Source of the DNA: Phycisphaerales bacterium
GTDB taxonomy: Bacteria; Planctomycetota; Phycisphaerae; Phycisphaerales; SM1A02
NCBI GenBank assembly: GCA_029260575.1
Contig: JAJDDB010000027.1
Coordinates: forward strand, 622,501 to 686,500
DNA: 64,000 bases
Direction: 5' to 3'
Part shown: in pieces, positions 1 through 64,000 of the stretch
How the letters are laid out: every line of letters starts with the position of its first letter
Numbering within the stretch: the stretch's first letter is position 1
Made by a program: the position numbers and the translations under genes
Notes under the pieces: generated by a model
The model's input: only the letters and a program-made list of their open reading frames with translations
Database searches by the model: none
What the model was told of the DNA's origin: nothing

Positions 1-480
1 TGCAAAACGATGCCGAGGCTGTCGTAGTTGGCGGCCGCATTTTCGAGTCTGCCAAGTTTCTCGTTAATTTCCAGCGACTTTCGGTGCATCTTTCCGGCAC
101 CCACCAAATCACCTCGGATTGTCAAGATGGTACCGAGATTGCCGTATACTTCCGCCATTCCTTCGAGCCGGTCGAGTTTCTGGTGGATTTCCAGCGCCTT
201 GCGGTGCATCGCTTCGGCGCCATCAAGATCTCCACGGGTTTGCATGACGATGCCAAGGTTGACTTGATCGGCGGCCACTCCTTCGAGTCTGCCAAGCTTC
301 TCGTCGATGTCCAACGCCCGTCGGTGCATCGTTTCGGCACCATCGAGATCACCTCGGTTCATCAAGAAGATACCTAGGTTGCCGTATGCGTCGGCCACGT
401 GTTCTAGTCGGCCAAGTTTCTCTTCGATCACCAATGACTTGCGAAGCAATTCCTCGGCTGCATCGACATCACCGCGTGTT
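1..480 (-). repeat. 120-bp tandem repeats encoding TPR units
   Basis: Four consecutive 120-bp units lie in register (each is two 60-base blocks) and encode 40-residue TPRs. The spacing is exact and third-position differences are few, which suggests recent duplication or homogenisation. The array continues past the left edge. The same 120-bp period recurs at 14581-15540. Confidence 0.75.
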
Positions 481-1373
481 TCTTGAAGTGCGCCTTGATA
501 ACGATAGACATCAGCCAACGACTCCGTGTCACCCATTTCAGTTGCGATGCGCTCTGCTTCATTGAACATAACACTTGCTTGGTCAAGCCTCCCTTCACGT
601 CGAAGAAAATTCCCGTATTGAACGAATGAACGAGGGGTTACTCTTCGCAGAATTGCAGAAGCAAATTTTGCTTCTGCCTCAACCAGGTTCCCCTCATCAG
701 ATAAGCGTTCTGCTTCATCGATGATATCTGTTGCATCATGCTCTCTTTCATAAGTCGGAGCTGCAAGTGTGCCATCGGAGGTTCTAGGAAGAAGGGGCCC
801 ACCTCCAGAAGGTGGAGGTTTGTGATCGTCATCTCTATTCTCAAGTTCCTTGAACCATTTCCACAACTGCTGCTGCACATACTTTCCAAATTCTTCCGCA
901 GTATCGAATGCTCCGTAATACAACGAACGATCGTCTTGAAGTTGCAGTTTGAACTGCAAGACTTTGCTTAGCTGTTCACCCGGATCTGATATTTGTCTTG
1001 GCTCAACGCCCTTGAAAAACACAACGATATCTCTCATCGGAGCGTCCGAATCAGCGATTTCATCAGTAGCAATACTAAATTCTTCTTCGGTTCCCGATGT
1101 GTAGTTGCCACCACTATCTGGCGGCGTGCCCCAGCGGTCCCAAAGCATGAGAATCATGAAGTCACACTTTTTAACATCAACGTTAATTAGGCTCTGCGGA
1201 CGTCCCTTACCAGGAAGCGTGTCTTCCCAACCGATTGGATAAAAGGCGATGCCCTGATCTAAGCAAACCATGTCGTTCCACTCGCTCAAAGTCTCCCGGA
1301 ACACTTTGCGCTCGCTTTCAAGCCCACTAGGTGACGCGATGAATACACGGTATATGCGCACGTTCTCGGGCAT
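1..1373 (-). CDS. DUF4062-TPR repeat protein (partial, C-terminus beyond window)
   Basis: The frame is open from an ATG at 1373 to the left edge (457 complete codons), so the C-terminus is missing. The N-terminal ~140 residues begin MPENVRIYRVFIASPSG and then ESER, the signature of DUF4062 domains, which occur at the front of multidomain signalling or conflict proteins. After a Pro/Gly linker (PPPSGGGPLLP) come TPR units. The last four are near-identical 40-residue, kinesin-light-chain-like repeats with the core RGDLDGAEAMHRKALEI. TPRs bind proteins or peptides. The protein is probably cytoplasmic: I see no signal peptide or membrane segment. The repeat unit is almost the same as in the TPR gene at 13871. 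Its partner and output are unknown; a role in defence is conceivable but not shown. Confidence 0.8.
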   Translation of the reverse strand, partial: MPENVRIYRVFIASPSGLESERKVFRETLSEWNDMVCLDQGIAFYPIGWEDTLPGKGRPQSLINVDVKKCDFMILMLWDRWGTPPDSGGNYTSGTEEEFSIATDEIADSDAPMRDIVVFFKGVEPRQISDPGEQLSKVLQFKLQLQDDRSLYYGAFDTAEEFGKYVQQQLWKWFKELENRDDDHKPPPSGGGPLLPRTSDGTLAAPTYEREHDATDIIDEAERLSDEGNLVEAEAKFASAILRRVTPRSFVQYGNFLRREGRLDQASVMFNEAERIATEMGDTESLADVYRYQGALQETRGDVDAAEELLRKSLVIEEKLGRLEHVADAYGNLGIFLMNRGDLDGAETMHRRALDIDEKLGRLEGVAADQVNLGIVMQTRGDLDGAEAMHRKALEIHQKLDRLEGMAEVYGNLGTILTIRGDLVGAGKMHRKSLEINEKLGRLENAAANYDSLGIVL

Positions 1374-1429
1374 CCTGAGTCCTTGTTGCTAGATGCCAAT
1401 ATACAGAAGCATCCAAGGAATAATCGAGA

Positions 1430-1735
1430 TCACTTCTCCCCTTCCATCTCCATCCACGCTTGCCATGCTTTGACGACGAGGGCGGCTCGGGAGTGGACGT
1501 GGAGCTTGGTTCGCATGCGGTCGAGCTGTTCGGTGATGCACGATGGCTTCACGTGCAGCGATCGGGCCAGACGCGGTGCGGTAAGGTCCTGAGCCACAAT
1601 CAATTGCAGGATTTCTGCCTGTTGGGCTGACAAGCGCATGTGCCGGCCGAGGGTGAGCCAGTTGATGGCGCACGATGGCTGCGATGCAGATACGGCGGCG
1701 ACAGATGCGAAGCTGCTGTGTGAGCCACGGCACAA
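1430..1735 (-). CDS. Small LuxR-type HTH regulator
   Basis: A 101-residue protein whose C-terminal two thirds match the LuxR/GerE helix-turn-helix pattern: LSAQQAEILQLIV, then LARSLHVKPSCITEQLDRM, then KLHVHSRAALVVKAW. No receiver or ligand-binding domain precedes it, so it is a stand-alone DNA-binding unit or a fragment. The start used is a TTG preceded by GGGAGG two bases upstream; a shorter version from the ATG at 1639 would lose only the non-conserved N-terminus. A dyad, CGAGTG-T-CACTCG (1831-1843), lies about 90 bp upstream and could be an operator, which is speculative. Target genes are unknown. Confidence 0.6.
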   Translation of the reverse strand: MCRGSHSSFASVAAVSASQPSCAINWLTLGRHMRLSAQQAEILQLIVAQDLTAPRLARSLHVKPSCITEQLDRMRTKLHVHSRAALVVKAWQAWMEMEGEK

Positions 1736-1876
1736 GCCCTCCCACAGATGAGGAGACTCAGCCTCTGTCTTCTTTCGCTGATGCGCTGTTTATTGGCCGG
1801 GTGCTGTGACTTGCTGCATCGCCGGTATGGCGAGTGTCACTCGTGCTGGATTGCGAATGTGTTGTGACTGTCGCGA

Positions 1877-2311
1877 TCAATCATCGTCATCGTCGTCGTC
1901 GTCATCTTCATCATCGGTTTCGATTTCGAGGACTTCACCCGCTTCGGTGACTTCGATTTCGTATTCCACGCCATCGAGTTCGCCTTCGATGTCGTAGATG
2001 ACGATGCCGTTTTCAGTTTCGACTTCCGCTTCTTCGAGTTCGATGCCTGGCACCGCAGCGAGGGCTGCGTCAATGACGTTGTCCGGAACTTCGGACAGAG
2101 GTACTTCGATTTCGTCTTCCTCTTCATCGCCGTCGTCTTCGTCATCGTCATCGATCGTTGCGCGATACCGCTGCGGACCTGTCGCAGCGAGCGCGATGTC
2201 GTCCGTCTCGGCGGAAGTGTCAGCGCTGGCACTGGTACTGGTCGATTCGCAGCCGAAGGCAGCGAGGATGAGAATCGTGATGAGTCCGACTATGGGCGTA
2301 AAGCGCATCAT
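1877..2311 (-). CDS. Acidic PepSY-like lipoprotein
   Basis: A 144-residue protein. The start is the first of two adjacent ATGs (2311), chosen because AGGAG lies seven bases upstream. The N-terminus MMRFTPIVGLITILILAAFGC is a lipoprotein signal peptide ending in a lipobox-like AAFGC. Two acidic blocks follow (DDDDEDDGDEEEDE and a C-terminal run of Asp). Between them is a segment resembling PepSY or PepSY-like domains (IDAALAAVPGIELEEAEVE, then YDIEGELDGVEYEIEV). It is probably membrane-anchored in the cell envelope. The poly-Asp tail could bind Ca2+ or other cations, which is inference from composition. No catalytic motif is visible. Confidence 0.65.
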   Translation of the reverse strand: MMRFTPIVGLITILILAAFGCESTSTSASADTSAETDDIALAATGPQRYRATIDDDDEDDGDEEEDEIEVPLSEVPDNVIDAALAAVPGIELEEAEVETENGIVIYDIEGELDGVEYEIEVTEAGEVLEIETDDEDDDDDDDDD

Positions 2312-2526
2312 GGCATTGCTCCTGTGCATGTGTCGCGCGGTAGTGCGTGCAGGTTCCCCTAAGCGTGACATTGCATGCATCATGCGTTGCCTGCTCAAGT
2401 ATGTATTGTCAGCGACACAACCGGGTTTGATCAAGCACTTTGCAACAAATACCGAGAAACGCTGCAAATAAAGCGTCTGCGGTCATGATCCGGTCATGTT
2501 TGGATCATGACCCGCGAATAAACGCG

Positions 2527-4098
2527 CTATTTGCGACTGGCGAGTTGCTGGGAGTCGTCAGTATCGGGTGTCACGAAAACCTGTTCGTCAGCAACTGCTG
2601 CATCACTTGCCTTGAGCAGATTGCGCGTGAACAGCGGCACAACGATGACTGCAGCAGCGGTGATGAGACCTGCGACGCGCGGCCACAGCGATGGGCCGCG
2701 CACAACCGTTTCGGCGCGGGCGCTGGGTTGTTCGAGCATGGGCATCTTCACAAGGCCGAGGTAGTACCACGCGCTGATGGCACTGTTCAGACCGGCAATG
2801 ACAACCAGCAGAATATGACCCGCTTCGATACCAGCGATAAACAGATACAGCTTGCCCCAGAAACCGAGTAGCGGCGGAAAACCTATGAGTGACAGCGCGC
2901 TGACGACCATGACGCCGGCCATGAGCGGATGGCGCTGCCGCAGGCCGGCAAGGTCATCAAGCGTTTCGATTTCCCGACCGCTGCGCTCCAGCCCGGCGAG
3001 CACCGCAAAGGCAGCGGTATTCATCAGGCCGTAGGCAAGCATATAAAACAGCACTGCGGACATGCCGAGGCCGGGCCCGGCGAGAATGCCGATGAGCATG
3101 TACCCGGAATGTGCGATCGAAGAATACGCAAGGATGCGCTTTATGGATGTTTGCAGCAGAGCGCCCACGTTGCCGAGCGTCATGGTGAGCACAGCAATGA
3201 TCCATAACGTGATCTGCAGTGCGGGCGGCAGGCCGATTTCTGTGAAGCGATAGTGGTTTTCCCAGCCGATTGTCGACAGCAGGAGCATCAGCGCAAGCAA
3301 GCCGGCGAATTTGGGCACGAACGCAAGAAACGCCGCAACAGCAGCAGCAGCACCTTGATAGACATCCGGTGCGTAGAAATGCATTGGCGCCGCGGCAATC
3401 TTGAAGCTGATGCCGAGTATCGACAGGATCATGCCGACGATCGCGAGGTTGCTGACATCACCGAAGTCCGCCTGCCGGGCGAAGACATCGCGCATCTCGG
3501 TGAGGACGATTGTCCCGGACGCGCCGTAGAGCAGCGCGAAGCCGTACAGGAAGATCGCGGCTGAGAGTGCGCCGAGGAAGAAGTATTTGACAGCTGCTTC
3601 CTGCGCCTTCTTCGAGCCGCGCGACATTGCGACCATCACATATGTCGGCAGTGAAGTCAATTCCAGCGCGAGGAAGAGCCAGATCAGATCGTTTGCGTTA
3701 CTGCACAGCATCAGCCCTGTCAGTGACAGCAGCAGGAATGCAAAGAACTCACCGCGCGTCGCGCTGATCGGATCGAACTTAGCGCGGCCTGCTGCGACTG
3801 CGCTTTCCAGTCTGCGATCGATGAGACCGGTGTTCATCATCACCAGCAGAATGCCGATGCCACAAACGACGACCTTGACATACAGGCCGAGGTTTCCCAT
3901 GAGCAGATTTGCAGCAGCAACGTGCTCAGCGTCATACAGCATGGGCGTAACAATGAGTGCTGCGAGCAGCGAACCGCCAGCGACAATCGGCAGCGCATCG
4001 CGGATGACCTTGCGCTTGGACAGACCAAGCACACTGACCAGCACAGCGCCGCCAAAGACGATCATCTCCGGGATGAGAAACCAGAGCTTCTCAACCAT
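2527..4098 (-). CDS. nuoN: NADH-quinone oxidoreductase subunit N
   Basis: A 523-residue polytopic membrane protein of the antiporter-like complex I family (Proton_antipo_M). It is one of the three large proton-pumping subunits of the membrane arm. Family features include the TM segment with LIWLFLALELTSLPTY (the conserved Glu of TM5), VKYFFLGALSAAIFLYG, and KRILAYSSIAHSGYMLIG around the broken helix. Length is normal for NuoN (about 480-520). It is the last gene of the nuoJ-N cluster: its ATG overlaps the end of nuoM by 8 bp, implying translational coupling. Complex I couples NADH oxidation to proton translocation across the cytoplasmic membrane. Confidence 0.95.
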   Translation of the reverse strand: MVEKLWFLIPEMIVFGGAVLVSVLGLSKRKVIRDALPIVAGGSLLAALIVTPMLYDAEHVAAANLLMGNLGLYVKVVVCGIGILLVMMNTGLIDRRLESAVAAGRAKFDPISATRGEFFAFLLLSLTGLMLCSNANDLIWLFLALELTSLPTYVMVAMSRGSKKAQEAAVKYFFLGALSAAIFLYGFALLYGASGTIVLTEMRDVFARQADFGDVSNLAIVGMILSILGISFKIAAAPMHFYAPDVYQGAAAAVAAFLAFVPKFAGLLALMLLLSTIGWENHYRFTEIGLPPALQITLWIIAVLTMTLGNVGALLQTSIKRILAYSSIAHSGYMLIGILAGPGLGMSAVLFYMLAYGLMNTAAFAVLAGLERSGREIETLDDLAGLRQRHPLMAGVMVVSALSLIGFPPLLGFWGKLYLFIAGIEAGHILLVVIAGLNSAISAWYYLGLVKMPMLEQPSARAETVVRGPSLWPRVAGLITAAAVIVVPLFTRNLLKASDAAVADEQVFVTPDTDDSQQLASRK

Positions 4099-5788
4099 CG
4101 ATCAGCGCTCCTTTTTCGTCAACGGTCTGCTCGTCTTCGCTCGCTGGCTGATCGCCGCTCGGCACGAGTGTCAACACAACATCCTTGTCATCTGTCACCG
4201 AGCGTTGCTCTGCAAACTGCACGTGATCAGTAACCATCTCGGGGTACAGCCGAAGCGAATCTTCGATTGATGCTGCGAGTGCATCGGTGATCGGGGCCGG
4301 ACGAATGCCGATATACAGGCACAACACCGCGAGTGGCGTGAGGATTGCAATCTCGCGGAACGAAAGGTCGACGGGGAGCTTCGAGCCGTGATGTTCATCT
4401 TCACTGACCGCCGGCTCCTTCAATGGGCCGAAGACAACTTTGCCAACCATGATGAGCAGGTACATCGCTGCGAAGATCATGCCGACGCCTGCGAATGCTG
4501 CGTACCACGGACCGAGCACGCCGGGGTAATCAGGCGCATCGGCAGTAGCAGTAAACGCGCCGATCAGACACAGGAATTCGCTGATGAAACCGTTGAGTCC
4601 GGGCAGGCCGACGGAGGCGAGCACAAAAAAGACCATGAAAAAAGCCCAAACGGGCATGCGCCGCGAGAGGCCTGACATTTTCGTCATGTCGCGCGTGTGG
4701 TAGCGCTCGTAGATCATTCCGACCAGGAAGAACAGCGCGCCGGTGCTGAGACCGTGGTTGAGCATATACAGCACGCTGCCCTGCACGCCCATAGGGTTCA
4801 GCGCGACAAGGCCGAGAATGCAAAATCCGAGGTGGCTGACCGATGAATACGCAATGAGTTTCTTGATGTCGGTCTGCACCCAGCAGATAAGCGCTGCATA
4901 GAGAATGCCGATGATGCACAGCACCGCGATGGCTGGTGCATATTCAATGACCGCATGCGGAACCATCGGCAGGACGAAGCGGTACATGCCGTACGTGCCG
5001 AGCTTCAGCAGCACAGCAGCAAGAATGACGGAGCCGGCAGTCGGCGCTTCGGTATGTGCCAGCGGCAACCATGTATGCACCGGAAACAGCGGGATCTTCA
5101 CCGCAAACCCACACAACAGCGCAAGCAGGATCCACGCCTGTTGAATGTTGCTGAGGCCGCCGGGTTCGTTGTCGGTTGCAAAGTTTGTCAGCTTGAGAAT
5201 GTCAAATGTCCACGGTGTCGCAGTGGAAACGGTGAATTGCCATCCGATATAGATCAGACCAGCAAGGGTGATGATTGATCCTGTAAAGGTAAACAGGAAG
5301 AACTTGATCGCAGCTTTGCTGCGGTTCGCGCCGCCGTAGATCGCAATGAGAAAATACATCGGCAGCAGCGTGAGCTCGAAACAGACATAGAAGAAGATGA
5401 GATCGCGTGCCATGAACACGCCGAGCATTGCTGCCAGCAACACCATCATCCAGCCATAATATTCCTTGACGCGCGTGTTGATTGCGGTGAATGAACCCCA
5501 CACACACAGCGGCACAATGAGAGCCGTCAGCAGCACCAGCAGCAGCGACACGGAGTCGACTTCGAGATACTGGAGGATGCCATAATGAGGGTTGGACATC
5601 CAATCCGGAAACTCGTAGATCATGCTTGGCTTGCTCAGTTCCCACCCGTCAAACCGAAGTGCAGCGAGAATGCTGATTGCGAATGTCAACGATGAGCCGC
5701 CAAGCGCGACGAACTTGGCCAGGCGGGCCGGCGACGCAATGATGGCGATCGCCGTTGCGAGTGGAATGAGGAGCAACCAACCAAGCAT
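4091..5788 (-). CDS. nuoM: NADH-quinone oxidoreductase subunit M
   Basis: A 565-residue antiporter-like complex I subunit. Diagnostic stretches are FYVCFELTLLPMYFLIAIYG (TM5 Glu), PVHTWLPLAHTEAPTAGSVI and IKKLIAYSSVSHLGFCILG. It is somewhat longer than the usual ~500 residues because of a hydrophilic acidic C-terminal tail of about 50 residues after the last helix. A short charged loop with EDEHHGSK lies between late helices. Its start codon overlaps the nuoL stop (TGATG) and its end overlaps nuoN, so J-K-L-M-N form one translationally coupled unit. It acts as a proton channel in the membrane arm. Confidence 0.95.
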   Translation of the reverse strand: MLGWLLLIPLATAIAIIASPARLAKFVALGGSSLTFAISILAALRFDGWELSKPSMIYEFPDWMSNPHYGILQYLEVDSVSLLLVLLTALIVPLCVWGSFTAINTRVKEYYGWMMVLLAAMLGVFMARDLIFFYVCFELTLLPMYFLIAIYGGANRSKAAIKFFLFTFTGSIITLAGLIYIGWQFTVSTATPWTFDILKLTNFATDNEPGGLSNIQQAWILLALLCGFAVKIPLFPVHTWLPLAHTEAPTAGSVILAAVLLKLGTYGMYRFVLPMVPHAVIEYAPAIAVLCIIGILYAALICWVQTDIKKLIAYSSVSHLGFCILGLVALNPMGVQGSVLYMLNHGLSTGALFFLVGMIYERYHTRDMTKMSGLSRRMPVWAFFMVFFVLASVGLPGLNGFISEFLCLIGAFTATADAPDYPGVLGPWYAAFAGVGMIFAAMYLLIMVGKVVFGPLKEPAVSEDEHHGSKLPVDLSFREIAILTPLAVLCLYIGIRPAPITDALAASIEDSLRLYPEMVTDHVQFAEQRSVTDDKDVVLTLVPSGDQPASEDEQTVDEKGALIDG

Positions 5789-7962
5789 CAGCCGCCACCT
5801 CCGAACAATCCATTGAGGAATTCACGAAGCTGCGGCAGCATGATGACAAGAACAGTCACTAGGCCGACGCCGCCGGCCATCGAAACCGCGTACGACTGCA
5901 AAACGCCGTTGTGCAACGGCTGGAACATGCGGGCGATGACTCGGGGAATGCGCGCAATGCCGTCGATGATGCCACGGTCCAGCAGGAACTGATCGAGGAT
6001 GTACAGCGTGTGGCCGAGAATCCACAGCGGCGCTCGAATCACTGCGTGATACACCTCGTCGACATACCACTTGTTTTCCATAGCAGTCGGCAGCCAGCGC
6101 GTGGCGGGGTTGCCAAGCAGTCTGGCGCGGAGGTTGTCCGCAGTGGACCGACTGGCCATATGCAACCTCCACGCAATAGCAATGCCGATCAGGCCGACTA
6201 GCGCGCTGATGACGTACATCGCTGAGTGCGGATCAATTCCGAGTATCGAACCGTGCTTGGTGTGGTCCGGCAACCCGCCCGCAGCAGATGACTCGGCGAC
6301 CATGTCCCCGACCCAACCGCCGTGGACGTGCTCGGATTCGTTACCCATAAAATTCGGCACAGCAGCAAGCACAGCACCGATCGCAAGGATGATCAACACA
6401 CCATTGATTGCCAGACGCGGCGCATGGGGTTGATCATGTCCGTGCGTATCATCGTGGCCGTTGTGACCGTGATCATCATCGCCGTGATGTTCATCACCCA
6501 TTTCAAAATGCACAGGACCAGTGCATATCCTGAACCACACGCGGAATGTGTAATACGCAGTCAGGCCAGCCGTGATGATTGCAATCCACCCGAGAACCTT
6601 GAATCCGCCGCCTTCGGTGACAAACGCCTCAGCGAGAATCGCATCCTTGGAAAAGTAGCCGCTTGTTCCCGGGATGCCCGCAAGGCACAAACATCCAATG
6701 AACATCGTCCACGACACAATCTTCCAGCCGTTCATTTTCGCGAGACCGGAGATCTTTCGCAGATCAAGCTGCCCCGCAAAACCATGCATTACAGCACCAG
6801 CCGTAAGGAACAGCACTGCTTTGAAGAACGCATGTGTAAAGACGTGGTACGCAGCGCCGAACGTCGTCAACACGCCGATGCCCATGAACATATATCCAAG
6901 CTGGCTAACCGTGGAATACGCCCAGATGCGCTTGAAGTCGTACTGCGCCATGCCGATCGTCGCTCCCAGCAACGCCGTCAACCCCCCGATCCACGCGACC
7001 GTCGGCAATGCCGCCGGGTGCAATTCCATCAGCGGGAACATGCGCGCCAGCAGATACACGCCGGCTGTCACCATGGTCGCTGCGTGAATCAGTGCGCTGA
7101 CGGGCGTCGGACCTTCCATCGCATCCGGCAGCCAGACGAACAGCGGCAATTGCGCGCTCTTGCCGAACGCGCCGATCATGAACAGGAACGGAATTGCGGT
7201 GATATACCACCCGCCGGCTTCAAGATTCGCAGCTTCACCCGCTGTGATGTGCTGCACCTGCTCAAAGATGCCCGCATACTCAATCGTGCCGAAGTAGTGA
7301 TACGTCAGCCACAAGCCGAGCGCGAGGCCGAGGTCGCCGATGCGGTTGACGATAAACGCCTTCTTCGCAGCCGCAACAGCGCTCGGTTTCTGGTAGTAGT
7401 AGCCGATCAGCCAATACGATGCGAAGCCGACGCCCTCCCAACCGAGATAGAGCATGACGAGGTTGTCGCCGAGCACGAGCGCGCTCATCGCGACGATGAA
7501 TATGCTCACCCCGGCAAAGAAGCGCGCATATCCGCGCTTGACATCCGACTCCATGTACTCGCTGGCGTACAGCGCGATCAAGGTCCCCAGACCGGTGACA
7601 AAGAGCATCCACAGCAGCGTGAGTTTGTCTACGTACAACGAAAATGCTGCGACGAACTCGCTGCCGGCCCATTTGAGATTGAACCACTCAAACAGGTAAA
7701 TTGTCACCGGTTCGGTGTACTGCATGTACAGCGCGACCGTCGTGATGAACGACCCGCCGAGCAGGCCGACTGTAATCCATGCAGGCAGTTTGTTATGCAC
7801 TTTCAACGCAGCGCAAAGGCCGCAGAGAATTGTGCTGATAATCGGCAGGTACAAAATCCAGCCGGCCCATTTGAACCCGTCCGTCGGCTGCGCGATCGGC
7901 CAGGCATGCGCAGAATCGGCGGCTTGCCCAAGCAACATCGTGATGTGCAGTGCGTCACTCAT
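5788..7962 (-). CDS. nuoL: NADH-quinone oxidoreductase subunit L
   Basis: A 724-residue distal antiporter-like subunit of complex I, somewhat longer than typical (about 610-660). Seen in the sequence: LYLGWEGVGFASYWLIGYYY, KAFIVNRIGDLGL, LPDAMEGPTPVSALIHAATM and IWAYSTVSQLGYMFMG, all hallmark NuoL motifs. The C-terminal region should contain the long lateral helix. An unusual hydrophilic His/Asp-rich loop occupies residues about 488-515 (seven HG/GH pairs, around 6420-6500 in the DNA) and may chelate metal; this is inference. The start overlaps the nuoK stop (ATGA) and the end overlaps the nuoM start. Confidence 0.95.
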   Translation of the reverse strand: MSDALHITMLLGQAADSAHAWPIAQPTDGFKWAGWILYLPIISTILCGLCAALKVHNKLPAWITVGLLGGSFITTVALYMQYTEPVTIYLFEWFNLKWAGSEFVAAFSLYVDKLTLLWMLFVTGLGTLIALYASEYMESDVKRGYARFFAGVSIFIVAMSALVLGDNLVMLYLGWEGVGFASYWLIGYYYQKPSAVAAAKKAFIVNRIGDLGLALGLWLTYHYFGTIEYAGIFEQVQHITAGEAANLEAGGWYITAIPFLFMIGAFGKSAQLPLFVWLPDAMEGPTPVSALIHAATMVTAGVYLLARMFPLMELHPAALPTVAWIGGLTALLGATIGMAQYDFKRIWAYSTVSQLGYMFMGIGVLTTFGAAYHVFTHAFFKAVLFLTAGAVMHGFAGQLDLRKISGLAKMNGWKIVSWTMFIGCLCLAGIPGTSGYFSKDAILAEAFVTEGGGFKVLGWIAIITAGLTAYYTFRVWFRICTGPVHFEMGDEHHGDDDHGHNGHDDTHGHDQPHAPRLAINGVLIILAIGAVLAAVPNFMGNESEHVHGGWVGDMVAESSAAGGLPDHTKHGSILGIDPHSAMYVISALVGLIGIAIAWRLHMASRSTADNLRARLLGNPATRWLPTAMENKWYVDEVYHAVIRAPLWILGHTLYILDQFLLDRGIIDGIARIPRVIARMFQPLHNGVLQSYAVSMAGGVGLVTVLVIMLPQLREFLNGLFGGGG

Positions 7963-8330
7963 TCGCCGGCAGGCTCCCGAAGTTCAGACCATGCATCAGC
8001 GTTCAGCGTTTCCTTACGGCGATACAGCAGCACGACCAGCGCAAGCGCAAGCGCCGCTTCCGCCGCTGCAATCGTCAGAATGAAAATCACAAAGACCTGC
8101 CCGGACACATCCATGTGGTAGCGGCCGAAGGCAATCATCGCGATCGCAGCAGCCTGGAACATCAATTCCGTACACAGGAACATCACGATCATGTTGCGCC
8201 GCGTCAGAAACCCGAGCAGACCAAGCACGAACAGCGCCGCACTGAGCAGCAGGTAATGTGACAGCGTCAATACTGTGAACGGCGCTGCAGCGTGCTGCCC
8301 AAGCGAAAGATTCATCAGCGCATCGATCAT
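7959..8330 (-). CDS. nuoK: NADH-quinone oxidoreductase subunit K
   Basis: A 123-residue protein with three predicted membrane helices. The pattern LSHYLLLSAALFVLGLLGFLTRRN, then FLCTELMFQAAAIAMIAFGR (the conserved Glu of helix 2), then QVFVIFILTIAAAEAALALAL (the conserved Glu of helix 3) is classic NuoK/ND4L. Length is slightly above the usual ~100 residues because of short extensions at both ends. It sits between nuoJ and nuoL with 4-bp ATGA overlaps at both junctions. It forms part of the proton path next to NuoN in the membrane arm. Confidence 0.95.
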   Translation of the reverse strand: MIDALMNLSLGQHAAAPFTVLTLSHYLLLSAALFVLGLLGFLTRRNMIVMFLCTELMFQAAAIAMIAFGRYHMDVSGQVFVIFILTIAAAEAALALALVVLLYRRKETLNADAWSELREPAGE

Positions 8331-9310
8331 GCAGCGCCTCCGGAATCTTCTTCTTGACCACTGTCGATCGGCAGTCGGCGCATACCCGCAGTCTGCCGCA
8401 GTTCATCTTCACCAAGTTCAATCTGCCGACGTGCAAGCACCACCGCGCCGAACATCGCCATCAGCAAAATGATGCCCGCCACTTCAAGACTGACAGGGAA
8501 TTTTGCGACAAGCGCCAAACCCACCCGCTGAATGTTGTCAGGCAACATCGATTCCGGCAACTCCGCTGTCGCTTGCGTGCCGTCTTCGGCCGTATACCGC
8601 ACCGCTGCAACGCTTGCATCTATTGCGATGGAAACCATATCCGGATAGTCCGCCCACCCAAGCGTGAATTCATCTTCAATTTCAGTATCGAGAAACGCTT
8701 GAAGCTTACCCGGCATCTGCTCAAGCTCGCGCCACTGTTCACTGCGCGCCTGCGTGGCAGATTTCTGCATTGGCGGATCGTCCGCCAACCCAAGCGTCGA
8801 CTGGCTCAGCATCGCCAGAATCAACAGCCCCACCACCGCCGCCGCTGCCGGCTCGCGCGGAGAACGGTCATACTCCGACCCGGCAGTGGGATCGTCACCG
8901 CCTTGCGCCTGCTGGGCGAGCATGATCACAAACAGATACGTCACCAGAATCGCACCGGCATACACAATCACCAGCGCGAAGGCTATGAACTCCGCTTCCA
9001 GCAGCAGGAAGATCGCCGCCGAGCTGAGCACGACCATAATAAAGTACAGCGCGCTGTACACCGGCTTTGGATGCGTGATCATCCGCCCCGCTGCCGCCAC
9101 CGCAATCACCGCAAACACCCAGAAGAACACCTGCGGCCGAGTCTCCGGCGACATAGCCAGCGCATCAGGCAGCTTCGCCAGCAACCACGCTCCACCCGCA
9201 AGCGCGACAATGCCGCCGGCCCATTTGATGGCACCCTTGCCCGGACGCATCATCAGGTACAGCCCGACAGCTCCGAGAACACATGTGCTGTACAGAAGGC
9301 TGAGATCCAT
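8327..9310 (-). CDS. nuoJ: NADH-quinone oxidoreductase subunit J (enlarged)
   Basis: A 327-residue protein from the ATG at 9310 (MDLSLLYST), chosen because it places the first membrane helix at the N-terminus; upstream in-frame codons look non-coding. Helices 1-4 lie within residues about 1-172, including ALYFIMVVLSSAAIFLLLEAEFIAFALV, which is typical NuoJ/ND6. A hydrophilic insert of about 90 residues (175-262) precedes the last helix (FPVSLEVAGIILLMAMFGAVVLARR). Usual NuoJ is about 165-200 residues. It is the first gene of this cluster: nothing upstream belongs to complex I, so nuoA-I must be elsewhere. The end overlaps nuoK by 4 bp. Confidence 0.9.
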   Translation of the reverse strand: MDLSLLYSTCVLGAVGLYLMMRPGKGAIKWAGGIVALAGGAWLLAKLPDALAMSPETRPQVFFWVFAVIAVAAAGRMITHPKPVYSALYFIMVVLSSAAIFLLLEAEFIAFALVIVYAGAILVTYLFVIMLAQQAQGGDDPTAGSEYDRSPREPAAAAVVGLLILAMLSQSTLGLADDPPMQKSATQARSEQWRELEQMPGKLQAFLDTEIEDEFTLGWADYPDMVSIAIDASVAAVRYTAEDGTQATAELPESMLPDNIQRVGLALVAKFPVSLEVAGIILLMAMFGAVVLARRQIELGEDELRQTAGMRRLPIDSGQEEDSGGAA

Positions 9311-9586
9311 CCACCACTCGCAGGCTGCGGGACAACCGGGCCCAATGACCCGCCGCTGGCTCCTCGCCGAGCACCCGAGAGGCCGGGAAATCGGCAAAGA
9401 GGGCAGAATATGGACCAGCACCCCCGCTGGCAACCGACTCCGTGCCGGGATTCACAATGTCCCGATACCGATCAACCCCGAGAAAGCAATTCCTTCTGAC
9501 CAAATCAGGCGGTGAGCAGGCTCACAAACGAGCCGCGACCGTGAGGCAGCGGGAAGCGCCCACGCAAACACGCCGAACCCGCTTCC
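9311..9586. other. Intergenic region upstream of nuoJ
   Basis: 276 bp between nuoJ and the next minus-strand gene. It must carry the nuoJ-N promoter unless transcription reads through from upstream. I see no convincing -35/-10 pair, riboswitch or terminator hairpin in it. Confidence 0.4.
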
Positions 9587-10300
9587 TTACGGGCGAAGCT
9601 CGTTGCGTCGCTTCACGTACGTCCCGCACTCCGTGCAGACAGCACTTTCCCCAACCGGATATGCGCACTTCGGGCAAAGCCTCTTCCGTACACGCCGCCA
9701 GCGCCGTAGCGCGAACGGTGCAGCAAGAAGCAGCCAAAGTACGACAGTGTAAAAGGCAGTGTTGAACGCAAAGCCAGGCCAAATCGGCTGCAACGGTATC
9801 ACCCGAGGTTCATTGTACCCACCACCTCTTCCACGCCATGGGTGAGACTCGACAACCATCCCGAATTTAATGCTCGATTCCCGGGTCGTGAGATTCTCGA
9901 CTTTTCCAATTGCCATGAAAGACAAGAGAGGCCATCCACGGCCGTCTTCCCACCGTACATCTCGCGAGAACTTGGTGAATCCGTCGCTCTCAGATGTCGT
10001 TCGTAAATGGCTCCAATCAGCAAGAAGTTCATCAGGCGAGAACCCAGATGTGTGACCATTGGCACGAGAATAGTCGCCATAGCTTCGAGCTACTTGTGTG
10101 CGCTTAGATCCTGTTGCAGTGAAATCGATGATGAACACTGACCGTGTATCAGTGAATTGATAGCTCTTCCGCCCAGGGTTCATAAACACATCTACACGTA
10201 GTGCAAACCCCCACGCCACCGCGACATTCACCACCGCGCCCAGCAGCAGGAACACCACCGCGCGTACAATCCATCGGCGAAGTGGTCTGCGCTTCCTCAT
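9587..10300 (-). CDS. Membrane protein with C-terminal zinc ribbon (paralogue A)
   Basis: A 237-residue protein. The ATG at 10300 is preceded by GGAGG with eight-base spacing and overlaps the stop of the upstream paralogue (ATGA). A basic N-terminus and one helix (AVVFLLLGAVVNVAVAWGFAL) lead to an extracytoplasmic domain of about 140 residues. A second helix (PGFAFNTAFYTVVLWLLLAAPFAL) follows, then a cytoplasmic tail with a zinc ribbon of CPKCAYPVGESAVCTECG form (CxxC-x10-CxxC). The family is frequent in planctomycete genomes but has no known function. The neighbour at 10297 and the gene at 42156 share this architecture, so this is a lineage-expanded family. Confidence 0.75.
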   Translation of the reverse strand: MRKRRPLRRWIVRAVVFLLLGAVVNVAVAWGFALRVDVFMNPGRKSYQFTDTRSVFIIDFTATGSKRTQVARSYGDYSRANGHTSGFSPDELLADWSHLRTTSESDGFTKFSRDVRWEDGRGWPLLSFMAIGKVENLTTRESSIKFGMVVESHPWRGRGGGYNEPRVIPLQPIWPGFAFNTAFYTVVLWLLLAAPFALRRWRRVRKRLCPKCAYPVGESAVCTECGTYVKRRNELRP

Positions 10301-10971
10301 GCCGATTGCCTCCGCAATACGCGACCGCACTCGGTGCAGACAGCACTTTCCCCAACCGGATACGCGCACTTCGCACACAACCCCCGCCGCATGCGCCGCC
10401 AGCGTCGCAGCGCGAACGGTGTAGCGAAGAGCAGCCAGAGGATCACTGCGTAGAGAATTGTGTTGATGGCAAAGCCGGGCCAGATCGGTTGTAGCGGGTA
10501 AGTTCCACGGTTCGTGCGGAGCGTCCAGCAGTACTCTCGGTCGAGATCGACTCTCAACAGAGATGCGCCGGTCATTGCATCAAATGGCCACCCACACTTG
10601 ACCATTGTTATGTTCGGACCAAGCCACACAGCATCATCAGTTGCTGCAATAGTGTGAAAGTGATACCCAGTATCATGAAACTCGAACGCAGTGCCAAATC
10701 GAGTCACCTGCCCCGTATCTGCGTCGAACGCTTCAACCCATCGCCATTCTGAAGAGGAAACATCAACGTAGGGGCCGAGTATTCGACCAACAGGGCTGCC
10801 GAACGAATCAAAAACCGGCGAAACTAGCGTCAAACCGGCTGTGAATACGCACCCCCACGCTACCGCGACGTTCACCACCGCGCCCAGCAGTAGGAACACA
10901 ACTGCGCGCACCAACCATCGGCGAACACCCCGCCGCCGCGCGTGCGTCTTCGATGCACCTGCGTCCGTCAT
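10297..10971 (-). CDS. Membrane protein with C-terminal zinc ribbon (paralogue B)
   Basis: A 224-residue protein starting at the ATG at 10971; a GTG one codon earlier is an alternative, and no clear Shine-Dalgarno sequence separates them. It shares with its neighbour the helix VVFLLLGAVVNVAVAWG almost letter for letter, the PLQPIWPGFA..NT entry into the second helix, and the ribbon CAKCAYPVGESAVCTECG. The central extracytoplasmic domain has diverged strongly. The two genes overlap by 4 bp and look like a tandem duplication with conserved ends. Function is unknown; a sensor or assembly role is guesswork. Confidence 0.75.
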   Translation of the reverse strand: MTDAGASKTHARRRGVRRWLVRAVVFLLLGAVVNVAVAWGCVFTAGLTLVSPVFDSFGSPVGRILGPYVDVSSSEWRWVEAFDADTGQVTRFGTAFEFHDTGYHFHTIAATDDAVWLGPNITMVKCGWPFDAMTGASLLRVDLDREYCWTLRTNRGTYPLQPIWPGFAINTILYAVILWLLFATPFALRRWRRMRRGLCAKCAYPVGESAVCTECGRVLRRQSA

Positions 10972-10986
10972 CACCGCAATTGTACA

Positions 10987-11934
10987 TCACGCTGCATCCA
11001 CACCCGTTGCAGGCGTCCACAGCTCCTTGGATCGACCCCCGGATGGTCCGGCCCGCACAACGTTTGACGGCACACCCGGCTTTGTTCGCGCTTCTCCGGG
11101 AACTGCCACCATCACCCGCGCCAGGTCCGTGAAGTTCGGCATCTCAAACGGCGCCACCGGCAAATACTTCGTCACACCCGCAACCACCACACAGATATGC
11201 TTGCCCTGCCCATACCGAAACGCCCGCTGCATGGCCGCCAGTGACGCGCGCGGCTGCCGCGCACGGTTCGTACGCTTCTTCTTCGCTGATTTCTCGCCCT
11301 CTGCAAGTGGCGCCAACTCCGGCAGCACCACCTCTTTATACTCTTCGCCCGGCTGCAAACCGAACACCTCACGCTGCTCGCGCATCAACCCGCCGCGCGT
11401 ACACTTCGGATACCGCAGCGGCTCGTGCCTGCCGCGAGGCGTCCTGCCCACCCAGAAAATATGCACCCGCCCCTTCCGCCGCGAACCGTGCCGCGCTGCG
11501 ATCGCTTCGAAACCGCATGCATTCCAGAACTCGTTCGCTTCAATATCCTGTGCGCACCACAAGCCAATGAGTCGGATTCCGGGGGCCATGTGGTCTATAA
11601 AGTGCTGCACCAGCGCTGTTCCCATCAGTCGCCTGCGAGCATCGTACGACACTGCTGCCTGATATATAATCCCAAAGTGCGGATCGCGCAGGTAATTACC
11701 CTTGCCTAACAAATACGCTGCAGGTTCATCGTTCTCCAGCGCGATTGATACATTCGCACGCTCAATATTTGCCTGCAGCGCCACCGTCGGCAGGAACCCC
11801 ACCTGGTTCGAATACTTCTTCTGCAGCGAATCCAGAAACGCCAAGTCCTTAGCTCCGGGAATCGCACTGCGAATCGAAACACACTTGTGCTCACTCTCGG
11901 GCAATGCTGCCAACTGCTGTGCTGTGCGAATCAT
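10987..11934 (-). CDS. GNAT-family acetyltransferase-like protein
   Basis: A 315-residue protein. The ATG at 11934 is preceded by GGAG with six-base spacing. The N-terminal ~170 residues have a GNAT layout: KCVSIRSAIPGAKDLAFLDSL, a strand with EPAAYLLGKG, then QAAVSYDARRRLMGTALVQHFI as the acetyl-CoA-binding loop and helix (a degenerate R/Q-x-x-G-x-A site, RRLMGTAL), and LWCAQDIEANEFWNACGFEA, typical of the GNAT C-terminal strand/helix. The ~140-residue C-terminal part is basic (KKKRTNRARQPRAS) and not recognised. It may mediate nucleic-acid or substrate binding. The acceptor substrate is unknown. Confidence 0.6.
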   Translation of the reverse strand: MIRTAQQLAALPESEHKCVSIRSAIPGAKDLAFLDSLQKKYSNQVGFLPTVALQANIERANVSIALENDEPAAYLLGKGNYLRDPHFGIIYQAAVSYDARRRLMGTALVQHFIDHMAPGIRLIGLWCAQDIEANEFWNACGFEAIAARHGSRRKGRVHIFWVGRTPRGRHEPLRYPKCTRGGLMREQREVFGLQPGEEYKEVVLPELAPLAEGEKSAKKKRTNRARQPRASLAAMQRAFRYGQGKHICVVVAGVTKYLPVAPFEMPNFTDLARVMVAVPGEARTKPGVPSNVVRAGPSGGRSKELWTPATGVDAA

Positions 11935-11956
11935 CGCTCGCTCCAATCAAAGAAGA

Positions 11957-11980
11957 ATTCACCACAGAGAACACGGAGCC
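11957..11980. repeat. Dispersed short motif, ACCACAGAGAACACGGAG type
   Basis: The bases ACCACAGAGAACACGGAG resemble a short intergenic sequence (consensus like ACCGCAGAGACGCAGAG) seen scattered in many environmental bacterial genomes. A related copy is at 63951-63990 in the opposite orientation. It sits directly in front of the inverted repeat at 11990. Confidence 0.4.
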
Positions 11981-11989
11981 AAACTCCCA

Positions 11990-12070
11990 TCACTCCCGCG
12001 CAGGCGGGAGTCCAGTCGATGCGCGGTCGGCCAATGTGCCATCACTGGATTCCTGCCTCCGCAGGAATGA
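11990..12070. repeat. Dispersed palindromic repeat (PRRRESS/ITPAQAGVQ type)
   Basis: Two 27-bp arms form an imperfect inverted repeat: 11990-12016 (TCACTCCCGCGCAGGCGGGA, continuing GTCCAGT) and 12044-12070, whose complement reads TCATTCCTGCGGAGGCAGGA then ATCCAGT. A 27-bp centre separates them. Read in one frame it gives the string LPSLPRRRESS, in another ITPAQAGVQS. These are known by-products of a widespread REP-like repeat that is often mis-annotated as protein. It lies in the promoter region of the GNAT gene. Confidence 0.8.
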
Positions 12071-12119
12071 CAAATAACACAACTGTCCGGCTGTTTGGCT
12101 TTCACAGCATCGGCCAACT

Positions 12120-12443
12120 TCATACCACCGGAAAATCACTGAACGCATCCGCTGCCGTTCCGGGGGCACTCATCGCCATCACATCAAACGGCGGCGGCGC
12201 ATAGTTCACTACATTCGCGCCGAACTGCGCGCCCGTAGGCGCGCCGTTCAGCACTACTGCATCGTCCGCTGCCGACGCTTCCGTCGCGATGTACTGCGTG
12301 TTCCCGAACCGCCACGTCCAGTTCGCTGCATTCAGCGGCCCCGCCGCCAGCAACCGATCAAACGTCACGGCCAACTGCTGCTTGCCGGAATCAAACACCG
12401 CGTTCACGGGAACCGGTGCATTAAGGAAACGCAGGCACGGCAT
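12120..12443 (-). pseudogene. C-terminal part of a frameshifted gene
   Basis: About 107 residues from an ATG at 12443, in the frame shifted relative to the upstream reading frame that stops at 12421. The text NAPVPVNAVFDSGKQQLAV then TFDRLLAAGPLNAANWTWRF reads as beta-strand-rich, genuine coding sequence. It continues the theme of the upstream half, which ends GTYAVPAF. No Shine-Dalgarno sequence precedes the ATG. The simplest reading is one ancestral gene (12120-12780) broken by a single-base indel near 12425-12440, either real or an assembly error. A programmed shift or two coupled genes cannot be excluded. Confidence 0.55.
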
Positions 12444-12780
12444 ACGTACCGGCCGGGACAAATCCCCCCGCCGCGGTCCGTATACCGGGATCTCCTTCCG
12501 GCACGACCATGTTGCTCCCCTGCACATCGCCCGTGAACACCAGCTCCACCACCGTGTCGCTGATCTGCGTCGCGCTCGTGACTGTCTCGCCGCCACCTGA
12601 ACCTGCGGTAAAGCCGGGCGTCTTGTTCGGAAGCATACTGTTGCCGAAACTGATGCGAATAGTGTCTGCGGCTTCTGCGGTGATTCCGCTGATCACTGCA
12701 GGCGTGATGATCTTCGGCACCGATGGATCAAACGTACGTCGATTGCGCCCACTTGCGCGCGTTGAACTTCGTGCTGTCAT
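12421..12780 (-). CDS. Uncharacterised beta-rich protein, N-terminal part of a frameshifted gene
   Basis: 119 residues from an ATG preceded by AGGAG with nine-base spacing. It reads FDPSVPKIITPAVISGITAE and then VTSATQISDTVVELVFTGDV, an Ig-like or adhesin-like beta pattern, and stops at TAA just as homologous-looking sequence resumes in another frame (see 12120-12443). The neighbour at 12829, 48 bp upstream, is also uncharacterised and beta-rich at its C-terminus, so the two may form a structural pair. No signal peptide is visible. A phage tail or fibre origin is possible but not demonstrable here. Confidence 0.5.
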   Translation of the reverse strand: MTARSSTRASGRNRRTFDPSVPKIITPAVISGITAEAADTIRISFGNSMLPNKTPGFTAGSGGGETVTSATQISDTVVELVFTGDVQGSNMVVPEGDPGIRTAAGGFVPAGTYAVPAFP

Positions 12781-12828
12781 TGTCAGAATCTCCTAGTCTG
12801 GTCGTTATAAATTCTTGTTGCGCCGCGC

Positions 12829-13587
12829 TTACGCTGCAATCTGCAACTGATCTTCGCCGCCTTCCAACTGTGTGCCGCCTGTGGGAATCTGCTGATCCAC
12901 CGGACCACCGAACGCAATCGTCATCGCCACTGGAAGACTCCACGGACCGAACAGCCCGGTTCGCGTCACCCAACGGCCGAAGTACGATGCAGTCTTGCCG
13001 ACATCCATCGGGTCCTGCTCCACATTGACTGGCTGCTTCGTGAACAAGCCCACCAACTCCGAATCATCCGGGTTGGGGTTCGCTGCTGCATCAACCGTTC
13101 GATTGAGTTGCAGCTGAATCACGCCGTGCGGTTTCTTGCGCGATGCAGGCGTGTTCTCATCTGCATACCGAATCTCGTGCTCGCCGCTGAACGCGCCCTT
13201 GATCACCAGCATTGGTGCGCTGCTCGGCGCAGGAATCGGCGACCGTGTCGGATCGTTGACATGAATCCCCAGCGCAGTCTTGTCTTCGTTGTCCACGCCC
13301 TGATTTGTCTTGATGATCTGTGCATATACACGCACCGAGGCTACCGCTGAGGCGCGCACCGCATCTTTCTGCGCGATCGTGGACACATTGCGCGTCGTCG
13401 GCGTTTGCACGGTGTCAAACGCTGCTGCGTATGCGGTGTAGTGATTTGCAATGATTGTCGCATCTCCTGCGCCGAGTCCGTACCGGGCAGAGTCCGCTGA
13501 AATCAACGTTGAGAAGTTCAAAAGCCAGCTCTTGAACGCCCAATCGGTCGCGGGAATATATGAATCGCTTTGTTGTACTGCAGGCAT
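12829..13587 (-). CDS. Conserved uncharacterised protein, helical N-terminus and Fn3-like C-terminus
   Basis: 252 residues. The ATG at 13587 (MPAVQQSDSYIPATD) has AGGAG seven bases upstream; the longer frame upstream lacks such a signal. Residues ~1-125 are helical and Ala-rich (DWAFKSWLLNFSTLISADSA, then QKDAVRASAVASVRVYAQII). The rest is beta-rich and ends with ASYFGRWVTRTGLFGPWSLP, reminiscent of the last strands of a fibronectin type III domain. I recall similar proteins as conserved hypotheticals in many bacteria, but no function is established. It is probably transcribed with the damaged gene at 12120-12780. Confidence 0.6.
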   Translation of the reverse strand: MPAVQQSDSYIPATDWAFKSWLLNFSTLISADSARYGLGAGDATIIANHYTAYAAAFDTVQTPTTRNVSTIAQKDAVRASAVASVRVYAQIIKTNQGVDNEDKTALGIHVNDPTRSPIPAPSSAPMLVIKGAFSGEHEIRYADENTPASRKKPHGVIQLQLNRTVDAAANPNPDDSELVGLFTKQPVNVEQDPMDVGKTASYFGRWVTRTGLFGPWSLPVAMTIAFGGPVDQQIPTGGTQLEGGEDQLQIAA

Positions 13588-13870
13588 TGGAGCACTCCTA
13601 CGCTTTGCCTGCGGATGCAGGCGCACGAACATTCCAGGTGCGGGCAACACGCGCTGCCGACACACATCAATCGAATCAACCAGCACCGACCACACAGTCA
13701 GTCCTCGGTCACGCTCTTTCTTTCTGCTCCTTGCAGGCAGTCGCACGGGATTGACCCGGCAGGTCTCCGCCTGTCGCAGTGCGTATTCGGCGGTATCATA
13801 AACTCGCTTCACACATTCTCGTGACTTTCATCGCAAGAATGAATCTAGTGTTAATAGTATTCGGAGCGAC

Positions 13871-15589
13871 GTGGTAGATATGGCACTCTGGGACTGGCTG
13901 CGCGACGAAAACAACCGCGGGATCATCATCATGATCGGCAGCGGCAGTGTCGCCATTTTGGCAGGTTTGTGGGCGCTCTATAAGTTCTCACGTCGAAAGT
14001 CCGACACTGAGAACCCTTCATCAAATACCACAATCACAGCATCGCAAGGCAGCGTAGCAGTCGGAACCATGCACAGCAGTAGCGTCACAGTCGCACCAGG
14101 TCTTAGCGATGTCGAAGTGGATCGAGTTGCTGATCGCATGATTGCGAAACTAGGTTTAGTGGGTCAGTCAGAATCGACCAAAGATCCATGGCTAAGAAAA
14201 GACTTTATCGCTGCAGTACAGCGTCTTGCTCATGATGCCCAGCGCGGCGGCATGACTGCCCAGCGCATCCTTGAACATGAAAATGCCAACGATCTCGTTC
14301 GTTATCTCGACGCTCGGCGAACCAAACTTGATGGCGCTCAGGAGTCGATCAACGAGCGCATCGAGAAGGAAAAAATCGAACTCGACCGCGAATTGGCAGC
14401 TGCCGCATTCATGACCGGGCAGATCGACCAGGCTGAACAAGCCCTGTTCCGCATTCTCGCTACGAATCCAAATGACTGCGCCGCTATCAATGAACTCGGA
14501 CACACCTATCGTCTTCGCGGACATCTCCAAGATGCCGAAGATGCCTATGGCCGTGTGTTTGAGCTTTCGGAAGATGATGAAGTCGGGAAGGCTATAGCCT
14601 CAGCTAATCTCAGCACTGTGCAGCACATCCGCGGCGATCTTGACGGTGCAGAGGCGATGTGCCGCAAAGCGCTGGAGATCAATGAGACTCTCGGACGTCG
14701 CGAAGGCATGGCCAGCGGATACAGCAATCTGGGCATCATCCTTCGGACCCGGGGCGATCTCGATGGCGCCGAGGCGATGCACCGCAAGGCGCTTGAGATT
14801 GATGAAACCCTTGGTCGCCGCAAAGCTATTGCGAGCCACCTCGGCAATCTCGGCCTCGTCATGCAAGCTCGTGGCGATCTCGATGGCGCCGAGACAATGT
14901 ACCGAAAGTCATTGGACATCGAACAAACCCTTGGACGACTCGAAGGAATGGCCGGTGACTACAGCAATCTCGGCGGCATCATGCGGCTCAGGGGCGATCT
15001 CGTCGGTGCGGAGGCAATGCAGCGCAAGGCGCTGGCGATTTACGAACAGCTCGGCAGTCTCGAAGGAATGGCTATTTCGTACGGCAATCTCGGCAATGTA
15101 CTTCTTGTTCAAAAGAATCTCGCCGGTGCCGAAGCAATGTTCAGGAGGGCGCTGGAAATCGATGAGCAACTTGGCTCGCGTGAGGGCATGGCCAACCAGT
15201 ACGGCAATCTCGGTGTCGTGTTGTTCGAACGTCGCGATTTCAACGGCGCCGAGTCGATGCACCGCAAAGCACTGGAGATCGATGAGTCTCTTGGCCGCCC
15301 CGAAGGAATTGCCTGCCACTATGGGAATCTCGGCATCATATCCAGAGCTCGCGGCGATCTTACTGGAGCTGAAGTGATGTACCGCAAAGCGCTCAAAATT
15401 CACGAGCAGATTGGGTCACCTCAAGGCATGGCCCACGACCACGGTAACCTCGGCAGTTTGCTGTTGGCTCTCGGCGATCTCGATGGGGCCCGAACAAATT
15501 TGACCCGAGCCCGCGACCTCTTCGTTAAACTCGGCGCGCCACAATTGGTGGAGAAAACGCAAAAGCTGATTGATGAACTACCGAAGTAA
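13871..15589 (+). CDS. Membrane-anchored TPR repeat protein
   Basis: 572 residues. The start is a GTG with GGAG four bases upstream; an ATG three codons later is the alternative. One N-terminal helix (GIIIMIGSGSVAILAGLWALY) anchors the protein. A Ser/Thr-rich linker and an acidic/basic helical region (residues ~90-190, with ERIEKEKIELDRELAAA) follow. At least eight kinesin-light-chain-like TPRs of exactly 40 residues then run to near the C-terminus (core GDLDGAEAMHRKALEIDE, then YGNLG). The TPRs are most likely cytoplasmic and bind a partner protein. The repeats are almost identical to those of the DUF4062 protein at 1-1373, suggesting shared ancestry or gene conversion. Confidence 0.75.
   Translation: MVDMALWDWLRDENNRGIIIMIGSGSVAILAGLWALYKFSRRKSDTENPSSNTTITASQGSVAVGTMHSSSVTVAPGLSDVEVDRVADRMIAKLGLVGQSESTKDPWLRKDFIAAVQRLAHDAQRGGMTAQRILEHENANDLVRYLDARRTKLDGAQESINERIEKEKIELDRELAAAAFMTGQIDQAEQALFRILATNPNDCAAINELGHTYRLRGHLQDAEDAYGRVFELSEDDEVGKAIASANLSTVQHIRGDLDGAEAMCRKALEINETLGRREGMASGYSNLGIILRTRGDLDGAEAMHRKALEIDETLGRRKAIASHLGNLGLVMQARGDLDGAETMYRKSLDIEQTLGRLEGMAGDYSNLGGIMRLRGDLVGAEAMQRKALAIYEQLGSLEGMAISYGNLGNVLLVQKNLAGAEAMFRRALEIDEQLGSREGMANQYGNLGVVLFERRDFNGAESMHRKALEIDESLGRPEGIACHYGNLGIISRARGDLTGAEVMYRKALKIHEQIGSPQGMAHDHGNLGSLLLALGDLDGARTNLTRARDLFVKLGAPQLVEKTQKLIDELPK
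14581..15540 (+). repeat. 120-bp tandem repeats encoding TPR units
   Basis: Eight units with an exact 120-bp period. The phrase GGCGATCT recurs at 14633, 14753, 14873, 14993, 15353 and 15473, with diverged versions at 15113 and 15233. The exact period and close similarity indicate tandem duplication; copy number may vary between strains. Confidence 0.8.
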
Positions 15590-15943
15590 CGTCCGCGCAT
15601 TATCGCTCTCGTGAAAGCGCAGACGTCCTGACAGGTTCCTTCCAGCATCTGAACACAATTCGCGCGAATGTGTATGTGTCCCCTGTTCCCCTTACACGTT
15701 CCCCGCGCCGTACGACACGTTGGTGCGGGCAATCGCACTATTTCCGGCGCCGCGCGCACAAATGCCGTGCTGAACAGTTCGAATGCTCGCAGGAACGGCG
15801 CTAATGCTCGCGCGAGTAGTGCGAGGGACGCCGGCAACAGTCAAGATGCCTCAAGCAACTTGTAAGTGCAACACAGCACACGAATAAGAATCGACATCTG
15901 CACCAGCGCAAAATCCGCACATCCTCGCCGTTATGGCGACACA
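15590..15943. other. Intergenic region between convergent genes
   Basis: 354 bp between the TPR gene and the channel gene, which converge on it. It contains a CTCGCGCGAG palindrome (~15807-15816) and CG-rich short repeats, but no hairpin with a T-tract that I would call a terminator, and no supported gene. Confidence 0.4.
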
Positions 15944-17746
15944 TTAACGAATCATCTTCCGGCCCCATGAAACGGTGAACAGTGCGATGAGTGTGACGCC
16001 GAGCGCTGCCTGGATGCTGGCGACGCCGCGCAGCCAGCCGGTTGGTGCAAAGTCGCCGTAGCCGAGTGTTGTGAATGTGGTCACGGAGAAATACAGCGGT
16101 GTGAGGATCGAAGATTTGCCCCACACGTCCATCGCTGTGGTCGCACCTTCCGGCAGCGTTCCGCTGTAGATGATCGTGTCATTGCTCGCCCATGCACCGT
16201 AGAAGAACGCCCAGAGAGCGATCACGACCAGCGACGTGACCAGCGGCCGCATCGGTCGAACGAGGTAGCCGAGACAGTTCCGCCAGATGAACCAGTAGAG
16301 GACGCCGTCGAAGGCGAACCACTGGAACCACTTCAACCGAGACGAGCGTGTAACCGCTTCAAAGCTCTGTGCAAGAGCCATCACCTCAGCGTGCGTGGAC
16401 TTGTCGGGTAAAAACGGTTTCAACATTTCAACGGTTATCTTTGGTTGTGCGAAAACCCTCGGCCCGGCCTGCATCCACAGGTCGCCGGCCTTGCGCCGCA
16501 GGTCCATGTAACGGAAGTGGCACAGGTCTTCGAGTTCATCCGCGCTGGTCTGATGACGGAAGATATCGCGCAGGAGGTTGTAGTCGCCGGCGGCTTTGCG
16601 CAGTTCATCACTGTTGTCGGAATCCTCGCCAACAATGAATGTGCCGTGTGAAAAGACGCTAAGCGAGCGGCGCAGCCAAGGCCAGATGTCGTCCAGCCAC
16701 GGCGCAGCGATGGTGATCAGGTACTGCACAAGCCAGAACAGGACGCGTCGGCGATGCTCGCGCGTGCCAAGCGTTGACTCATCCCACCAGTCGCGGGCCG
16801 ATGATCGGGACCGTAGCTCGATCCGGCGGACCGGCTTCGATGGCACGGTGATCACCGCCCCCGGCCGAATGTCAGCTCCGCGAAACGACAGCCGTGCACC
16901 GGGCTCGATCCTTGCCCAGCTCAACGTCAATCGCCGCTCAAGCGTCATTGATGCGAATATCGTCGAGCCAGCGAAACTCGACGATGAAAAGTCCGCCGGG
17001 CCGGTAAAGGTAGTCGAGTTGAAGTTCGCCTCGCCTTTGAAGGTCGCCATCTCGAAGAGCGTCCAATCGGCAAAGGTCGCCCAACTGAAATTAGCTTTGC
17101 CGGTGAACAACACTCGCTTGAAGTACACCGAGTCAGTGAAGGTCACCGAACTGAAGCTCGCCTCGCCGATGAAAGTCACGTACCAAATAATCACCCCGTG
17201 GTTGAACCTCGCCGAAATGAAGTCTGCCGGACCGGCGAACGTCGCCATAGAGAAGTCCGTCTCGGCGGTAAAGGTCGCCCAACTGAAGTTTGCTCGGCTG
17301 GTGAAGATCGCGTCAAAGAAGTTCGCTCGGCTGGTGAAGACCGCCCTTTGAAAATCTGCTTCGCTTGTGAATCTAGGGGCACGGAAGAGCTCAATTGATA
17401 TCTTGATGTGAAGATTGCTGCAGTCGCATGATGCAATCTCGCCGCCGTGGATTTGGAGAGGGGTCGGATTGTCGATTGTCGGCTTGCCATCGGGGCCGAT
17501 CTCGGCCAGGCGGGCATCGGGATGAGCCTGCACAGCTTCGATGAGTGTGCGCAGTTCCGGGACGATTGCATGACAGATCGAAGCGCCGCGATTGCAGTTG
17601 TACTCGTGGACCTGCACGATCGCATCGGCAAGTTCGGTGAGCGTGGGCGGACTGCTTTCCGTTACAGGATCGGAATCCTCGCGCCATGCCTGCACGAACG
17701 GTCTGAAATCATCGCCCCAATACGGCTTGACTTGCGGATCGGCCAT
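15944..17746 (-). CDS. Pentapeptide-repeat / K+ channel fusion protein
   Basis: 600 residues from the ATG at 17746 (a TTG two codons earlier is possible). Residues ~122-300 consist of pentapeptide repeats of A(D/N)F-x-x type (ANFFDAIFTSRANFSWATFT and similar), predicted to fold as a right-handed quadrilateral beta-helix. A helical middle region (~310-480) follows. The C-terminal ~120 residues form an Ion_trans_2-type pore module: helix PLVTSLVVIALWAFFYGAWA, pore loop TTFTTLGYGDF with the K+-selectivity filter GYGD at 562-565, and helix VASIQAALGVTLIALFTVSW. It is probably a cytoplasmic-membrane K+ channel with an intracellular pentapeptide sensor or scaffold. What gates it is unknown. Confidence 0.8.
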   Translation of the reverse strand: MADPQVKPYWGDDFRPFVQAWREDSDPVTESSPPTLTELADAIVQVHEYNCNRGASICHAIVPELRTLIEAVQAHPDARLAEIGPDGKPTIDNPTPLQIHGGEIASCDCSNLHIKISIELFRAPRFTSEADFQRAVFTSRANFFDAIFTSRANFSWATFTAETDFSMATFAGPADFISARFNHGVIIWYVTFIGEASFSSVTFTDSVYFKRVLFTGKANFSWATFADWTLFEMATFKGEANFNSTTFTGPADFSSSSFAGSTIFASMTLERRLTLSWARIEPGARLSFRGADIRPGAVITVPSKPVRRIELRSRSSARDWWDESTLGTREHRRRVLFWLVQYLITIAAPWLDDIWPWLRRSLSVFSHGTFIVGEDSDNSDELRKAAGDYNLLRDIFRHQTSADELEDLCHFRYMDLRRKAGDLWMQAGPRVFAQPKITVEMLKPFLPDKSTHAEVMALAQSFEAVTRSSRLKWFQWFAFDGVLYWFIWRNCLGYLVRPMRPLVTSLVVIALWAFFYGAWASNDTIIYSGTLPEGATTAMDVWGKSSILTPLYFSVTTFTTLGYGDFAPTGWLRGVASIQAALGVTLIALFTVSWGRKMIR

Positions 17747-17880
17747 GAGCAATCAGTGTACTGCCTCCTGCCCAATTTCTTCACGCAGCGAATCTACGTG
17801 TACCATATCGCGCTGATGGCGAGACCACGCGTCGCAATCACACCTTGGTCTTCTTATGTTCGCCATGCGGGAGATATGAA

Positions 17881-18756
17881 ATGCGCACTTTCATCCTTGT
17901 ATTCGTCGCAGTGTTTGTTGCGTTTTCTGTTTACCATCCTCAAAACTGCGTCGCCCAAAACTGTCGTCCTCAGTTTCGTGAGGGGGAGTTGCCAGTTGGT
18001 TACATTGCAGATCCTTGTACAGGATGGTCGTTCCCGAACATTGAAACGGGTGATCAACCGTTTACCGCACTCGCCTTTGATTCAGAAGGCGGACTATATC
18101 AACTCGATAAAGTTCATCTCATTATGTGGGTAACGTCGCACTGGATTATGCTTGACCTTAGTTGGTTCTGCCACGGTCATCACCTTCATCGATTTGGGTT
18201 CGGTAATGTCGAGTGCCAGATACAACAATTGGTGGATATCAGTCCCGTCTACTTCTTTCGGCCGGGATGCGAAACTGACTGTCGCGCCGACTCGGTCGTC
18301 TTCCGTCTTGAATGCGACGCTGAGCCGTTTTTGGGAGCCGGAACGATCGAAGGCAATGTGGCGAGTAACGTGCACTTGTTTGGAGGTTCTATGCGCCACC
18401 TATCCTTGAACTACACGGCTATCTTGCTTTACGAGTACGCAGTATTTGGGGGCGCTTGCTGTCTCCCCGACGGCTCATGCGAGGTCGTCACTGACGCAAA
18501 CGATTGCATCGCGCTGAACGGCACGTATCGTGAGGGCTTGGATTGTCGCGGAGATGAATGCCCACCGGCGTGTGAGGCAGATATTGATAACGACGGCGCA
18601 GTGACAGTCTTTGATCTCCTCCGAGTTCTCGAATGCTGGGGTCCATGGAATGAGTCGTGCGAGAACGCAAATATCGAATTCGCCGGTGCAAGTATCGCGC
18701 AAATCGATGTCTTTGATCTCTTGAAGGTTCTCAGCTCATGGGGATCGTGCAGCTAA
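17881..18756 (+). CDS. Secreted protein with GACC-type Cys domain and dockerin-like C-terminus
   Basis: 291 residues. The ATG at 17881 has GGGAG seven bases upstream. A signal peptide (MRTFILVFVAVFVAFSVYHP, cleavage near CVAQ) is followed by an unrecognised ~180-residue domain. A Cys-rich module then begins GGACCLPDGSCEVVTDANDC, and the C-terminus holds a dockerin type I-like Ca2+-binding pair (ADIDNDGAVTVFDLLRVLE and QIDVFDLLKVLSSWG). Planctomycetes, Phycisphaerae in particular, carry many proteins with this ending, thought to act in export or surface attachment. The second Ca2+ loop lacks several Asp residues. Ligand or substrate unknown. Confidence 0.75.
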   Translation: MRTFILVFVAVFVAFSVYHPQNCVAQNCRPQFREGELPVGYIADPCTGWSFPNIETGDQPFTALAFDSEGGLYQLDKVHLIMWVTSHWIMLDLSWFCHGHHLHRFGFGNVECQIQQLVDISPVYFFRPGCETDCRADSVVFRLECDAEPFLGAGTIEGNVASNVHLFGGSMRHLSLNYTAILLYEYAVFGGACCLPDGSCEVVTDANDCIALNGTYREGLDCRGDECPPACEADIDNDGAVTVFDLLRVLECWGPWNESCENANIEFAGASIAQIDVFDLLKVLSSWGSCS

Positions 18757-18785
18757 ATACTCTCCCCTGTTACCATGCCGCGTTC

Positions 18786-19439
18786 ATGGGACAGAACATT
18801 CGCAGACATCTGCCCAATGCGTTGACGATGCTCCGGCTGCTGCTGGCTGGGGGGTTCTTTGCTGCGCTGAATTCGTATCGCTATCCGGACCACCACAGTG
18901 AGTGGGCGTATGTCGCGATCGGGCTGTTTCTGCTGGCTGCGTTCACGGATTTTCTGGATGGTTATCTGGCCCGGCGGTGGGAAGTGGTCAGCGTGTTCGG
19001 CAGAGTCATGGACCCGTTCTGCGACAAGGTGCTGATTCTGGGGGCGTTCATCTATCTGGCAGGGCCGCGCTTTCTTGTGCCGCAGTGGGTGCAGGCGGGT
19101 GATTTTTTCACGATGGCGACCGGCGTGTATCCGTGGATGGTGGCGGTGATCCTCGCGCGCGAATTGTTAGTCACGAGCATTCGCGGTGAAGTCGAAGCGA
19201 CCGGGCAGAGCTTTGCAGCGAAAACACCGGGCAAGCTGAAGATGATTCTGCAGTCGGCGGCGATACCGATTGTGATTTTCCTGGTGGTGACGTTCAAGAC
19301 CGGCGACACGCTGTGGGCGATGTGGACGTGTCACGTTCTGGTGTACGCGACGGTGATTGTGACGCTGTGGTCGGGCCTGCCGTATGTTCTGGGGGCTCGA
19401 AAGGTGATCAGCGCTGATCGCAAGGAGATGTCGAACTGA
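18786..19439 (+). CDS. pgsA: CDP-diacylglycerol-glycerol-3-phosphate 3-phosphatidyltransferase
   Basis: 217 residues from the ATG at 18786 (MGQNIRRHLPNALTMLRLLL). An ATG at 18738 overlaps the previous gene and is less likely. The CDP-alcohol phosphotransferase signature DG-x2-AR-x8-G-x3-D-x3-D is complete in DGYLARRWEVVSVFGRVMD then PFCDK. Several membrane helices are present. The enzyme makes phosphatidylglycerophosphate from CDP-diacylglycerol and glycerol-3-phosphate. The next gene, pgpA, removes the phosphate and overlaps by one base (TGATG), which supports the PgsA assignment over other CDP-alcohol transferases. Confidence 0.88.
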   Translation: MGQNIRRHLPNALTMLRLLLAGGFFAALNSYRYPDHHSEWAYVAIGLFLLAAFTDFLDGYLARRWEVVSVFGRVMDPFCDKVLILGAFIYLAGPRFLVPQWVQAGDFFTMATGVYPWMVAVILARELLVTSIRGEVEATGQSFAAKTPGKLKMILQSAAIPIVIFLVVTFKTGDTLWAMWTCHVLVYATVIVTLWSGLPYVLGARKVISADRKEMSN

Positions 19440-19948
19440 TGCGCATGTTGCTTTTGACAGCGTTTGGTTTGGGGAACCTGCACCCCGCGCCGGGGACGTG
19501 GGGTTCACTGTTCACGATTCTTGTCGTCGCAGCGTTGTTGCTTGCCAAGGCATCGAACACGACAATCAATATCACTTTGGTTGTGCTGCTGGTGCTATTC
19601 AGCGTGTTCTGCATTGCGTGGGTGCCGTGGGCGGAGCAGGTTCTGGGGAAGAAGGACCCGGGCACGGTTGTGGCGGATGAAGTTGCGGGCGTGGCGCTGA
19701 CACTGCTGGTGTTGCCGTGGAAAACGGTCGGCGTTGATGCGAAGGCGTGGCTGTGGAACGGCGCGCTGTTGGTGATCGGCTTTGCGATGTTTCGGTTGTT
19801 TGACATTACCAAGCCGCCGCCGGTGAAGCTGACGGAGCAACTGCCGGGTGGGTGGGGATTGCTGATCGATGATCTTGTGGCGGCGGTGTATGCGCTGATC
19901 GCGACGCAGTTGCTGGCGCGGTTCGCGCTGCCTGCGGTGTTGCACTAA
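19439..19948 (+). CDS. pgpA: Phosphatidylglycerophosphatase A
   Basis: 169 residues with the PgpA motifs: GLGNLHPAPGTWGS at the N-terminus, KDPGTVVADEVAGVAL (conserved Asp-Glu), FAMFRLFDITKPPPV, and GGWGLLIDDLVAAVYA. Three to four membrane helices lie between them. It dephosphorylates phosphatidylglycerophosphate to phosphatidylglycerol. It is translationally coupled to pgsA, so two consecutive steps of one pathway are co-produced. Its stop codon abuts the stop of the convergent gene at 19949 with no intergenic base, so transcription from either side may interfere. Confidence 0.92.
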   Translation: MRMLLLTAFGLGNLHPAPGTWGSLFTILVVAALLLAKASNTTINITLVVLLVLFSVFCIAWVPWAEQVLGKKDPGTVVADEVAGVALTLLVLPWKTVGVDAKAWLWNGALLVIGFAMFRLFDITKPPPVKLTEQLPGGWGLLIDDLVAAVYALIATQLLARFALPAVLH

Positions 19949-20410
19949 TTACAACGGCCGATGCAGGCGCATGTCGTGGCGTGATTCGAGCACGCTGCGC
20001 ATGTTGCAGATGTGCCACTGCCAGAATGCGGCTTCGGTTGCCATGGAGATCAGTGAATCGCGTTCATCGTGGAACGGCCCCTGCCGCATCGTTACGACTG
20101 CGCCCTTTTCGCGGTTTGGTTTCACTTTCCAATACACCGGCGCGTGCTTGGTGGTGTGATCGGCGAACCAGTCCCAGACGATCTTCCCGCCGGCGTCGTA
20201 ATCGAGAATCGCAATTGTGCTGGTCTTCGTGCAGTTCTTGTCCCAGCAGAAGACGATGTTGCCACCCTGGCGCAGCTCGATCTTCGCATCCATTGAGAAC
20301 CAACTTCGCAGCCCGCCAGCTGTACACAGCGATTCGAATACATCTTCATGGTGCGATGCAATCGTCTCGGTGAGTATGTTCCACAAGCCGTCTTCTTCTT
20401 CTCGAATCAT
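19949..20410 (-). CDS. SRPBCC / AHSA1-like ligand-binding domain protein
   Basis: 153 residues that look like a START/Bet v 1-type fold: an N-terminal strand and helix (LTETIASHHEDVFESLCT), LRSWFSMDAKIELRQGGNIV, then DYDAGGKIVWDWFAD, and a C-terminal helix (MATEAAFWQWHICNMRSVLE). Such domains bind hydrophobic ligands or chaperone clients. The start overlaps the lysA stop by 4 bp (ATGA), so it is co-translated with diaminopimelate decarboxylase. Whether the link is functional is unknown. Family assignment is by pattern and moderate in confidence. Confidence 0.6.
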   Translation of the reverse strand: MIREEEDGLWNILTETIASHHEDVFESLCTAGGLRSWFSMDAKIELRQGGNIVFCWDKNCTKTSTIAILDYDAGGKIVWDWFADHTTKHAPVYWKVKPNREKGAVVTMRQGPFHDERDSLISMATEAAFWQWHICNMRSVLESRHDMRLHRPL

Positions 20411-21765
20411 GAGTTCATTGCCTCGCGAGATGCACGGTTATTGGTGGGGACACAGGCGGTCACGTCAATAGTCCTTGGATTCAATTCATGTGACGTCAGA
20501 TCATCATACGTTTCATGTTCACGGCAGATCGTCACCTGCGAGCCATGCACCAGCACTTCTGCAAGTATCGGCCGGCTGTTATATCGGCTGGCCATTGCCA
20601 TGCCGTACGCGCCTGCGCTAAACACAGCCAGCAGATCACCGCGATGCACCGGCGGGATCGCGCGATCGCGGGCAAGAAAATCGCCTGTTTCACAGATCGG
20701 GCCGACAACATCGACGGTCTGCAAACCGGGTAGATCAAGTAAAGCATCGCGGCGCGGGGGAACGTGTTCCGGCTGCACATGCGCCGGCCAGATGAAATGA
20801 AACGCATCGTAATGGCACGGCCGAAGCAGTGCATTCATCCCGGCGTCGCAGATGACGAAATCGCGCGTGCCGGTGGTCTTGGTGAACATGACCTCGGTCA
20901 ACAGCACGCCTGCATTGGCAATCAACGTCCGCCCCGGCTCGAGCACGATCTGCACACCGTCGTTGGCAAGCGGCTGCAACATCGGCACGAGTGCATCGGC
21001 ATAGTGTTGCGCGCTTGGCGTCTGATCCGTTTCATAATCAGCTCCGAACCCACCGCCCAGATCGAGCATTTCGATCGAATGCCCATTCGTACGCAATTGG
21101 TTTATCAACTCATGCAAGCGCTGCAGCGCGTTAATGTACGGCTGCACGGTGTAAATCGGTGAGCCGAGATGTACATGCAAGCCGCACAGCCGGCACCAGG
21201 TATTTGCGCCGTACTTTTCAAAGATCGCTGCAGCTTGATCGATGTAGACGCCGAACTTCGTGTCGCGCGTGCCTGTTGTAGTGTGGCGGTGCGTGTGTGC
21301 ATCAACATCGGGATTCACGCGCAGCGCCGCGTGGCACGGCGTATTCAATTCCTCAGCAAGTGCTGCGAGAACTTCCAATTCTTGCTCGGATTCGATATTA
21401 AACCAACCAACGCCGGCTTCGAGCGACTGTCGCAACTCTTCATCGGACTTGCCCACTCCTGCGAACACACATCGCGCCGGATCAACGTCTGCAAGTTGCG
21501 CGCGATGCAGCTCTCCCCCGCTGACCAAATCCATCCCCGCGCCGAGATCGCTGAGTATCCGGCAAATGGACAAGTTCGCGCAGCTCTTGATCGAGTAGCA
21601 GATCAGGGGGTTCAGCGATGCGAATGCCGCCGCAAAACGCTGGTAATGATCGACCAGCGTTTGCTTGGAATATACATAGCACGGCGTGCCCACTGCATCG
21701 GCGATGGCTTCTACCGCCACCTGTTCGACGTTTAGCACGCCGTTGTCATACCGAAAATAATCCAT
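20407..21765 (-). CDS. lysA: Diaminopimelate decarboxylase
   Basis: 452 residues of the PLP fold-III decarboxylase family. The PLP-binding Lys is in LICYSIKSCANL (K60). Other family motifs are AGVGKSDEELRQSLEAGV, NPDVDAHTHRHTTTG, the phosphate-binding Gly-rich stretch LDLGGGFGADYE, LEPGRTLIANAGVLLTEV, and PICETGDFLARDR with the conserved Cys that completes the active site across the dimer. The enzyme converts meso-diaminopimelate to L-lysine, the last step of lysine synthesis, in the cytoplasm. It is upstream of the SRPBCC gene in one transcription unit. Confidence 0.93.
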   Translation of the reverse strand: MDYFRYDNGVLNVEQVAVEAIADAVGTPCYVYSKQTLVDHYQRFAAAFASLNPLICYSIKSCANLSICRILSDLGAGMDLVSGGELHRAQLADVDPARCVFAGVGKSDEELRQSLEAGVGWFNIESEQELEVLAALAEELNTPCHAALRVNPDVDAHTHRHTTTGTRDTKFGVYIDQAAAIFEKYGANTWCRLCGLHVHLGSPIYTVQPYINALQRLHELINQLRTNGHSIEMLDLGGGFGADYETDQTPSAQHYADALVPMLQPLANDGVQIVLEPGRTLIANAGVLLTEVMFTKTTGTRDFVICDAGMNALLRPCHYDAFHFIWPAHVQPEHVPPRRDALLDLPGLQTVDVVGPICETGDFLARDRAIPPVHRGDLLAVFSAGAYGMAMASRYNSRPILAEVLVHGSQVTICREHETYDDLTSHELNPRTIDVTACVPTNNRASREAMNS

Positions 21766-21825
21766 TCATCGTTTCCAGAAGGGGTTCGACGGGATTCTAT
21801 CGGCATGCGGATGCGCGTGTCGGAT

Positions 21826-22302
21826 TCAGTTTTTGTTCGATGTTCGTACAGCGACGCCGAGATACGTCCCCTGCAACGAACGGAGTGAACCGTCTTCGGA
21901 CATCAAATCTTGCGGATTGACACCAGCAGGCAGCGGGGTGAATAGAACCCCGGTTTCATGCATGGAATTGCCCACATATCGGCAGTGTTGCACCCGCGCG
22001 CCGACAATCGCTGTCGTGCCATTGGACCGAACAAGCTGCAGGACGATGAACGTTCCGGGTGTGAAAACCCTGTGCCCGGCCAGACAAACGCCGCCCAGAC
22101 TGATGTTTCGCCCAGTGAGCGTGATCGGTTTTTCGAGCGTGCCGTTCTCGTCTACAGCAGCGACACCGATGTCCGTCACATACGGATACCGTTCATCAGT
22201 GCGACGCTCGTCGGCGACCGACTGTGCATCGATGACACCCGCTGCTATATCAATCATCAGATCAGCGTCGGTTCGAGATTGCGGATTCGGCGCGGCTGCC
22301 AT
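21826..22302 (-). CDS. PilZ domain protein
   Basis: 158 residues. The ATG at 22302 has GGGGAG five bases upstream, so I discard the longer frame. The PilZ hallmarks are an Arg-rich entry (DERRTDERYPYV), the strand LTGRNISLGGVCLAGH corresponding to the D/N-x-S-x-x-G motif, and VGARVQHCRYVGNSMHETGVL. PilZ domains bind cyclic-di-GMP. The RxxxR and NxSxxG elements are both present, so binding is plausible. No other domain is attached; such stand-alone proteins often act as c-di-GMP-dependent adaptors for motility, polysaccharide export or transcription. Confidence 0.8.
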   Translation of the reverse strand: MAAAPNPQSRTDADLMIDIAAGVIDAQSVADERRTDERYPYVTDIGVAAVDENGTLEKPITLTGRNISLGGVCLAGHRVFTPGTFIVLQLVRSNGTTAIVGARVQHCRYVGNSMHETGVLFTPLPAGVNPQDLMSEDGSLRSLQGTYLGVAVRTSNKN

Positions 22303-22432
22303 ACGTACTCCCCTTGACCGGAACAGAAAGGTCAAAATACGTATCGGCACTATTTACAGCAGTATTCGGACCGATCCCATACGAATGGAAGAGTCCGAGA
22401 ACGAGTGAAATTAATGCGGGGTAAGTACGACG

Positions 22433-24112
22433 CTATCGGTCGTCGCCCGTTTTTGATTCAGCGGGTTTGGTCACGCCAAGACCAAGCGGGCGTGCATTAA
22501 ACTTCGGCTGGCTTGCAGTGCCCGTCACCTGATATGTCACGAGTTTGTCCGTGATCTTGCCGAACAAATTGCCCACTGCGCCCAGCGCATCCTGCGCTTT
22601 CTCCAAAGGACCGGCATTGAACCTGAAGTTCAGCGCCCCATCGAATCCGATCTCGCCCTCACCACGTGCCGCAACAGCCTGACTGACCAGTTTCAACTGA
22701 CGCAATTGCACTTCGGTGCCGGTCAATTGCACCTTGGATTCAAGCGTGTCGTTGTTGCCGCCATTTGGTTTGACGACGCCTGCGACTGTTCGCACCAGCC
22801 CGCCGATCACTGGTACATGCACGAGTTTGCCTTCGGTCACCTGCAGCGTTCCCTCGCCATCAAGCGAGCCGGCTGGATCGTTCATTGTGAACTCGATCGT
22901 ACCAACGTAGTTGATTATGCCGGTGTATTTCGGGTTCGCCGGTTTGTCGGTCGTCGTGGTGGAAACAACATCGGCGGTTTCGTTTGGTGCTTTCTCCTGC
23001 GCTGCCGCTACGGTCGGCTGCGCAAGTTCACCAAGCCGCAAATCTTCCGCATCAACATTCAGAAAGACATCGCGCGAATCAACGAATCCTGCTTCGCCGC
23101 GCACAGTCGCCTGACCACCCAGCGCAGAAAGCACCAGAGAATCAATTGTCGCTACCCCATCGCTGAAGTCTATAGTCGTCTCCATCGACTTCACTGGCAA
23201 CGTGTATCGACCCGAAGCGACATATCCGTCGATCAGCGTGGCTTTCAGTGTTACCGTTGATTGCATTGCCTCCTGGATCGGAATTGTTCCCGTCAACTCC
23301 GATTCAAGAAAGCCTGTGATTGAATGCTTTCTGACAAAACGTTGAACAATCGGCGGCAGAATCTCATATCGATCAGGCACAAGATCGGTTTGCAGTGACA
23401 ACGCATCCAAATGAAGCACAGCCGTGTCAATGTTCAGTTGCCCGTCAAGGTGCAGCGCAAACAGATTCTCACGATCAAGCGCGACATCCAGAGTGTACTG
23501 GCCCGGCTGATCAACAGCAGGATCCGTTTGAAGATCAAATGTCAGGTCATCAAGCTTCATCGCAGGCTCATCAACGGGCTCGTACCGAACGCTCGCGCTG
23601 TTGATTTCGATGCGCCGAATTGCAAAGACATCGCTCGGCCGGATGCCCGCCTTCGCGCTGCCACTCGATTGCCCTGCTTCATTCGCCGCTCCGGGTGCAA
23701 CAACAGTAGACCATCCGTGCAGACCGCCATCCGGCGTAGCAACTAATCGCATGACTGGCTGGTCGACGCGAATGCGTTCGATCTTGATCGGCTCACCAAT
23801 CCTGGGTAACTCTGTGAATTCAATTGTGATCGACGCTGCGGTGATCAAGGCAACATCGCCATCTGCAAAACGCACATCATTGAGCGTGACAGTCGCAGGG
23901 TATTCGTAATCCAAAGCGAAAAACGAGAATTCGGGGTTCAGATTCGCCCGGGCGATTGCTCGAAGACGTTCAGCCAGCCACTGCTCAAGACGCGTAGTGG
24001 ATTGGCCATCATCACGAACTGCCATCGGCTGCAGGAGATAGAAAAAAACAAATCCCACTGCGCCTGCGCCGAATACGATCATAATGATGAAAATTAGGAG
24101 TAATCTTTTCAT
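22433..24112 (-). CDS. AsmA-like / DUF748-type envelope protein
   Basis: 559 residues. One N-terminal helix (LLLIFIIMIVFGAGAVGFVFFYLL) anchors a large extracytoplasmic domain of repeating beta-strands. Segments such as TLNDVRFADGDVALITAASITI, IKIERIRVDQPVMRL and LNVDAEDLRLGELAQ are typical of AsmA/DUF748 repeats. The C-terminus (GEIGFDGALNFRFNAGPLEK) is the usual AsmA ending. AsmA-like proteins form hydrophobic grooves thought to move phospholipids to the outer membrane. It overlaps the upstream small membrane protein gene by 4 bp (ATGA). The exact family member is not determined. Confidence 0.75.
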   Translation of the reverse strand: MKRLLLIFIIMIVFGAGAVGFVFFYLLQPMAVRDDGQSTTRLEQWLAERLRAIARANLNPEFSFFALDYEYPATVTLNDVRFADGDVALITAASITIEFTELPRIGEPIKIERIRVDQPVMRLVATPDGGLHGWSTVVAPGAANEAGQSSGSAKAGIRPSDVFAIRRIEINSASVRYEPVDEPAMKLDDLTFDLQTDPAVDQPGQYTLDVALDRENLFALHLDGQLNIDTAVLHLDALSLQTDLVPDRYEILPPIVQRFVRKHSITGFLESELTGTIPIQEAMQSTVTLKATLIDGYVASGRYTLPVKSMETTIDFSDGVATIDSLVLSALGGQATVRGEAGFVDSRDVFLNVDAEDLRLGELAQPTVAAAQEKAPNETADVVSTTTTDKPANPKYTGIINYVGTIEFTMNDPAGSLDGEGTLQVTEGKLVHVPVIGGLVRTVAGVVKPNGGNNDTLESKVQLTGTEVQLRQLKLVSQAVAARGEGEIGFDGALNFRFNAGPLEKAQDALGAVGNLFGKITDKLVTYQVTGTASQPKFNARPLGLGVTKPAESKTGDDR

Positions 24113-24561
24113 GGTAGCGATTGATCGGGAACATCAAGCAGATCCTTCGATGGCTGTAGTCGTTGCGCCATCAGATCTTTCAATGCTATCCATGAACCGT
24201 AGCCGTTCCATGCAGCAAACAGGAAAAGAATGAATGGGCCGTACGCCATGATTGCGTGCTGCTGATCTGCGAGATCAAGAATTGCAACGACGACAAACAG
24301 CGCTGCTGAAATGAGCCCGACGACGGCGTAGAGCACGTTGGCAACCATTGGCTTGACAAATGTGAGAAGCGCACAGACAAAAAATGAAACCGATGCGATC
24401 TTCAGCGTCCACCCACAGATCAAACGAAATGGAACTAACTGTCCATTGACCCCAGGTGTGTTCCAGTTGACATACATGAAGCCGAAGAATCCGAAAATCA
24501 CAGCACTGATGAGCATGATCCCCGGTCCCGCAAAATTGGACGATGCGCGCGACTGACTCAT
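24109..24561 (-). CDS. Small four-helix membrane protein
   Basis: 150 residues from the ATG at 24561, which has GGAG seven bases upstream; an in-frame TTG five codons earlier lacks this spacing. Four hydrophobic segments are visible: GPGIMLISAVIFGFFGFMYV, LKIASVSFFVCALLTFV, MVANVLYAVVGLISAALFVVVAI and MAYGPFILFLFAAWNGY. The N-terminus is Ser/Arg-rich and cytoplasmic, with a hydrophilic C-terminal tail. I do not recognise the family. Overlap with the AsmA-like gene suggests a joint role in the envelope. Confidence 0.6.
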   Translation of the reverse strand: MSQSRASSNFAGPGIMLISAVIFGFFGFMYVNWNTPGVNGQLVPFRLICGWTLKIASVSFFVCALLTFVKPMVANVLYAVVGLISAALFVVVAILDLADQQHAIMAYGPFILFLFAAWNGYGSWIALKDLMAQRLQPSKDLLDVPDQSLP

Positions 24562-24616
24562 CTGCTGTCTCCGCAATCATGACCTTAAGATGCACGTAGT
24601 CTACTGCGCTGCCTGC

Positions 24617-25546
24617 TCACACCGTGATCGGCTGCGGAATTTCGATCTCGCCACGACTGACCTGCACTGCGTGTCCGCCAACACGGATTGCTGTGAGATT
24701 CCCATCCTTCTTATCTGCCTGAACATACAGCGTACTCGGGCGGCCCATCTCGATGCCCTGTTCAAGTGTCCACTTCAATGTTCCATCGACTGCGTCATTG
24801 CGCGTCGCCAGATATCCGCCGAAGACCGCCGCCGCCGATCCTGTTGCCGGGTCTTCGGCAATGCCCATCTGCGGAGCGAAAAGGCGAACACGAAAATCCG
24901 CATCGCCTGCCGGGTCCGCCGGACCGAAGACGTACACATTCTGCGCCCAGTACTCAGTCAGCAGTTCATCAAAGACCGCCGGGTTCAGCCTCGCCTTGCT
25001 CACCGCGGCAGTTGTGGCAAGGGGAATCAATATGAATGGAAATCCGACAGATGCAGATTGCGGCGCAAATTCATCATTATCGAGCACATCGTCCGCATGT
25101 ACGCCGAGCATGCGCGCAAGGTCACCAGCCGCAGGCAATGGCGGGCCGAATTCAGGCATCTTCGCTGCAGACAGCGTTGCATAGTTAGGCACACCGGCGG
25201 TCGCATTGATGACCACTGGCACCGGCCCCACGCCTTCTTCGAACACAATCCTGGTTTGTTCGCCGATCATCGCGATTGCGCCGATTGATGCCAACACAAT
25301 GGCGGTTCCAATTGTCGGGTGGCCGGCAAATTTCAATTCAGCTTTCGGTGTAAAGATCCGTAGCCGTTTCGTACCGTCGGGGGTTTCCGGCGGTAGCACA
25401 AATACCGTTTCGGAAAGATTGAATTCGCCGGCGATCTGCTGCATCTGCTCGCCGGTCAAACCGACAGCCTCCGGAAACACTGCCAGCGGGTTGCCGCCGA
25501 AAATGTGATCTGTAAAAACATCTGCTGTTATGAAGCGGTATGCCAT
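24617..25546 (-). CDS. PhzF family isomerase/epimerase
   Basis: 309 residues of the PhzF fold (two diaminopimelate-epimerase-like halves). Diagnostic motifs are FTDHIFGGNPLAVFPEA, the catalytic-Glu segment FNLSETVFVL, RIFTPKAELKFAGHPTIGTA and VRLFAPQMGIAEDPATGSAA. Substrates across the family vary, so only the class can be given. The start lies 6 bp beyond the gcvP stop, and its Shine-Dalgarno sequence (AAGG) overlaps that stop, so it is co-translated with the glycine decarboxylase gene. Cytoplasmic. Confidence 0.88.
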   Translation of the reverse strand: MAYRFITADVFTDHIFGGNPLAVFPEAVGLTGEQMQQIAGEFNLSETVFVLPPETPDGTKRLRIFTPKAELKFAGHPTIGTAIVLASIGAIAMIGEQTRIVFEEGVGPVPVVINATAGVPNYATLSAAKMPEFGPPLPAAGDLARMLGVHADDVLDNDEFAPQSASVGFPFILIPLATTAAVSKARLNPAVFDELLTEYWAQNVYVFGPADPAGDADFRVRLFAPQMGIAEDPATGSAAAVFGGYLATRNDAVDGTLKWTLEQGIEMGRPSTLYVQADKKDGNLTAIRVGGHAVQVSRGEIEIPQPITV

Positions 25547-25552
25547 GTGCCT

Positions 25553-28525
25553 TCAATCCTGATACTGATCCATCGGCGGACACGTACACAAAAGATTGCG
25601 ATCGCCATAGGGGTTGTCGATCCGGCCAACGTGGGCCCAGAACTTCGCATCACGCAACCAGTCTGTTGGATACGCCGCTTTCTGACGTGTATACGAATGC
25701 GACCAATCATCCGACGCGACTGCTTGCATAGTATGCGGCGCATTCTTCAACACATTGTCGTCGCGATCTGCTTCCCCGCGCTCGATCTCTATAATCTCTT
25801 CACGAATCGCAATCAGCGCATCACAGAAGCGGTCGAGCTCCACCTTCGACTCGCTTTCAGTCGGCTCGATCATCAGCGTGCCGGGCACTGGCCAGGCCAT
25901 CGTCGGCGCGTGAAAACCGTAATCAATCAACCGCTTTGCAATGTCGTCAATGCGAATGTCCGCAGTCTTTTGGAAGCCGCGACAGTCGATAATAAATTCG
26001 TGCGCGACCAGACCATTAGGCCCGGTGAACAGAATGTCATAGTGATCTTTCAAGCGTGTCGCCATGTAATTCGCGCTGAGGATCGCAATTGAAGTTGCTC
26101 GCGTCAGACCCGCGCCGCCCATCATTGCAATGTACGCCCATGAAATCGGCAGGATTGCAGGGCTTCCATACGGCGCGGCACTGATCGCGCCAATGGCGTT
26201 CTCTCCTGCGCTATCAGGTTGCAGTACGGGATGTCCGGGCAGGAACGGCCGGAGGTGTTCTGCCGTGCAGATCGGCCCCATCCCTGGCCCGCCGCCGCCG
26301 TGCGGAATGCAGAACGTCTTGTGCAGATTCAGATGACAGACATCCGCACCGAGTTCGGAAAGTTGCACGAGCCCGACCATCGCGTTCATATTCGCGCCGT
26401 CGAGATACACCTGCCCGCCGTTGTCATGCACAATCTTGCACACCTCCTTGATGGTTCGTTCGAACACGCCGTGTGTCGAGGGATATGTCACCATCAACGC
26501 GCCGAGACGATCTGCATTCTGCGTTGCTTTGGCGCGCAGGTCTTCAAGATCAATATTGCCCTTGTCATCACACTGCACGGGTACAACGTCATACCCGGCG
26601 ATGACTGCGCTAGCGGGGTTTGTGCCGTGCGCTGATGTCGGAATCAGACAGACCTTTCGCTGCGTATCGCCACGTGCTTCGTGATATGCGCGAATGACCA
26701 TAAGCCCGGCGTATTCACCCTGCGAGCCGGCGTTTGGTTGCAGCGACACGCCCGGCAGGCCGGTGATCGCAGCGAGCCAATGCCGAAGCGATTCGCACAG
26801 CGCGAGATATCCCTGTTGCTGCCCGACGGGCGCGAAGGGATGAATATCCGCAAAGCCCGGCCAGGTGATCGGAATCATTTCCGTCGTGGCGTTGAGCTTC
26901 ATCGTGCATGAACCAAGCGGAATCATCGAATGCGCAAGTGACAGATCGCGCGATTGCAGTTTGGTGATGTACCGCAGCATCTCGGTTTCGCTGTGGTGCG
27001 TGTTGAAGACGGGATGCGTGAGGTAGCCGGAGGTGCGTGCGAATGCATCTTCGATTGCTGAATCCGCCTGTATGTTCTCCAGAAGTTGACTTGTAGTGAA
27101 CTCCACAACAGAGCCGCCATGGAAAATAGTGAACAGTGTGTCGAGATCGTGAGCGGTAACAGTCTCGTCAAAGGCAACACAGACTTCATGACCTTCGTGC
27201 ATCGCTTTGATATTGATGCCGTTCGTCTGAGCAATTTGTGTGATCTGCTGCGCATCCTGCCCGTTCAGTTTCACACAAACGGTCCCAAAGTAGCGCCCCT
27301 GCTCTGAAACTTCATGTCCAAGTCGCTGTATTGCGGCAGCGAATACCGCTGCATGAAGATGCACGCGTTCGGCGATGCGTCGCAAACCATTGGGCCCGTG
27401 ATACACCGCATACATCGAGGCAACTATTGCCGGCAGGACCTGCGCTGTGCATATGTTTGATGTAGCGCGCTCGCGCTTGATATGCTGCTCACGCGTCTGT
27501 ACCGTAAGACGTAATGCAGGATTGCCTTGCGCATCTTTCGATACACCAACCAACCTGCCAGGCAGTTTGCGTGCATGTCTTTCATGGGTGGCGATAAACG
27601 CTGCATGCGGCCCACCGGCCCCCATCGGCATCCCGAACCGCTGCGTGGAACCCACCGCAATATCGGCACCGAATTCTCCCGGCGGCTTGATCAGTGTCAG
27701 CGCAAGCAAATCCGTCGCGCAAACCAGCAATCCGCCTGCATCATGCACAGCATCCGCAAGCTGTGAGTAGTCCTCGATATACCCGTCAGTAGTCGGATAT
27801 TGCGCAAGCACACCGGCTAGGTCATCCTTTGCAATTTCGTTCACATCGCCAACATGCAGAGTGATGCCGAGTGACTTCGCCCGTGTCTGCACGACGCCAA
27901 TCGTCTGCGGGTGACAGGAATCAGACATATAAAAGGTATGCTTGCCTGTAATCGCTACGCACATCGCCATCGCTTCCGCAGCAGCGGTCGCTTCATCGAG
28001 AAGCGACGCATTGGCAAGCGGCAGTGCTGTCAGATCCGCAACCATCGTCTGGAAATTCAGCAGCGCTTCGAGCCGGCCCTGTGCGATCTCCGCCTGGTAC
28101 GGTGTGTACTGTGTGTACCAACATGGATTCTCCAGCACGTTACGCAGAATCACAGTCGGCGTGATCGTGCCGTAATACCCCATGCCGATGTAGGACTTGT
28201 TGATTGTGTTGTGACCAGCCAATTCTCGCAGCGTTTCGAGACACTGCTGCTCGGTCATCGGCTGAGGCAGATCGAGTTGCTTTTGCATGCGAATGCTAGC
28301 TGGCACTGCGACATCAAGAAGCGCAGCTAACGAATCCCGACCGATGACATCCAGCATGGCCTGCTCATCAGCAGCGTCTGGGCCGATGTGCCGATGCATA
28401 AAACAATCAACGGGGTTCAGCACGGATTCGCACTCCGAGGTGGATGCATGGGACAGGACGGATCGCGGGCCGCTGAGATCGAATTCGACAACTCGATCTG
28501 CGGCGGTGTTGGATATTGTGCTCAT
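25553..28525 (-). CDS. gcvP: Glycine dehydrogenase (aminomethyl-transferring), P-protein
   Basis: 990 residues from the ATG at 28525 (MSTISN), with AAAGG upstream; the upstream ATG at 28555 is less well supported. It is a single-chain P-protein with both halves fused. The N-half contains [20 protein letters not shown] and [20 protein letters not shown]. The C-half contains the PLP-Lys segment [20 protein letters not shown]. It decarboxylates glycine and passes the aminomethyl group to lipoyl-GcvH in the glycine cleavage system. gcvT and gcvH are not in this window, and no glycine riboswitch is recognisable upstream. It is followed by phzF. Confidence 0.95.
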
Positions 28526-28771
28526 AAGACCTTTCGGCAGCTCAGCATGGGCCAACTGCGAGCAATCGGTTGAACAATCCCGACGAAACTGTTGACAGAT
28601 GCCCCGTTTCGAGCTGCTGCGTCACTATATTCAGGGCAGTGCGGGCAAGCAACGAATGCGCCGCCTGCCGGTAGCACTGATCTACTGCCAATTCTCAAAG
28701 CTTCTCTGCAGCCGTCGACTCTCTGGCAACGCTCTGCTCAGCGGGGTCCAACCACGCGAAGGAAATTCCAG

Positions 28772-30841
28772 ATGTTTCAGAACTCGCCTTACCGCAGCCA
28801 ACGTCTACTGTGGTCAACTGCTCTCGCAGCCACCAGCCTGCTGGTGAGTCTTGCTCCGGCTTCTGCCCAGGACGCAGCCACTGCTGATGCCCCGCAGCGC
28901 GCCGCAGAAGAATCGCCGCAACAGCGCCGTCAGACCCAACCGGCCCGCAGCCAGAGCGTTCGGCAGTTTGCGCCCGAATCCAGCAATGCAATCATCCCCG
29001 CAGAGGCGATCAACCTCCGTGCGGTTCTCGAACAGCTCGGCGAAGACACGATCGAGTGGTATCAGCACGTGTGGACGTTGTCGGATCCGTTCTTCGAAGG
29101 CAGAGCGCCCGGCACGCGTGGCCACGACATTGCTGTGGAATACCTCGAATTCTGGTTCGATCAATACGGCCTTGAGCCCGCGTTCACACATGAAATCGAG
29201 CAACTCGGAGGCGCACTTGCGACCACCACGAGCTTTCAACAGGAATTTGAATTCGCTGCGCCCAGTCCGGACATCCACGTTGAAACCGCACGGGTCATGA
29301 TCGGCGACCGCGCACTCAATCGCGGCAGTGATTACCAGGTGCTCGGCAACAGCGGCAATGGAAGAGTTAGCGCGCCGATCACATTCGTCGGGTATGGCAT
29401 ATCCGAAGGGCCAAATGATTATTCGAGTTTCGATGACGATACCGACCTGTCCGGCAGAATCGCATTTCTGCTTCGCTATGAACCGTTGAACGATGAAGGC
29501 ACCAGTCAGTGGTCGCAGCGCAGGTTCAGCGGCCAGGCTGCGGTGCGCCGCAAGATTGCATCAGTCCTGAACCACAATCCTGCAGCGATCGTCTTTGTGA
29601 ACCCGCCGGGCGCTGTTGATGGCGCGACCGGCCTGGAGTCACCACTTTCATCGGCTGGCTTCGGCCCCACCGCTGATGTGCCGATTGTGCAGATTGAAAC
29701 GGAAGTCGCCGCCCAGATCATTCGCCATGCCGACCCGGAAGGGCGCGAACTCGAACACTGGCGCAAAATGGCTGACAACGCAGAAGTGAAATGCGTTGCG
29801 CTGGATTCCGGCCTTGAATTGATGATCGAAACGAAAGTCGACCGTAGCGATCGCGAGACCGGCAACAACGTTGCGGGAATTCTGCGCGGCTCCGGCGAAC
29901 TTGCAGATGAGTGGATCATCATCGGAGGACACTTTGATCATGTCGGCTATGGCTATTTCGGTTCGCGCGCGGGCGCAGCCGGCCGAGACATCGTCCACCC
30001 CGGCGCTGATGACAATGCATCAGGCACCGCAAGTGTTCTCGTGCTCGCCAAGCGCCTCACTGAACGATATGCCGATGACGATTCACCACGCAGATCGATC
30101 CTCTTTATGGGATTCAGCGCGGAGGAGTCCGGCTTGCACGGTTCGCGCGCGTTCACGGAAAACCCGAGCGTGCCCCTGGAAGACACATCGTTGATGATCA
30201 ATCTCGATATGGTCGGCCGACTGCGCGAAAACAAAGTGTCCGTCTCCGGCACAGGGACCGCTGAGCAGTTTGATGCGTTGCTCCCGGACTTATTCGCATC
30301 CAGCGATCTCGAATTCGAAACCATCGCCAGCGGAACCGGACCATCGGATCACTCCAACTTCTATCGCGCGGGCGTTCCGGTGCTGTTCTTCTTCACCGGC
30401 CTGCACAATGAATACCACAGGCCCGAGGACAAGGGGCACACTGTAAATCCCACCGGCGCGATCAAGATTGTGGACATTGTGGAACACGTTGCGTGGGAAA
30501 TAGCGCACGCTGAGGAAAAGTTGGTGTATGCGGAAGCCGCCGCCGGGCAGGGTCAGAACCGTGGCTACGCTAGCGTTCGCCTCGGCATTCGCCCCGGAAT
30601 GGGTGAAGATCTTGACACCGGCATACTGATCGATGAAGTCTCTGATGGGACCAGCGCCGACAACGCCGGTCTGCAGCCGGGCGATGTCATGCTCGAATGG
30701 GACGGCAGCGAACTGGACACCATGCGTGCGCTGTTCGAGGCCCTGCAAAATCACAAGCCCGGCGATGTCGTGCAGATCAAGATTCTGCGCGGCGACGAAG
30801 AAATGACCATTCCGGTAACCCTGCAGGCGAGCGACGGGTAA
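28772..30841 (+). CDS. Secreted M28-family metallopeptidase with PA and PDZ domains
   Basis: 689 residues. The ATG at 28772 has AAGGA eight bases upstream and begins a signal peptide (RLLWSTALAATSLLVSLAPA, cleaved near ASAQ). A PA-type insert follows (residues ~140-300, with VNPPGAVDGATGLESPL). The M28 dinuclear-zinc core shows GGHFDHVGYG, HPGADDNASGT, GFSAEESGLHGSRAF, MINLDMVGRL and GTGPSDHSNFYRAGVPVLFF, covering all expected ligands and the catalytic Glu. The C-terminal ~90 residues are a PDZ domain (GILIDEVSDGTSADNAGLQP, then GDVMLEWDG). It is probably a periplasmic or secreted aminopeptidase. A strong terminator follows. Confidence 0.88.
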   Translation: MFQNSPYRSQRLLWSTALAATSLLVSLAPASAQDAATADAPQRAAEESPQQRRQTQPARSQSVRQFAPESSNAIIPAEAINLRAVLEQLGEDTIEWYQHVWTLSDPFFEGRAPGTRGHDIAVEYLEFWFDQYGLEPAFTHEIEQLGGALATTTSFQQEFEFAAPSPDIHVETARVMIGDRALNRGSDYQVLGNSGNGRVSAPITFVGYGISEGPNDYSSFDDDTDLSGRIAFLLRYEPLNDEGTSQWSQRRFSGQAAVRRKIASVLNHNPAAIVFVNPPGAVDGATGLESPLSSAGFGPTADVPIVQIETEVAAQIIRHADPEGRELEHWRKMADNAEVKCVALDSGLELMIETKVDRSDRETGNNVAGILRGSGELADEWIIIGGHFDHVGYGYFGSRAGAAGRDIVHPGADDNASGTASVLVLAKRLTERYADDDSPRRSILFMGFSAEESGLHGSRAFTENPSVPLEDTSLMINLDMVGRLRENKVSVSGTGTAEQFDALLPDLFASSDLEFETIASGTGPSDHSNFYRAGVPVLFFFTGLHNEYHRPEDKGHTVNPTGAIKIVDIVEHVAWEIAHAEEKLVYAEAAAGQGQNRGYASVRLGIRPGMGEDLDTGILIDEVSDGTSADNAGLQPGDVMLEWDGSELDTMRALFEALQNHKPGDVVQIKILRGDEEMTIPVTLQASDG

Positions 30842-30865
30842 ACTTTCATCTGTAGATACAAGACC

Positions 30866-30896
30866 AAAGCCCCGGGAATGCGTTCCCGGGGCTTTT
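30866..30896. terminator. Bidirectional intrinsic terminator
   Basis: A perfect 13-bp stem (AAAGCCCCGGGAA / TTCCCGGGGCTTT) with a TGCG loop. It ends in TTTT on the plus strand and is flanked by A residues that give a T-run on the minus strand. It sits between the convergent peptidase gene (ends 30841) and response-regulator gene (ends 30935) and should stop both. Confidence 0.9.
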
Positions 30897-30934
30897 CTCA
30901 TCCACGAACAAATATTCACCAGCGCTCGTCCAAC

Positions 30935-32389
30935 TTACCCAGTGCGAGCGTAGCGCTCCAGATCATACTGCTTGATCTTTTTGTACAGCGTCGTGCGGTT
31001 GATATCGAGTTGCTCGGCTGTCTTCTGCCGATTCCATTCATTGGCTTCCAGAGCTGCAAGGATGATCTGCTTTTCAGGTTCTTCAAGCGCTTGTCGCAGC
31101 GGCGTGGCGTCATACGGCCCGGTGATCCCAGGCAGCGCATTGCTCGCAGTCGCGCTGCGCAGCAGATTGCCCGTCGAATTCTCCAGCACATACACCGGAA
31201 GATCATCAGCACCGATCCGCACAGCTTTGGTCAAAACGACCGCGCGTTCGATGATGTTTTCCAGCTCGCGCACATTGCCCGGCCAGGAATATCGTCGAAG
31301 CGATTCGATCGCATCGTCATCGAAACCGATCACCTGCCTTTTGAGCTCTGCGGACTTCAGTTCAAGAAAGTGATCCGCAAGCGTCATGATGTCGCCGATG
31401 CGATCGCGCAGTGGAGGCAGATTCACCGACACAACGTTTATGCGGTAATACAGATCCTGCCTGAATTTCCCTGCAGCGACAAGATCTTCCAACGGTTCGT
31501 TGCTGGCAAGAATGACGCGCACATCGACTTCGATCGGCGTGTTGGAGCCAACCGATTCAAACGTTCGTTCCTGCAGCACTCGCAGCAGTTTGAGCTGCAT
31601 CGCTGCCGATGCGGAATTGATCTCATCGAGAAAGAGTGTGCCTTCGTGCGCTGCCAGAAACCGGCCGGGCTTGTCGGTATGCGCACCAGTGAAAGCCCCT
31701 TTGGTGTGGCCGAAGAGTTCCGATTCCAGAAGCGTTTCCGGAATGGAACCGCAGGACACTTCAACGAACGGCTTGTCCGCACGCGGCGATCGGCGATGCA
31801 CCGCCCGGGCGATAAGCGACTTGCCCGTACCCGATTCTCCGGACATCAAAACCGTCGTTCTGCTGGGCGCAACCGATTCAATAATCTCGTAGATGTGCCG
31901 CATGCGATCATCGGAACCGACGATGTTGTCCAGTCCATAACGCTGATCAAGCTGACTTCGCAGGTTGGCGTTTTCCGCTATGAGCGCGTGCTGCTGCACT
32001 GCCTTTTCAACAGCAATGCGCAGCTCGTCATCAATGACCGGCTTGGTGAGATAGTCAATCGCGCCCAGACGAATCGCCTGCACCGCTTGTTCAATCGTTC
32101 CGTAACCGGTTATTGCGATCGGCACAACATCGGTGTGGGCATTGCGCATCATGCGAATCAGTTCAAGCCCGTCCATGCCCGGCATCGCAATGTCAACTAT
32201 GCACACGGAGAACGGCCGCGGGCGATGGCTCGAAACACAGCGTGCCGAATCCTCAGCAGCCTGCAATGCTTCATTACCACTCGAAGCAGTTGCTGTTTCG
32301 TAACCGTTCGTGCGCAGGTATTCGGCAATGGAATCCGCCACGATCGGATCGTCATCAACTATCAGAATGCGGGCTTTCTGGTCGTTCAT
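30935..32389 (-). CDS. Sigma-54-dependent response regulator (NtrC family)
   Basis: 484 residues in three domains. The receiver (1-125) has the acidic pocket DDD at 12-14, phospho-acceptor D66 in CIVDIAMPGMDG and Lys in LTKP. The AAA+ domain has Walker A GESGTGKS (184-191), the sigma-54-contacting GAFTGA loop (231-236), and LFLDEIN. A Fis-type HTH follows at the C-terminus (NRQKTAEQLDINRTTLYKKI). Phosphorylation should trigger ATP-dependent opening of sigma-54 promoters. It overlaps the kinase gene at 32386 by 4 bp (ATGA), forming a two-component operon. Target genes are not evident. Confidence 0.93.
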   Translation of the reverse strand: MNDQKARILIVDDDPIVADSIAEYLRTNGYETATASSGNEALQAAEDSARCVSSHRPRPFSVCIVDIAMPGMDGLELIRMMRNAHTDVVPIAITGYGTIEQAVQAIRLGAIDYLTKPVIDDELRIAVEKAVQQHALIAENANLRSQLDQRYGLDNIVGSDDRMRHIYEIIESVAPSRTTVLMSGESGTGKSLIARAVHRRSPRADKPFVEVSCGSIPETLLESELFGHTKGAFTGAHTDKPGRFLAAHEGTLFLDEINSASAAMQLKLLRVLQERTFESVGSNTPIEVDVRVILASNEPLEDLVAAGKFRQDLYYRINVVSVNLPPLRDRIGDIMTLADHFLELKSAELKRQVIGFDDDAIESLRRYSWPGNVRELENIIERAVVLTKAVRIGADDLPVYVLENSTGNLLRSATASNALPGITGPYDATPLRQALEEPEKQIILAALEANEWNRQKTAEQLDINRTTLYKKIKQYDLERYARTG

Positions 32390-33090
32390 GCTGCGTCGGC
32401 CCCTTGCTGCACTGCATGCAGCGGATCAAGGCGGACACTCAGCACTGCGCCGCCGCCATACGGAACGTTTGCGAGTTCCAGAATGCCGCCACATTGATCA
32501 ACCAGCGCTCGACACAGCGAGAGCCCCAGCCCGTGACCATCGGGTTTAGTCGTCGTTCCAAATACCAACGGTTGGGGCAATCCTGCTCCACTGTCTTCAA
32601 TCAGCAGTTGCAGACAACCCCGCGAGCGCAACGCAACCGAAATGCTCACCCGCCGGGTCGACAACCCCGGCTGGCTGCACGATTCAATGGCGTTGCGCAA
32701 ACCGTTACTCATGATCGGCGCGAGAATTCCAGCCGACAGCGCCGCTGCACGCGGATCCAGTTCGTGCAGCAATTCGACACCATGCTGGGCGCACTGCGGC
32801 GCAAACAGCGAAAGCACATGGTCCAGTTCCTGTTCGAGCGTGCGGTTGGATTGCAACGTACTCATATCGAGTTGCCCACCCGCTTGTGCTCTGGCAAGAA
32901 GCTCCGCCATCTTCTGCATGGCCTGCAGGGTTGAATCCTGGCGCTGAGCGATCGTGTCGCGTTGTTGAGCTACATCGTCGGGAATCTCGCGCGTGGTCTG
33001 CTGAGCCAGTGACAGCCAGCGCAACGCTCCATCCAGCAGGGAATTGAGTTCATGGGCAAGGGCCTGGGGCGTTAACTGGCTCGTATTCAT
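32386..33090 (-). CDS. Soluble histidine kinase without a sensor domain
   Basis: 234 residues with no membrane helix and no PAS, GAF or HAMP domain. A short dimerisation helix carries the H-box LAHELNSLLDGAL (H13). The HATPase_c domain shows the N-box (SNGLRNAIES), G1 (DSGAGL) and G2 (GHGLGLSLCRAL). The signal must come from a separate protein or from the ~50-residue helical segment between H13 and the ATPase (Gln-rich, DTIAQRQDSTLQAMQKMAEL). Coupling to the NtrC-type regulator makes the pair an NtrB/NtrC-like system of unknown stimulus. An alternative is a phosphotransfer protein with residual ATPase fold, but the intact N/G boxes argue against it. Confidence 0.85.
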   Translation of the reverse strand: MNTSQLTPQALAHELNSLLDGALRWLSLAQQTTREIPDDVAQQRDTIAQRQDSTLQAMQKMAELLARAQAGGQLDMSTLQSNRTLEQELDHVLSLFAPQCAQHGVELLHELDPRAAALSAGILAPIMSNGLRNAIESCSQPGLSTRRVSISVALRSRGCLQLLIEDSGAGLPQPLVFGTTTKPDGHGLGLSLCRALVDQCGGILELANVPYGGGAVLSVRLDPLHAVQQGADAA

Positions 33091-33190
33091 AGTTTTACCG
33101 ACAGGTCCTCGTTTTGCGATGGATAATGTGGCGACTAGACAACACCCCAGTACTCAGATCGACTCGCTACGCATCACACTGAAGCACGAT

Positions 33191-33229
33191 GTTGCGTCGG
33201 GGCAACAGATGCACGTTGCTCAGCGCAAC
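33191..33229. promoter_or_regulatory. Paired GTTGC...GCAAC dyads upstream of the two-component operon
   Basis: Two inverted repeats, GTTGC-N6-GCAAC (33191-33206) and GTTGC-N5-GCAAC (33215-33229), are centred 23-24 bp apart, about two helical turns, ~100-140 bp upstream of the kinase gene. The arrangement is that of tandem operator sites for a dimeric regulator. It could equally form two small hairpins in a 5' leader. Confidence 0.45.
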
Positions 33230-33245
33230 ATGGTCCGTCTGCGCT

Positions 33246-33261
33246 TGCCCAAGAATTGCCA
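33246..33261 (-). promoter_or_regulatory. Possible sigma-54 promoter
   Basis: On the minus strand TGGCAATTCTTGGGCA matches the sigma-54 pattern TGGCA-N8-GCA at the invariant GG (-24) and GC (-12), but lacks the preferred TT before GC. It would start a transcript about 145 bp upstream of the kinase gene, with the dyads at 33191-33229 downstream of it. Weak evidence. Confidence 0.3.
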
Positions 33262-33366
33262 GAGCTACACATTGCCCATCTTCACATAGCGCACATTGAA
33301 CAATTGCCTTGCAGATCAGTACTTGCGGCCATTGGCATGTGGTCATTAGTATGTGCGGTACCTAGG

Positions 33367-33414
33367 ACGGCCCAGGTGAGTGGCTTAGGAGGAGAGGCCA
33401 CCTCATCGGGCCGT
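33367..33414. other. Long imperfect hairpin in intergenic region
   Basis: ACGGCCC (33367-33373) pairs perfectly with GGGCCGT (33408-33414). The arms continue as AGGTGAGTGGC against GCCACCTCATC with a bulge, around a TTAGGAGGAGAG loop. TTTGTCG follows on the plus strand. It lies just downstream of the UbiA gene, so it may be its terminator, or a structured RNA; the T-run is too short to decide. The remainder of 33091-33469 has no supported gene. Confidence 0.45.
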
Positions 33415-33469
33415 TTGTCGTGCGCACACGGCGCGATATCTCGATCACAAATTCTGTGCTAACGCCACG

Positions 33470-34435
33470 TTACCGATACGCAATCGGACGGCCGCTAAGT
33501 CCGGTAATCTCGCGCAGTATCGTCATCACTGTGAATCCGCTGACGGCGAAGACGCTCATCCACAATGCTTCCACATGCAGTTGCAGAGCTGCAAGCCACG
33601 CTGCGGCGTACAGACTCTGCCACATCGCGCCGTATCGCCGAGCTTTCTCTGCCGCAACCAAACCGTTGCCGCCCCTGGTCTTCCAACGGGCGATCACCGC
33701 AAACCCAAGCACCGCTATGACCGGATAGCCGACATTCCACAGTGGCACGCCGCTTGGCCAGAGCCCGCCGACCCGCCACCACATCCAGCCGAGAATTCCG
33801 CCGCTCAGCAAGGCCCAGCCAGCTATTGACGCAACAACCGCTCGCGCACGAAACCGTGGACGCTTGTCTTCAAGTACATGCACGAACGCTGCAATAAGCA
33901 TTGCGTGTGTCATGCTCAGCCACACCGGCAGCAGGAATTCCAGCCGGAGATTCGGTATCAGCATCGTCGTCGCGTGAATAAATCCCACTGTCATCAGCCC
34001 AATCGCAGGGATGTACTTGCTTACCGCGTTGAAGAACAGCAGTGATGTCGCCGCGAGCAGCGCCACGCACACCGGCCAGACGCCGAAGCTCGCTGCTGCC
34101 AGGATCGAGAGAATCAGCGATCCCACTGCAAGTACAGCCGCCTGCCCAACGCGAATCCGCCCGGCTGGGATCGGCCGATCAGGGCTGAACGCTGTGTCAT
34201 GGCGGACATCCAGAATGTCGTTCAGCGCCGTCCCATGGGCATACAGCCCGATCGCAATGACCGCCCCCATCAGGAGCGACATTGGCAACCACGTGATCGT
34301 GACCGGCTCCGCCAACTCCGGCTGCAGCGCCCGGCTCAGCAGAATCACCAGCCAGATGTCGCTGATCGCCCCGAACGCAAGGGTCAGGCGCGTCAGTTGA
34401 ATCGCAGTCACAGCTCGTAGCAATACGTGGCTCAC
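33470..34435 (-). CDS. UbiA-family prenyltransferase
   Basis: 321 residues with about nine membrane helices. The first Asp-rich motif of the UbiA superfamily is clear in ALNDILDVRHDTAFSPDRPI followed by PAGRI (NDxxDxxxD then RP(I/L)xxG). The second motif is degenerate (EDKRPRFRAR in place of the usual DxxxD), so substrate or activity may differ from classical members. UbiA enzymes transfer isoprenyl groups to aromatic or other acceptors in the membrane, for example in quinone or haem biosynthesis. No pathway gene adjoins it, so the acceptor cannot be named. Confidence 0.82.
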   Translation of the reverse strand: MSHVLLRAVTAIQLTRLTLAFGAISDIWLVILLSRALQPELAEPVTITWLPMSLLMGAVIAIGLYAHGTALNDILDVRHDTAFSPDRPIPAGRIRVGQAAVLAVGSLILSILAAASFGVWPVCVALLAATSLLFFNAVSKYIPAIGLMTVGFIHATTMLIPNLRLEFLLPVWLSMTHAMLIAAFVHVLEDKRPRFRARAVVASIAGWALLSGGILGWMWWRVGGLWPSGVPLWNVGYPVIAVLGFAVIARWKTRGGNGLVAAEKARRYGAMWQSLYAAAWLAALQLHVEALWMSVFAVSGFTVMTILREITGLSGRPIAYR

Positions 34436-34556
34436 AGACGCAATCCTAGCTCACAGCCGCCCTGCCGTTGATGCAAAGGCGGTCGGTCCATACGATGCCC
34501 TGCCCGGTTGGGGAACTGTTTATTAATTACTCTGCTCTGGAAAGATCGACGCACAC

Positions 34557-35057
34557 ATGGTGCACGAGGATGTCAATCTGAATGAATCCGCCGCCGGCCT
34601 TCGGGTCGCTGTCGTTGTCAGTCGCTACCACGAGAAGATCACCATAGCCCTGCTCGACGGTGCAACCACCGCATTCGCCGCAGCAAATGGCCGCCCCGAA
34701 CATCTGCTCGTGATCGACGCCCCGGGAACATTCGAACTGGCAGTGTTGTGCGGCGAACTCGCTCGACATTGCGAATACGACCCGCCATTCGATGGAATCG
34801 TCGCGCTGGGTTGCGTTATCACCGGCGAAACAGCTCACGATCAGTACATCAACACCGCTGTCAGCACGACGCTGGCGCAGGTATCCGCCAACTCCGGAGT
34901 GCCGATCGCGTTCGGCGTGGTGACGTGCGCCACGATTGCACAAGCCGAAGCCCGAGCCGGAGGCGCAAAAGGCAACAAAGGCGCCGAAGCTATGCGAGCG
35001 ACAATCACAGCCGCACGTGCATTACAGTCCATTCGAACTGCCAGGGAGCGTGTCTGA
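34557..35057 (+). CDS. ribH: 6,7-dimethyl-8-ribityllumazine synthase
   Basis: 166 residues with the full lumazine synthase pattern: LRVAVVVSRYHEKITIALLD (substrate loop), DAPGTFELAVLCGEL, GIVALGCVITGETAHDQYIN with the catalytic His-Asp segment, and VPIAFGVVTCATIAQAEARA. It condenses 5-amino-6-ribitylaminouracil with dihydroxybutanone phosphate in riboflavin synthesis. The start is the only ATG fitting the family length. It heads the operon ribH-nusB-ftsY: one base separates its stop from the nusB ATG. This ribH-nusB arrangement is widespread. No FMN riboswitch is seen in the 121 bp upstream. Confidence 0.95.
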   Translation: MVHEDVNLNESAAGLRVAVVVSRYHEKITIALLDGATTAFAAANGRPEHLLVIDAPGTFELAVLCGELARHCEYDPPFDGIVALGCVITGETAHDQYINTAVSTTLAQVSANSGVPIAFGVVTCATIAQAEARAGGAKGNKGAEAMRATITAARALQSIRTARERV

Positions 35058-35058
35058 C

Positions 35059-35517
35059 ATGCCGAAGTCGCGCGATGTTCGCCGAGCTGCTTTGCAAGCG
35101 CTGTATCAACTCGATGCGCGGGGTGATGACGATGCTACGCTCGTACATATTCGACAATCGCTGGAAGGTTCGCCGGGCGACGAGCGCACGCATCAACGTG
35201 GATTCGAATTCGCCAAGAATGTATGGGAACACCGCAGCCAATCAGATGCATTCGTCAGCGCGCTCTCCGAGGCCTGGCCGATTCATCGCCAACCGGTCGT
35301 CGATCGAAATCTGCTTCGCTTAGCGATCTATGAAATGTTGCATACCGACACGCCGCCGAAGGTTGCTATTAACGAAGCAGTCGAGCTGGCCAAGGAATTC
35401 AGCACCGAACGCTCGCCGATGTTCATAAATGGCATTCTTGACAAGGTTTTCAAGCAGCAGATTCGCGATGCTGCACCCGCAGCAACCGCGGAAACCGATG
35501 AAGGATGCGCAGACTGA
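35059..35517 (+). CDS. nusB: Transcription antitermination factor NusB
   Basis: 152 residues from the ATG at 35059 (MPKSRDVRRAALQALYQLD), which matches the canonical NusB opening. The longer frame into ribH is rejected. Family features are RRAALQALYQLDARG, RNLLRLAIYEMLHTDTPPKV and AINEAVELAKEFS, the RNA- and S10-binding surfaces. It joins NusE (S10) on boxA RNA to promote rRNA antitermination. Its stop overlaps the ftsY ATG (TGATG), so translation is coupled. Confidence 0.93.
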   Translation: MPKSRDVRRAALQALYQLDARGDDDATLVHIRQSLEGSPGDERTHQRGFEFAKNVWEHRSQSDAFVSALSEAWPIHRQPVVDRNLLRLAIYEMLHTDTPPKVAINEAVELAKEFSTERSPMFINGILDKVFKQQIRDAAPAATAETDEGCAD

Positions 35518-36440
35518 TGGGATTGTTCGGATCGACAGTCGGAGCCATCCGCAAGGGGCTCAAACGCACGCGCACAGCATTGACGGGATCGCTGCGTTCG
35601 CTGCTTACCGGCAGGCAACTCGATGAAAAGCTCATCGACGAAATCGAAACCTATCTCCTCACCGCTGATGTCGGCGTGCAGACCACGACAACTGTCATCG
35701 ATGAATTGCGCCGCGCGTACAAATCCGGCGAATTGACGCGCGGCGAAGCTGTCATCGATTTCCTTAAGCAACAACTCAAGAGCAGATGGTCCGAATGCGA
35801 CCGAACCATCGCTGTCGCGCCCGACAAGCCGACCGTCATTCTCGTGGTCGGGATCAACGGTGTCGGTAAGACCACAAGCGTGGCAAAGATTGCCAAGTCA
35901 CTGCGCGACGAAGGGCGCACGGTTCTGCTCGCTGCAGCTGACACCTTCCGCGCTGGCGCAGTCGCGCAACTTGAAATCTGGTCGCAGCGCATCGGCGTGG
36001 AAGTGATCAAGGGAACAACAGGCGCCGATCCCGCAGCCGTTGCTTATGACGCATGTCAAGCTGCCGTGGCACGCGGCGTGGATGCGCTGCTGATCGACAC
36101 CGCCGGCCGAATGCATAATGCCGTGGACCTCATGCGGCAGCTCGGCAAGATTCGCTCAGTTGTCGCAAAGCGCATCGAAGGCGCACCGCACGAAGTACTT
36201 CTCGTGCTTGATGCCACGCAAGGACAGAACGCGCTCCAGCAGGCAAGCCAGTTCAAAGACACGATCGATGTCTCGGGTATCTTCCTGGCCAAACTCGACG
36301 GCACTGCAAAAGGCGGCATCGTGCTGGCCATTCGTGACGCACTGGATGTGCCCGTCAAGCTCATCGGCGTCGGCGAAACGCTTGAAGATGTCGAACCATT
36401 CGACCCCGACGCATTCATTGACGCCCTCTTTGCGGAATAG
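35517..36440 (+). CDS. ftsY: Signal recognition particle receptor FtsY
   Basis: 307 residues from the ATG overlapping the nusB stop; an ATG at 35505 is possible. This is the NG domain of FtsY with no long acidic A domain. A short basic amphipathic N-terminus (MGLFGSTVGAIRKGLKRTRT) probably provides membrane contact. The SRP-GTPase motifs are GINGVGKTTSVAKIA (G1), AADTFRAGAVAQLE (the insertion-box side), LIDTAGRMHN (G3) and AKLDGTAKGGIVL (G4). It docks ribosome-nascent chain-SRP complexes at the Sec translocon. Third gene of ribH-nusB-ftsY. Confidence 0.95.
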   Translation: MGLFGSTVGAIRKGLKRTRTALTGSLRSLLTGRQLDEKLIDEIETYLLTADVGVQTTTTVIDELRRAYKSGELTRGEAVIDFLKQQLKSRWSECDRTIAVAPDKPTVILVVGINGVGKTTSVAKIAKSLRDEGRTVLLAAADTFRAGAVAQLEIWSQRIGVEVIKGTTGADPAAVAYDACQAAVARGVDALLIDTAGRMHNAVDLMRQLGKIRSVVAKRIEGAPHEVLLVLDATQGQNALQQASQFKDTIDVSGIFLAKLDGTAKGGIVLAIRDALDVPVKLIGVGETLEDVEPFDPDAFIDALFAE

Positions 36441-36491
36441 TGACGTTCACGTACGTTGTGTCCCTTCCGCACCGCCCGTATCATCCACCGC

Positions 36492-39473
36492 GTGCTGATT
36501 CCGCGCGCTCAATACACATCACGGTTGCTCAGCAGTCTTCTGCCGATGCTCGCCGCTGCATTCATTTTCCTGAGTGCAGACACCACATCAGCGCAGCGCA
36601 TCGTCACCATCACCGGCGACCGCCTCGGCGGATTTGTTCTGCCTGTCGAACCAATCGCAGGCGACATGCATCTGCAAGCACTTCGCGCCCGCGCGTGGAC
36701 TATTGACGACACCAAACGACTGCTGCTCGAAGGCGATGTGCTCATCTCCGTCGGCTCTTATCAGTTCGATGCTGACAAAGCAGCAATCTGGATCAATCGC
36801 ATTGAAAGCGCCGACGGCGTCATCAGTCAGTTCGCGCTGTTTCTCGATCGCATTGAAAGCCCGCGCGGCAGAAGCGGCTTGGCTGTGTCCGGTGACGATG
36901 TCTTGATCACCGGCAGCACGCGCGGCGCTGTCTCGCTGAACGTCTCGCTTCTGGAGCGCGAACGGGCCACAACCGAACCGGTTGTCATTCGCGGCGAACA
37001 GCGCCTTGCCGAATACCTCAAACAACTTCTTATCGGGCAGGCACAACTCATGCAGCGGCCGCACGTGCAGAAACTGCCAACCGCCCAACCTTTCCAACCA
37101 ACGCCCGGCGGCATCATCGAGCCCGAACAGCTCGTCCTGCCGCAGACTATCACGTTGCCCGACCCGGCTCCCGCGCTACCATCACTGTTCGAACCGCAGG
37201 GCACGGTTCGATTCGCAGCACAGCGCATTGAATTCACAACTGGCGAGCAGGAAAACATCGTCACCTGCACCGGCGGCCTCGTCGTCGAGTATCTCGGCAG
37301 CGATCCGGATGCAAAATGGTCTCGACTGTCCCTCACTGCAGAACGCGCGGTCATCTTCCTCATGCCTGGCACGATCGAAGAACTTACGGCCCGGCAGATC
37401 GATGCCGAGCAGGTGCGCGGCCTGTATCTCGAAGGCAACGTTGTCGCGATGGCTGACGAAGGCAGGTATGTCCTGCGTTCGCCGAAGATTTATTACGACT
37501 TTGAAACCGGTCGTGCCCTCACAGTCGATTCCATCCTGCGGACGTATTCTCGCCAGCTTGATCTTCCCGTCTATGCCCGCGCCAAAGAGATGCGCCAACT
37601 CGCTGCCAACCAGTGGCAGGCGAAACACATGATTGTGTCCACCAGCGAGTTTGCCACGCCGCATCTCTCGCTCGGTGCTGAACAGGTCACTATCACGCAG
37701 CGCCCTGTTGCTGCGGACCCGACATCAGATGAGCTCTATTTCGAGAGTCGTGACAATACACTCCGTATTGAAGATACGCCGATTGTGTTCTTTCCCCGCT
37801 TCTCTGGCACCGCCAAAGAAACACCGCTGCGCAGCGTACAAGTCGGCACACGCGACAATGATGGTGTGCGCATTCAGACTCAATGGGATTTCTTTGCATT
37901 GACCGGTGCGAAGACGCCGCCGGGCTTTGATGCTGTTCTCAAACTCGATGGTTTCACCAAGCGCGGCGCAGCCGTCGGGCTTGAACTTAATTACGACGTC
38001 GGTGATGCATATGGACAAGTCGATCTCTATGCGATGATTGACGACGGCGTGGATCGAACCTCCAGCGGCCAGGAAGTCGATCGTATGCGCACGGAGTTCC
38101 GCGGCGTCGCGCTGTGGGAACAGACTCTGAAATTTGCTCCGCACTGGACGCTGCAGACACAGGCATCACTCATTAGCGATGAGACATTTATCACGACGTG
38201 GCGCGAGGAAGATTTTGAGCAGCGCCGTGAATATGAAACCAGCGCGTACTTCAAACGGCAGGAAGACAACCACGCTTTGACGCTGCTGGCCAAGGTCGAA
38301 CTCAACGATTTCATTTCCAACAGCTACCTGCTTGCCAGCCGGCAATATCAGATCGAGAAACTGCCGGAACTTACCTACCGACGTTTCGGCGACAGCCTGT
38401 TCAACGACACCATCACCTATTCCAGTGAATACCGCTACACCCGTTTGAATTTTGCGTTTGAAGAGAACACGCCCAACGAACTCGGCGTGCGGGGTCGCGG
38501 ATTCGGCATCGACGGTGACACACAGCTCAGCGACACACTCAAAGCCCGTGGGTTGCGCGAAGACTGGGTCAATCGTCTCGACACACGCCATGAGGTTTCC
38601 GCGCCGATGCAGGTCGGCATATTCAAAGTCGTGCCGTTTGCAGTCGGCAGAGTCACCGGTTACGACGATGACTTCTCAAATTTCTCATCTGATGCAGATG
38701 AGGTTCGCCTGTTTGCATCGGCGGGAGTGCGCATCAACACGCAGTTTCATCACGTGGACAACACCGTCGAAAGCCGGTTGTTCGATCTTCACAGGCTGCG
38801 TCACATTATCGAGCCCAGCGCTACGATCTGGTACGGCTACACATCCTTCGATCAAAGCGATATTCCGGTGTACGACGAGGATGTCGAATCACTAGCCGAC
38901 GGTTTGATGGTGCGGCTGGGTATTCGCAATGTCTGGCAGACGCAGCGCGGCGGCCCCGGCAGGTGGCGCAGCGTCGACGTCTTTGCGATCGACACCGATC
39001 TTGTTCTCGATTCCGATGACACTGTTCGCGAATCTCCCACGCCGCAATTCTTTGATTACCGGCCGGAATACTCACAGATCGGCGATCATGTGCGCAGTCG
39101 GGCCGTCTGGATGGTGAGCGATCACCTGACATTGCAGGGCGAGGGCACATACGACATCGATAATTCACGCGTCGCCCGCGGGTCCATCGGCGCGGAGATT
39201 CGCCACAACCCGGTCTTCCGTTCCTTCATCGAATACCGCTTCATCGATGCTAGTAACAATGAGTTGCTCTCGCTGGCCTGGCAGTACGAACTTACACCGA
39301 CGTATTTGATTTACTTCAAGCCGCAGTGGGACTTCCGCCAGGATGAATTCCGTTCGGTGACGTTCCGTGTCACTCGCAGATTCCCCGATTTCGACTTTAC
39401 ACTGCAGGTCAAGCACGATGAAATTCGTAACGACACGACAATCGGTGCGTCGATGGATGTGTCGAGTTTCTGA
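36492..39473 (+). CDS. lptD: LptD-like outer-membrane LPS-assembly protein
   Basis: About 993 residues if started at the GTG at 36492; a TTG at 36456 is an alternative, and neither has a good ribosome site. A signal peptide (SSLLPMLAAAFIFLSADTTS, cleaved near AQ) precedes two OstA/LptA-like jelly-roll stretches (ARAWTIDDTKRLLLEGDVLI and FTTGEQENIVTCTGGLVVEY). A long C-terminal beta-barrel follows: alternating strands such as PLRSVQVGTRDNDGVRIQT and an ending with FTLQVKHDEIRNDTTIGAS. LptD inserts lipopolysaccharide in the outer leaflet. It begins 51 bp after ftsY and may share its transcript. Sequence-level confirmation of the Cys pairs is lacking. Confidence 0.82.
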   Translation: MLIPRAQYTSRLLSSLLPMLAAAFIFLSADTTSAQRIVTITGDRLGGFVLPVEPIAGDMHLQALRARAWTIDDTKRLLLEGDVLISVGSYQFDADKAAIWINRIESADGVISQFALFLDRIESPRGRSGLAVSGDDVLITGSTRGAVSLNVSLLERERATTEPVVIRGEQRLAEYLKQLLIGQAQLMQRPHVQKLPTAQPFQPTPGGIIEPEQLVLPQTITLPDPAPALPSLFEPQGTVRFAAQRIEFTTGEQENIVTCTGGLVVEYLGSDPDAKWSRLSLTAERAVIFLMPGTIEELTARQIDAEQVRGLYLEGNVVAMADEGRYVLRSPKIYYDFETGRALTVDSILRTYSRQLDLPVYARAKEMRQLAANQWQAKHMIVSTSEFATPHLSLGAEQVTITQRPVAADPTSDELYFESRDNTLRIEDTPIVFFPRFSGTAKETPLRSVQVGTRDNDGVRIQTQWDFFALTGAKTPPGFDAVLKLDGFTKRGAAVGLELNYDVGDAYGQVDLYAMIDDGVDRTSSGQEVDRMRTEFRGVALWEQTLKFAPHWTLQTQASLISDETFITTWREEDFEQRREYETSAYFKRQEDNHALTLLAKVELNDFISNSYLLASRQYQIEKLPELTYRRFGDSLFNDTITYSSEYRYTRLNFAFEENTPNELGVRGRGFGIDGDTQLSDTLKARGLREDWVNRLDTRHEVSAPMQVGIFKVVPFAVGRVTGYDDDFSNFSSDADEVRLFASAGVRINTQFHHVDNTVESRLFDLHRLRHIIEPSATIWYGYTSFDQSDIPVYDEDVESLADGLMVRLGIRNVWQTQRGGPGRWRSVDVFAIDTDLVLDSDDTVRESPTPQFFDYRPEYSQIGDHVRSRAVWMVSDHLTLQGEGTYDIDNSRVARGSIGAEIRHNPVFRSFIEYRFIDASNNELLSLAWQYELTPTYLIYFKPQWDFRQDEFRSVTFRVTRRFPDFDFTLQVKHDEIRNDTTIGASMDVSSF

Positions 39474-39495
39474 CAAACGATCAATGAGTACAACC

Positions 39496-40314
39496 TCAGC
39501 GATCATCGATCGGCGTCACTGACTGCGAGTCATACTTCAAACCGTCCGAATCCGATTCATGCAGCATGGCAAGCCACTGCGTCTCGACTTGCATTTCTGA
39601 GAAGCCGGTTGCTTCAGGAATCGCACGATAGCCACCATCCCAAATCTGTCTCACCGCATCTATGCCGTATGTCTCACGAACAAATCGCACGAAGCTGCCC
39701 ACTGCGGGATATGACCGTGCCGAGGGCACACTATCGAATTGCCGGATCAATTTGCGCAGCGTCGGAAGTTCTCCCTGCTTTCGCAGAGATTCGCTGATAT
39801 TGTGAAGATCTCTGCCGATCCAATCGCCTGTGGCATCGACAGCAACACCCTCGTTGATCCACCGCTGCGGAACGCCCCACACGTTCATTGCCACAACGTG
39901 CGTCAGTTCATGTGTCAATCCGTCACCACCTGACCGTGGCCACACCAAACACAATACGTTGGAGTCGAAAAATCCGGTCGCATTCGTACGCCGGCCGATC
40001 AGGTCTTGCATTCGCTGTCGCGTGTCAACTGCAAAGACTGCGACAGTCGGCGGGTACTCCTGCAGCGACATGTACAGCAGCACCTGAGATTTCGATATCA
40101 CCACCTGCTGGGCAATACGGTCAACCGAATCAGCGCTTACCCCGCCACGATCCGCATATATGATGAATCCATCAGTTCGTGCTTCTGTCCATGAAAAGCC
40201 GGGCGTCTCGCGCAGTGATTCGACACTGCGTGACGTCACGATCAGCGATCCGCAACCATTAATCAGTGCAAGCAGCACCACAGATGCACATATACCGAAT
40301 GCGTTCCTGATCAT
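39496..40314 (-). CDS. Lipoprotein with gluzincin metallopeptidase-like domain
   Basis: 272 residues. The signal peptide ends in a lipobox (LALINGC). The C-terminal domain has the zinc site THELTHVV (HExxH form, HELTH) followed 20 residues later by WINEGVAV, giving the third ligand Glu of gluzincins. The surrounding layout (Ala/Gln-rich helix, then SYPAVGSFVRFVRETYG) resembles the peptidase MA-like families common in Planctomycetes. It is probably tethered to the inner or outer membrane facing the periplasm. Substrate unknown. It converges on lptD with a 22-bp gap. Confidence 0.75.
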   Translation of the reverse strand: MIRNAFGICASVVLLALINGCGSLIVTSRSVESLRETPGFSWTEARTDGFIIYADRGGVSADSVDRIAQQVVISKSQVLLYMSLQEYPPTVAVFAVDTRQRMQDLIGRRTNATGFFDSNVLCLVWPRSGGDGLTHELTHVVAMNVWGVPQRWINEGVAVDATGDWIGRDLHNISESLRKQGELPTLRKLIRQFDSVPSARSYPAVGSFVRFVRETYGIDAVRQIWDGGYRAIPEATGFSEMQVETQWLAMLHESDSDGLKYDSQSVTPIDDR

Positions 40315-40341
40315 GATGCTCCCGTCATTACAAACATACGT

Positions 40342-41250
40342 TCAGTCATCAAAGTGTCTGCCCCACAATACGCGCAGTCGCTGCACTTCCGCCGGGTCAA
40401 TTTTCGACTTGTCTGACCAGATTCCGAGCTTGAGTGCATTATGTGCCGGGCTTTTGTGCTCCTGCAATATCGACACATCACGCAGCGCGATTTTCAGTAG
40501 CTCAAGAAACGCGCTCGATGCAGCCTGCAGGTTGCCGATGATCTCTATCAGCAGCGACTGTTGATCCACATCAGCATCGCGCAGCCGCCAACTGTCATAA
40601 TCCGTCGGCAGCGCGATCAGCGCATACGCAATTTCCGCTTCCCTTGCGAGCCGAGCTTCGGGCAGCGCTGTCATTCCCACCACATCTGCTCCCCACTGCC
40701 GGTGCATCTCACTCTCCGCCCGCGTGGAAAAACTCGGCCCTTCCATGCAGATGTATGTCGCATCAACATGCACTTTCGTATTCGGTAGTTGCGATGCACT
40801 GTCCAGCAGCCACCAACGGAGCACCGGACAAAATGGCTCGGCGAATTCCACGTGTACCGCAGCATTGTCATAAAACGTCGTCTGACGACCATGTGTCTTG
40901 TCAATCAATTGATCGCACACAGCCAGGTCGCCCGGCTGAATGTGCTCACGCAGACTTCCACACGCGCCGGATGCAATGATGTGCGTACACCCAAGCTGTT
41001 TCAACGCATAGATGTTGGCCCGATACGGAACCTGCGTCGGGTTGAGCACATGTCCGACACCATGCCGCTGCAGCAGCGCGATCGGCACATCGCCGCAATC
41101 GGCGGTGATGATCGTCCCACTGGTGGAACCGAACGGCGTGTCGAGATCGTGCGACTGTTCATTCGTCATGTCGAACGCAGTCGCCAAGGCCGCTTCAATA
41201 CCGCTGCCGCCGATGATGCCGAGGCGCTGGAATATTTGCTGGTCAGCCAT
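40342..41250 (-). CDS. mtnP: 5'-methylthioadenosine phosphorylase (purine nucleoside phosphorylase family 2)
   Basis: 302 residues of the PNP/MTAP family. Motifs are LGIIGGSGIE (phosphate-binding), LQRHGVGHVLNPTQVPYRAN, IIASGACGSLREHIQPGDLA, YICMEGPSFSTRAESEMHRQ and VVGMTALPEARLAREAEIAY, all typical of MtnP. The N/D residue that separates MTAP from PNP cannot be decided safely by eye; the GMTALPEA..AxE context favours MTAP. It cleaves methylthioadenosine to adenine and methylthioribose-1-phosphate in methionine salvage. The C-terminus is about 25 residues longer than usual. It is co-oriented with rsmA, 37 bp away. Confidence 0.85.
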   Translation of the reverse strand: MADQQIFQRLGIIGGSGIEAALATAFDMTNEQSHDLDTPFGSTSGTIITADCGDVPIALLQRHGVGHVLNPTQVPYRANIYALKQLGCTHIIASGACGSLREHIQPGDLAVCDQLIDKTHGRQTTFYDNAAVHVEFAEPFCPVLRWWLLDSASQLPNTKVHVDATYICMEGPSFSTRAESEMHRQWGADVVGMTALPEARLAREAEIAYALIALPTDYDSWRLRDADVDQQSLLIEIIGNLQAASSAFLELLKIALRDVSILQEHKSPAHNALKLGIWSDKSKIDPAEVQRLRVLWGRHFDD

Positions 41251-41287
41251 GAGAGAATACTACAGTGTGCAACATGTATTAGAAGGT

Positions 41288-42130
41288 CTAACGAGTCGTC
41301 GTAAACAGCTGACTGATCTGCGCAATCGTCAACGTTTCCGGCCGGGCGTTTGGATCAACTCCGGTCGGCAATTGCACATTGCGGCCGAAGATCGTACCGA
41401 TTTGTTTGCGGCGCTTGGCGAAGAGCGTTGTGACAAATCGAGCGAATGCTCCACGCTGATTGATTGGAATCCCCTCACCGACTACCCCTCTCCCCGAGGC
41501 AGAGGGGAGTATAGAAATCATCGCGCTGGTCACCTGTGGCTGCGGCCAAAAACAGGAGGGCGGCACGACGCTGATGCGCTGCACATTCGCAAATGCCTGC
41601 ACAATAATACCCAGCGGGCCGTAAGCACTCGTGCCCGGCTGAGCAACCAAACGATCAGCAACTTCTTTCTGAATCGTCACATACTGGCCGGTGCAATTTT
41701 GGTGATTCAACACCAGTTCAACCATCAACGGACTGGCGATCTGGTACGGCAAGTTGGCAATGAGCTTGAAGGGTCGGCTGGCAAGAGCGTCGACAACTGC
41801 ACTCGACAACGCTCGCCCTTTCTCCAGCACATCACCGCGCACCAACTCTAAATGTTCACCCAAACGATCTTCAATGAGCTGCGCCAAATCCCGATCAATC
41901 TCGCAGGCAATGACCTCCGCGCCGACTTCGAGCAGTGCTTCCGTCATCACACCTGTGCCCGGTCCGACTTCGAGCACCAGTTCCCCCTGCTGAATCGCTG
42001 CCGCATCCAGAAGTTTGCGCACCTGATTCTGATCATGCAGAAAATTCTGCCCGAATCGCTTGCGCGGGCGCATCCCGTACTGTTGCAACAGCTCGCGAAT
42101 GTCGGCAATACTCTGCATCGGCAATGGCAA
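41288..42130 (-). CDS. rsmA: 16S rRNA dimethyladenosine transferase (RsmA/KsgA)
   Basis: 280 residues. The S-adenosylmethionine site is seen in FGQNFLHDQNQVRKLLDAA, LVLEVGPGTGVMTEAL and ACEIDRDLAQLIED. The catalytic motif NLPY lies in LIANLPYQIASPL. It dimethylates the two adjacent adenosines of the 16S rRNA 3' hairpin during small-subunit maturation. Starts at 42130 or 42118 fit equally well. The segment ILPSASGRGVVGEGIPINQ is encoded by a short GC-rich repeat inserted in frame (41471-41510), between FWPQPQVTSAM and the C-terminal helical domain; the protein otherwise looks intact. Confidence 0.93.
   Translation of the reverse strand: MPLPMQSIADIRELLQQYGMRPRKRFGQNFLHDQNQVRKLLDAAAIQQGELVLEVGPGTGVMTEALLEVGAEVIACEIDRDLAQLIEDRLGEHLELVRGDVLEKGRALSSAVVDALASRPFKLIANLPYQIASPLMVELVLNHQNCTGQYVTIQKEVADRLVAQPGTSAYGPLGIIVQAFANVQRISVVPPSCFWPQPQVTSAMISILPSASGRGVVGEGIPINQRGAFARFVTTLFAKRRKQIGTIFGRNVQLPTGVDPNARPETLTIAQISQLFTTTR
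41471..41510 (-). repeat. In-frame dispersed repeat inside rsmA
   Basis: The plus strand reads CCCCTCACCGACTACCCCTC followed by TCCCCGAGGCAGAGGGGAG. It contains the inverted repeat CTCCCC/GGGGAG and is of the type CCCTCACCC...CTCTCCC...GGGAG that is dispersed in many bacterial genomes. Its reading on the minus strand adds about 13 Gly/Arg/Pro-rich residues to RsmA without breaking the frame. Confidence 0.6.
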
Positions 42131-42155
42131 GTGTATCCTTCACCGGGACGTGTGC

Positions 42156-43043
42156 ATGACAGATCTCCGACCGCAACGAATGAAACGCATCAGATGGGTT
42201 GTGCTCTACGGCATCGGTGGGCTGCTCATCACTGTTGCCATCGCTGGGTACGGCGCGTGGATGAGCGACCTCGGCACCGCTGACGTAGTGCAGGTCACAC
42301 CCAGCGAGTGGGATTTTGACGACATCGAATTCACCGTTCTGTGGGATCAGCTGCTCGCAGATCGTTATATTGCTGTTGAAGATACAAGGGCGGATGACGA
42401 GTCTGATTCAATCGTCTCATCTGCCAGTCTTCGGCGCACATCACTCATCATCGACGAAACTGGTCTGTTTGCGCTCGCGGTTGAAACGCAGCGCCTCGCA
42501 AGTGCCGGCCGACTCGGCGAGCTGTACGACGGCCATCCCAACGAAGCACCGCCGCTGCCGTACTGGTTTAAACCTGACGTTGGGTATGACAGCGCGACCG
42601 CAACTCATTGGATGCTGCACCTTGAAGATGCTGCGGGGTGGCCGTTTCGCGCGCTGCGCAGCCGAATGCGGCTCGCACCGATTGCAATGACATCAACCGG
42701 CTCCGATGAGGAATTCTCGTGGTCGATCCCACTCAGCGACCCGAGCAAGATCTGGCAACTCCGCGCGAACACAGCGGCGCAGTTTCGCACGGGGTTGCCC
42801 AATCCTGAGAGCGCCTTCGGCGACTGGACCGCCCTGCCGCTACTGCCCATCTGGCTCGGCATGTTCGCCGACACGATCATCTGGGCGGCCGCGCTTTTTG
42901 CATCGCTCTGGCTTATCCGCCAACCCGCACGTCTGTTCCGCAAGAACATCGGCCACTGCCCTAAATGTAATTACAACCTGCACGGCATCGACAGTAAACG
43001 CTGCCCGGAATGCGGCGCAGCAGTCGTCGCCAACACTACGTGA
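42156..43043 (+). CDS. Membrane protein with C-terminal zinc ribbon (paralogue C)
   Basis: 295 residues from the ATG at 42156; an ATG at 42180 is possible and neither has a strong ribosome site. The architecture matches the genes at 9587 and 10297: an N-terminal helix (WVVLYGIGGLLITVAIAGYG), an extracytoplasmic domain (~200 residues), a second helix introduced by LPLLPIWLGMFADTIIWAAAL, and a C-terminal ribbon CPKCNYNLHGIDSKRCPECG (CxxC-x12-CxxC). It starts 25 bp from the divergent rsmA gene. Its 3' end overlaps the convergent mgtE gene by 8 bp. Function unknown. Confidence 0.75.
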   Translation: MTDLRPQRMKRIRWVVLYGIGGLLITVAIAGYGAWMSDLGTADVVQVTPSEWDFDDIEFTVLWDQLLADRYIAVEDTRADDESDSIVSSASLRRTSLIIDETGLFALAVETQRLASAGRLGELYDGHPNEAPPLPYWFKPDVGYDSATATHWMLHLEDAAGWPFRALRSRMRLAPIAMTSTGSDEEFSWSIPLSDPSKIWQLRANTAAQFRTGLPNPESAFGDWTALPLLPIWLGMFADTIIWAAALFASLWLIRQPARLFRKNIGHCPKCNYNLHGIDSKRCPECGAAVVANTT

Positions 43044-44406
43044 GCTTGTCCAGTGCTGCTGACGCAAGGCTCAATGTCAGAAAGAAACCACACATATCCG
43101 TCACCGTCGTCAGGATCGGCCCCGCTGCCAGTGCCGGGTCCATCTTCATGCGTTTCAGCAGCAACGGCACGACGCCGCCGATCGACACCGCAATCACAGT
43201 GTTGCACGCAAGCGCCAGCCCAACCACGCCGCCCAGCCACGCGTTCCCTTTCCAGAAATACGACACCACGGCGATCAACGAACCGAGCACAAGGCCGTTG
43301 ATAATGCCGACGCTCGCTTCCTTCATCCACACCCAAAGCGCATCAACCGGTTTAATCAGATTCAGCGTCAGCTCGCGCATTGTCACCGCCACCGCCTGGT
43401 TGCCGCTGCAACCGGACATGTCGGAAATGATCGGCAAGAACACAGCTAGCGCAATCACCTGTTCCAGCGTATCCTGATACAGCGCGATCACCGTCGCCGC
43501 CATGATGTTCAGCACAATGTTGACGCTCAACCATGACAACCGCCGGGTGGCGCGCACCCGCACCGGCATGGAGCGCAGTTCCTCGCCGCCGACAATGCCC
43601 TGCGTCTTGAGATGATCGCTGTTGGCCCGGTCAGCCATGGCTTCTTCCACTGCCGAACGCAGCACAATGCCGAGCAGCCGATTCTCCGCATCCACGACAG
43701 GGACACCGAGAAATGCCCGCTCATCAAACAACGCATCCAGATCGTCAAGCGATTCATCATCGCGCACAGTCAGCGGACTGCCGATCATGATCGACGCAAT
43801 CTGTCGATCATCATGTTGGAAAAGCAAGTCGCGCATGCGCAGCACGCCGACAAGCCGCTTCGCTGTATCAGTCACAAACACATACTGCACCTGCATATCT
43901 GCGTACTGTGTCGTGTTCTGGCGAAGCGTGCGCACGACGTCGCCGACGGTATACGTGTCCGGAAACGTCACCGCTTCGGTGATCATCAACCCGCCTGCGG
44001 TGTCTGCCGGGTAGGCTGCAAGTTCGCGCAGACCCCGTGCCGCCTCGGGGGTCATGTGTTCGAGAATGGCCTCAGCCGCATCATCATCAATGGCATTCAG
44101 CAGGTCGGCCTGATCATCGCTCGTGAAACGTTCAAGAATTTCCGCTGCGGTTTCGGGTTCGAGATCATCAACGACTTCCGCGGTCTGCGCATCCGGCAGC
44201 GACCCGAGCAACCACGCAGACTGCTCCGGCCCGAGCAGTTCCACTACAGCCTGACGCTGCTCGTCATCAAGGTGCGCGATCATGCGGGCCGCTTCACCCT
44301 CGGGCAGCTCGGTGATATATGCCCGCAAAGCTTCGGCCTGTTTGTCCGCAACAAGCTCTGCAACCGCTTCCCACGGGCGATCAACAACTATGTCCTGTGT
44401 CGTCAT
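43036..44406 (-). CDS. mgtE: Magnesium transporter MgtE
   Basis: 456 residues from the ATG at 44406; the upstream in-frame extension is basic, low-complexity and unlike MgtE. Order of domains: MgtE N-superhelix (~15-135, with LPEGEAARMIAHLDDEQRQA), tandem CBS domains (~140-265), a linker helix, then five membrane helices. These include FLPIISDMSGCSGNQAVAVT, GIINGLVLGSLIAVVSYF and DPALAAGPILTTVTDMCGFF, whose conserved Asp lines the pore. It is a Mg2+-gated Mg2+ channel of the cytoplasmic membrane; the cytosolic domains sense Mg2+. No M-box leader is visible in the short upstream gap. Confidence 0.93.
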   Translation of the reverse strand: MTTQDIVVDRPWEAVAELVADKQAEALRAYITELPEGEAARMIAHLDDEQRQAVVELLGPEQSAWLLGSLPDAQTAEVVDDLEPETAAEILERFTSDDQADLLNAIDDDAAEAILEHMTPEAARGLRELAAYPADTAGGLMITEAVTFPDTYTVGDVVRTLRQNTTQYADMQVQYVFVTDTAKRLVGVLRMRDLLFQHDDRQIASIMIGSPLTVRDDESLDDLDALFDERAFLGVPVVDAENRLLGIVLRSAVEEAMADRANSDHLKTQGIVGGEELRSMPVRVRATRRLSWLSVNIVLNIMAATVIALYQDTLEQVIALAVFLPIISDMSGCSGNQAVAVTMRELTLNLIKPVDALWVWMKEASVGIINGLVLGSLIAVVSYFWKGNAWLGGVVGLALACNTVIAVSIGGVVPLLLKRMKMDPALAAGPILTTVTDMCGFFLTLSLASAALDKLT

Positions 44407-44470
44407 GCCGACAGCGTACGACCGGAGAGCGTAGAACACCACGGAGCTGGGGGTTTGTTGTGTTCTGTCG

Positions 44471-44926
44471 CTACCAGAATTTCCACCACGGCTTCGAATT
44501 CGTCGGGGTATCCGACTCCGTGGCTCCGTTGGCGATGTTGCGAAGCGCAGCCCGACTTTGCTTATTAGATTCAGCGAATTGAACAAGTGCCCGCCTCGGC
44601 TCCACAACTTCCCCTGACTGCGGGTCGTAGGCAAGTAGGCCTCGTTCAGTATTCCAACGTTGAATACACTGCAATACCTGTTGAAACACAGGTGTGGCTA
44701 CTGAATCATCAATTCCGTAACTGATGTTGATTTCGCAAACATACTGCGTTGCATTGCAACACGCCTGCCCACAAGTTTGTTGTTCAACGTCATTTGCGAA
44801 ATCCTGAAGATCGGGGTCCGCCGCGGCACCGCTTTCGTCCGTCTCGTCACACTCCAGCAATTCATCAATGACTTCATCCGGATTGCGACCTGGAATCGGC
44901 TTGAACACGAATAGGTCGTAACTCAT
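44471..44926 (-). CDS. Uncharacterised soluble protein
   Basis: 151 residues from the ATG at 44926, preceded by a G-rich ribosome site (GGGGGG, four bases away). It begins MSYDLFVFKPIPGRNPDEVI, a phrase I associate with small conserved proteins of unknown function. An acidic segment (ECDETDESGAAADPDLQDF), four Cys in ~20 residues (TCGQACCNATQYVCE) and a polar Lys/Trp-rich end (SKPWWKFW) follow. No signal peptide. It lies 28 bp downstream of efp on the same strand and may be co-transcribed with it. Confidence 0.55.
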   Translation of the reverse strand: MSYDLFVFKPIPGRNPDEVIDELLECDETDESGAAADPDLQDFANDVEQQTCGQACCNATQYVCEINISYGIDDSVATPVFQQVLQCIQRWNTERGLLAYDPQSGEVVEPRRALVQFAESNKQSRAALRNIANGATESDTPTNSKPWWKFW

Positions 44927-44954
44927 GGCACCCCCCGCACAGCGGTGACCGAAT

Positions 44955-45530
44955 CTATGCCTTGCTGAGATATTCACCCGTCGACGGGTTGATCTTCACA
45001 ACCTGGCCGTTCTCTACAAATGGCGGGACACGCACTTTCGCGCCCGTCTCCAGAACCGCTTCCTTGAGTTGGTTCGTCGCAGTTGCGCCCTTGGCCTGCG
45101 GCGCTGTTTCCTGGACTTCAAGTTCAACCGCAGCAGGCAGTTCAATGCCCAGCGGCTTGCCCTGAAACAGAATCACTTTGACCTCGACGTTTTCCTTGAG
45201 CCACTGACTCTGGTCCTGTGGCAGCACATCGTTGTCCACTTCGACCTGCTCGTAGGATTCGTTGTCCATGAAGATGAACGGCCCCTGCCCGTGGCCGGAG
45301 GCGTCATAGAGGTACTGCATCGTTCGATTGTCGATACTGACATCATCGAGCTTGTCAGTGGAATTCAGGCGGTTGGTCTTGATCGTCCCGGTGTCGAGGT
45401 TCTTCATCTTGGCCTGCACATAGGCCGGCCCCTTGCCGGGCTTGACGTGCTCGGTGTCCAGCACGACGTGCAGGGAACCCTCCCACATGATGGCCTGACC
45501 GCGTCTGACATCGTTGGCTTTGATTGGCAT
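44955..45530 (-). CDS. efp: Translation elongation factor P
   Basis: 191 residues from the ATG at 45530 (MPIKANDVRRGQAIMWEG); an ATG three codons earlier is the alternative. The three OB/KOW-like domains of EF-P are seen. The tip loop is HVKPGKGPAYVQ with K33 in the place of the modifiable Lys34 of E. coli. IDNRTMQYLYDASG and a C-terminal ending GAKVRVPPFVENGQVVKINP then STGEY complete the fold. EF-P rescues ribosomes stalled at polyproline. The Lys rather than Arg at the tip implies lysylation or related modification (EpmAB) or use unmodified; no epmA/B is in the window. Confidence 0.93.
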   Translation of the reverse strand: MPIKANDVRRGQAIMWEGSLHVVLDTEHVKPGKGPAYVQAKMKNLDTGTIKTNRLNSTDKLDDVSIDNRTMQYLYDASGHGQGPFIFMDNESYEQVEVDNDVLPQDQSQWLKENVEVKVILFQGKPLGIELPAAVELEVQETAPQAKGATATNQLKEAVLETGAKVRVPPFVENGQVVKINPSTGEYLSKA

Positions 45531-45593
45531 AGGCCGCATATCGTAGCACGCACCAGCGCAAGTCCAAAACCGAACGAACCTGACACCAAAGCC

Positions 45594-46076
45594 ATGCTTA
45601 TCCGCATCCACAAACCGTCCAAATCCGGCAAACAACCCGTCCTCATCTGCACCCGCGCCAACGGCAGCGAAACCCTTGCCCCAGCGACAGTCGGCGTCGA
45701 ACACGACCTCGTCCATTACGCAGTGGAAACCGAACTCGGCCTGAAGCAGTCCTTCTATGCGCTTGTCGCAAGTGGATGGAACATTCAGGATTTCAATGTG
45801 CCCGGCGCGATGAAGAACACCAACCTGCCCGAAGAGGCAGGCCGCACCGAATTCATCATCGGCCTGCTACAGATGGAGCGCCGCAACGGCGAACCATACG
45901 CCGACCTCAACGCTGAGCTTGCAACCATCTGCACCCAGCGCGGGATCACGCCGCCGATTCAGGTGGATGAAGCAGCGCTGCCTCGCATTCGCAAGAAGAT
46001 TGATGAGTTGTGTTACCAGTGGGTGGTAACGCAACCGGGGTCAGTGATGGAGTTGGAGTGGAAAACGCAGAAATGA
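45594..46076 (+). CDS. Uncharacterised conserved protein
   Basis: 160 residues from the ATG at 45594, divergent from efp with 63 bp between the starts. It has no signal peptide or membrane segment, and mixed alpha/beta composition: ILICTRANGSETLAPATVGV-like strands, then helices with EEAGRTEFIIGLLQMERRNG and ALPRIRKKIDELCYQW. I do not recognise a domain. It may be a planctomycete-specific housekeeping protein, judging from its clean coding character; that is inference. Confidence 0.5.
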   Translation: MLIRIHKPSKSGKQPVLICTRANGSETLAPATVGVEHDLVHYAVETELGLKQSFYALVASGWNIQDFNVPGAMKNTNLPEEAGRTEFIIGLLQMERRNGEPYADLNAELATICTQRGITPPIQVDEAALPRIRKKIDELCYQWVVTQPGSVMELEWKTQK

Positions 46077-46106
46077 TGCAGAGTTCGTACGAATCTGCAC
46101 CGAATG

Positions 46107-47069
46107 CTATCGAACGTAATACGCCCAGAATGCCGCGACTTCCCGAGCCATGAACACCGGCATCTTCGTAAGCACATACTTCGGGCGAGCGGGGACGGTA
46201 TACACGGTCAGTCCCGCCTGCTGATACGCCTGTTTAATGCGCGGCAGGTGATAGCCGTGACTGACCACAAGCGCCGAACGAATTTCGTATTGCTCGAAGA
46301 TGTCATTCGACTCGGCAACGGTATCTGCGGTTGTCAGTCCGTTTCGATCCAGCACAAACGCTGTTTCCGGCACACCGAGCGACATGGCATAGTCGCGCAT
46401 CGCTTCGACTTCATGTATATCGCCATCGCCGGGACCGCCGGAGCAGATGATTTGCTGCGCCAGGCCTGCATGGAACAGCTCACATGCTGTACGCATGCGA
46501 TCTTCGAGTGCATCGGACAACCGTCCGTCGGCATATGCCCGCGCGCCGAAGACGACAATCGCATCGGCATTGCGCCGGTAGTCAGTCGTGCCGAAGCACA
46601 CCATCTGCAGCAGCGGAAAAGCCAATATGGTTGCGACAAGCACCGGTGCGCTGACACTGAAACACCGAATGCCGCCCGCTGGTCGGTTGCGATACATCGC
46701 GATGGACACGATTCCAAGCACAACAGCGACGACAAGTGAGAATGGAATAGGCACCGCCAATCGGGTGGTGATCGAGGCGTCTGCCACCAGCCGGTAATAC
46801 ACAATCGCGTTCCAGCAGGCGATCACGAACGCACTCGTGATGAGCGCAACACCAATTCTTCTTCGCCACGCCGATTGAAACGGCCGAATCGCGTAGGCGC
46901 ACAAAGTCAGAGCAGCACCCACCAGCAAAATGAAGAACAGCGGTTTGTCGGGAACACCAATCCACCACCGATTCGGATCAGGAACATCTTTCACGACTCG
47001 AAGGACACAGTTCCACAACGTGAACATACCAAAGAACGCGCACAATCCGCGCGCTATCGAGGTCAGCAT
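46107..47069 (-). CDS. DUF218 (YdcF/SanA/ElyC-like) membrane protein
   Basis: 320 residues. The ATG at 47069 has GGAG seven bases upstream. The frame continues open for another 740 bp through the 21-bp repeat array, but that extension is repeat-derived and unlikely to be translated. Four to five N-terminal helices (residues ~5-150) precede a DUF218 domain: ADAIVVFGARAYADGRLSDA, ICSGGPGDGDIHEVEAM, NGLTTADTVAESNDIF and ALVVSHGYHLPRIKQAY. Family members act in envelope biogenesis, for example ElyC and SanA, with unknown chemistry; the domain probably faces the periplasm. Confidence 0.8.
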   Translation of the reverse strand: MLTSIARGLCAFFGMFTLWNCVLRVVKDVPDPNRWWIGVPDKPLFFILLVGAALTLCAYAIRPFQSAWRRRIGVALITSAFVIACWNAIVYYRLVADASITTRLAVPIPFSLVVAVVLGIVSIAMYRNRPAGGIRCFSVSAPVLVATILAFPLLQMVCFGTTDYRRNADAIVVFGARAYADGRLSDALEDRMRTACELFHAGLAQQIICSGGPGDGDIHEVEAMRDYAMSLGVPETAFVLDRNGLTTADTVAESNDIFEQYEIRSALVVSHGYHLPRIKQAYQQAGLTVYTVPARPKYVLTKMPVFMAREVAAFWAYYVR

Positions 47070-47278
47070 GAGCGAACTCCAATCGAAAGACAAGCGCTCT
47101 TCGACATTGAAGATGTTTTCGCTGCAATTGTGGCGAATGGGTGGTTGAGAATGCCCCGCGTCCACTGGCGCACGGCCTTGAACTGCTGGACGAAGGCTGC
47201 GGGGATCGGCAAAGATGATGCCGTAGCGGACGAAGAACTGATCGTCCGGCTGGGAGTCGATGCCGCTGTGCATTACCC
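47070..47278. other. Spacer between DUF218 gene and 21-bp array
   Basis: About 210 bp without a supported gene. It must hold the promoter of the DUF218 gene at 46107-47069. No transposase remnant or clear hairpin is recognised. Confidence 0.35.
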
Positions 47279-47602
47279 GCATAACGGAACCCTTCCTCCG
47301 CATAACGGAACCCTTCCTCCGCATAACGAAAACTATCGGCGGCATAACGCGGACAGGAGTTTTCGTTATGCCCACCACTGTTTTTGTTATGCGAACGCAC
47401 GGTTTTGTTATGCCGCCGTCTGTTTCCGTTATGTGAACATCTGTTTTCGTTATGCGAACGACAGTTTTCGTTATGCGAACGTATGTTTCCGTTATGCGAA
47501 CGCAAGTTTTCGTTATGCCGTGGTCTGTTTTCGTTATGCGAACACAGCTTTTCGTTATGCCGCCGTCTGGTTTTGTTATGCGAAAGGCCCGTTTCGTTAT
47601 GC
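47279..47602. repeat. 21-bp iteron-like array with orientation switch (16 copies)
   Basis: Four copies of GCATAACG start at 47279, 47300, 47321 and 47342. Then twelve copies of the reverse complement (C/T)GTTATG(C/T) start at 47364, 47385, 47406 and so on every 21 bp to 47595. The spacing is exact within each block, and 22 bp separates the two blocks. Spacers of 13 bp fall mainly into two types, GAAC-N6-TTT and C(C/G)-CCGTCTG-TTT-like, giving an extended TTCG-TTATG-CGAA dyad in many units. The constant octamers stand out against variable spacers, as for protein-binding sites. No gene overlaps it. It is flanked by the DUF218 gene and a small basic protein gene. Confidence 0.85.
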
Positions 47603-47747
47603 CGATGGTCGTTCGGGGGCGTCTGGTGCTGCTGCGGGGCGGTTGTTCTCGGGCTTGCCCGGATTTCCTGCATGATTGGAAAAGTCGCTCAAGTGGGCGC
47701 GACTGCACGTCGATGTCGGGCGAAGTATGTTGCGCCCCTCTCCACCC

Positions 47748-47996
47748 ATGTCCAACACCGAGCGTCAGCGGCAATTCCGCGAGCGCAATCCGGGGTACTA
47801 CCAGCGTCTGCACGCCAAGCGGAAGGCGCAGGTTCAGGCTCTGTGCGAGCAGCTTCTCCGAGACAAGGCCATTGCCGAGATCATGACACCCGCGATGCCG
47901 TTGTGCCTACCGGCACCGGAGCAGGTGACGCAGCCGTGGGTTGAGCAATTGTTGCGCAATGTCGAGTCTCGAGATCGACAGCCCGTCAGCGTGTGA
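47748..47996 (+). CDS. Small basic protein next to the 21-bp array
   Basis: 82 residues from an ATG at 47748. The first half is strongly basic and polar: MSNTERQRQFRERNPGYYQR then LHAKRKAQVQAL; the second half is helical and Pro-containing. I recall similar short proteins (pattern ERQRxFRxRNPGYYxR) in planctomycete genomes but no function. No ribosome site is obvious. It begins 146 bp after the last repeat, reading away from the array, so the array could act as its operator or it could be the array-binding protein. Both ideas are untested. Confidence 0.5.
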   Translation: MSNTERQRQFRERNPGYYQRLHAKRKAQVQALCEQLLRDKAIAEIMTPAMPLCLPAPEQVTQPWVEQLLRNVESRDRQPVSV

Positions 47997-48077
47997 ATTG
48001 ATCAGCGCTCAACAATCGACCTCCGGTTGATCGGCACGCTGAAGCGTGCCGGGCCTGCGGGTGTGTTGAATTGTGTC

Positions 48078-49655
48078 TTATCGCGCTGTTGCTTCGGCCC
48101 GCACTTCTCGAAGGACTGTCACCTTGATCTCGCCGGGGAAGGTCATTTCTTCTTCGACGCGCTTGGCGATGCAGCGGGCGATGTTGAACGCTTCCGCATC
48201 GTCCACCTTCTTGGCATCGATAATCACGCGCACCTCGCGGCCGGCCTGAATGGCGTGCGCTTCGGTGACGCCGGTTTGTTCGGTTGCGATACCTTCGAGT
48301 TGCTCCAGCCGCTTAATGTACATTTCCATCGACTCGCGCCGCGCGCCGGGGCGAGCGCCGCTGAGCGCATCCGCTGCCATAACAATCGGCGTGTATGCAC
48401 TGGTCGCTTCCATATCACCGTGATGCCCGCCGATTGCGTTGAGCACCACTTCGGCTTTCTCGCCGTACTTACGGGCAAACTCCATGCCGATGGCAGGGTG
48501 GCCGCCTTCCATTTCGTGGTCCATTGCCTTGCCGATATCGTGCAGGAAGCCGCACCGCCGGGCAATGTCACCTTTCAAACCAAGTTGATCCGCAATGATC
48601 TGGCTGAGGTACGCAACTTCCACCGAGTGCCGAAGCACGTTCTGGCCGTAGCTCGTGCGAAAGTGCAGCTTGCCCATCGCTTCGACAATCTTGGGGTGCA
48701 GGCCGCGGATGTTGCATTCCATCACTGCGTCATTGCCGGCCTTGATGATGCGCTCCTGCATGTCCTTGCGCACACCTTCGACGATCTCTTCGATGCGCGA
48801 GGGATGCACCCTGCCATCAGCAACCAGCTTCGACAGTGACTCGCCGGCTATCGCTCGACGGATCGGATCAAAGCACGACACCGCAATCACGCCGGGCGTG
48901 TCATCAACGAGAATGTCCACGCCGGTCGCGCGTTCCAGTGCGCGAATGTTGCGGCCCTCGCGGCCGATGATCCTGCCCTTCATGTCATCGGACGGAATCT
49001 TCACCGCCCGGACAGTGGTATCGGCAACGTGATCTGCTGCGAACCGCTGAATCGCCTGCAGCGTTATCTCGCGACTTCTGCTCCGGGCTTCGGTTTCCGC
49101 TTCATCGAGAATTTGCTGTGTGAGGACGTTGGCCTCGTGATCCGCTTCTTCACGGATCTGCTGCAGGAACAGGTCTTTTGCCTGATCCTGCGTCATGCCG
49201 GTCACTCGTTCAAGCTGTTCACGCACGCGGCTGCGGTCTTCCTCCAGCCCTGCATGCACACTCTCGATTTCCTTTTCACGGTTGTTCAGCTTCGATTCCC
49301 GTGAATCGAGTTTGGACTCGCGGTTGGTCAGCGACTTGAGGCTCTGATCCAGTGAATCCTCGCGCTTGGCAAGCCTGGCCTGGGATTCCTTGATCTCCGT
49401 GCGGGCCTCAGCGACTTCCTTCTCCAAGTCTTCGCGGCGCTTTGTTGCGCGCTTTTCAGCTTCCAGCTCAATGCGCTGGCGCGATGCCTCAGCTTCAGTT
49501 TCAGCAGAGCTGGTAATCTGAGCAGCGTCACGTTTGGCCCGGGCGATCGCCCCGCCTGTGAGCACCGTCAGCAGCACCCAGCCAATGGCAACGCCAACGA
49601 CCAGCGTTATTGCGCCGACCATCCATTCATTCAAACCTAGATATATAGAAGTCAC
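48078..49655 (-). CDS. rny: Ribonuclease Y
   Basis: 525 residues in canonical order: an N-terminal helix (MVGAITLVVGVAIGWVLLTV), a long coiled coil (residues ~38-190, Glu/Arg/Lys heptads), a KH domain with GRIIGREGRNIRALERATG, and an HD domain with LRHSVEVAYLSQII and FLHDIGKAMDHEMEGGH. The C-terminal region (TGVTEAHAIQAGREVRVIID) is typical. It is a membrane-tethered endoribonuclease initiating mRNA decay. It is flanked by a 505-bp intergenic region upstream. Confidence 0.94.
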   Translation of the reverse strand: MTSIYLGLNEWMVGAITLVVGVAIGWVLLTVLTGGAIARAKRDAAQITSSAETEAEASRQRIELEAEKRATKRREDLEKEVAEARTEIKESQARLAKREDSLDQSLKSLTNRESKLDSRESKLNNREKEIESVHAGLEEDRSRVREQLERVTGMTQDQAKDLFLQQIREEADHEANVLTQQILDEAETEARSRSREITLQAIQRFAADHVADTTVRAVKIPSDDMKGRIIGREGRNIRALERATGVDILVDDTPGVIAVSCFDPIRRAIAGESLSKLVADGRVHPSRIEEIVEGVRKDMQERIIKAGNDAVMECNIRGLHPKIVEAMGKLHFRTSYGQNVLRHSVEVAYLSQIIADQLGLKGDIARRCGFLHDIGKAMDHEMEGGHPAIGMEFARKYGEKAEVVLNAIGGHHGDMEATSAYTPIVMAADALSGARPGARRESMEMYIKRLEQLEGIATEQTGVTEAHAIQAGREVRVIIDAKKVDDAEAFNIARCIAKRVEEEMTFPGEIKVTVLREVRAEATAR

Positions 49656-50160
49656 TACGGCAACCCTCGTTGGGGATTACCGGCAGTCAGGGGTCGCTAG
49701 GCCGGGTCGTCTTCATGCGACGACACCGAATGTGGGACCGATTCCGAAACTGGGTGCGCTTAGTCCTGCACCGAATTCACTCGACGTCGATCACGCCGAT
49801 GTAATTGAGATTTGGTGCTCTGAGATCCTCACTACTAGATAAAGAAAAACAGAAGAAGCGCTTCGTGAGCTATGAAACTGATGCTCGAACCTATACCCAG
49901 AAACTTCGGAATTCAAACGTTCAATCTATGACCACCCGACTCGTGTCGGAGTTGAATAGATCGCCCGTGTCACACATTCGGAGCGGCGTTTCCGCCACAC
50001 CCCGGCCAGCTGGCTCCATTCGCCGCCGGCACCGGACACAGACCAAATTATTGTCAGAGCTGATTATGATCTGCCCCGGCCATGCGGTCAACAGCCCAAT
50101 CCGCTGCGAAACAGCAATCATCACGGACAACCCTGGCCTTCAGCGGTACTATCCACCGTC
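49656..50160. other. Large intergenic region between divergent rny and ABC-2 permease
   Basis: 505 bp. It holds the hairpin GTCGTC-TTCATGC-GACGAC (49706-49724) near the rny start, in what would be its leader on the minus strand. An A-rich stretch (AGATAAAGAAAAACAGAAGA) lies around 49838-49857. No convincing gene, riboswitch or terminator. Both promoters must lie here. Confidence 0.45.
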
Positions 50161-52026
50161 ATGCCCGCCCTGCTGAACTGGCTTCTACGACTGCTGCCGA
50201 CCAATCCGATATGCATTCGGCTGGTTCAGGGTGGGTCCAGGCGGCTCCGGCACCTCTATATCCGCTCGGGATACCTTGCGGTCATTATCGTCGTCCTGCT
50301 GTTTGTCCTGCTGGATAATGTCAGCACCGGCCAGCTGTCGACCCGTGAACTCGCCACAGGCGGGGCCACGATGTTCCAGCTCATCAGCTACCTGCAGGTG
50401 GGCCTGATCTGCCTGCTCACGCCGGTGTTCATGGCAGGAGCCATCGCCCAGGAAGCGAACCCAAAGACATGGGACATTCTGCTCACTACGCCGATGAACT
50501 CGCTGCAGATTGTCCTTGGCAATCTCTTCGGCCGACTGTTTTTCGTGCTTGCGCTGCTGTTCTCATCATTACCACTGTTTGTAATGACACAATACTTCGG
50601 CGGTGTGCCCGGCGATTCGATCTTCGCCAGTTATGCAATCGCAGCAAGCAGCTCACTGCTTGTCGCCGCCATTGCTGTCACGTTGAGCGTGACCCGCACC
50701 GCAGGCAGACGGGCGGTGTTCGTATTTTATATCTCCGTAGTCATGTATCTGTTCATCACAATCGGACTGGATGCATACCTTCGCCGATTAAACCCGGTGA
50801 CACCTGCGGCGCAGGAATTCTTCACGACCATCATCACGCCGCTGAATCCGTTCCTCGCGCTGGAAGTATTGCTGCAGTCCAACACATATGTCCCGCATGA
50901 TCTGACGGGAACCGGCGCCGGCTGGTTTCAACGTATGTGGCTGACCCGGCCGATCACGACATTCTGCTGGCTGTGCGTCGGCCTGAGTTTGTTCCTGATC
51001 GTCTTTTCAACCGTTCGGCTGCGCGTCATCGGCGCCAAGGTCGGCAAAGTCTCGTGGTTCCAAAAGGTCTTTCACCTCAAGGTCAAAGGCGCGTCGCAGC
51101 GCATCGCCCGCAGCGTCGGCAACAATCCGATTGCATGGCGCGAGGCCAGCGGACGAAGTCGAACCGTTACTGCTGTTCTGAGCCGCTGGGGGTTTGTCGC
51201 CGCAGGGGTTGCCGTGGCCGTTGTTCTTGTTGCGCTGTTTCATCGAGGCACGATGTCGATAGCTGATCTGCGCCTAGCGGTTGCGTCAGTTATGTCCGGC
51301 GAAGTCGTCATCATCGTGCTGGTCGCGCTGAATATGAGCGCGACAGCCGTCAGCCGGGAGCGGGAGGATGGCACACTTGACATTATTCTCACGACGCCGA
51401 TTCAACCCGGGCCGTATATCGCAGGCAAACTGCGTGGTCTTGTGCAGTTCCTGTTACCGATGATTCTTGTGCCGGTGCTGACGATGCTTGTGCTTGCGAT
51501 TTACATCGGCTCCAATGGTTTCGGCGCGGGCAACGTCATGAGTGCGGATTCACATCCTGATCGCAGCGTGACATTCCAGCTACCCGCTGTACTTCCGGAA
51601 GGCGCGATTGCGCTGCCCGTCATGCTCGTTCCATTCGTTGCATTCTGCGTGATGGTGGGCCTGCACTGGTCAATCCGCAGCAAAGGAACGATCACTTCTG
51701 TCGTCGCGGCGGTTGCAGTTGTGCTTGCGGTTGCGGGTGTTTTGAGTATGTGCGCGATCCCCGCCGGTCATGGCGCATCCTGGCTCGGCGGCGCGCTTGC
51801 TTCATTTACGCCGGTGAATCTTGTGTTCGCGCTGGTCTATCCAGCCAGCACAATTCCAAGCGCGCTGGACACCGGCGCAGGAACGAGCACGGTCGGCGGC
51901 AGAGCAAGTCTGGTCGTCGGCGCATTCCTGGCTGCGATTGTGTATTCCGCGCTGGTCTACGCAATGTTTGTGAATATGAAGAACAGTTTCATGATGACCG
52001 TCCGCCGCCTCGCCGGCGCGAGTTGA
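50161..52026 (+). CDS. ABC-2-type transporter permease, internally duplicated
   Basis: 621 residues with about twelve membrane helices in two similar halves. Each half carries the ABC-2 cytoplasmic coupling signature: AQEANPKTWDILLTTPMNSL in the first and SREREDGTLDIILTTPIQPG followed by PYIAGKLRGLVQF in the second. The linker (~residues 285-350) is basic. ABC-2 permeases form the channel of exporters for polysaccharide, drugs or proteins; here one polypeptide could supply both pore halves. No ATPase gene adjoins, so the partner is elsewhere. The ATG at 50161 lacks a clear ribosome site. Substrate unknown. Confidence 0.8.
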   Translation: MPALLNWLLRLLPTNPICIRLVQGGSRRLRHLYIRSGYLAVIIVVLLFVLLDNVSTGQLSTRELATGGATMFQLISYLQVGLICLLTPVFMAGAIAQEANPKTWDILLTTPMNSLQIVLGNLFGRLFFVLALLFSSLPLFVMTQYFGGVPGDSIFASYAIAASSSLLVAAIAVTLSVTRTAGRRAVFVFYISVVMYLFITIGLDAYLRRLNPVTPAAQEFFTTIITPLNPFLALEVLLQSNTYVPHDLTGTGAGWFQRMWLTRPITTFCWLCVGLSLFLIVFSTVRLRVIGAKVGKVSWFQKVFHLKVKGASQRIARSVGNNPIAWREASGRSRTVTAVLSRWGFVAAGVAVAVVLVALFHRGTMSIADLRLAVASVMSGEVVIIVLVALNMSATAVSREREDGTLDIILTTPIQPGPYIAGKLRGLVQFLLPMILVPVLTMLVLAIYIGSNGFGAGNVMSADSHPDRSVTFQLPAVLPEGAIALPVMLVPFVAFCVMVGLHWSIRSKGTITSVVAAVAVVLAVAGVLSMCAIPAGHGASWLGGALASFTPVNLVFALVYPASTIPSALDTGAGTSTVGGRASLVVGAFLAAIVYSALVYAMFVNMKNSFMMTVRRLAGAS

Positions 52027-52050
52027 TTCGAAGATGACAGGTTTCATGGA

Positions 52051-53490
52051 TTAGTCAAAGGGACCAGGCCATTGACCGTTTATTGCTGCGCGCTTCTGTC
52101 GAGCCGCTTCAAACGTGGCAACCTGTTTCTCGTAGCGAACGAATTCCACACTGATCGAATCCAACTGTGAAGACTCAAGCGTCGTTTCCAATATAGCAAT
52201 GAGTTCTTCCGCAGCTTCCATGCGGCGTCGCTGATAGCGCATCATTGTCGCTTGATACAGATCGTACTCCTTGGGTGAGAATACTCCCGATCGGGGTGTG
52301 TGCAGGGCATACCAGTTCATGTACTCCCGCATCATTTTGTCGGAGTATGCTTCAGTCTGATCGTTGTATCCAAGCTTCATGGAATTTAGAATGACTCTTT
52401 GTTCTTCTGACAAATCATCCAACAAGAGTGCCGATCTGACTATGTCTGTCACATCGAACGGATTTGGAAACACAACTGGATACGCTGCTTCATGAAACCA
52501 ACTGCGCAACTCTTCTGCACACTCTCCATTGAGATTCGAGCAGAGTCTCGCGATGAACCGCTGATTCAGGTCGTGTATTCGTCGCTTAGCTTGATATTCA
52601 GCCTCATGAAGTCTGAAGAACCGTGCGCGTAAGTCGACAGTGCTTTGGAGAAATTCATCACGATCTGGAATCCGCTGCCGCAGTGTGTTCAGTTCAGCCA
52701 ATAAGACCGTTGTATGTCCAGTACGATTGATTCTCGCGACATCTAGTGCTTCGAAGAGAGCCGTGGCCTGTCGTTCGTACGAACTCAAGTCCCACCGAAA
52801 CTCCTCCCGGTCATTCGGCTGTGCTTCGACGCCGGATTGTTGCAATTCCCAAAGCCGCAACGCCACATCAAGATCTGCGCCAGGAAAACCGAAGAACAAA
52901 TATTTCCGCAGCACATCACGTCTTCGCTGATCGTATGCGCGATCAATCAGTTCCAGTTGATCGTCGCTCAGATACGGAGACATGGCATCAAAGAGAGTTC
53001 GCTCCGCTCGATAGAGTTCTTGGATGGCTTGTGTACGCTTCTGGTAGATTGCAAGTGCATCTTTAGCAAGTGGCACCGACGACGTTCCTTCCGTGCGACG
53101 CCGACGCATCAATTCTTCCTCTTGATCAATAAGGGGATTGATGACACGAGCGCGATACTCAGCCGTATGCTCTATGTGCTGCTCGTAGAGATGGTGCCAT
53201 TGCCTTCTCTGCGCTTCACTTAGTTCCATAATGTCAGCGTAGTGTTCAAGTTCCTGCCGAAGGATTGGCTGCGGAATCTGTAACGACGTCGCACCGGCAC
53301 GAGTGCTATACCCCTTTGGAAGTGCCGCTCTCTCGGCAGCGCGCTTCTTTGCCGCTGCACGCATCGCTTCCACTTCTTCAGCTGTTGGTGGGCGTTCGTC
53401 TTGACCGACTGCGTGTGTAATGGAACCACCCACACACATAGACAACGCCAACATCGAAGCTACAACGACTTGGCGGGATTGAGACTTCAT
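52051..53490 (-). CDS. Secreted helical protein of unknown function
   Basis: 479 residues from the ATG at 53490, with GAGG five bases upstream. A signal peptide (VVVASMLALSMCVGGSITHA) is followed by an almost entirely helical, Arg/Glu-rich chain without Cys pairs or catalytic motif. Phrases such as MELSEAQRRQWHHLYEQHIE and LSDDQLELIDRAYDQRRR recall LTXXQ/CpxP-like helical periplasmic proteins, where x-LS-x-x-Q repeats mark helical hooks; similarity is only of style. It is probably periplasmic. It is co-oriented with the Cys-rich gene 24 bp upstream. Confidence 0.6.
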   Translation of the reverse strand: MKSQSRQVVVASMLALSMCVGGSITHAVGQDERPPTAEEVEAMRAAAKKRAAERAALPKGYSTRAGATSLQIPQPILRQELEHYADIMELSEAQRRQWHHLYEQHIEHTAEYRARVINPLIDQEEELMRRRRTEGTSSVPLAKDALAIYQKRTQAIQELYRAERTLFDAMSPYLSDDQLELIDRAYDQRRRDVLRKYLFFGFPGADLDVALRLWELQQSGVEAQPNDREEFRWDLSSYERQATALFEALDVARINRTGHTTVLLAELNTLRQRIPDRDEFLQSTVDLRARFFRLHEAEYQAKRRIHDLNQRFIARLCSNLNGECAEELRSWFHEAAYPVVFPNPFDVTDIVRSALLLDDLSEEQRVILNSMKLGYNDQTEAYSDKMMREYMNWYALHTPRSGVFSPKEYDLYQATMMRYQRRRMEAAEELIAILETTLESSQLDSISVEFVRYEKQVATFEAARQKRAAINGQWPGPFD

Positions 53491-53513
53491 CAAGACCTCA
53501 GATCAGGATCGGG

Positions 53514-53903
53514 TCATTTAGAGCAGTCCATGGGATCTTCAGGAAACGCAAAATTATCGCACTCTATTGAAGCGGTATTGCGCTCATCGTAAATACATCC
53601 GCAAGGCGTCGTAATGTCCTGGCATGTCACCACAATCCAAACGCAGAGGTAACCATCACCTTCCTTGGCAATCGCGGGATCAGACCACCCGAATGGTCGC
53701 GTCGCAAGATACGTATGTACATCGCTTCTCTGTTCTCGTGTTTCACACTGAATAAGTTGTCCATTGCAGAGGCACGTGTATCCTGGCAATGAGGATACAT
53801 CACAACATCCATCGTCTAAGAACATTGTACAACTGTCTGACTGTGCCACCGTATTCAAACAACCTAAAACTGTACAAATTGAGATTGCTCGCAGAATTCG
53901 CAT
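53514..53903 (-). CDS. Small secreted Cys-rich protein
   Basis: 129 residues. The ATG at 53903 sits seven bases from AGGAG. A short signal peptide (MRILRAISICTVLGCLNTVA) is followed by a mature region with twelve Cys in ~105 residues, including a CC pair and CxC spacing (GYTCLCNGQLIQC and TPCGCIYDE). The even number suggests six disulfides in the periplasm or outside. No known fold is recognised. It forms an apparent pair with the helical secreted protein downstream. Confidence 0.6.
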   Translation of the reverse strand: MRILRAISICTVLGCLNTVAQSDSCTMFLDDGCCDVSSLPGYTCLCNGQLIQCETREQRSDVHTYLATRPFGWSDPAIAKEGDGYLCVWIVVTCQDITTPCGCIYDERNTASIECDNFAFPEDPMDCSK

Positions 53904-54149
53904 TATCATTCTCCTTCGCAAGGATCAAGTGATATCTTTTACTTGACCGTCAGTATGCCCCCCCGTCAGAACTGTCAAGAAAGTCTTGAGATTAAGCGAC
54001 ATAGAACTGGGACTTATTCTGAGGCAAGAGCTTAATGATGGCCGCATTGAGCGGCCCGCAAACCATTTCTGCGTATCGGTTTAGGCTCAATAGCGACGGC
54101 TCAACGGCTCGCTATACTGTCACCGTCTCGACCACGAAGGAGCCTCGCT

Positions 54150-54869
54150 GTGACCGAACTCGCCACGCCGACACCACGACTGTATGACGATGAGGGTGAT
54201 CTGCTGCTGCAGGCTGATAAGCGCTCTGATCGCGTGATCCTCCTGCCGACCGGCGATCTGCACGACCCCGGCAGCGAACGCGACCGCATGCGCATTCAAT
54301 GGGGACAAAATCTTCTGGCAGATGTTGTCAGCGAACGGTACCGCACAGTCATCTGCGGCATCAATGACGAAGACAATTCCCACGGCGTCGTCGGCGAACT
54401 GCTCGAGCGCGTCCACACCAGCCAGTGGACCGTCAAGTCCGCCACCGCCTACGCCCGGGTCTTTCACGATTCGGTCGGCCAACTGGCAGCAGGTGACCGC
54501 GAGCCATACGTCTTGAAATATGATCTTGATCGTCTGCTCATTCTGGCAATCCTGCGCCCCAAGGGTCGCGATCACTTCACACTTGAAGATCTGTCGCGTG
54601 GGTTCAAGACAATCTCACGCATGCTCGCCGGCCGGTGGATGCGCTGGCCGGCTGCGACGGTGTCATTCCTCGGCGCGAAAAGCAATCGCCTGCAGGAACC
54701 CGACGGGAAAGAGCCGTCATTCGAAAGCGTGTTGCGCACAATGCACGACGCCGGTTATCGAGGCGATACCTACCCCTCGCCCGGCATGTGGGAACTCGCA
54801 CCAACAGGTGTCTTCGCCAGCTATCCATTCCCCGACAGCCTCAAGGTCATGCGCAGCGGCGGGTTCTGA
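54150..54869 (+). CDS. Uncharacterised conserved protein (GTG start)
   Basis: 239 residues from a GTG, supported by AAGGAG seven bases upstream. Soluble, with no signal peptide. Alpha/beta pattern: RVILLPTGDLHDPGSERDRM, then TVICGINDEDNSHGVVGELL and TLEDLSRGFKTISRMLAG. The stretch HDPGSERDRMRIQWGQNLL hints at a nucleotide or polyanion site but matches no family I can name. It faces the sensor kinase gene convergently with a 40-bp gap. Confidence 0.5.
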   Translation: MTELATPTPRLYDDEGDLLLQADKRSDRVILLPTGDLHDPGSERDRMRIQWGQNLLADVVSERYRTVICGINDEDNSHGVVGELLERVHTSQWTVKSATAYARVFHDSVGQLAAGDREPYVLKYDLDRLLILAILRPKGRDHFTLEDLSRGFKTISRMLAGRWMRWPAATVSFLGAKSNRLQEPDGKEPSFESVLRTMHDAGYRGDTYPSPGMWELAPTGVFASYPFPDSLKVMRSGGF

Positions 54870-54909
54870 CCTGCCCGAGGCAATTGCGAGCGACAATGCA
54901 ACCGTTGCG

Positions 54910-57900
54910 TCAGTGCGCATGTGTGTGTTGCAGCAGCGGGACGTTTATGCGCGCGGTAAGACCCGTCGCAGAATAGTGCCAATCAATAGTGCCATGCAGT
55001 TGATATTGCACAAGCCCTTCAATGACGGAGGTGCCGAAACCGGCTGCCATATCTGCCTGCAGTGGAGTATCACAGATCTCCCGCCACTCAATAGAAAATG
55101 ACTGGTCTGCGTCTGCCGACCACAACACGTGAAGCCGCCCTCCTTGATTGCTCAATGCGCCGTGCTTTGCCGCGTTCGTTGCAAGTTCATACACGACCAT
55201 ACTCAAGGGATACGCAAGCGACGGCAACAACGCCTGCTCCGGACCATCCAGCACAACACTTTCACTTTGATCAGCAAACGGTGCCAGCAACCGCGACAAC
55301 ATCGTCCGCCACCGCACATCGTGGGAACGACTTTCGGAAATCACTTCGTAGGCAACCGCCATCGATGACATACGGCCGGTCAGTGATTCCAGAAAATCCG
55401 GTACCGAGTCTGTCCGAGCAGCAGTTTGCTGGGCGATTGCAATGAGCGATGCAAGATTGTTGCGCACGCGATGATCAAGTTCGCGCATCAATAGCTCAAG
55501 TTGTTTGTTGGATTGCTTAATCTCGGTAATGTCCAGGCATATGCCGATGGTCCCGACAATGGTTCCACCGGTGTCGCTGAGCGGTTCGATATGACACTTG
55601 TAATATCGCCCCTGAAAGCGATTTTCAAAACTCACTGATTCACCGCTCAGGGCTTCCTTGTGCATTTCGATTCCAAGACCGCCATCGTCTGCATCTTCGA
55701 GATACTCGTACAATGAGTTGCCGTTGGTTTCTCCCGGTTCCAGACCGATATCAGCCAGGCCGCGCCCACTGCTGGATGTCAAAACGAGATTGGCATCCGT
55801 CGTCCACGTCATCGCAGGCATTTGATTGAACATCATTCGAAGATTTGTCTCACTTCGAAGCAGTACAGCCTCCGTACGATGCCGTTGGAGTTCGGCTGAA
55901 GCGCGGGCAGCGCTGACCTGCAATGCTGGAAGCTGGTGGAGGTCAATATCAATTGGACCGTCGTTGATCAGTAGCAGTTGTCCAATGACCTCGCCTTGCG
56001 AATTACGTAACGGCATTCCGCAGAAACCATCGGCATGCAGCGATTCCAGGATCGGATCTTTGACAAACTGCTTGCGAACGCCAGATTCAATCGCAAGAGT
56101 CTTGCCTTCCACGATTGCCCTGTATGGTTCGTCGGTCGCAGAGAATTCGACTTCAGGTGCGAGTTTCCCATCGCGCCAGAACGCCAACGAGCGATACCGA
56201 TCCATCGTCTCTACGCGCTCTGCCACAAGAACACTCCGAAGCTCCAGCGTTATTGAAAGGCGCTCGACCAACGACGCGAAGAAATCCTGCCCGCCAACAT
56301 CAGAAGCTTCTTCAGCAAGCGAAACGAGAACCTGCTCGGCACGGGTTTCCCGATCCACATCCAGCGCCACGACATGCCAGCGAATGCGCTCGCCTTTCAA
56401 TTTGACGGGTTGGCCTGCAACGCTTACCCATTTGTACTTGCCGGAATCCGTACGGAAGCGCAGTTTTCGTGGGACAGCTCGACCGCGTCGGATCGCTTCC
56501 GCACCGGCAGCTTCGGTCACGGCTCGATCATCGGGATGCAGCAGTGCTGACATTTGATCGAATTCTTGCTCGACGCGTTTCGCATTAGCAGGCCCCAGCA
56601 ATTCGTCCAAGCCGGATCCCATGTACACCAGTTCGCGCGGGCCGTCGTTCGTGCGCTCGAAAATGTATGCAACACCCGGCACGTGTTCAGCAATGGCCTG
56701 AATGTGTTGCTGACTTTCCTGCAGTTTTTGCTCTGCACTCTTGCGCTCGGTAATGTCGCGCGCAAATGAACAGCGATAACTCTCACCGTCCATTTCGAAC
56801 AATGCCACCGACACTTCAACAGGTATGATCCGACCATCGCGGGCCTGATGTGTTGATTCAACGACGAACTGCCGAATTGACTTGAGCCGCTTCCAGTGAT
56901 CTGTCCACTCACGGCGATCGAAATCAGGCACAAAATCAGTAAGGTGCATTCCGACAAGTTCATCACGGCTGTAGCCGAGACGATCACACACTGTCTGATT
57001 GACAGATCGGATCAAGCCGTCCTGACCGGTTGTAAACATCGCTTCGGAAGCGCTGTCGACGGCAAATTGCGTGAGCTTCAGATCAATCTCAGCACGTTTG
57101 CGCTCGCTGATATCCGAGACAGTCGCCAACGACCCCGCTCGATTGTTCTTTGAGTCATAGTGACTGCTTGCACGAACCTCCGCCCAGAATGTGCTTCCAT
57201 CCTTACGTCGAATCTTCGATTCGTAGTTCCGATCAATACCACGACGGCGATCGACCATGACATCCGCAAGGCGCTGCATTTCTTCCGCTGGGATCAGAAC
57301 CTCCCGAGGCAACCGCCCGGCGAAATCGGATTCGTGGTATCCGGTTAAATCCGTAAACCGTTTGTTGATGTGTCGAACACTGCCATCAAGATTGGTCATC
57401 AAGAGTCCGTCGGCCAGCGCTTCAGCGAGTTGTCGAAATTCCAGATCGCGCGAATGCGCTCGGGCTTCAGCTTCTCTGCGAATGTACGCGAGACTCACTA
57501 CATGACCGGCAGTTTCAAGAATCCGTCGATCAACTTCGTTCGGCTCTGCCGGTGACTGTTGATTGATTGCAAACGTCCCGACCAATTGTGATCGCTCATC
57601 TCGAAACGGTATCGACCAGCAGGACCGAAGTTTGAACAGATCGAATATGCTGATGAGATCCTGGCAACGTTCATCTTTGTATACATCAGGCACAAAGACC
57701 GGACCGCCCTCTTTGATCGCGGCTCCGCATGAACCCTGCCCGACTTGCACACCATTAAGTCTGCTGCGCATCGATTCAGGAACCGATGGGGATGCAAGAA
57801 TATCCAGTGTTGTTCCTGACAATTCCATGATCGTGCAGACGGCGCCAGGCACGAGCTCTTCATAGGCAAGGCAAATGTCGTCAAAGACACGATCACCCGG

Positions 57901-58065
57901 TATGCCGGATGCAGCAATCAGACACGCAAGATGACGTTCGGTCTCGATGAGGCGTTCGAGGCGCTGCGCATCGTAGACAGACCACAAACGCTTCGGTTTC
58001 GTTTCAACCTGCGCTGCATTCTGAGCATTTGATGTGGTGGTGTCGCCAGCCATTGCAGAACGCAT
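54910..58065 (-). CDS. Multi-PAS/GAF HWE-type sensor histidine kinase
   Basis: 1051 residues, no membrane helix, so cytoplasmic. Order: GAF (~40-198), PAS (~205-325), PAS (~330-455), PAS (~460-585), a second GAF-like region (~590-745), PAS (~750-870), then a HWE/HisKA_2 kinase core. The kinase core has the H-box RELDHRVRNNLASLIAIAQQ and N-box YELATNAAKHGAL. The W-x-E motif is IEWREICDTPL, and the G-box GFGTSVIEGLVQYQL. The four PAS domains show the DITERK-type ends (VSDISERKRAE, ARDITERKSAE, CLDITEIKQSN). It starts 35 bp after pdhC on the same strand, so it is probably co-transcribed with the PDH genes. The response regulator partner is not here. Confidence 0.9.
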   Translation of the reverse strand: MRSAMAGDTTTSNAQNAAQVETKPKRLWSVYDAQRLERLIETERHLACLIAASGIPGDRVFDDICLAYEELVPGAVCTIMELSGTTLDILASPSVPESMRSRLNGVQVGQGSCGAAIKEGGPVFVPDVYKDERCQDLISIFDLFKLRSCWSIPFRDERSQLVGTFAINQQSPAEPNEVDRRILETAGHVVSLAYIRREAEARAHSRDLEFRQLAEALADGLLMTNLDGSVRHINKRFTDLTGYHESDFAGRLPREVLIPAEEMQRLADVMVDRRRGIDRNYESKIRRKDGSTFWAEVRASSHYDSKNNRAGSLATVSDISERKRAEIDLKLTQFAVDSASEAMFTTGQDGLIRSVNQTVCDRLGYSRDELVGMHLTDFVPDFDRREWTDHWKRLKSIRQFVVESTHQARDGRIIPVEVSVALFEMDGESYRCSFARDITERKSAEQKLQESQQHIQAIAEHVPGVAYIFERTNDGPRELVYMGSGLDELLGPANAKRVEQEFDQMSALLHPDDRAVTEAAGAEAIRRGRAVPRKLRFRTDSGKYKWVSVAGQPVKLKGERIRWHVVALDVDRETRAEQVLVSLAEEASDVGGQDFFASLVERLSITLELRSVLVAERVETMDRYRSLAFWRDGKLAPEVEFSATDEPYRAIVEGKTLAIESGVRKQFVKDPILESLHADGFCGMPLRNSQGEVIGQLLLINDGPIDIDLHQLPALQVSAARASAELQRHRTEAVLLRSETNLRMMFNQMPAMTWTTDANLVLTSSSGRGLADIGLEPGETNGNSLYEYLEDADDGGLGIEMHKEALSGESVSFENRFQGRYYKCHIEPLSDTGGTIVGTIGICLDITEIKQSNKQLELLMRELDHRVRNNLASLIAIAQQTAARTDSVPDFLESLTGRMSSMAVAYEVISESRSHDVRWRTMLSRLLAPFADQSESVVLDGPEQALLPSLAYPLSMVVYELATNAAKHGALSNQGGRLHVLWSADADQSFSIEWREICDTPLQADMAAGFGTSVIEGLVQYQLHGTIDWHYSATGLTARINVPLLQHTHAH

Positions 58066-58100
58066 TCTAACGGTGCCTGCGCATTGCTGTACAGACCCGA

Positions 58101-59519
58101 TTAGACCATCAACATCGCTGGATGTTCAAACAGGCCTTTCAGCGTCTGGAGATACCTCGCAGCCATTGCGCCATCGATTACACGATGGTCACAACTCAGC
58201 GTACCCGCCATCTCGTGGCCGATCACCAATTCGCCGTTCCGAACGACCGGCTTTTGTGCCGCAGCACCAACCGCAAGTATTGCGGAGTTCGGCGGGTTGA
58301 TGATGGCGGTGAAGTTGTCCACGCCGAACATACCCAGGTTGGACAGCGTGAATGTCGAACCAGTCAATTCATCCTGCGACAAGCCGCGCGTACGGGCCTT
58401 TTCCGCAAGCATCTTCGATTCGTATGAGATTTCACGAAGCGTCTTGCGATCTGCATCAAAGATTGTTGCAACGACCAGACCCCCACCGCGTTCTTCAGGC
58501 AATGAAACGGCAATCCCCACATTCACCCGGCCATGCACACGAATCTGATCTTCTTCCCACGAGGCATTGAAATACGGATGTTCGTACATCGACAACGCGC
58601 ACGCGCGCACAAGAAAGTCATTGACCGACAATTTCACACCCTGATCCGCAAGCGATTCGTTCAGATCGCGACGCAGATCCAGCAGCGGTTCCATATCAAC
58701 TGATACGGTGACCTGATAATGCGGAATGGTCGTCTTGGATTCAACCAGCCGCCGCGCAATTGTCTGCCGCATGCCGCTGAGTGAAACTGTCTGTTCCTGC
58801 AGCCCGAACGTCGAGGGTTTGGCAAGTGCGTTCTGTTGCACAACAGCAAGTGGCTCGGTGACGCGTGTCGCTTCAACGGTCTGTCGCTGCTGCGGTGCCT
58901 TTGTAATCCCCTGCGCTGAGGGCGCAACCGATGCTGCGGTTTCGTTGCCTGCATCGATTGCGTTTTCCACATCGCGTTTGATGATTCGTCCGCTGGGGCC
59001 GGACCCTTGCAACATGCGCAAATCAAGATCATGTTCTTCAGCCAGCCGCCGTGCCACCGGGCTGACTCTCATTTTGCCATCATTCGCCTGCGCAGGCGCA
59101 GCGGAACTCTGTGTTTGAGAGGGTTGCGCTTCTTCATCCCCGTCTACCGAAGCACGGCTTGTGGCGTCAGGTGCTGGAACATCTTCCGGCCCCGGTGCAG
59201 GCTGCTTCGAATCAGGTGCCTTCGATGCTTTCTTCGGAGCACCATCAGCAAACTGCGATGCGACATCGCTCGCATCTTCATCTTCACCTGCCAGCACTGC
59301 AATGAGCGACCCGACTTCGACGGTCTGACCTTCCGGAATCAGAATCTTGGCCAGTGTGCCGTCGTCATAGACGGGCATTTCCATTGTCGCTTTATCTGTT
59401 TCGACGTCAGCAATCACTTCACCGGCGGAAACTTCATCGCCTTCACTCTTCATCCATTTAATGACAGTCCCCTGCTCCATTGTATCCGACAGCCGGGGCA
59501 TTGTGATTTCAATCGGCAT
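58101..59519 (-). CDS. pdhC: Pyruvate dehydrogenase E2, dihydrolipoamide acetyltransferase
   Basis: 472 residues from the ATG at 59519 (MPIEITMPRLSDTMEQG). One N-terminal lipoyl domain has K43 in VETDKATMEMPVYDD. A long Ala/Pro/Ser/Glu-rich linker, an E3-binding domain (SPVARRLAEEHDLDLRMLQG then SGPSGRIIKRD) and the catalytic trimer-forming domain with CDHRVIDGAMAARYLQTL follow. It transfers the acetyl group from lipoate to CoA. Order pdhA-pdhB-pdhC on the minus strand, with 71 bp after pdhB. E3 (lipoamide dehydrogenase) is not in the window. Confidence 0.9.
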   Translation of the reverse strand: MPIEITMPRLSDTMEQGTVIKWMKSEGDEVSAGEVIADVETDKATMEMPVYDDGTLAKILIPEGQTVEVGSLIAVLAGEDEDASDVASQFADGAPKKASKAPDSKQPAPGPEDVPAPDATSRASVDGDEEAQPSQTQSSAAPAQANDGKMRVSPVARRLAEEHDLDLRMLQGSGPSGRIIKRDVENAIDAGNETAASVAPSAQGITKAPQQRQTVEATRVTEPLAVVQQNALAKPSTFGLQEQTVSLSGMRQTIARRLVESKTTIPHYQVTVSVDMEPLLDLRRDLNESLADQGVKLSVNDFLVRACALSMYEHPYFNASWEEDQIRVHGRVNVGIAVSLPEERGGGLVVATIFDADRKTLREISYESKMLAEKARTRGLSQDELTGSTFTLSNLGMFGVDNFTAIINPPNSAILAVGAAAQKPVVRNGELVIGHEMAGTLSCDHRVIDGAMAARYLQTLKGLFEHPAMLMV

Positions 59520-59590
59520 TGCAGTTCTCAGGTGCGTGTATGGTCGTGCGGAGTGCGATAGTAGCCGCATCATATCGTCATCAAGACGGC

Positions 59591-60583
59591 TCACGCATTG
59601 TAGGTCACTGCCCGCACCGCTTCACAAACCTTACGTGTATTCGGCAGGTAGGCCTGCTCCAGCGCATATGCATACGGCGTCGGCACATCATCACTGTTCA
59701 CACGATGCACATGATTGTCCAGGTCATCAAAGCAATACTGATGTACCTGCGCCGCAATTTCCGAAGCAACTGAGGCAAACGGCCAGGATTGATCGACGAC
59801 CACGCAGTAGTTCGTCTTCTTCACCGACTCGATTATCGTGTCAATATCCAGCGGGCGAATCGTTCTGCCGTCAATCACTTCACAGTCAATTCCTTCCGCT
59901 GCCAGTTCCTCCGCAGCTTCCAGACAGAAGTACAGCGGTCTGCCGAAACTCACGATTGTGCAATCGGTTCCCGCGCGACGAATCAACGCCTTCCCGAACG
60001 GCACTGTGTAATCCTCTTCCGGAACGGACCCCTTCGTCGAAAGCAGTCGCTCCGACTCCAGGAAGAACACCGGGTCGTCATCACGAATCGCAGTCTTCAA
60101 CAATCCCTTGGCGTCATACGGATCAAACGGAATAGCAATCTTCACGCCGGGAACACTTGAAAATAAACCTTCAACGCACCACGAATGCGTCGAGCCAAGC
60201 TGCCCGCCGGCCCCGTCATTGCCGCGAAACACAATCGGACAGCCGAACTGCCCTCCGGACATGTACAACATCTTCGGCGCGTTATTCAGAATCTGATCAG
60301 CCGCAACAAGGCTGAACGACCAACTCATAAATTCGATGATCGGCCGCAGATCCATCATGGCTGCGCCGATGCCCAGTCCGGCAAACCCCGTCTCAGAAAT
60401 CGGCGTGTCGATGATACGCTTCGGGCCGAATTCATCGAGCATGCCCTTGGAAACTTTGTACGCGCCGTTGTATTCCGCGACTTCCTCTCCCATAAGGAAT
60501 ACCCGCTTGTCACGGCGCATCTCTTCGCTCATCGCATCACGAAGCGCATCTCGAAATTCAATCTCTCGCGTTGTCGTCGTCAT
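59591..60583 (-). CDS. pdhB: Pyruvate dehydrogenase E1 component, beta subunit
   Basis: 330 residues of the transketolase-like beta subunit. Motifs are REIEFRDALRDAMSEEMRR, VFLMGEEVAEYNGAYKVSKG (the conserved Glu that activates TPP), DTPISETGFAGLGIGAAM, EFMSWSFSLVAADQILNNA, and VIDGRTIRPLDIDTIIESVK. With the alpha subunit it decarboxylates pyruvate using thiamine diphosphate and acetylates the E2 lipoyl group. A branched-chain 2-oxoacid E1 is possible, but gene order and linkage to E2 fit PDH. It starts 90 bp after pdhA. Confidence 0.92.
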   Translation of the reverse strand: MTTTTREIEFRDALRDAMSEEMRRDKRVFLMGEEVAEYNGAYKVSKGMLDEFGPKRIIDTPISETGFAGLGIGAAMMDLRPIIEFMSWSFSLVAADQILNNAPKMLYMSGGQFGCPIVFRGNDGAGGQLGSTHSWCVEGLFSSVPGVKIAIPFDPYDAKGLLKTAIRDDDPVFFLESERLLSTKGSVPEEDYTVPFGKALIRRAGTDCTIVSFGRPLYFCLEAAEELAAEGIDCEVIDGRTIRPLDIDTIIESVKKTNYCVVVDQSWPFASVASEIAAQVHQYCFDDLDNHVHRVNSDDVPTPYAYALEQAYLPNTRKVCEAVRAVTYNA

Positions 60584-60673
60584 TCATTCTTCCAGCGGAA
60601 CCTGCGCATGTTCGCAGCGCTCGTGTTTTCCTAGAAATGTTGTCGTCTGAAAAATGCTTCCAATGTCTGGCAG

Positions 60674-61807
60674 TCAGCTTTTCTGGCTGTCTGGCTTTTC
60701 CCACTCCTCAAGCATCTCCGGCACAGAAGTCCCCGTGTACGGCCCGAACTCTTCCACAAACACATCGTGATACAACTGCTCGTCCGGCGTCGGCTCCGGT
60801 GACTGCTCTGCCCACTTAATCGCAGCCTTCACTTCCGCCCGCACGTCCTTGTTCATTGTCTTGTATTGCTCATCACTGAAGCTTGTCGTTGCCTTCAGGT
60901 ACATCATCAAGCGATCCAGTGGATCCTGCGATTCGTACTGCTGTTCCTCTTCTTTTGTCCGGTACTTGCGCGGGTCTGACATCGAATGGCCTTTGTACCG
61001 ATAGGTTCGCATATCCACGAACTTCGGCCGACACTCCGCTCGCGCTGCATCGACAATCTTCTTCATGTCCGCATACACACGCAACACGTCCATACCGTCG
61101 ACTACAAACCCTTCCATGCCATAGCCGTCCGCTTTGGCTGAAATGTTGTCACCGCGCGTCGTGCCGCGATCAATCGCAGTACCCATTGCGTAGCCATTGT
61201 TTTCACACACCACGACCAACGGCAGATCAAGCACACCAGCCAGGTTCATCGCTTCGTGAAACGCGCCTTGATTCAGCGCGCCATCACCAAGGAACGCCAT
61301 CGCCACGCGAGTGCTCGCACCCTCGTTTATGACTTCATCAATGTATTTGCTTGCAAACGCCAGCCCGGCTCCGACGGGAACTTGCGCCCCGACAATGCCG
61401 TGACCGCCGAAGAAATTGTTGCTCTTGTCAAACAGGTGCATCGATCCGCCTTTGCCCTTGGCGCAGCCGCCGATCTTGCCGTACATCTCCGCCATGCAAT
61501 ATTTTGGTTCGATTCCTCGGGCCAGCGCCTGCCCATGACAGCGATAGGCTGTAATGACGGGATCTTCCGGCTTGAGCGCAGCAAAGCTGCCGACCGCCAC
61601 CGCCTCCTGCCCGATATAGACGTGGCAGAATCCGCCGATCTTTTTGTTCTGGTACGACTGCATGGTCCGCACTTCGAATTCGCGGATCAGCAGCATGTCC
61701 CGCAGCCATTGAATCAGCTGCTGCTCAGGCAATTCCTTGATGATCGGGTCGTAATCCACCTTTCCCTGGGCGGGACTCTTTGTTGTCTTGGTAGTCGTCG
61801 AGGACAT
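60674..61807 (-). CDS. pdhA: Pyruvate dehydrogenase E1 component, alpha subunit
   Basis: 377 residues. The ATG at 61807 has GGGAG four bases upstream; the upstream extension is rejected. The TPP-binding GDG...NN motif is complete: FLGDGALNQGAFHEAMNLAG then VVVCENNGYAMGT. Other family signals are FCHVYIGQEAVAVGSFAAL, GHGIVGAQVPVGAGLAFAS and YRYKGHSMSDP (the phosphorylation-loop region of eukaryotic homologues). It forms the E1 heterotetramer with PdhB. First gene of pdhABC-kinase; tRNA-Arg lies 135 bp upstream on the same strand. Confidence 0.93.
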   Translation of the reverse strand: MSSTTTKTTKSPAQGKVDYDPIIKELPEQQLIQWLRDMLLIREFEVRTMQSYQNKKIGGFCHVYIGQEAVAVGSFAALKPEDPVITAYRCHGQALARGIEPKYCMAEMYGKIGGCAKGKGGSMHLFDKSNNFFGGHGIVGAQVPVGAGLAFASKYIDEVINEGASTRVAMAFLGDGALNQGAFHEAMNLAGVLDLPLVVVCENNGYAMGTAIDRGTTRGDNISAKADGYGMEGFVVDGMDVLRVYADMKKIVDAARAECRPKFVDMRTYRYKGHSMSDPRKYRTKEEEQQYESQDPLDRLMMYLKATTSFSDEQYKTMNKDVRAEVKAAIKWAEQSPEPTPDEQLYHDVFVEEFGPYTGTSVPEMLEEWEKPDSQKS

Positions 61808-61942
61808 CGGTCTCCCGGGGAAAGTCAGGTTCGAATGGGCTGGCGATAGATCAGCAGTGTAGGGCAGCCAGCCGCCTGAGGTCTGTATCGACCGCAAGCC
61901 TGCTCCCACTGTGAGATAGGCACGCGCGAGCAGCACGCAAAG

Positions 61943-62016
61943 CGCGCCCGGCAGGACTCGAACCTGCGACCCCCGGTTTAGGAAACCGGTGCTCTATCCA
62001 GCTGAGCTACGAGCGC
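61943..62016 (-). tRNA. tRNA-Arg (anticodon CCT)
   Basis: A 74-nt cloverleaf on the minus strand. The acceptor stem is GCGCTCG/CGGGCGC (one G-U pair), followed by a D-arm and an anticodon arm CCGGT-TTCCTAA-ACCGG with anticodon CCT, then the T-arm GCAGG-TTCGAGT-CCTGC with the conserved TTCGA. The discriminator is G. CCA is not encoded. It reads AGG codons. It lies between pdhA and the divergent paaN gene. Confidence 0.95.
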
Positions 62017-62154
62017 TTGCACAACAGTTTAGCGGGCGTCGCCACCGATGCCCCATTCCCCGTAGCCGACCATCTCAGCATCTCCACGCACCCATCGCAT
62101 CCCCTACCATACCGCTGCTCATACAACCCACATTCACACCGCGAGGCCGCTACC

Positions 62155-63852
62155 GTGACCACTACGCTGTTTGACTCCCACAAATCCACACTCGAAAACG
62201 CGCTCAAAGCCATCCACGAACGCGCCTACTGGAGCGCATACCCAGAAATCCCCAGCGGCAAGATCTATGGCGAAACCGCGCGCGCTGATGGCGAAGCTGC
62301 ATTCAAGAGCTACCTCAACAACACCTTCAAACTCGATCAACCCGCTGCCTCCGGAACAGTTGGCAGCGAAAAATCCCCCTTCGGCTTCGACCTCGGCATC
62401 TCGTATCCGAAACCCGATATGAATGCGCTCATCAATGCAGCGAAGACCGCGCAGCAACAATGGAAAAAAGCGTCTATCGAAGACCGCACCGGAATCTGCC
62501 TCGAGATTTTGCACCGGCTCAATCAGCGTAGTTTCGAGATGGCCTTTGCGATCATGCACACGACCGGCCAGGGATTCATGATGGCATTCCAAGCAGGCGG
62601 GCCGCACGCACAGGATCGCGGGCTTGAAGCCGTTGCCTACAGCTATGCAGCAATGACGCAGGCACCGCATCAGACGACATGGACCAAGCGCGTCTCCAAA
62701 GATGATTCGGTCACGCTCAACAAGACCTTCCACATCGTTCCCCGTGGGCTCGGCATCGTCATCGGTTGTTCAACGTTCCCCACGTGGAACAGCTACCCCG
62801 GCCTCTTTGCATCGCTTGCCACTGGCAACGCAGTCATCGTGAAACCTCATCCCGGCGCAATCCTGCCGCTGGCCATCACCGTGCAGATCGCTCGTGATGT
62901 ACTAAAGGAACAGGGCTTTGACTCCAACGTCATCACGCTTGCAGCAGATGCCGCCGACGCTCCGATTACCAAGAAACTCGTCACCAACCCAGCCGTCGGC
63001 ATCATCGATTACACAGGCGGCAACGCCTTCGGCAACTGGATCGAAGACAATGCCAGACACGCATCAGTCTTCACCGAAAAGGCCGGCGTCAATCCGGCGG
63101 TCATCCACTCAACCGACAACCTCCGCGCAATGACCGGCAACCTTGCGTTCAGTCTCTCGCTGTACTCCGGGCAGATGTGTACCACCACACAAAACATCTT
63201 CATCCCATCCGCCGGCATCGAAACCGACAAAGGGCACCTGAGCTTCGATGATGCAGCAGGTGCAATCGTCAAAGCCCTCGACTGGCTGCTCGGCGATCCC
63301 AAACGCGGCGCAGAAATTCTCGGCGCGATTCAAAACCAGAGCACAGCCGATCGTATTGATGCAGTAAAGAAAGACGGCGGCGATGTATTGCGCGAATCCA
63401 CGCCGGTCGAGAACGAATACTTCCCCGATGCACGAGTCTGTTCGCCGATGGTGCTCAGAGTCAAAGCAGGCGATGAGAAACTGTATATGCGCGAAACGTT
63501 CGGCCCGATCGTGTACATGATTGAAACCAAAGACACCAACGAAGCCATCGAACTTGCCGCCCGCTGCGCACGGGAACAAGGCGCGCTCACTGCAGCGGTA
63601 TATTCCACTGACAGCAATGTACTTGCCAAGGCTGAAGATGCGCTTATCGAAGCCGGCGTACCCGTCAGTTGTAATCTCACCGGGCAGATTTACGTGAACC
63701 AGTCCGCCGCCTTCAGCGACTACCACGTCAGCGGCGCAAACCCCGCAGGCAACGCAACACTCTGCGATCTGGCGTATGTCGTCCCGCGCTTCCGCTTCGT
63801 GCAAAGCCGAGTGCCCGTACCGGCCGCAACACCCGCAGCTGCAAACGCCTGA
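62155..63852 (+). CDS. paaN: PaaN-type aldehyde dehydrogenase domain protein
   Basis: 565 residues from a GTG preceded by GAGG with eight-base spacing; the longer frame runs into the tRNA and is rejected. The sequence is a divergent aldehyde dehydrogenase superfamily member: Rossmann-side FHIVPRGLGIVIGCSTFPTW, IVKPHPGAILPLAI, IDYTGGNAFGNWIED, catalytic Cys region LYSGQMCTTTQNIFIP, and YMRETFGPIVYMIETKDTNE. Length and the N-terminal extension (KAIHERAYWSAYPEIPSGKI) fit the PaaN group linked to phenylacetate degradation. No other paa gene is in the window, so the in-vivo substrate is uncertain. It is divergent from tRNA-Arg. Confidence 0.85.
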   Translation: MTTTLFDSHKSTLENALKAIHERAYWSAYPEIPSGKIYGETARADGEAAFKSYLNNTFKLDQPAASGTVGSEKSPFGFDLGISYPKPDMNALINAAKTAQQQWKKASIEDRTGICLEILHRLNQRSFEMAFAIMHTTGQGFMMAFQAGGPHAQDRGLEAVAYSYAAMTQAPHQTTWTKRVSKDDSVTLNKTFHIVPRGLGIVIGCSTFPTWNSYPGLFASLATGNAVIVKPHPGAILPLAITVQIARDVLKEQGFDSNVITLAADAADAPITKKLVTNPAVGIIDYTGGNAFGNWIEDNARHASVFTEKAGVNPAVIHSTDNLRAMTGNLAFSLSLYSGQMCTTTQNIFIPSAGIETDKGHLSFDDAAGAIVKALDWLLGDPKRGAEILGAIQNQSTADRIDAVKKDGGDVLRESTPVENEYFPDARVCSPMVLRVKAGDEKLYMRETFGPIVYMIETKDTNEAIELAARCAREQGALTAAVYSTDSNVLAKAEDALIEAGVPVSCNLTGQIYVNQSAAFSDYHVSGANPAGNATLCDLAYVVPRFRFVQSRVPVPAATPAAANA

Positions 63853-63906
63853 TTCCGTTCAATTGCGCACATGGCGACACGGTGGCTCGGCCGCTTCAGC
63901 GACCTG

Positions 63907-63929
63907 CGCGACCTCCGGTCGCGGCTTTC
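63907..63929 (+). terminator. Possible intrinsic terminator after paaN
   Basis: A 7-bp stem CGCGACC / GGTCGCG around a TCC loop (63907-63923) is followed by GCTTTCT. It is 55 bp downstream of the paaN stop. The T-run is short, so the call is tentative. Confidence 0.4.
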
Positions 63930-63950
63930 TGACAACTCCAACCCCCTGAG

Positions 63951-63990
63951 TTCCCTCCGCGCTCACCGCGTCTCTGCGGTACATTCTCAC
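63951..63990. repeat. Dispersed short motif, related to 11957-11980
   Basis: The complement reads TACCGCAGAGACGCGGTGAG followed by CGCGGAGGG, related to the ACCACAGAGAACACGGAG motif at 11957. It is in the last 60 bases of the window. An ATG at 63995 may begin the next plus-strand gene, but only six coding bases are visible. Confidence 0.35.
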
Positions 63991-64000
63991 TCATGCCAAT

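Follow-up and report, generated by a model that had tools for sequence, protein, structure and literature searches.

What kind of element is an array of sixteen octamers on a strict 21-bp lattice, and what reads it? Such an array lies in the window, the 64,000-nucleotide stretch of a Phycisphaerales genome analyzed here. The earlier note had placed four copies of GCATAACG and then twelve of YGTTATGY on this lattice, and all of its positions were borne out. The left, gene-distal arm (47279–47349, minus strand) holds the GCATAACG copies, at 47279, 47300, 47321 and 47342, and is directed away from a small downstream gene. The right, gene-proximal arm (47364–47602, plus strand) holds the twelve YGTTATGY copies, every 21 bp from 47364 to 47595, and is directed at that gene. 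Orientation switches at a dyad between the arms (47350–47363), where no lattice slot is vacant and the word starts on the two sides are 22 bp apart (47343 to 47365). A leader (47603–47726, plus strand) joins the array to the gene.

The word is concentrated in the array: 26 copies of GTTATG or CATAAC occur in the whole window, 16 of them inside these 324 bp. In its own 4.1-Mb genome, the array was the sole match to the pair pattern CGTTATGCN{11,14}CGTTATG (reversed control, 0), and it contained 11 of 11 matches to the extended word TTYCGTTATGC (reversed control, 3). As the extended word has no matches elsewhere in that genome, the array would act locally. Tandem Repeats Finder reported periods of 21, 42, 63 and 84. 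Two neighboring left-arm 21-mers (47279–47320) are identical, so duplication of units also occurs. A search of the region, leader included, gave no sigma-70-type promoter match, which says little for this phylum.

Other repeats were seen in the window. A short dispersed repeat lies between the small gene and rny (48006–48050), with similar copies at C27:696322 and C9:254105 of the same genome. Tandem repeats with a period of 120 bp and 70–73% matches occur at 42–428 and 14629–15039; they are probably coding, with repeats of about 40 aa that we take to be TPR-like.

The small gene (47727–47996, plus strand) has a conserved reading from the ATG at 47748, giving 82 aa (MSNTERQRQFRERNPGYYQRLHAKRKA...LCLPAP...); translation may in fact begin at an in-frame ATG at 47727 (MLRPSPPM...). 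The product belongs to a family of about 80–120 aa with the pattern SNxERQRxFRERNPGYYxRLHxKRKA...LPAP. Members searched against Pfam, NCBIfam and PHROGs matched no family at a credible score. In the PDB, a sequence search with a limit of E 10 gave three matches, to ribosomal proteins and at best E 0.47, and a fold search gave one (E 8.8); neither search yielded a credible relative or a DNA-binding one. Phage records and plasmid records held no match to the protein.

AlphaFold, run with four sequences, gave a helix at residues 3–13, a turn at N14-P15-G16, a helix at 17–46 and no strands (pTM 0.38). Mean pLDDT was 92–94 for residues 1–30, 82 for residues 31–40 and about 49–61 beyond. Residues 1–35 carry a net charge of +5 to +12 in nine of nine members. 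The small protein is predicted to have a basic helical hairpin at its N-terminus.

Phycisphaerae genomes were searched for the array and for the gene. A three-word array pattern matched 6 of 248 genomes, as did its reversed control (five with one match, one with eight). Five were kept: G000, in which the window lies, G131, G026, G104 and G068, from families f1, f4 and f10. Each has many words on an exact 21-bp lattice, leftward words preceding rightward ones. The sixth (G200) was dropped, as it lacks the gene and its three words, close to the end of a contig, are spaced at 20 bp. The small gene stands beside the array in all five genomes; its product begins [ST]NxERQRxFxxRxPxYYxxxH and carries LPAP, with the array just upstream.

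A protein profile search matched 7 of the 248 genomes, namely these five together with G167 and G078. Thus two of the 243 genomes outside the five have the gene, both with a weaker or variant 21-bp array upstream: that of G167 has the same core as the window array, and that of G078 has a mixed core, its GTTAT(G/C) words sharing one orientation. Array and gene are both missing from 241 of the 248 genomes. Counting only arrays of three or more words at 21 bp, their co-occurrence (five with both, none with the array alone, two with the gene alone, 241 with neither) has a Fisher p of 2.8e-9.

A second locus in G026, on contig C18, has the core CGTTTCGC and keeps the divergent layout. An order-wide protein search matched 6 of 301 genomes, one of them noise, and added G612, making nine gene loci, a small number. 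G612 is from the genus of G131, and two flanking genes are common to both, as judged from their N-termini; its array has three words 42 bp apart. Within the order of G026, 4 of 26 genomes matched, G048 among them being noise. The wider class search of 387 genomes with an N-terminal profile gave no extra member above noise. Weak matches in G776 (L062), in G048 (L066) and in the tail of that search at E 0.001–0.02 were rejected as noise. A phylum-wide protein search of 392 genomes matched 4, all from within the class, and missed the members in the second order. In public genome contigs, a protein scan gave three loci, all from Phycisphaerae MAGs and apparently corresponding to G104, G131 and G078.

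Also seen in G026 was a C-terminal remnant of the gene (C46:16867–17007; L068, L077, also L047), which retains LMLPAP..., lacks the N-terminus and has no visible 21-bp array; this remnant (L047/L068) was excluded from the nine loci. Among viral contigs, the first protein scan gave L051 alone, a different protein with an RNPGYY stretch, and a second scan gave no match. Viral matches to the array (L052–L056) were taken as unrelated direct repeats, L052, L053 and L055 being judged on sequence and L054 and L056 on word positions only. L054 is unusual in that CATAAC recurs many times at 7/14-bp spacing, grouped into some twelve clusters (2083–13801); it was likewise taken as unrelated.

Two outward arms were found at seven of the nine gene loci. 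The word and unit statistics that follow exclude G078 and G612, whose arrays lack divergence or contain few exact words. Within 700 bp before the gene, 71 exact six-base words were counted at the seven divergent loci. With the gene drawn to the right, no reverse word stands to the right of a forward one at any of the 7 loci, and the intervals between neighboring exact words of the same orientation are multiples of 21 in 57 of 57 cases, a count free of any grid. Units were also assigned by fitting a 21-bp grid to the span bounded by the outermost words with at most one mismatch, giving 4+12 (left+right) in G000, 10+2 in G131, 8+5 in G026-C50, 7+3 in G026-C18, 4+8 in G104, 5+6 in G068 and 1+4 in G167, whose left arm has one exact word only. 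For these 79 units the pitch is so by construction, and the end units, but not the interior ones, were selected for a good core. The phase offset between arms, modulo 21, is 1, 1, 1, 1, 1, 0 and 1. One phase common to six of seven loci has a chance of about 1.6e-6 under independent phases, although the phases are perhaps not independent because the arrays could have a common ancestor and change by whole units.

Conservation along the unit was uneven. Agreement of the 79 units with the majority of their array was 92–100% in the eight core columns and 47–80% in the other columns. Mean pairwise identity per array was 0.86–0.97 for cores against 0.37–0.62 for spacers, and neighboring units differ on average in 6.4 of 13 spacer columns (72 pairs). 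The logo of 69 units pooled from the CGTTATGC arrays reads yTTyCGTTATGC. The view that the octamer is kept while the spacers vary, put forward in the earlier note from the window array, holds in relatives too. Nor was either of the two outcomes named there as weakening a binding-site reading found: the extended word is not scattered with random phasing (11 of 11 within the array in its own genome, 57 of 57 on the lattice in relatives), and the spacers are far less conserved than the octamers.

In the 600 bp upstream of the gene, 21 was the strongest of the periods 13–39 at nine of nine loci (0.53–0.85). Among overlapping control tiles, 10 of 381 reached at least 0.50, with a top value of 0.59; the weakest loci, G068 (0.53) and G078 (0.57), fall below that top tile, and at G078 period 21 leads narrowly, 0.57 vs 0.56. 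A loose generic 21-bp pattern matched 43 of 337 genomes and is not specific, because its reversed control matched about as many (49, by hand count). The pitch by itself is insufficient, since other 21-bp tandem repeats are common in Phycisphaerae. None of the 26 loci newly fetched with the loose pattern, two known ones aside, has a member of the small-protein family. Repeats of this other kind (L099 1494–1700, L100 1481–1732, L103 1–231) share the period and differ in sequence; they run in one orientation, with spacers that by eye are about as conserved as the rest, and have no family member beside them.

The two complete G026 loci allow core and protein to be compared. Their cores are CGTTATGC and CGTTTCGC, and their N-termini differ by a dN of 0.51. 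The CGTTATGC paralogue differs from its counterparts in G000, G104, G068 and G167 by an N-terminal dN of 0.10–0.24. Over the N-terminal 27 codons these five loci have pairwise dN of 0.09–0.24 and dS of 0.31–1.73 among themselves, and dN of 0.50–0.61 relative to the CGTTTCGC-core paralogue. Whole-gene dN/dS was 0.30–1.44, exceeding 1 in 6 of 36 pairs, with dS near saturation. The N-terminus of G131 has diverged (dN 0.44 to G000), yet its CGTTATGC core is unchanged. Covariation of core and protein is thus a single clear case and imperfect, G131 breaking the simple rule.

The place of the locus differs between genomes. In the window, the 2.56 kb between efp and rny (45516–48077) includes the array, the small gene and a DUF218 (YdcF-like) gene. 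The DUF218 gene (46107–47072, minus strand) adjoins the array, was not found among the neighbors scanned at other loci and is probably a bystander. A search for rny matched 39 of 41 family genomes, the window's own included, and loci were obtained for 30, leaving 29 readable relatives. Thirteen of the 29 have efp directly after rny and on its strand; the gap is 39–160 bp in eleven of them and 559 and 796 bp in the remaining two. For the other 16, efp is absent from the examined stretch, which in three ends within about 200 bp. Judged from this distribution, joined rny and efp are likely, though not certainly, the ancestral state. Elsewhere the scanned neighbors were a carbamoyltransferase (G167), a Y1_Tnp-domain protein (G026-C18), a DUF4174 protein (G026-C50), an amino-acid permease (G104) and a redoxin (G612), as against DUF218 in the window.

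G167 holds a second, 98% identical copy of 368 bp, comprising array, leader and first codons, on C1 near 44 kb, the full locus being at 2.77 Mb; its reading is interrupted by another repeat. In the sequence around it (L155 1626–1993, C1 at about 44.1–44.5 kb), the copy is followed by a run of CGCTCACG-type repeats, within which the first codons appear again 248 bp on. At the CGTTTCGC-core locus, the adjoining Y1_Tnp (IS200-like) domain protein was seen at L071 7279–7812, and 41- and 63-bp repeats lie nearby (L046 2169–2298 and 2840–2957).

Among the closest known systems are plasmid partition sites. According to the sections consulted of a paper on plasmid pSM19035, parS there is an array of non-palindromic 7-bp words, direct and inverted, lying over the promoter of the gene for the small ribbon–helix–helix (RHH) protein omega (ParB) and controlling that gene, and several contiguous words are required (PMC9499535). 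The locus described here resembles it in having an array of non-palindromic words in both orientations at a small-protein gene. As far as those sections go, the pSM19035 words are contiguous and of mixed orientation, whereas here 8-bp words stand every 21 bp in two ordered arms; omega is an RHH protein that works with ParA, whereas the protein here is predicted to be all-helical and has no Pfam match. No RHH or HTH centromere-binding family was found in Pfam, NCBIfam or PHROGs for the members scanned, and the predicted structure consists of helices, with no strands. Phased cis sites at the gene of a putative binder, as in ParABS and ParMRC systems, were found here.

In parC of plasmid R1, phased iterons form two clusters ahead of the par genes, and the small protein ParR binds them in a regular superstructure; its pitch is about 11 bp, its orientation single, ParR is an RHH protein and ParM is actin-like. 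The two clusters of phased sites upstream of a gene are common to both, whereas here the pitch is 21 bp, the arms diverge and no RHH ParR or ParM was seen. Plasmid replication iterons are tandem repeats of about 20–22 bp beside the gene of their binding protein, and the array is similar in its 21-bp repeats beside the gene of a presumed binder. Unlike them, it has divergent arms, an 82-aa protein and no Rep-family match, and it lies on an 808-kb contig with housekeeping genes nearby; no plasmid record encodes the small protein.

Other known arrays were rejected on anatomy. CRISPR arrays have repeats of about 20–50 bp, unique spacers and Cas genes; here the conserved part is about 8 bp and no Cas-type Pfam match was found among the seven neighbors scanned. 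Integron attC sites, with a GTTRRRY core, flank gene cassettes; here T stands at an R position in 97% of the 69 units, and there is no room for a cassette between units. The earlier note had dismissed both. DnaA boxes read TTWTNCACA, and a DnaA-box cluster was rejected as well, the CACA part not being conserved and the paralogue core being GTTTCGC. TIGR arrays, in the sections consulted of their description, have 8–12-nt repeats with variable short spacers of about 9 nt, edge repeats that alternate with loop repeats, and a Tas protein with a Nop domain (PMC12045711). The short repeats and variable short spacers are alike; as far as those sections go, the present array differs in having one word, 13-nt spacers and both strands, with no Nop protein among the seven neighbors scanned.

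We hold, with slightly more confidence than doubt, that the locus is self-contained, the small protein binding the octamers in cis and lining up as two polar filaments ahead of the gene that encodes it. The basic N-terminal hairpin would read an asymmetric word of about 8 bp, (yTTy)CGTTATGC. With the word recurring every two turns on one face of the DNA, protomers would align and associate side by side, and two polar filaments could extend outward from the dyad, one of them towards the gene. The resulting structure may be a nucleoprotein body as compact as those of parC/parS or iteron sites. Because this complex would lie over the region upstream of the gene, its most likely immediate effect would be to regulate expression of that gene. 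From the anatomy and from similar known systems we infer that the binder is this protein and that binding is cooperative and autoregulatory. A partition role would be mere analogy, because no partition ATPase was found among the seven neighbors scanned; a Pfam search of these and the small protein (window 43036–52026) gave no ParA, ParM or TubZ NTPase.

Alternatively, another DNA-binding protein, encoded by the host, could use the array as its operator or loading site, with the small protein acting otherwise in the locus. A conserved phased word upstream of a gene would suit this, the link between protein and DNA is an indirect one and the protein matches no known DNA-binding fold; however, if a general host factor were responsible, arrays should also occur where the gene does not, so that the joint occurrence of array and gene across genera and places, with both missing from 241 of 248 genomes, makes this unlikely, as does the paralogue having its own core. 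Present or past mobility of the locus, with the arrays as its recognition or transfer sites and the protein assisting a recombinase in trans, would explain the differing places, the joined rny and efp of 13 of 29 family relatives, the second copy in G167 and the three family loci in G026, one a remnant and one adjoining the Y1_Tnp-domain protein. It is nonetheless decidedly unlikely, as a recombinase stands beside no more than one locus among the neighbors scanned, and the array, instead of flanking the gene at two ends, is confined to its upstream side.

That the array is a neutral minisatellite accompanying the gene is improbable, despite the identical units at 47279–47320, the higher-order periods of 42, 63 and 84, the abundance in the class of 21-bp repeats and the loose 21-bp pattern matching in about as many genomes when reversed. 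It should be evenly conserved along the unit and run in one orientation, as L099, L100 and L103 do; instead core and exact pitch persist among spacers that have diverged widely, the divergent arms are in register, the same core occurs in different families of the class and the protein is at none of the 26 newly fetched loci. A TIGR-like or CRISPR-like guide-RNA array, with the octamer as processing repeat and the 13-nt spacers as guides, would account for a short repeat with variable spacers of equal length, and in either arm a transcript running outward from the dyad would contain the word in sense orientation. RNA folding z-scores were −4.3 and −6.1, but low folding energy is expected because the arms are inverted. 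With no Nop-domain or Cas-like product among the seven neighbors scanned in Pfam, no Rfam match and a helical register that RNA does not need, this explanation is very improbable. Heptapeptide repeats of a coding gene (21 bp being seven codons) were rejected, with practically no probability left to them: several frames are open through the window array, but relative to the first lattice word none is open in all seven arrays, third positions within the word hardly vary in any frame, and part of each divergent array is inverted.

The proposed binding of the octamers by the small protein can also be placed in a larger picture, which we put forward tentatively and with more doubt than belief. The locus may be a minimal mobile chromosomal two-part system of a new kind, in which a small protein family is paired with a satellite array that renews itself and whose word and protein change together. 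Duplication would drive the turnover of its units, as in a centromeric satellite on a small scale, and the protein would polymerize from the dyad into two polar filaments with no NTPase partner encoded beside it.

Among the titles listed for papers that contain one of the word strings, none concerned such an array, and 'not in print' is meant to reach no further than the literature searches made and the empty family searches. The reading of the array in the earlier note as phased, polar candidate protein-binding sites in an undescribed DNA element is supported by the lattice kept in relatives (57 of 57), with binding still putative. The decisive addition is the adjacent conserved small gene and the recurring divergent layout. 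Recurrence of array and gene in distant relatives points to an undescribed protein-and-binding-site system, and the locus appears to be of the iteron, centromere or operator kind, with a protein family that lacks a credible known relative. If this is right, an undescribed protein family would be added together with its DNA target. The array would be a natural, ruler-like substrate for testing the effects of helix face and polarity on cooperative binding by a protein of about 80 aa, and the paralogues with different words would allow the DNA-reading code to be deciphered by swaps.
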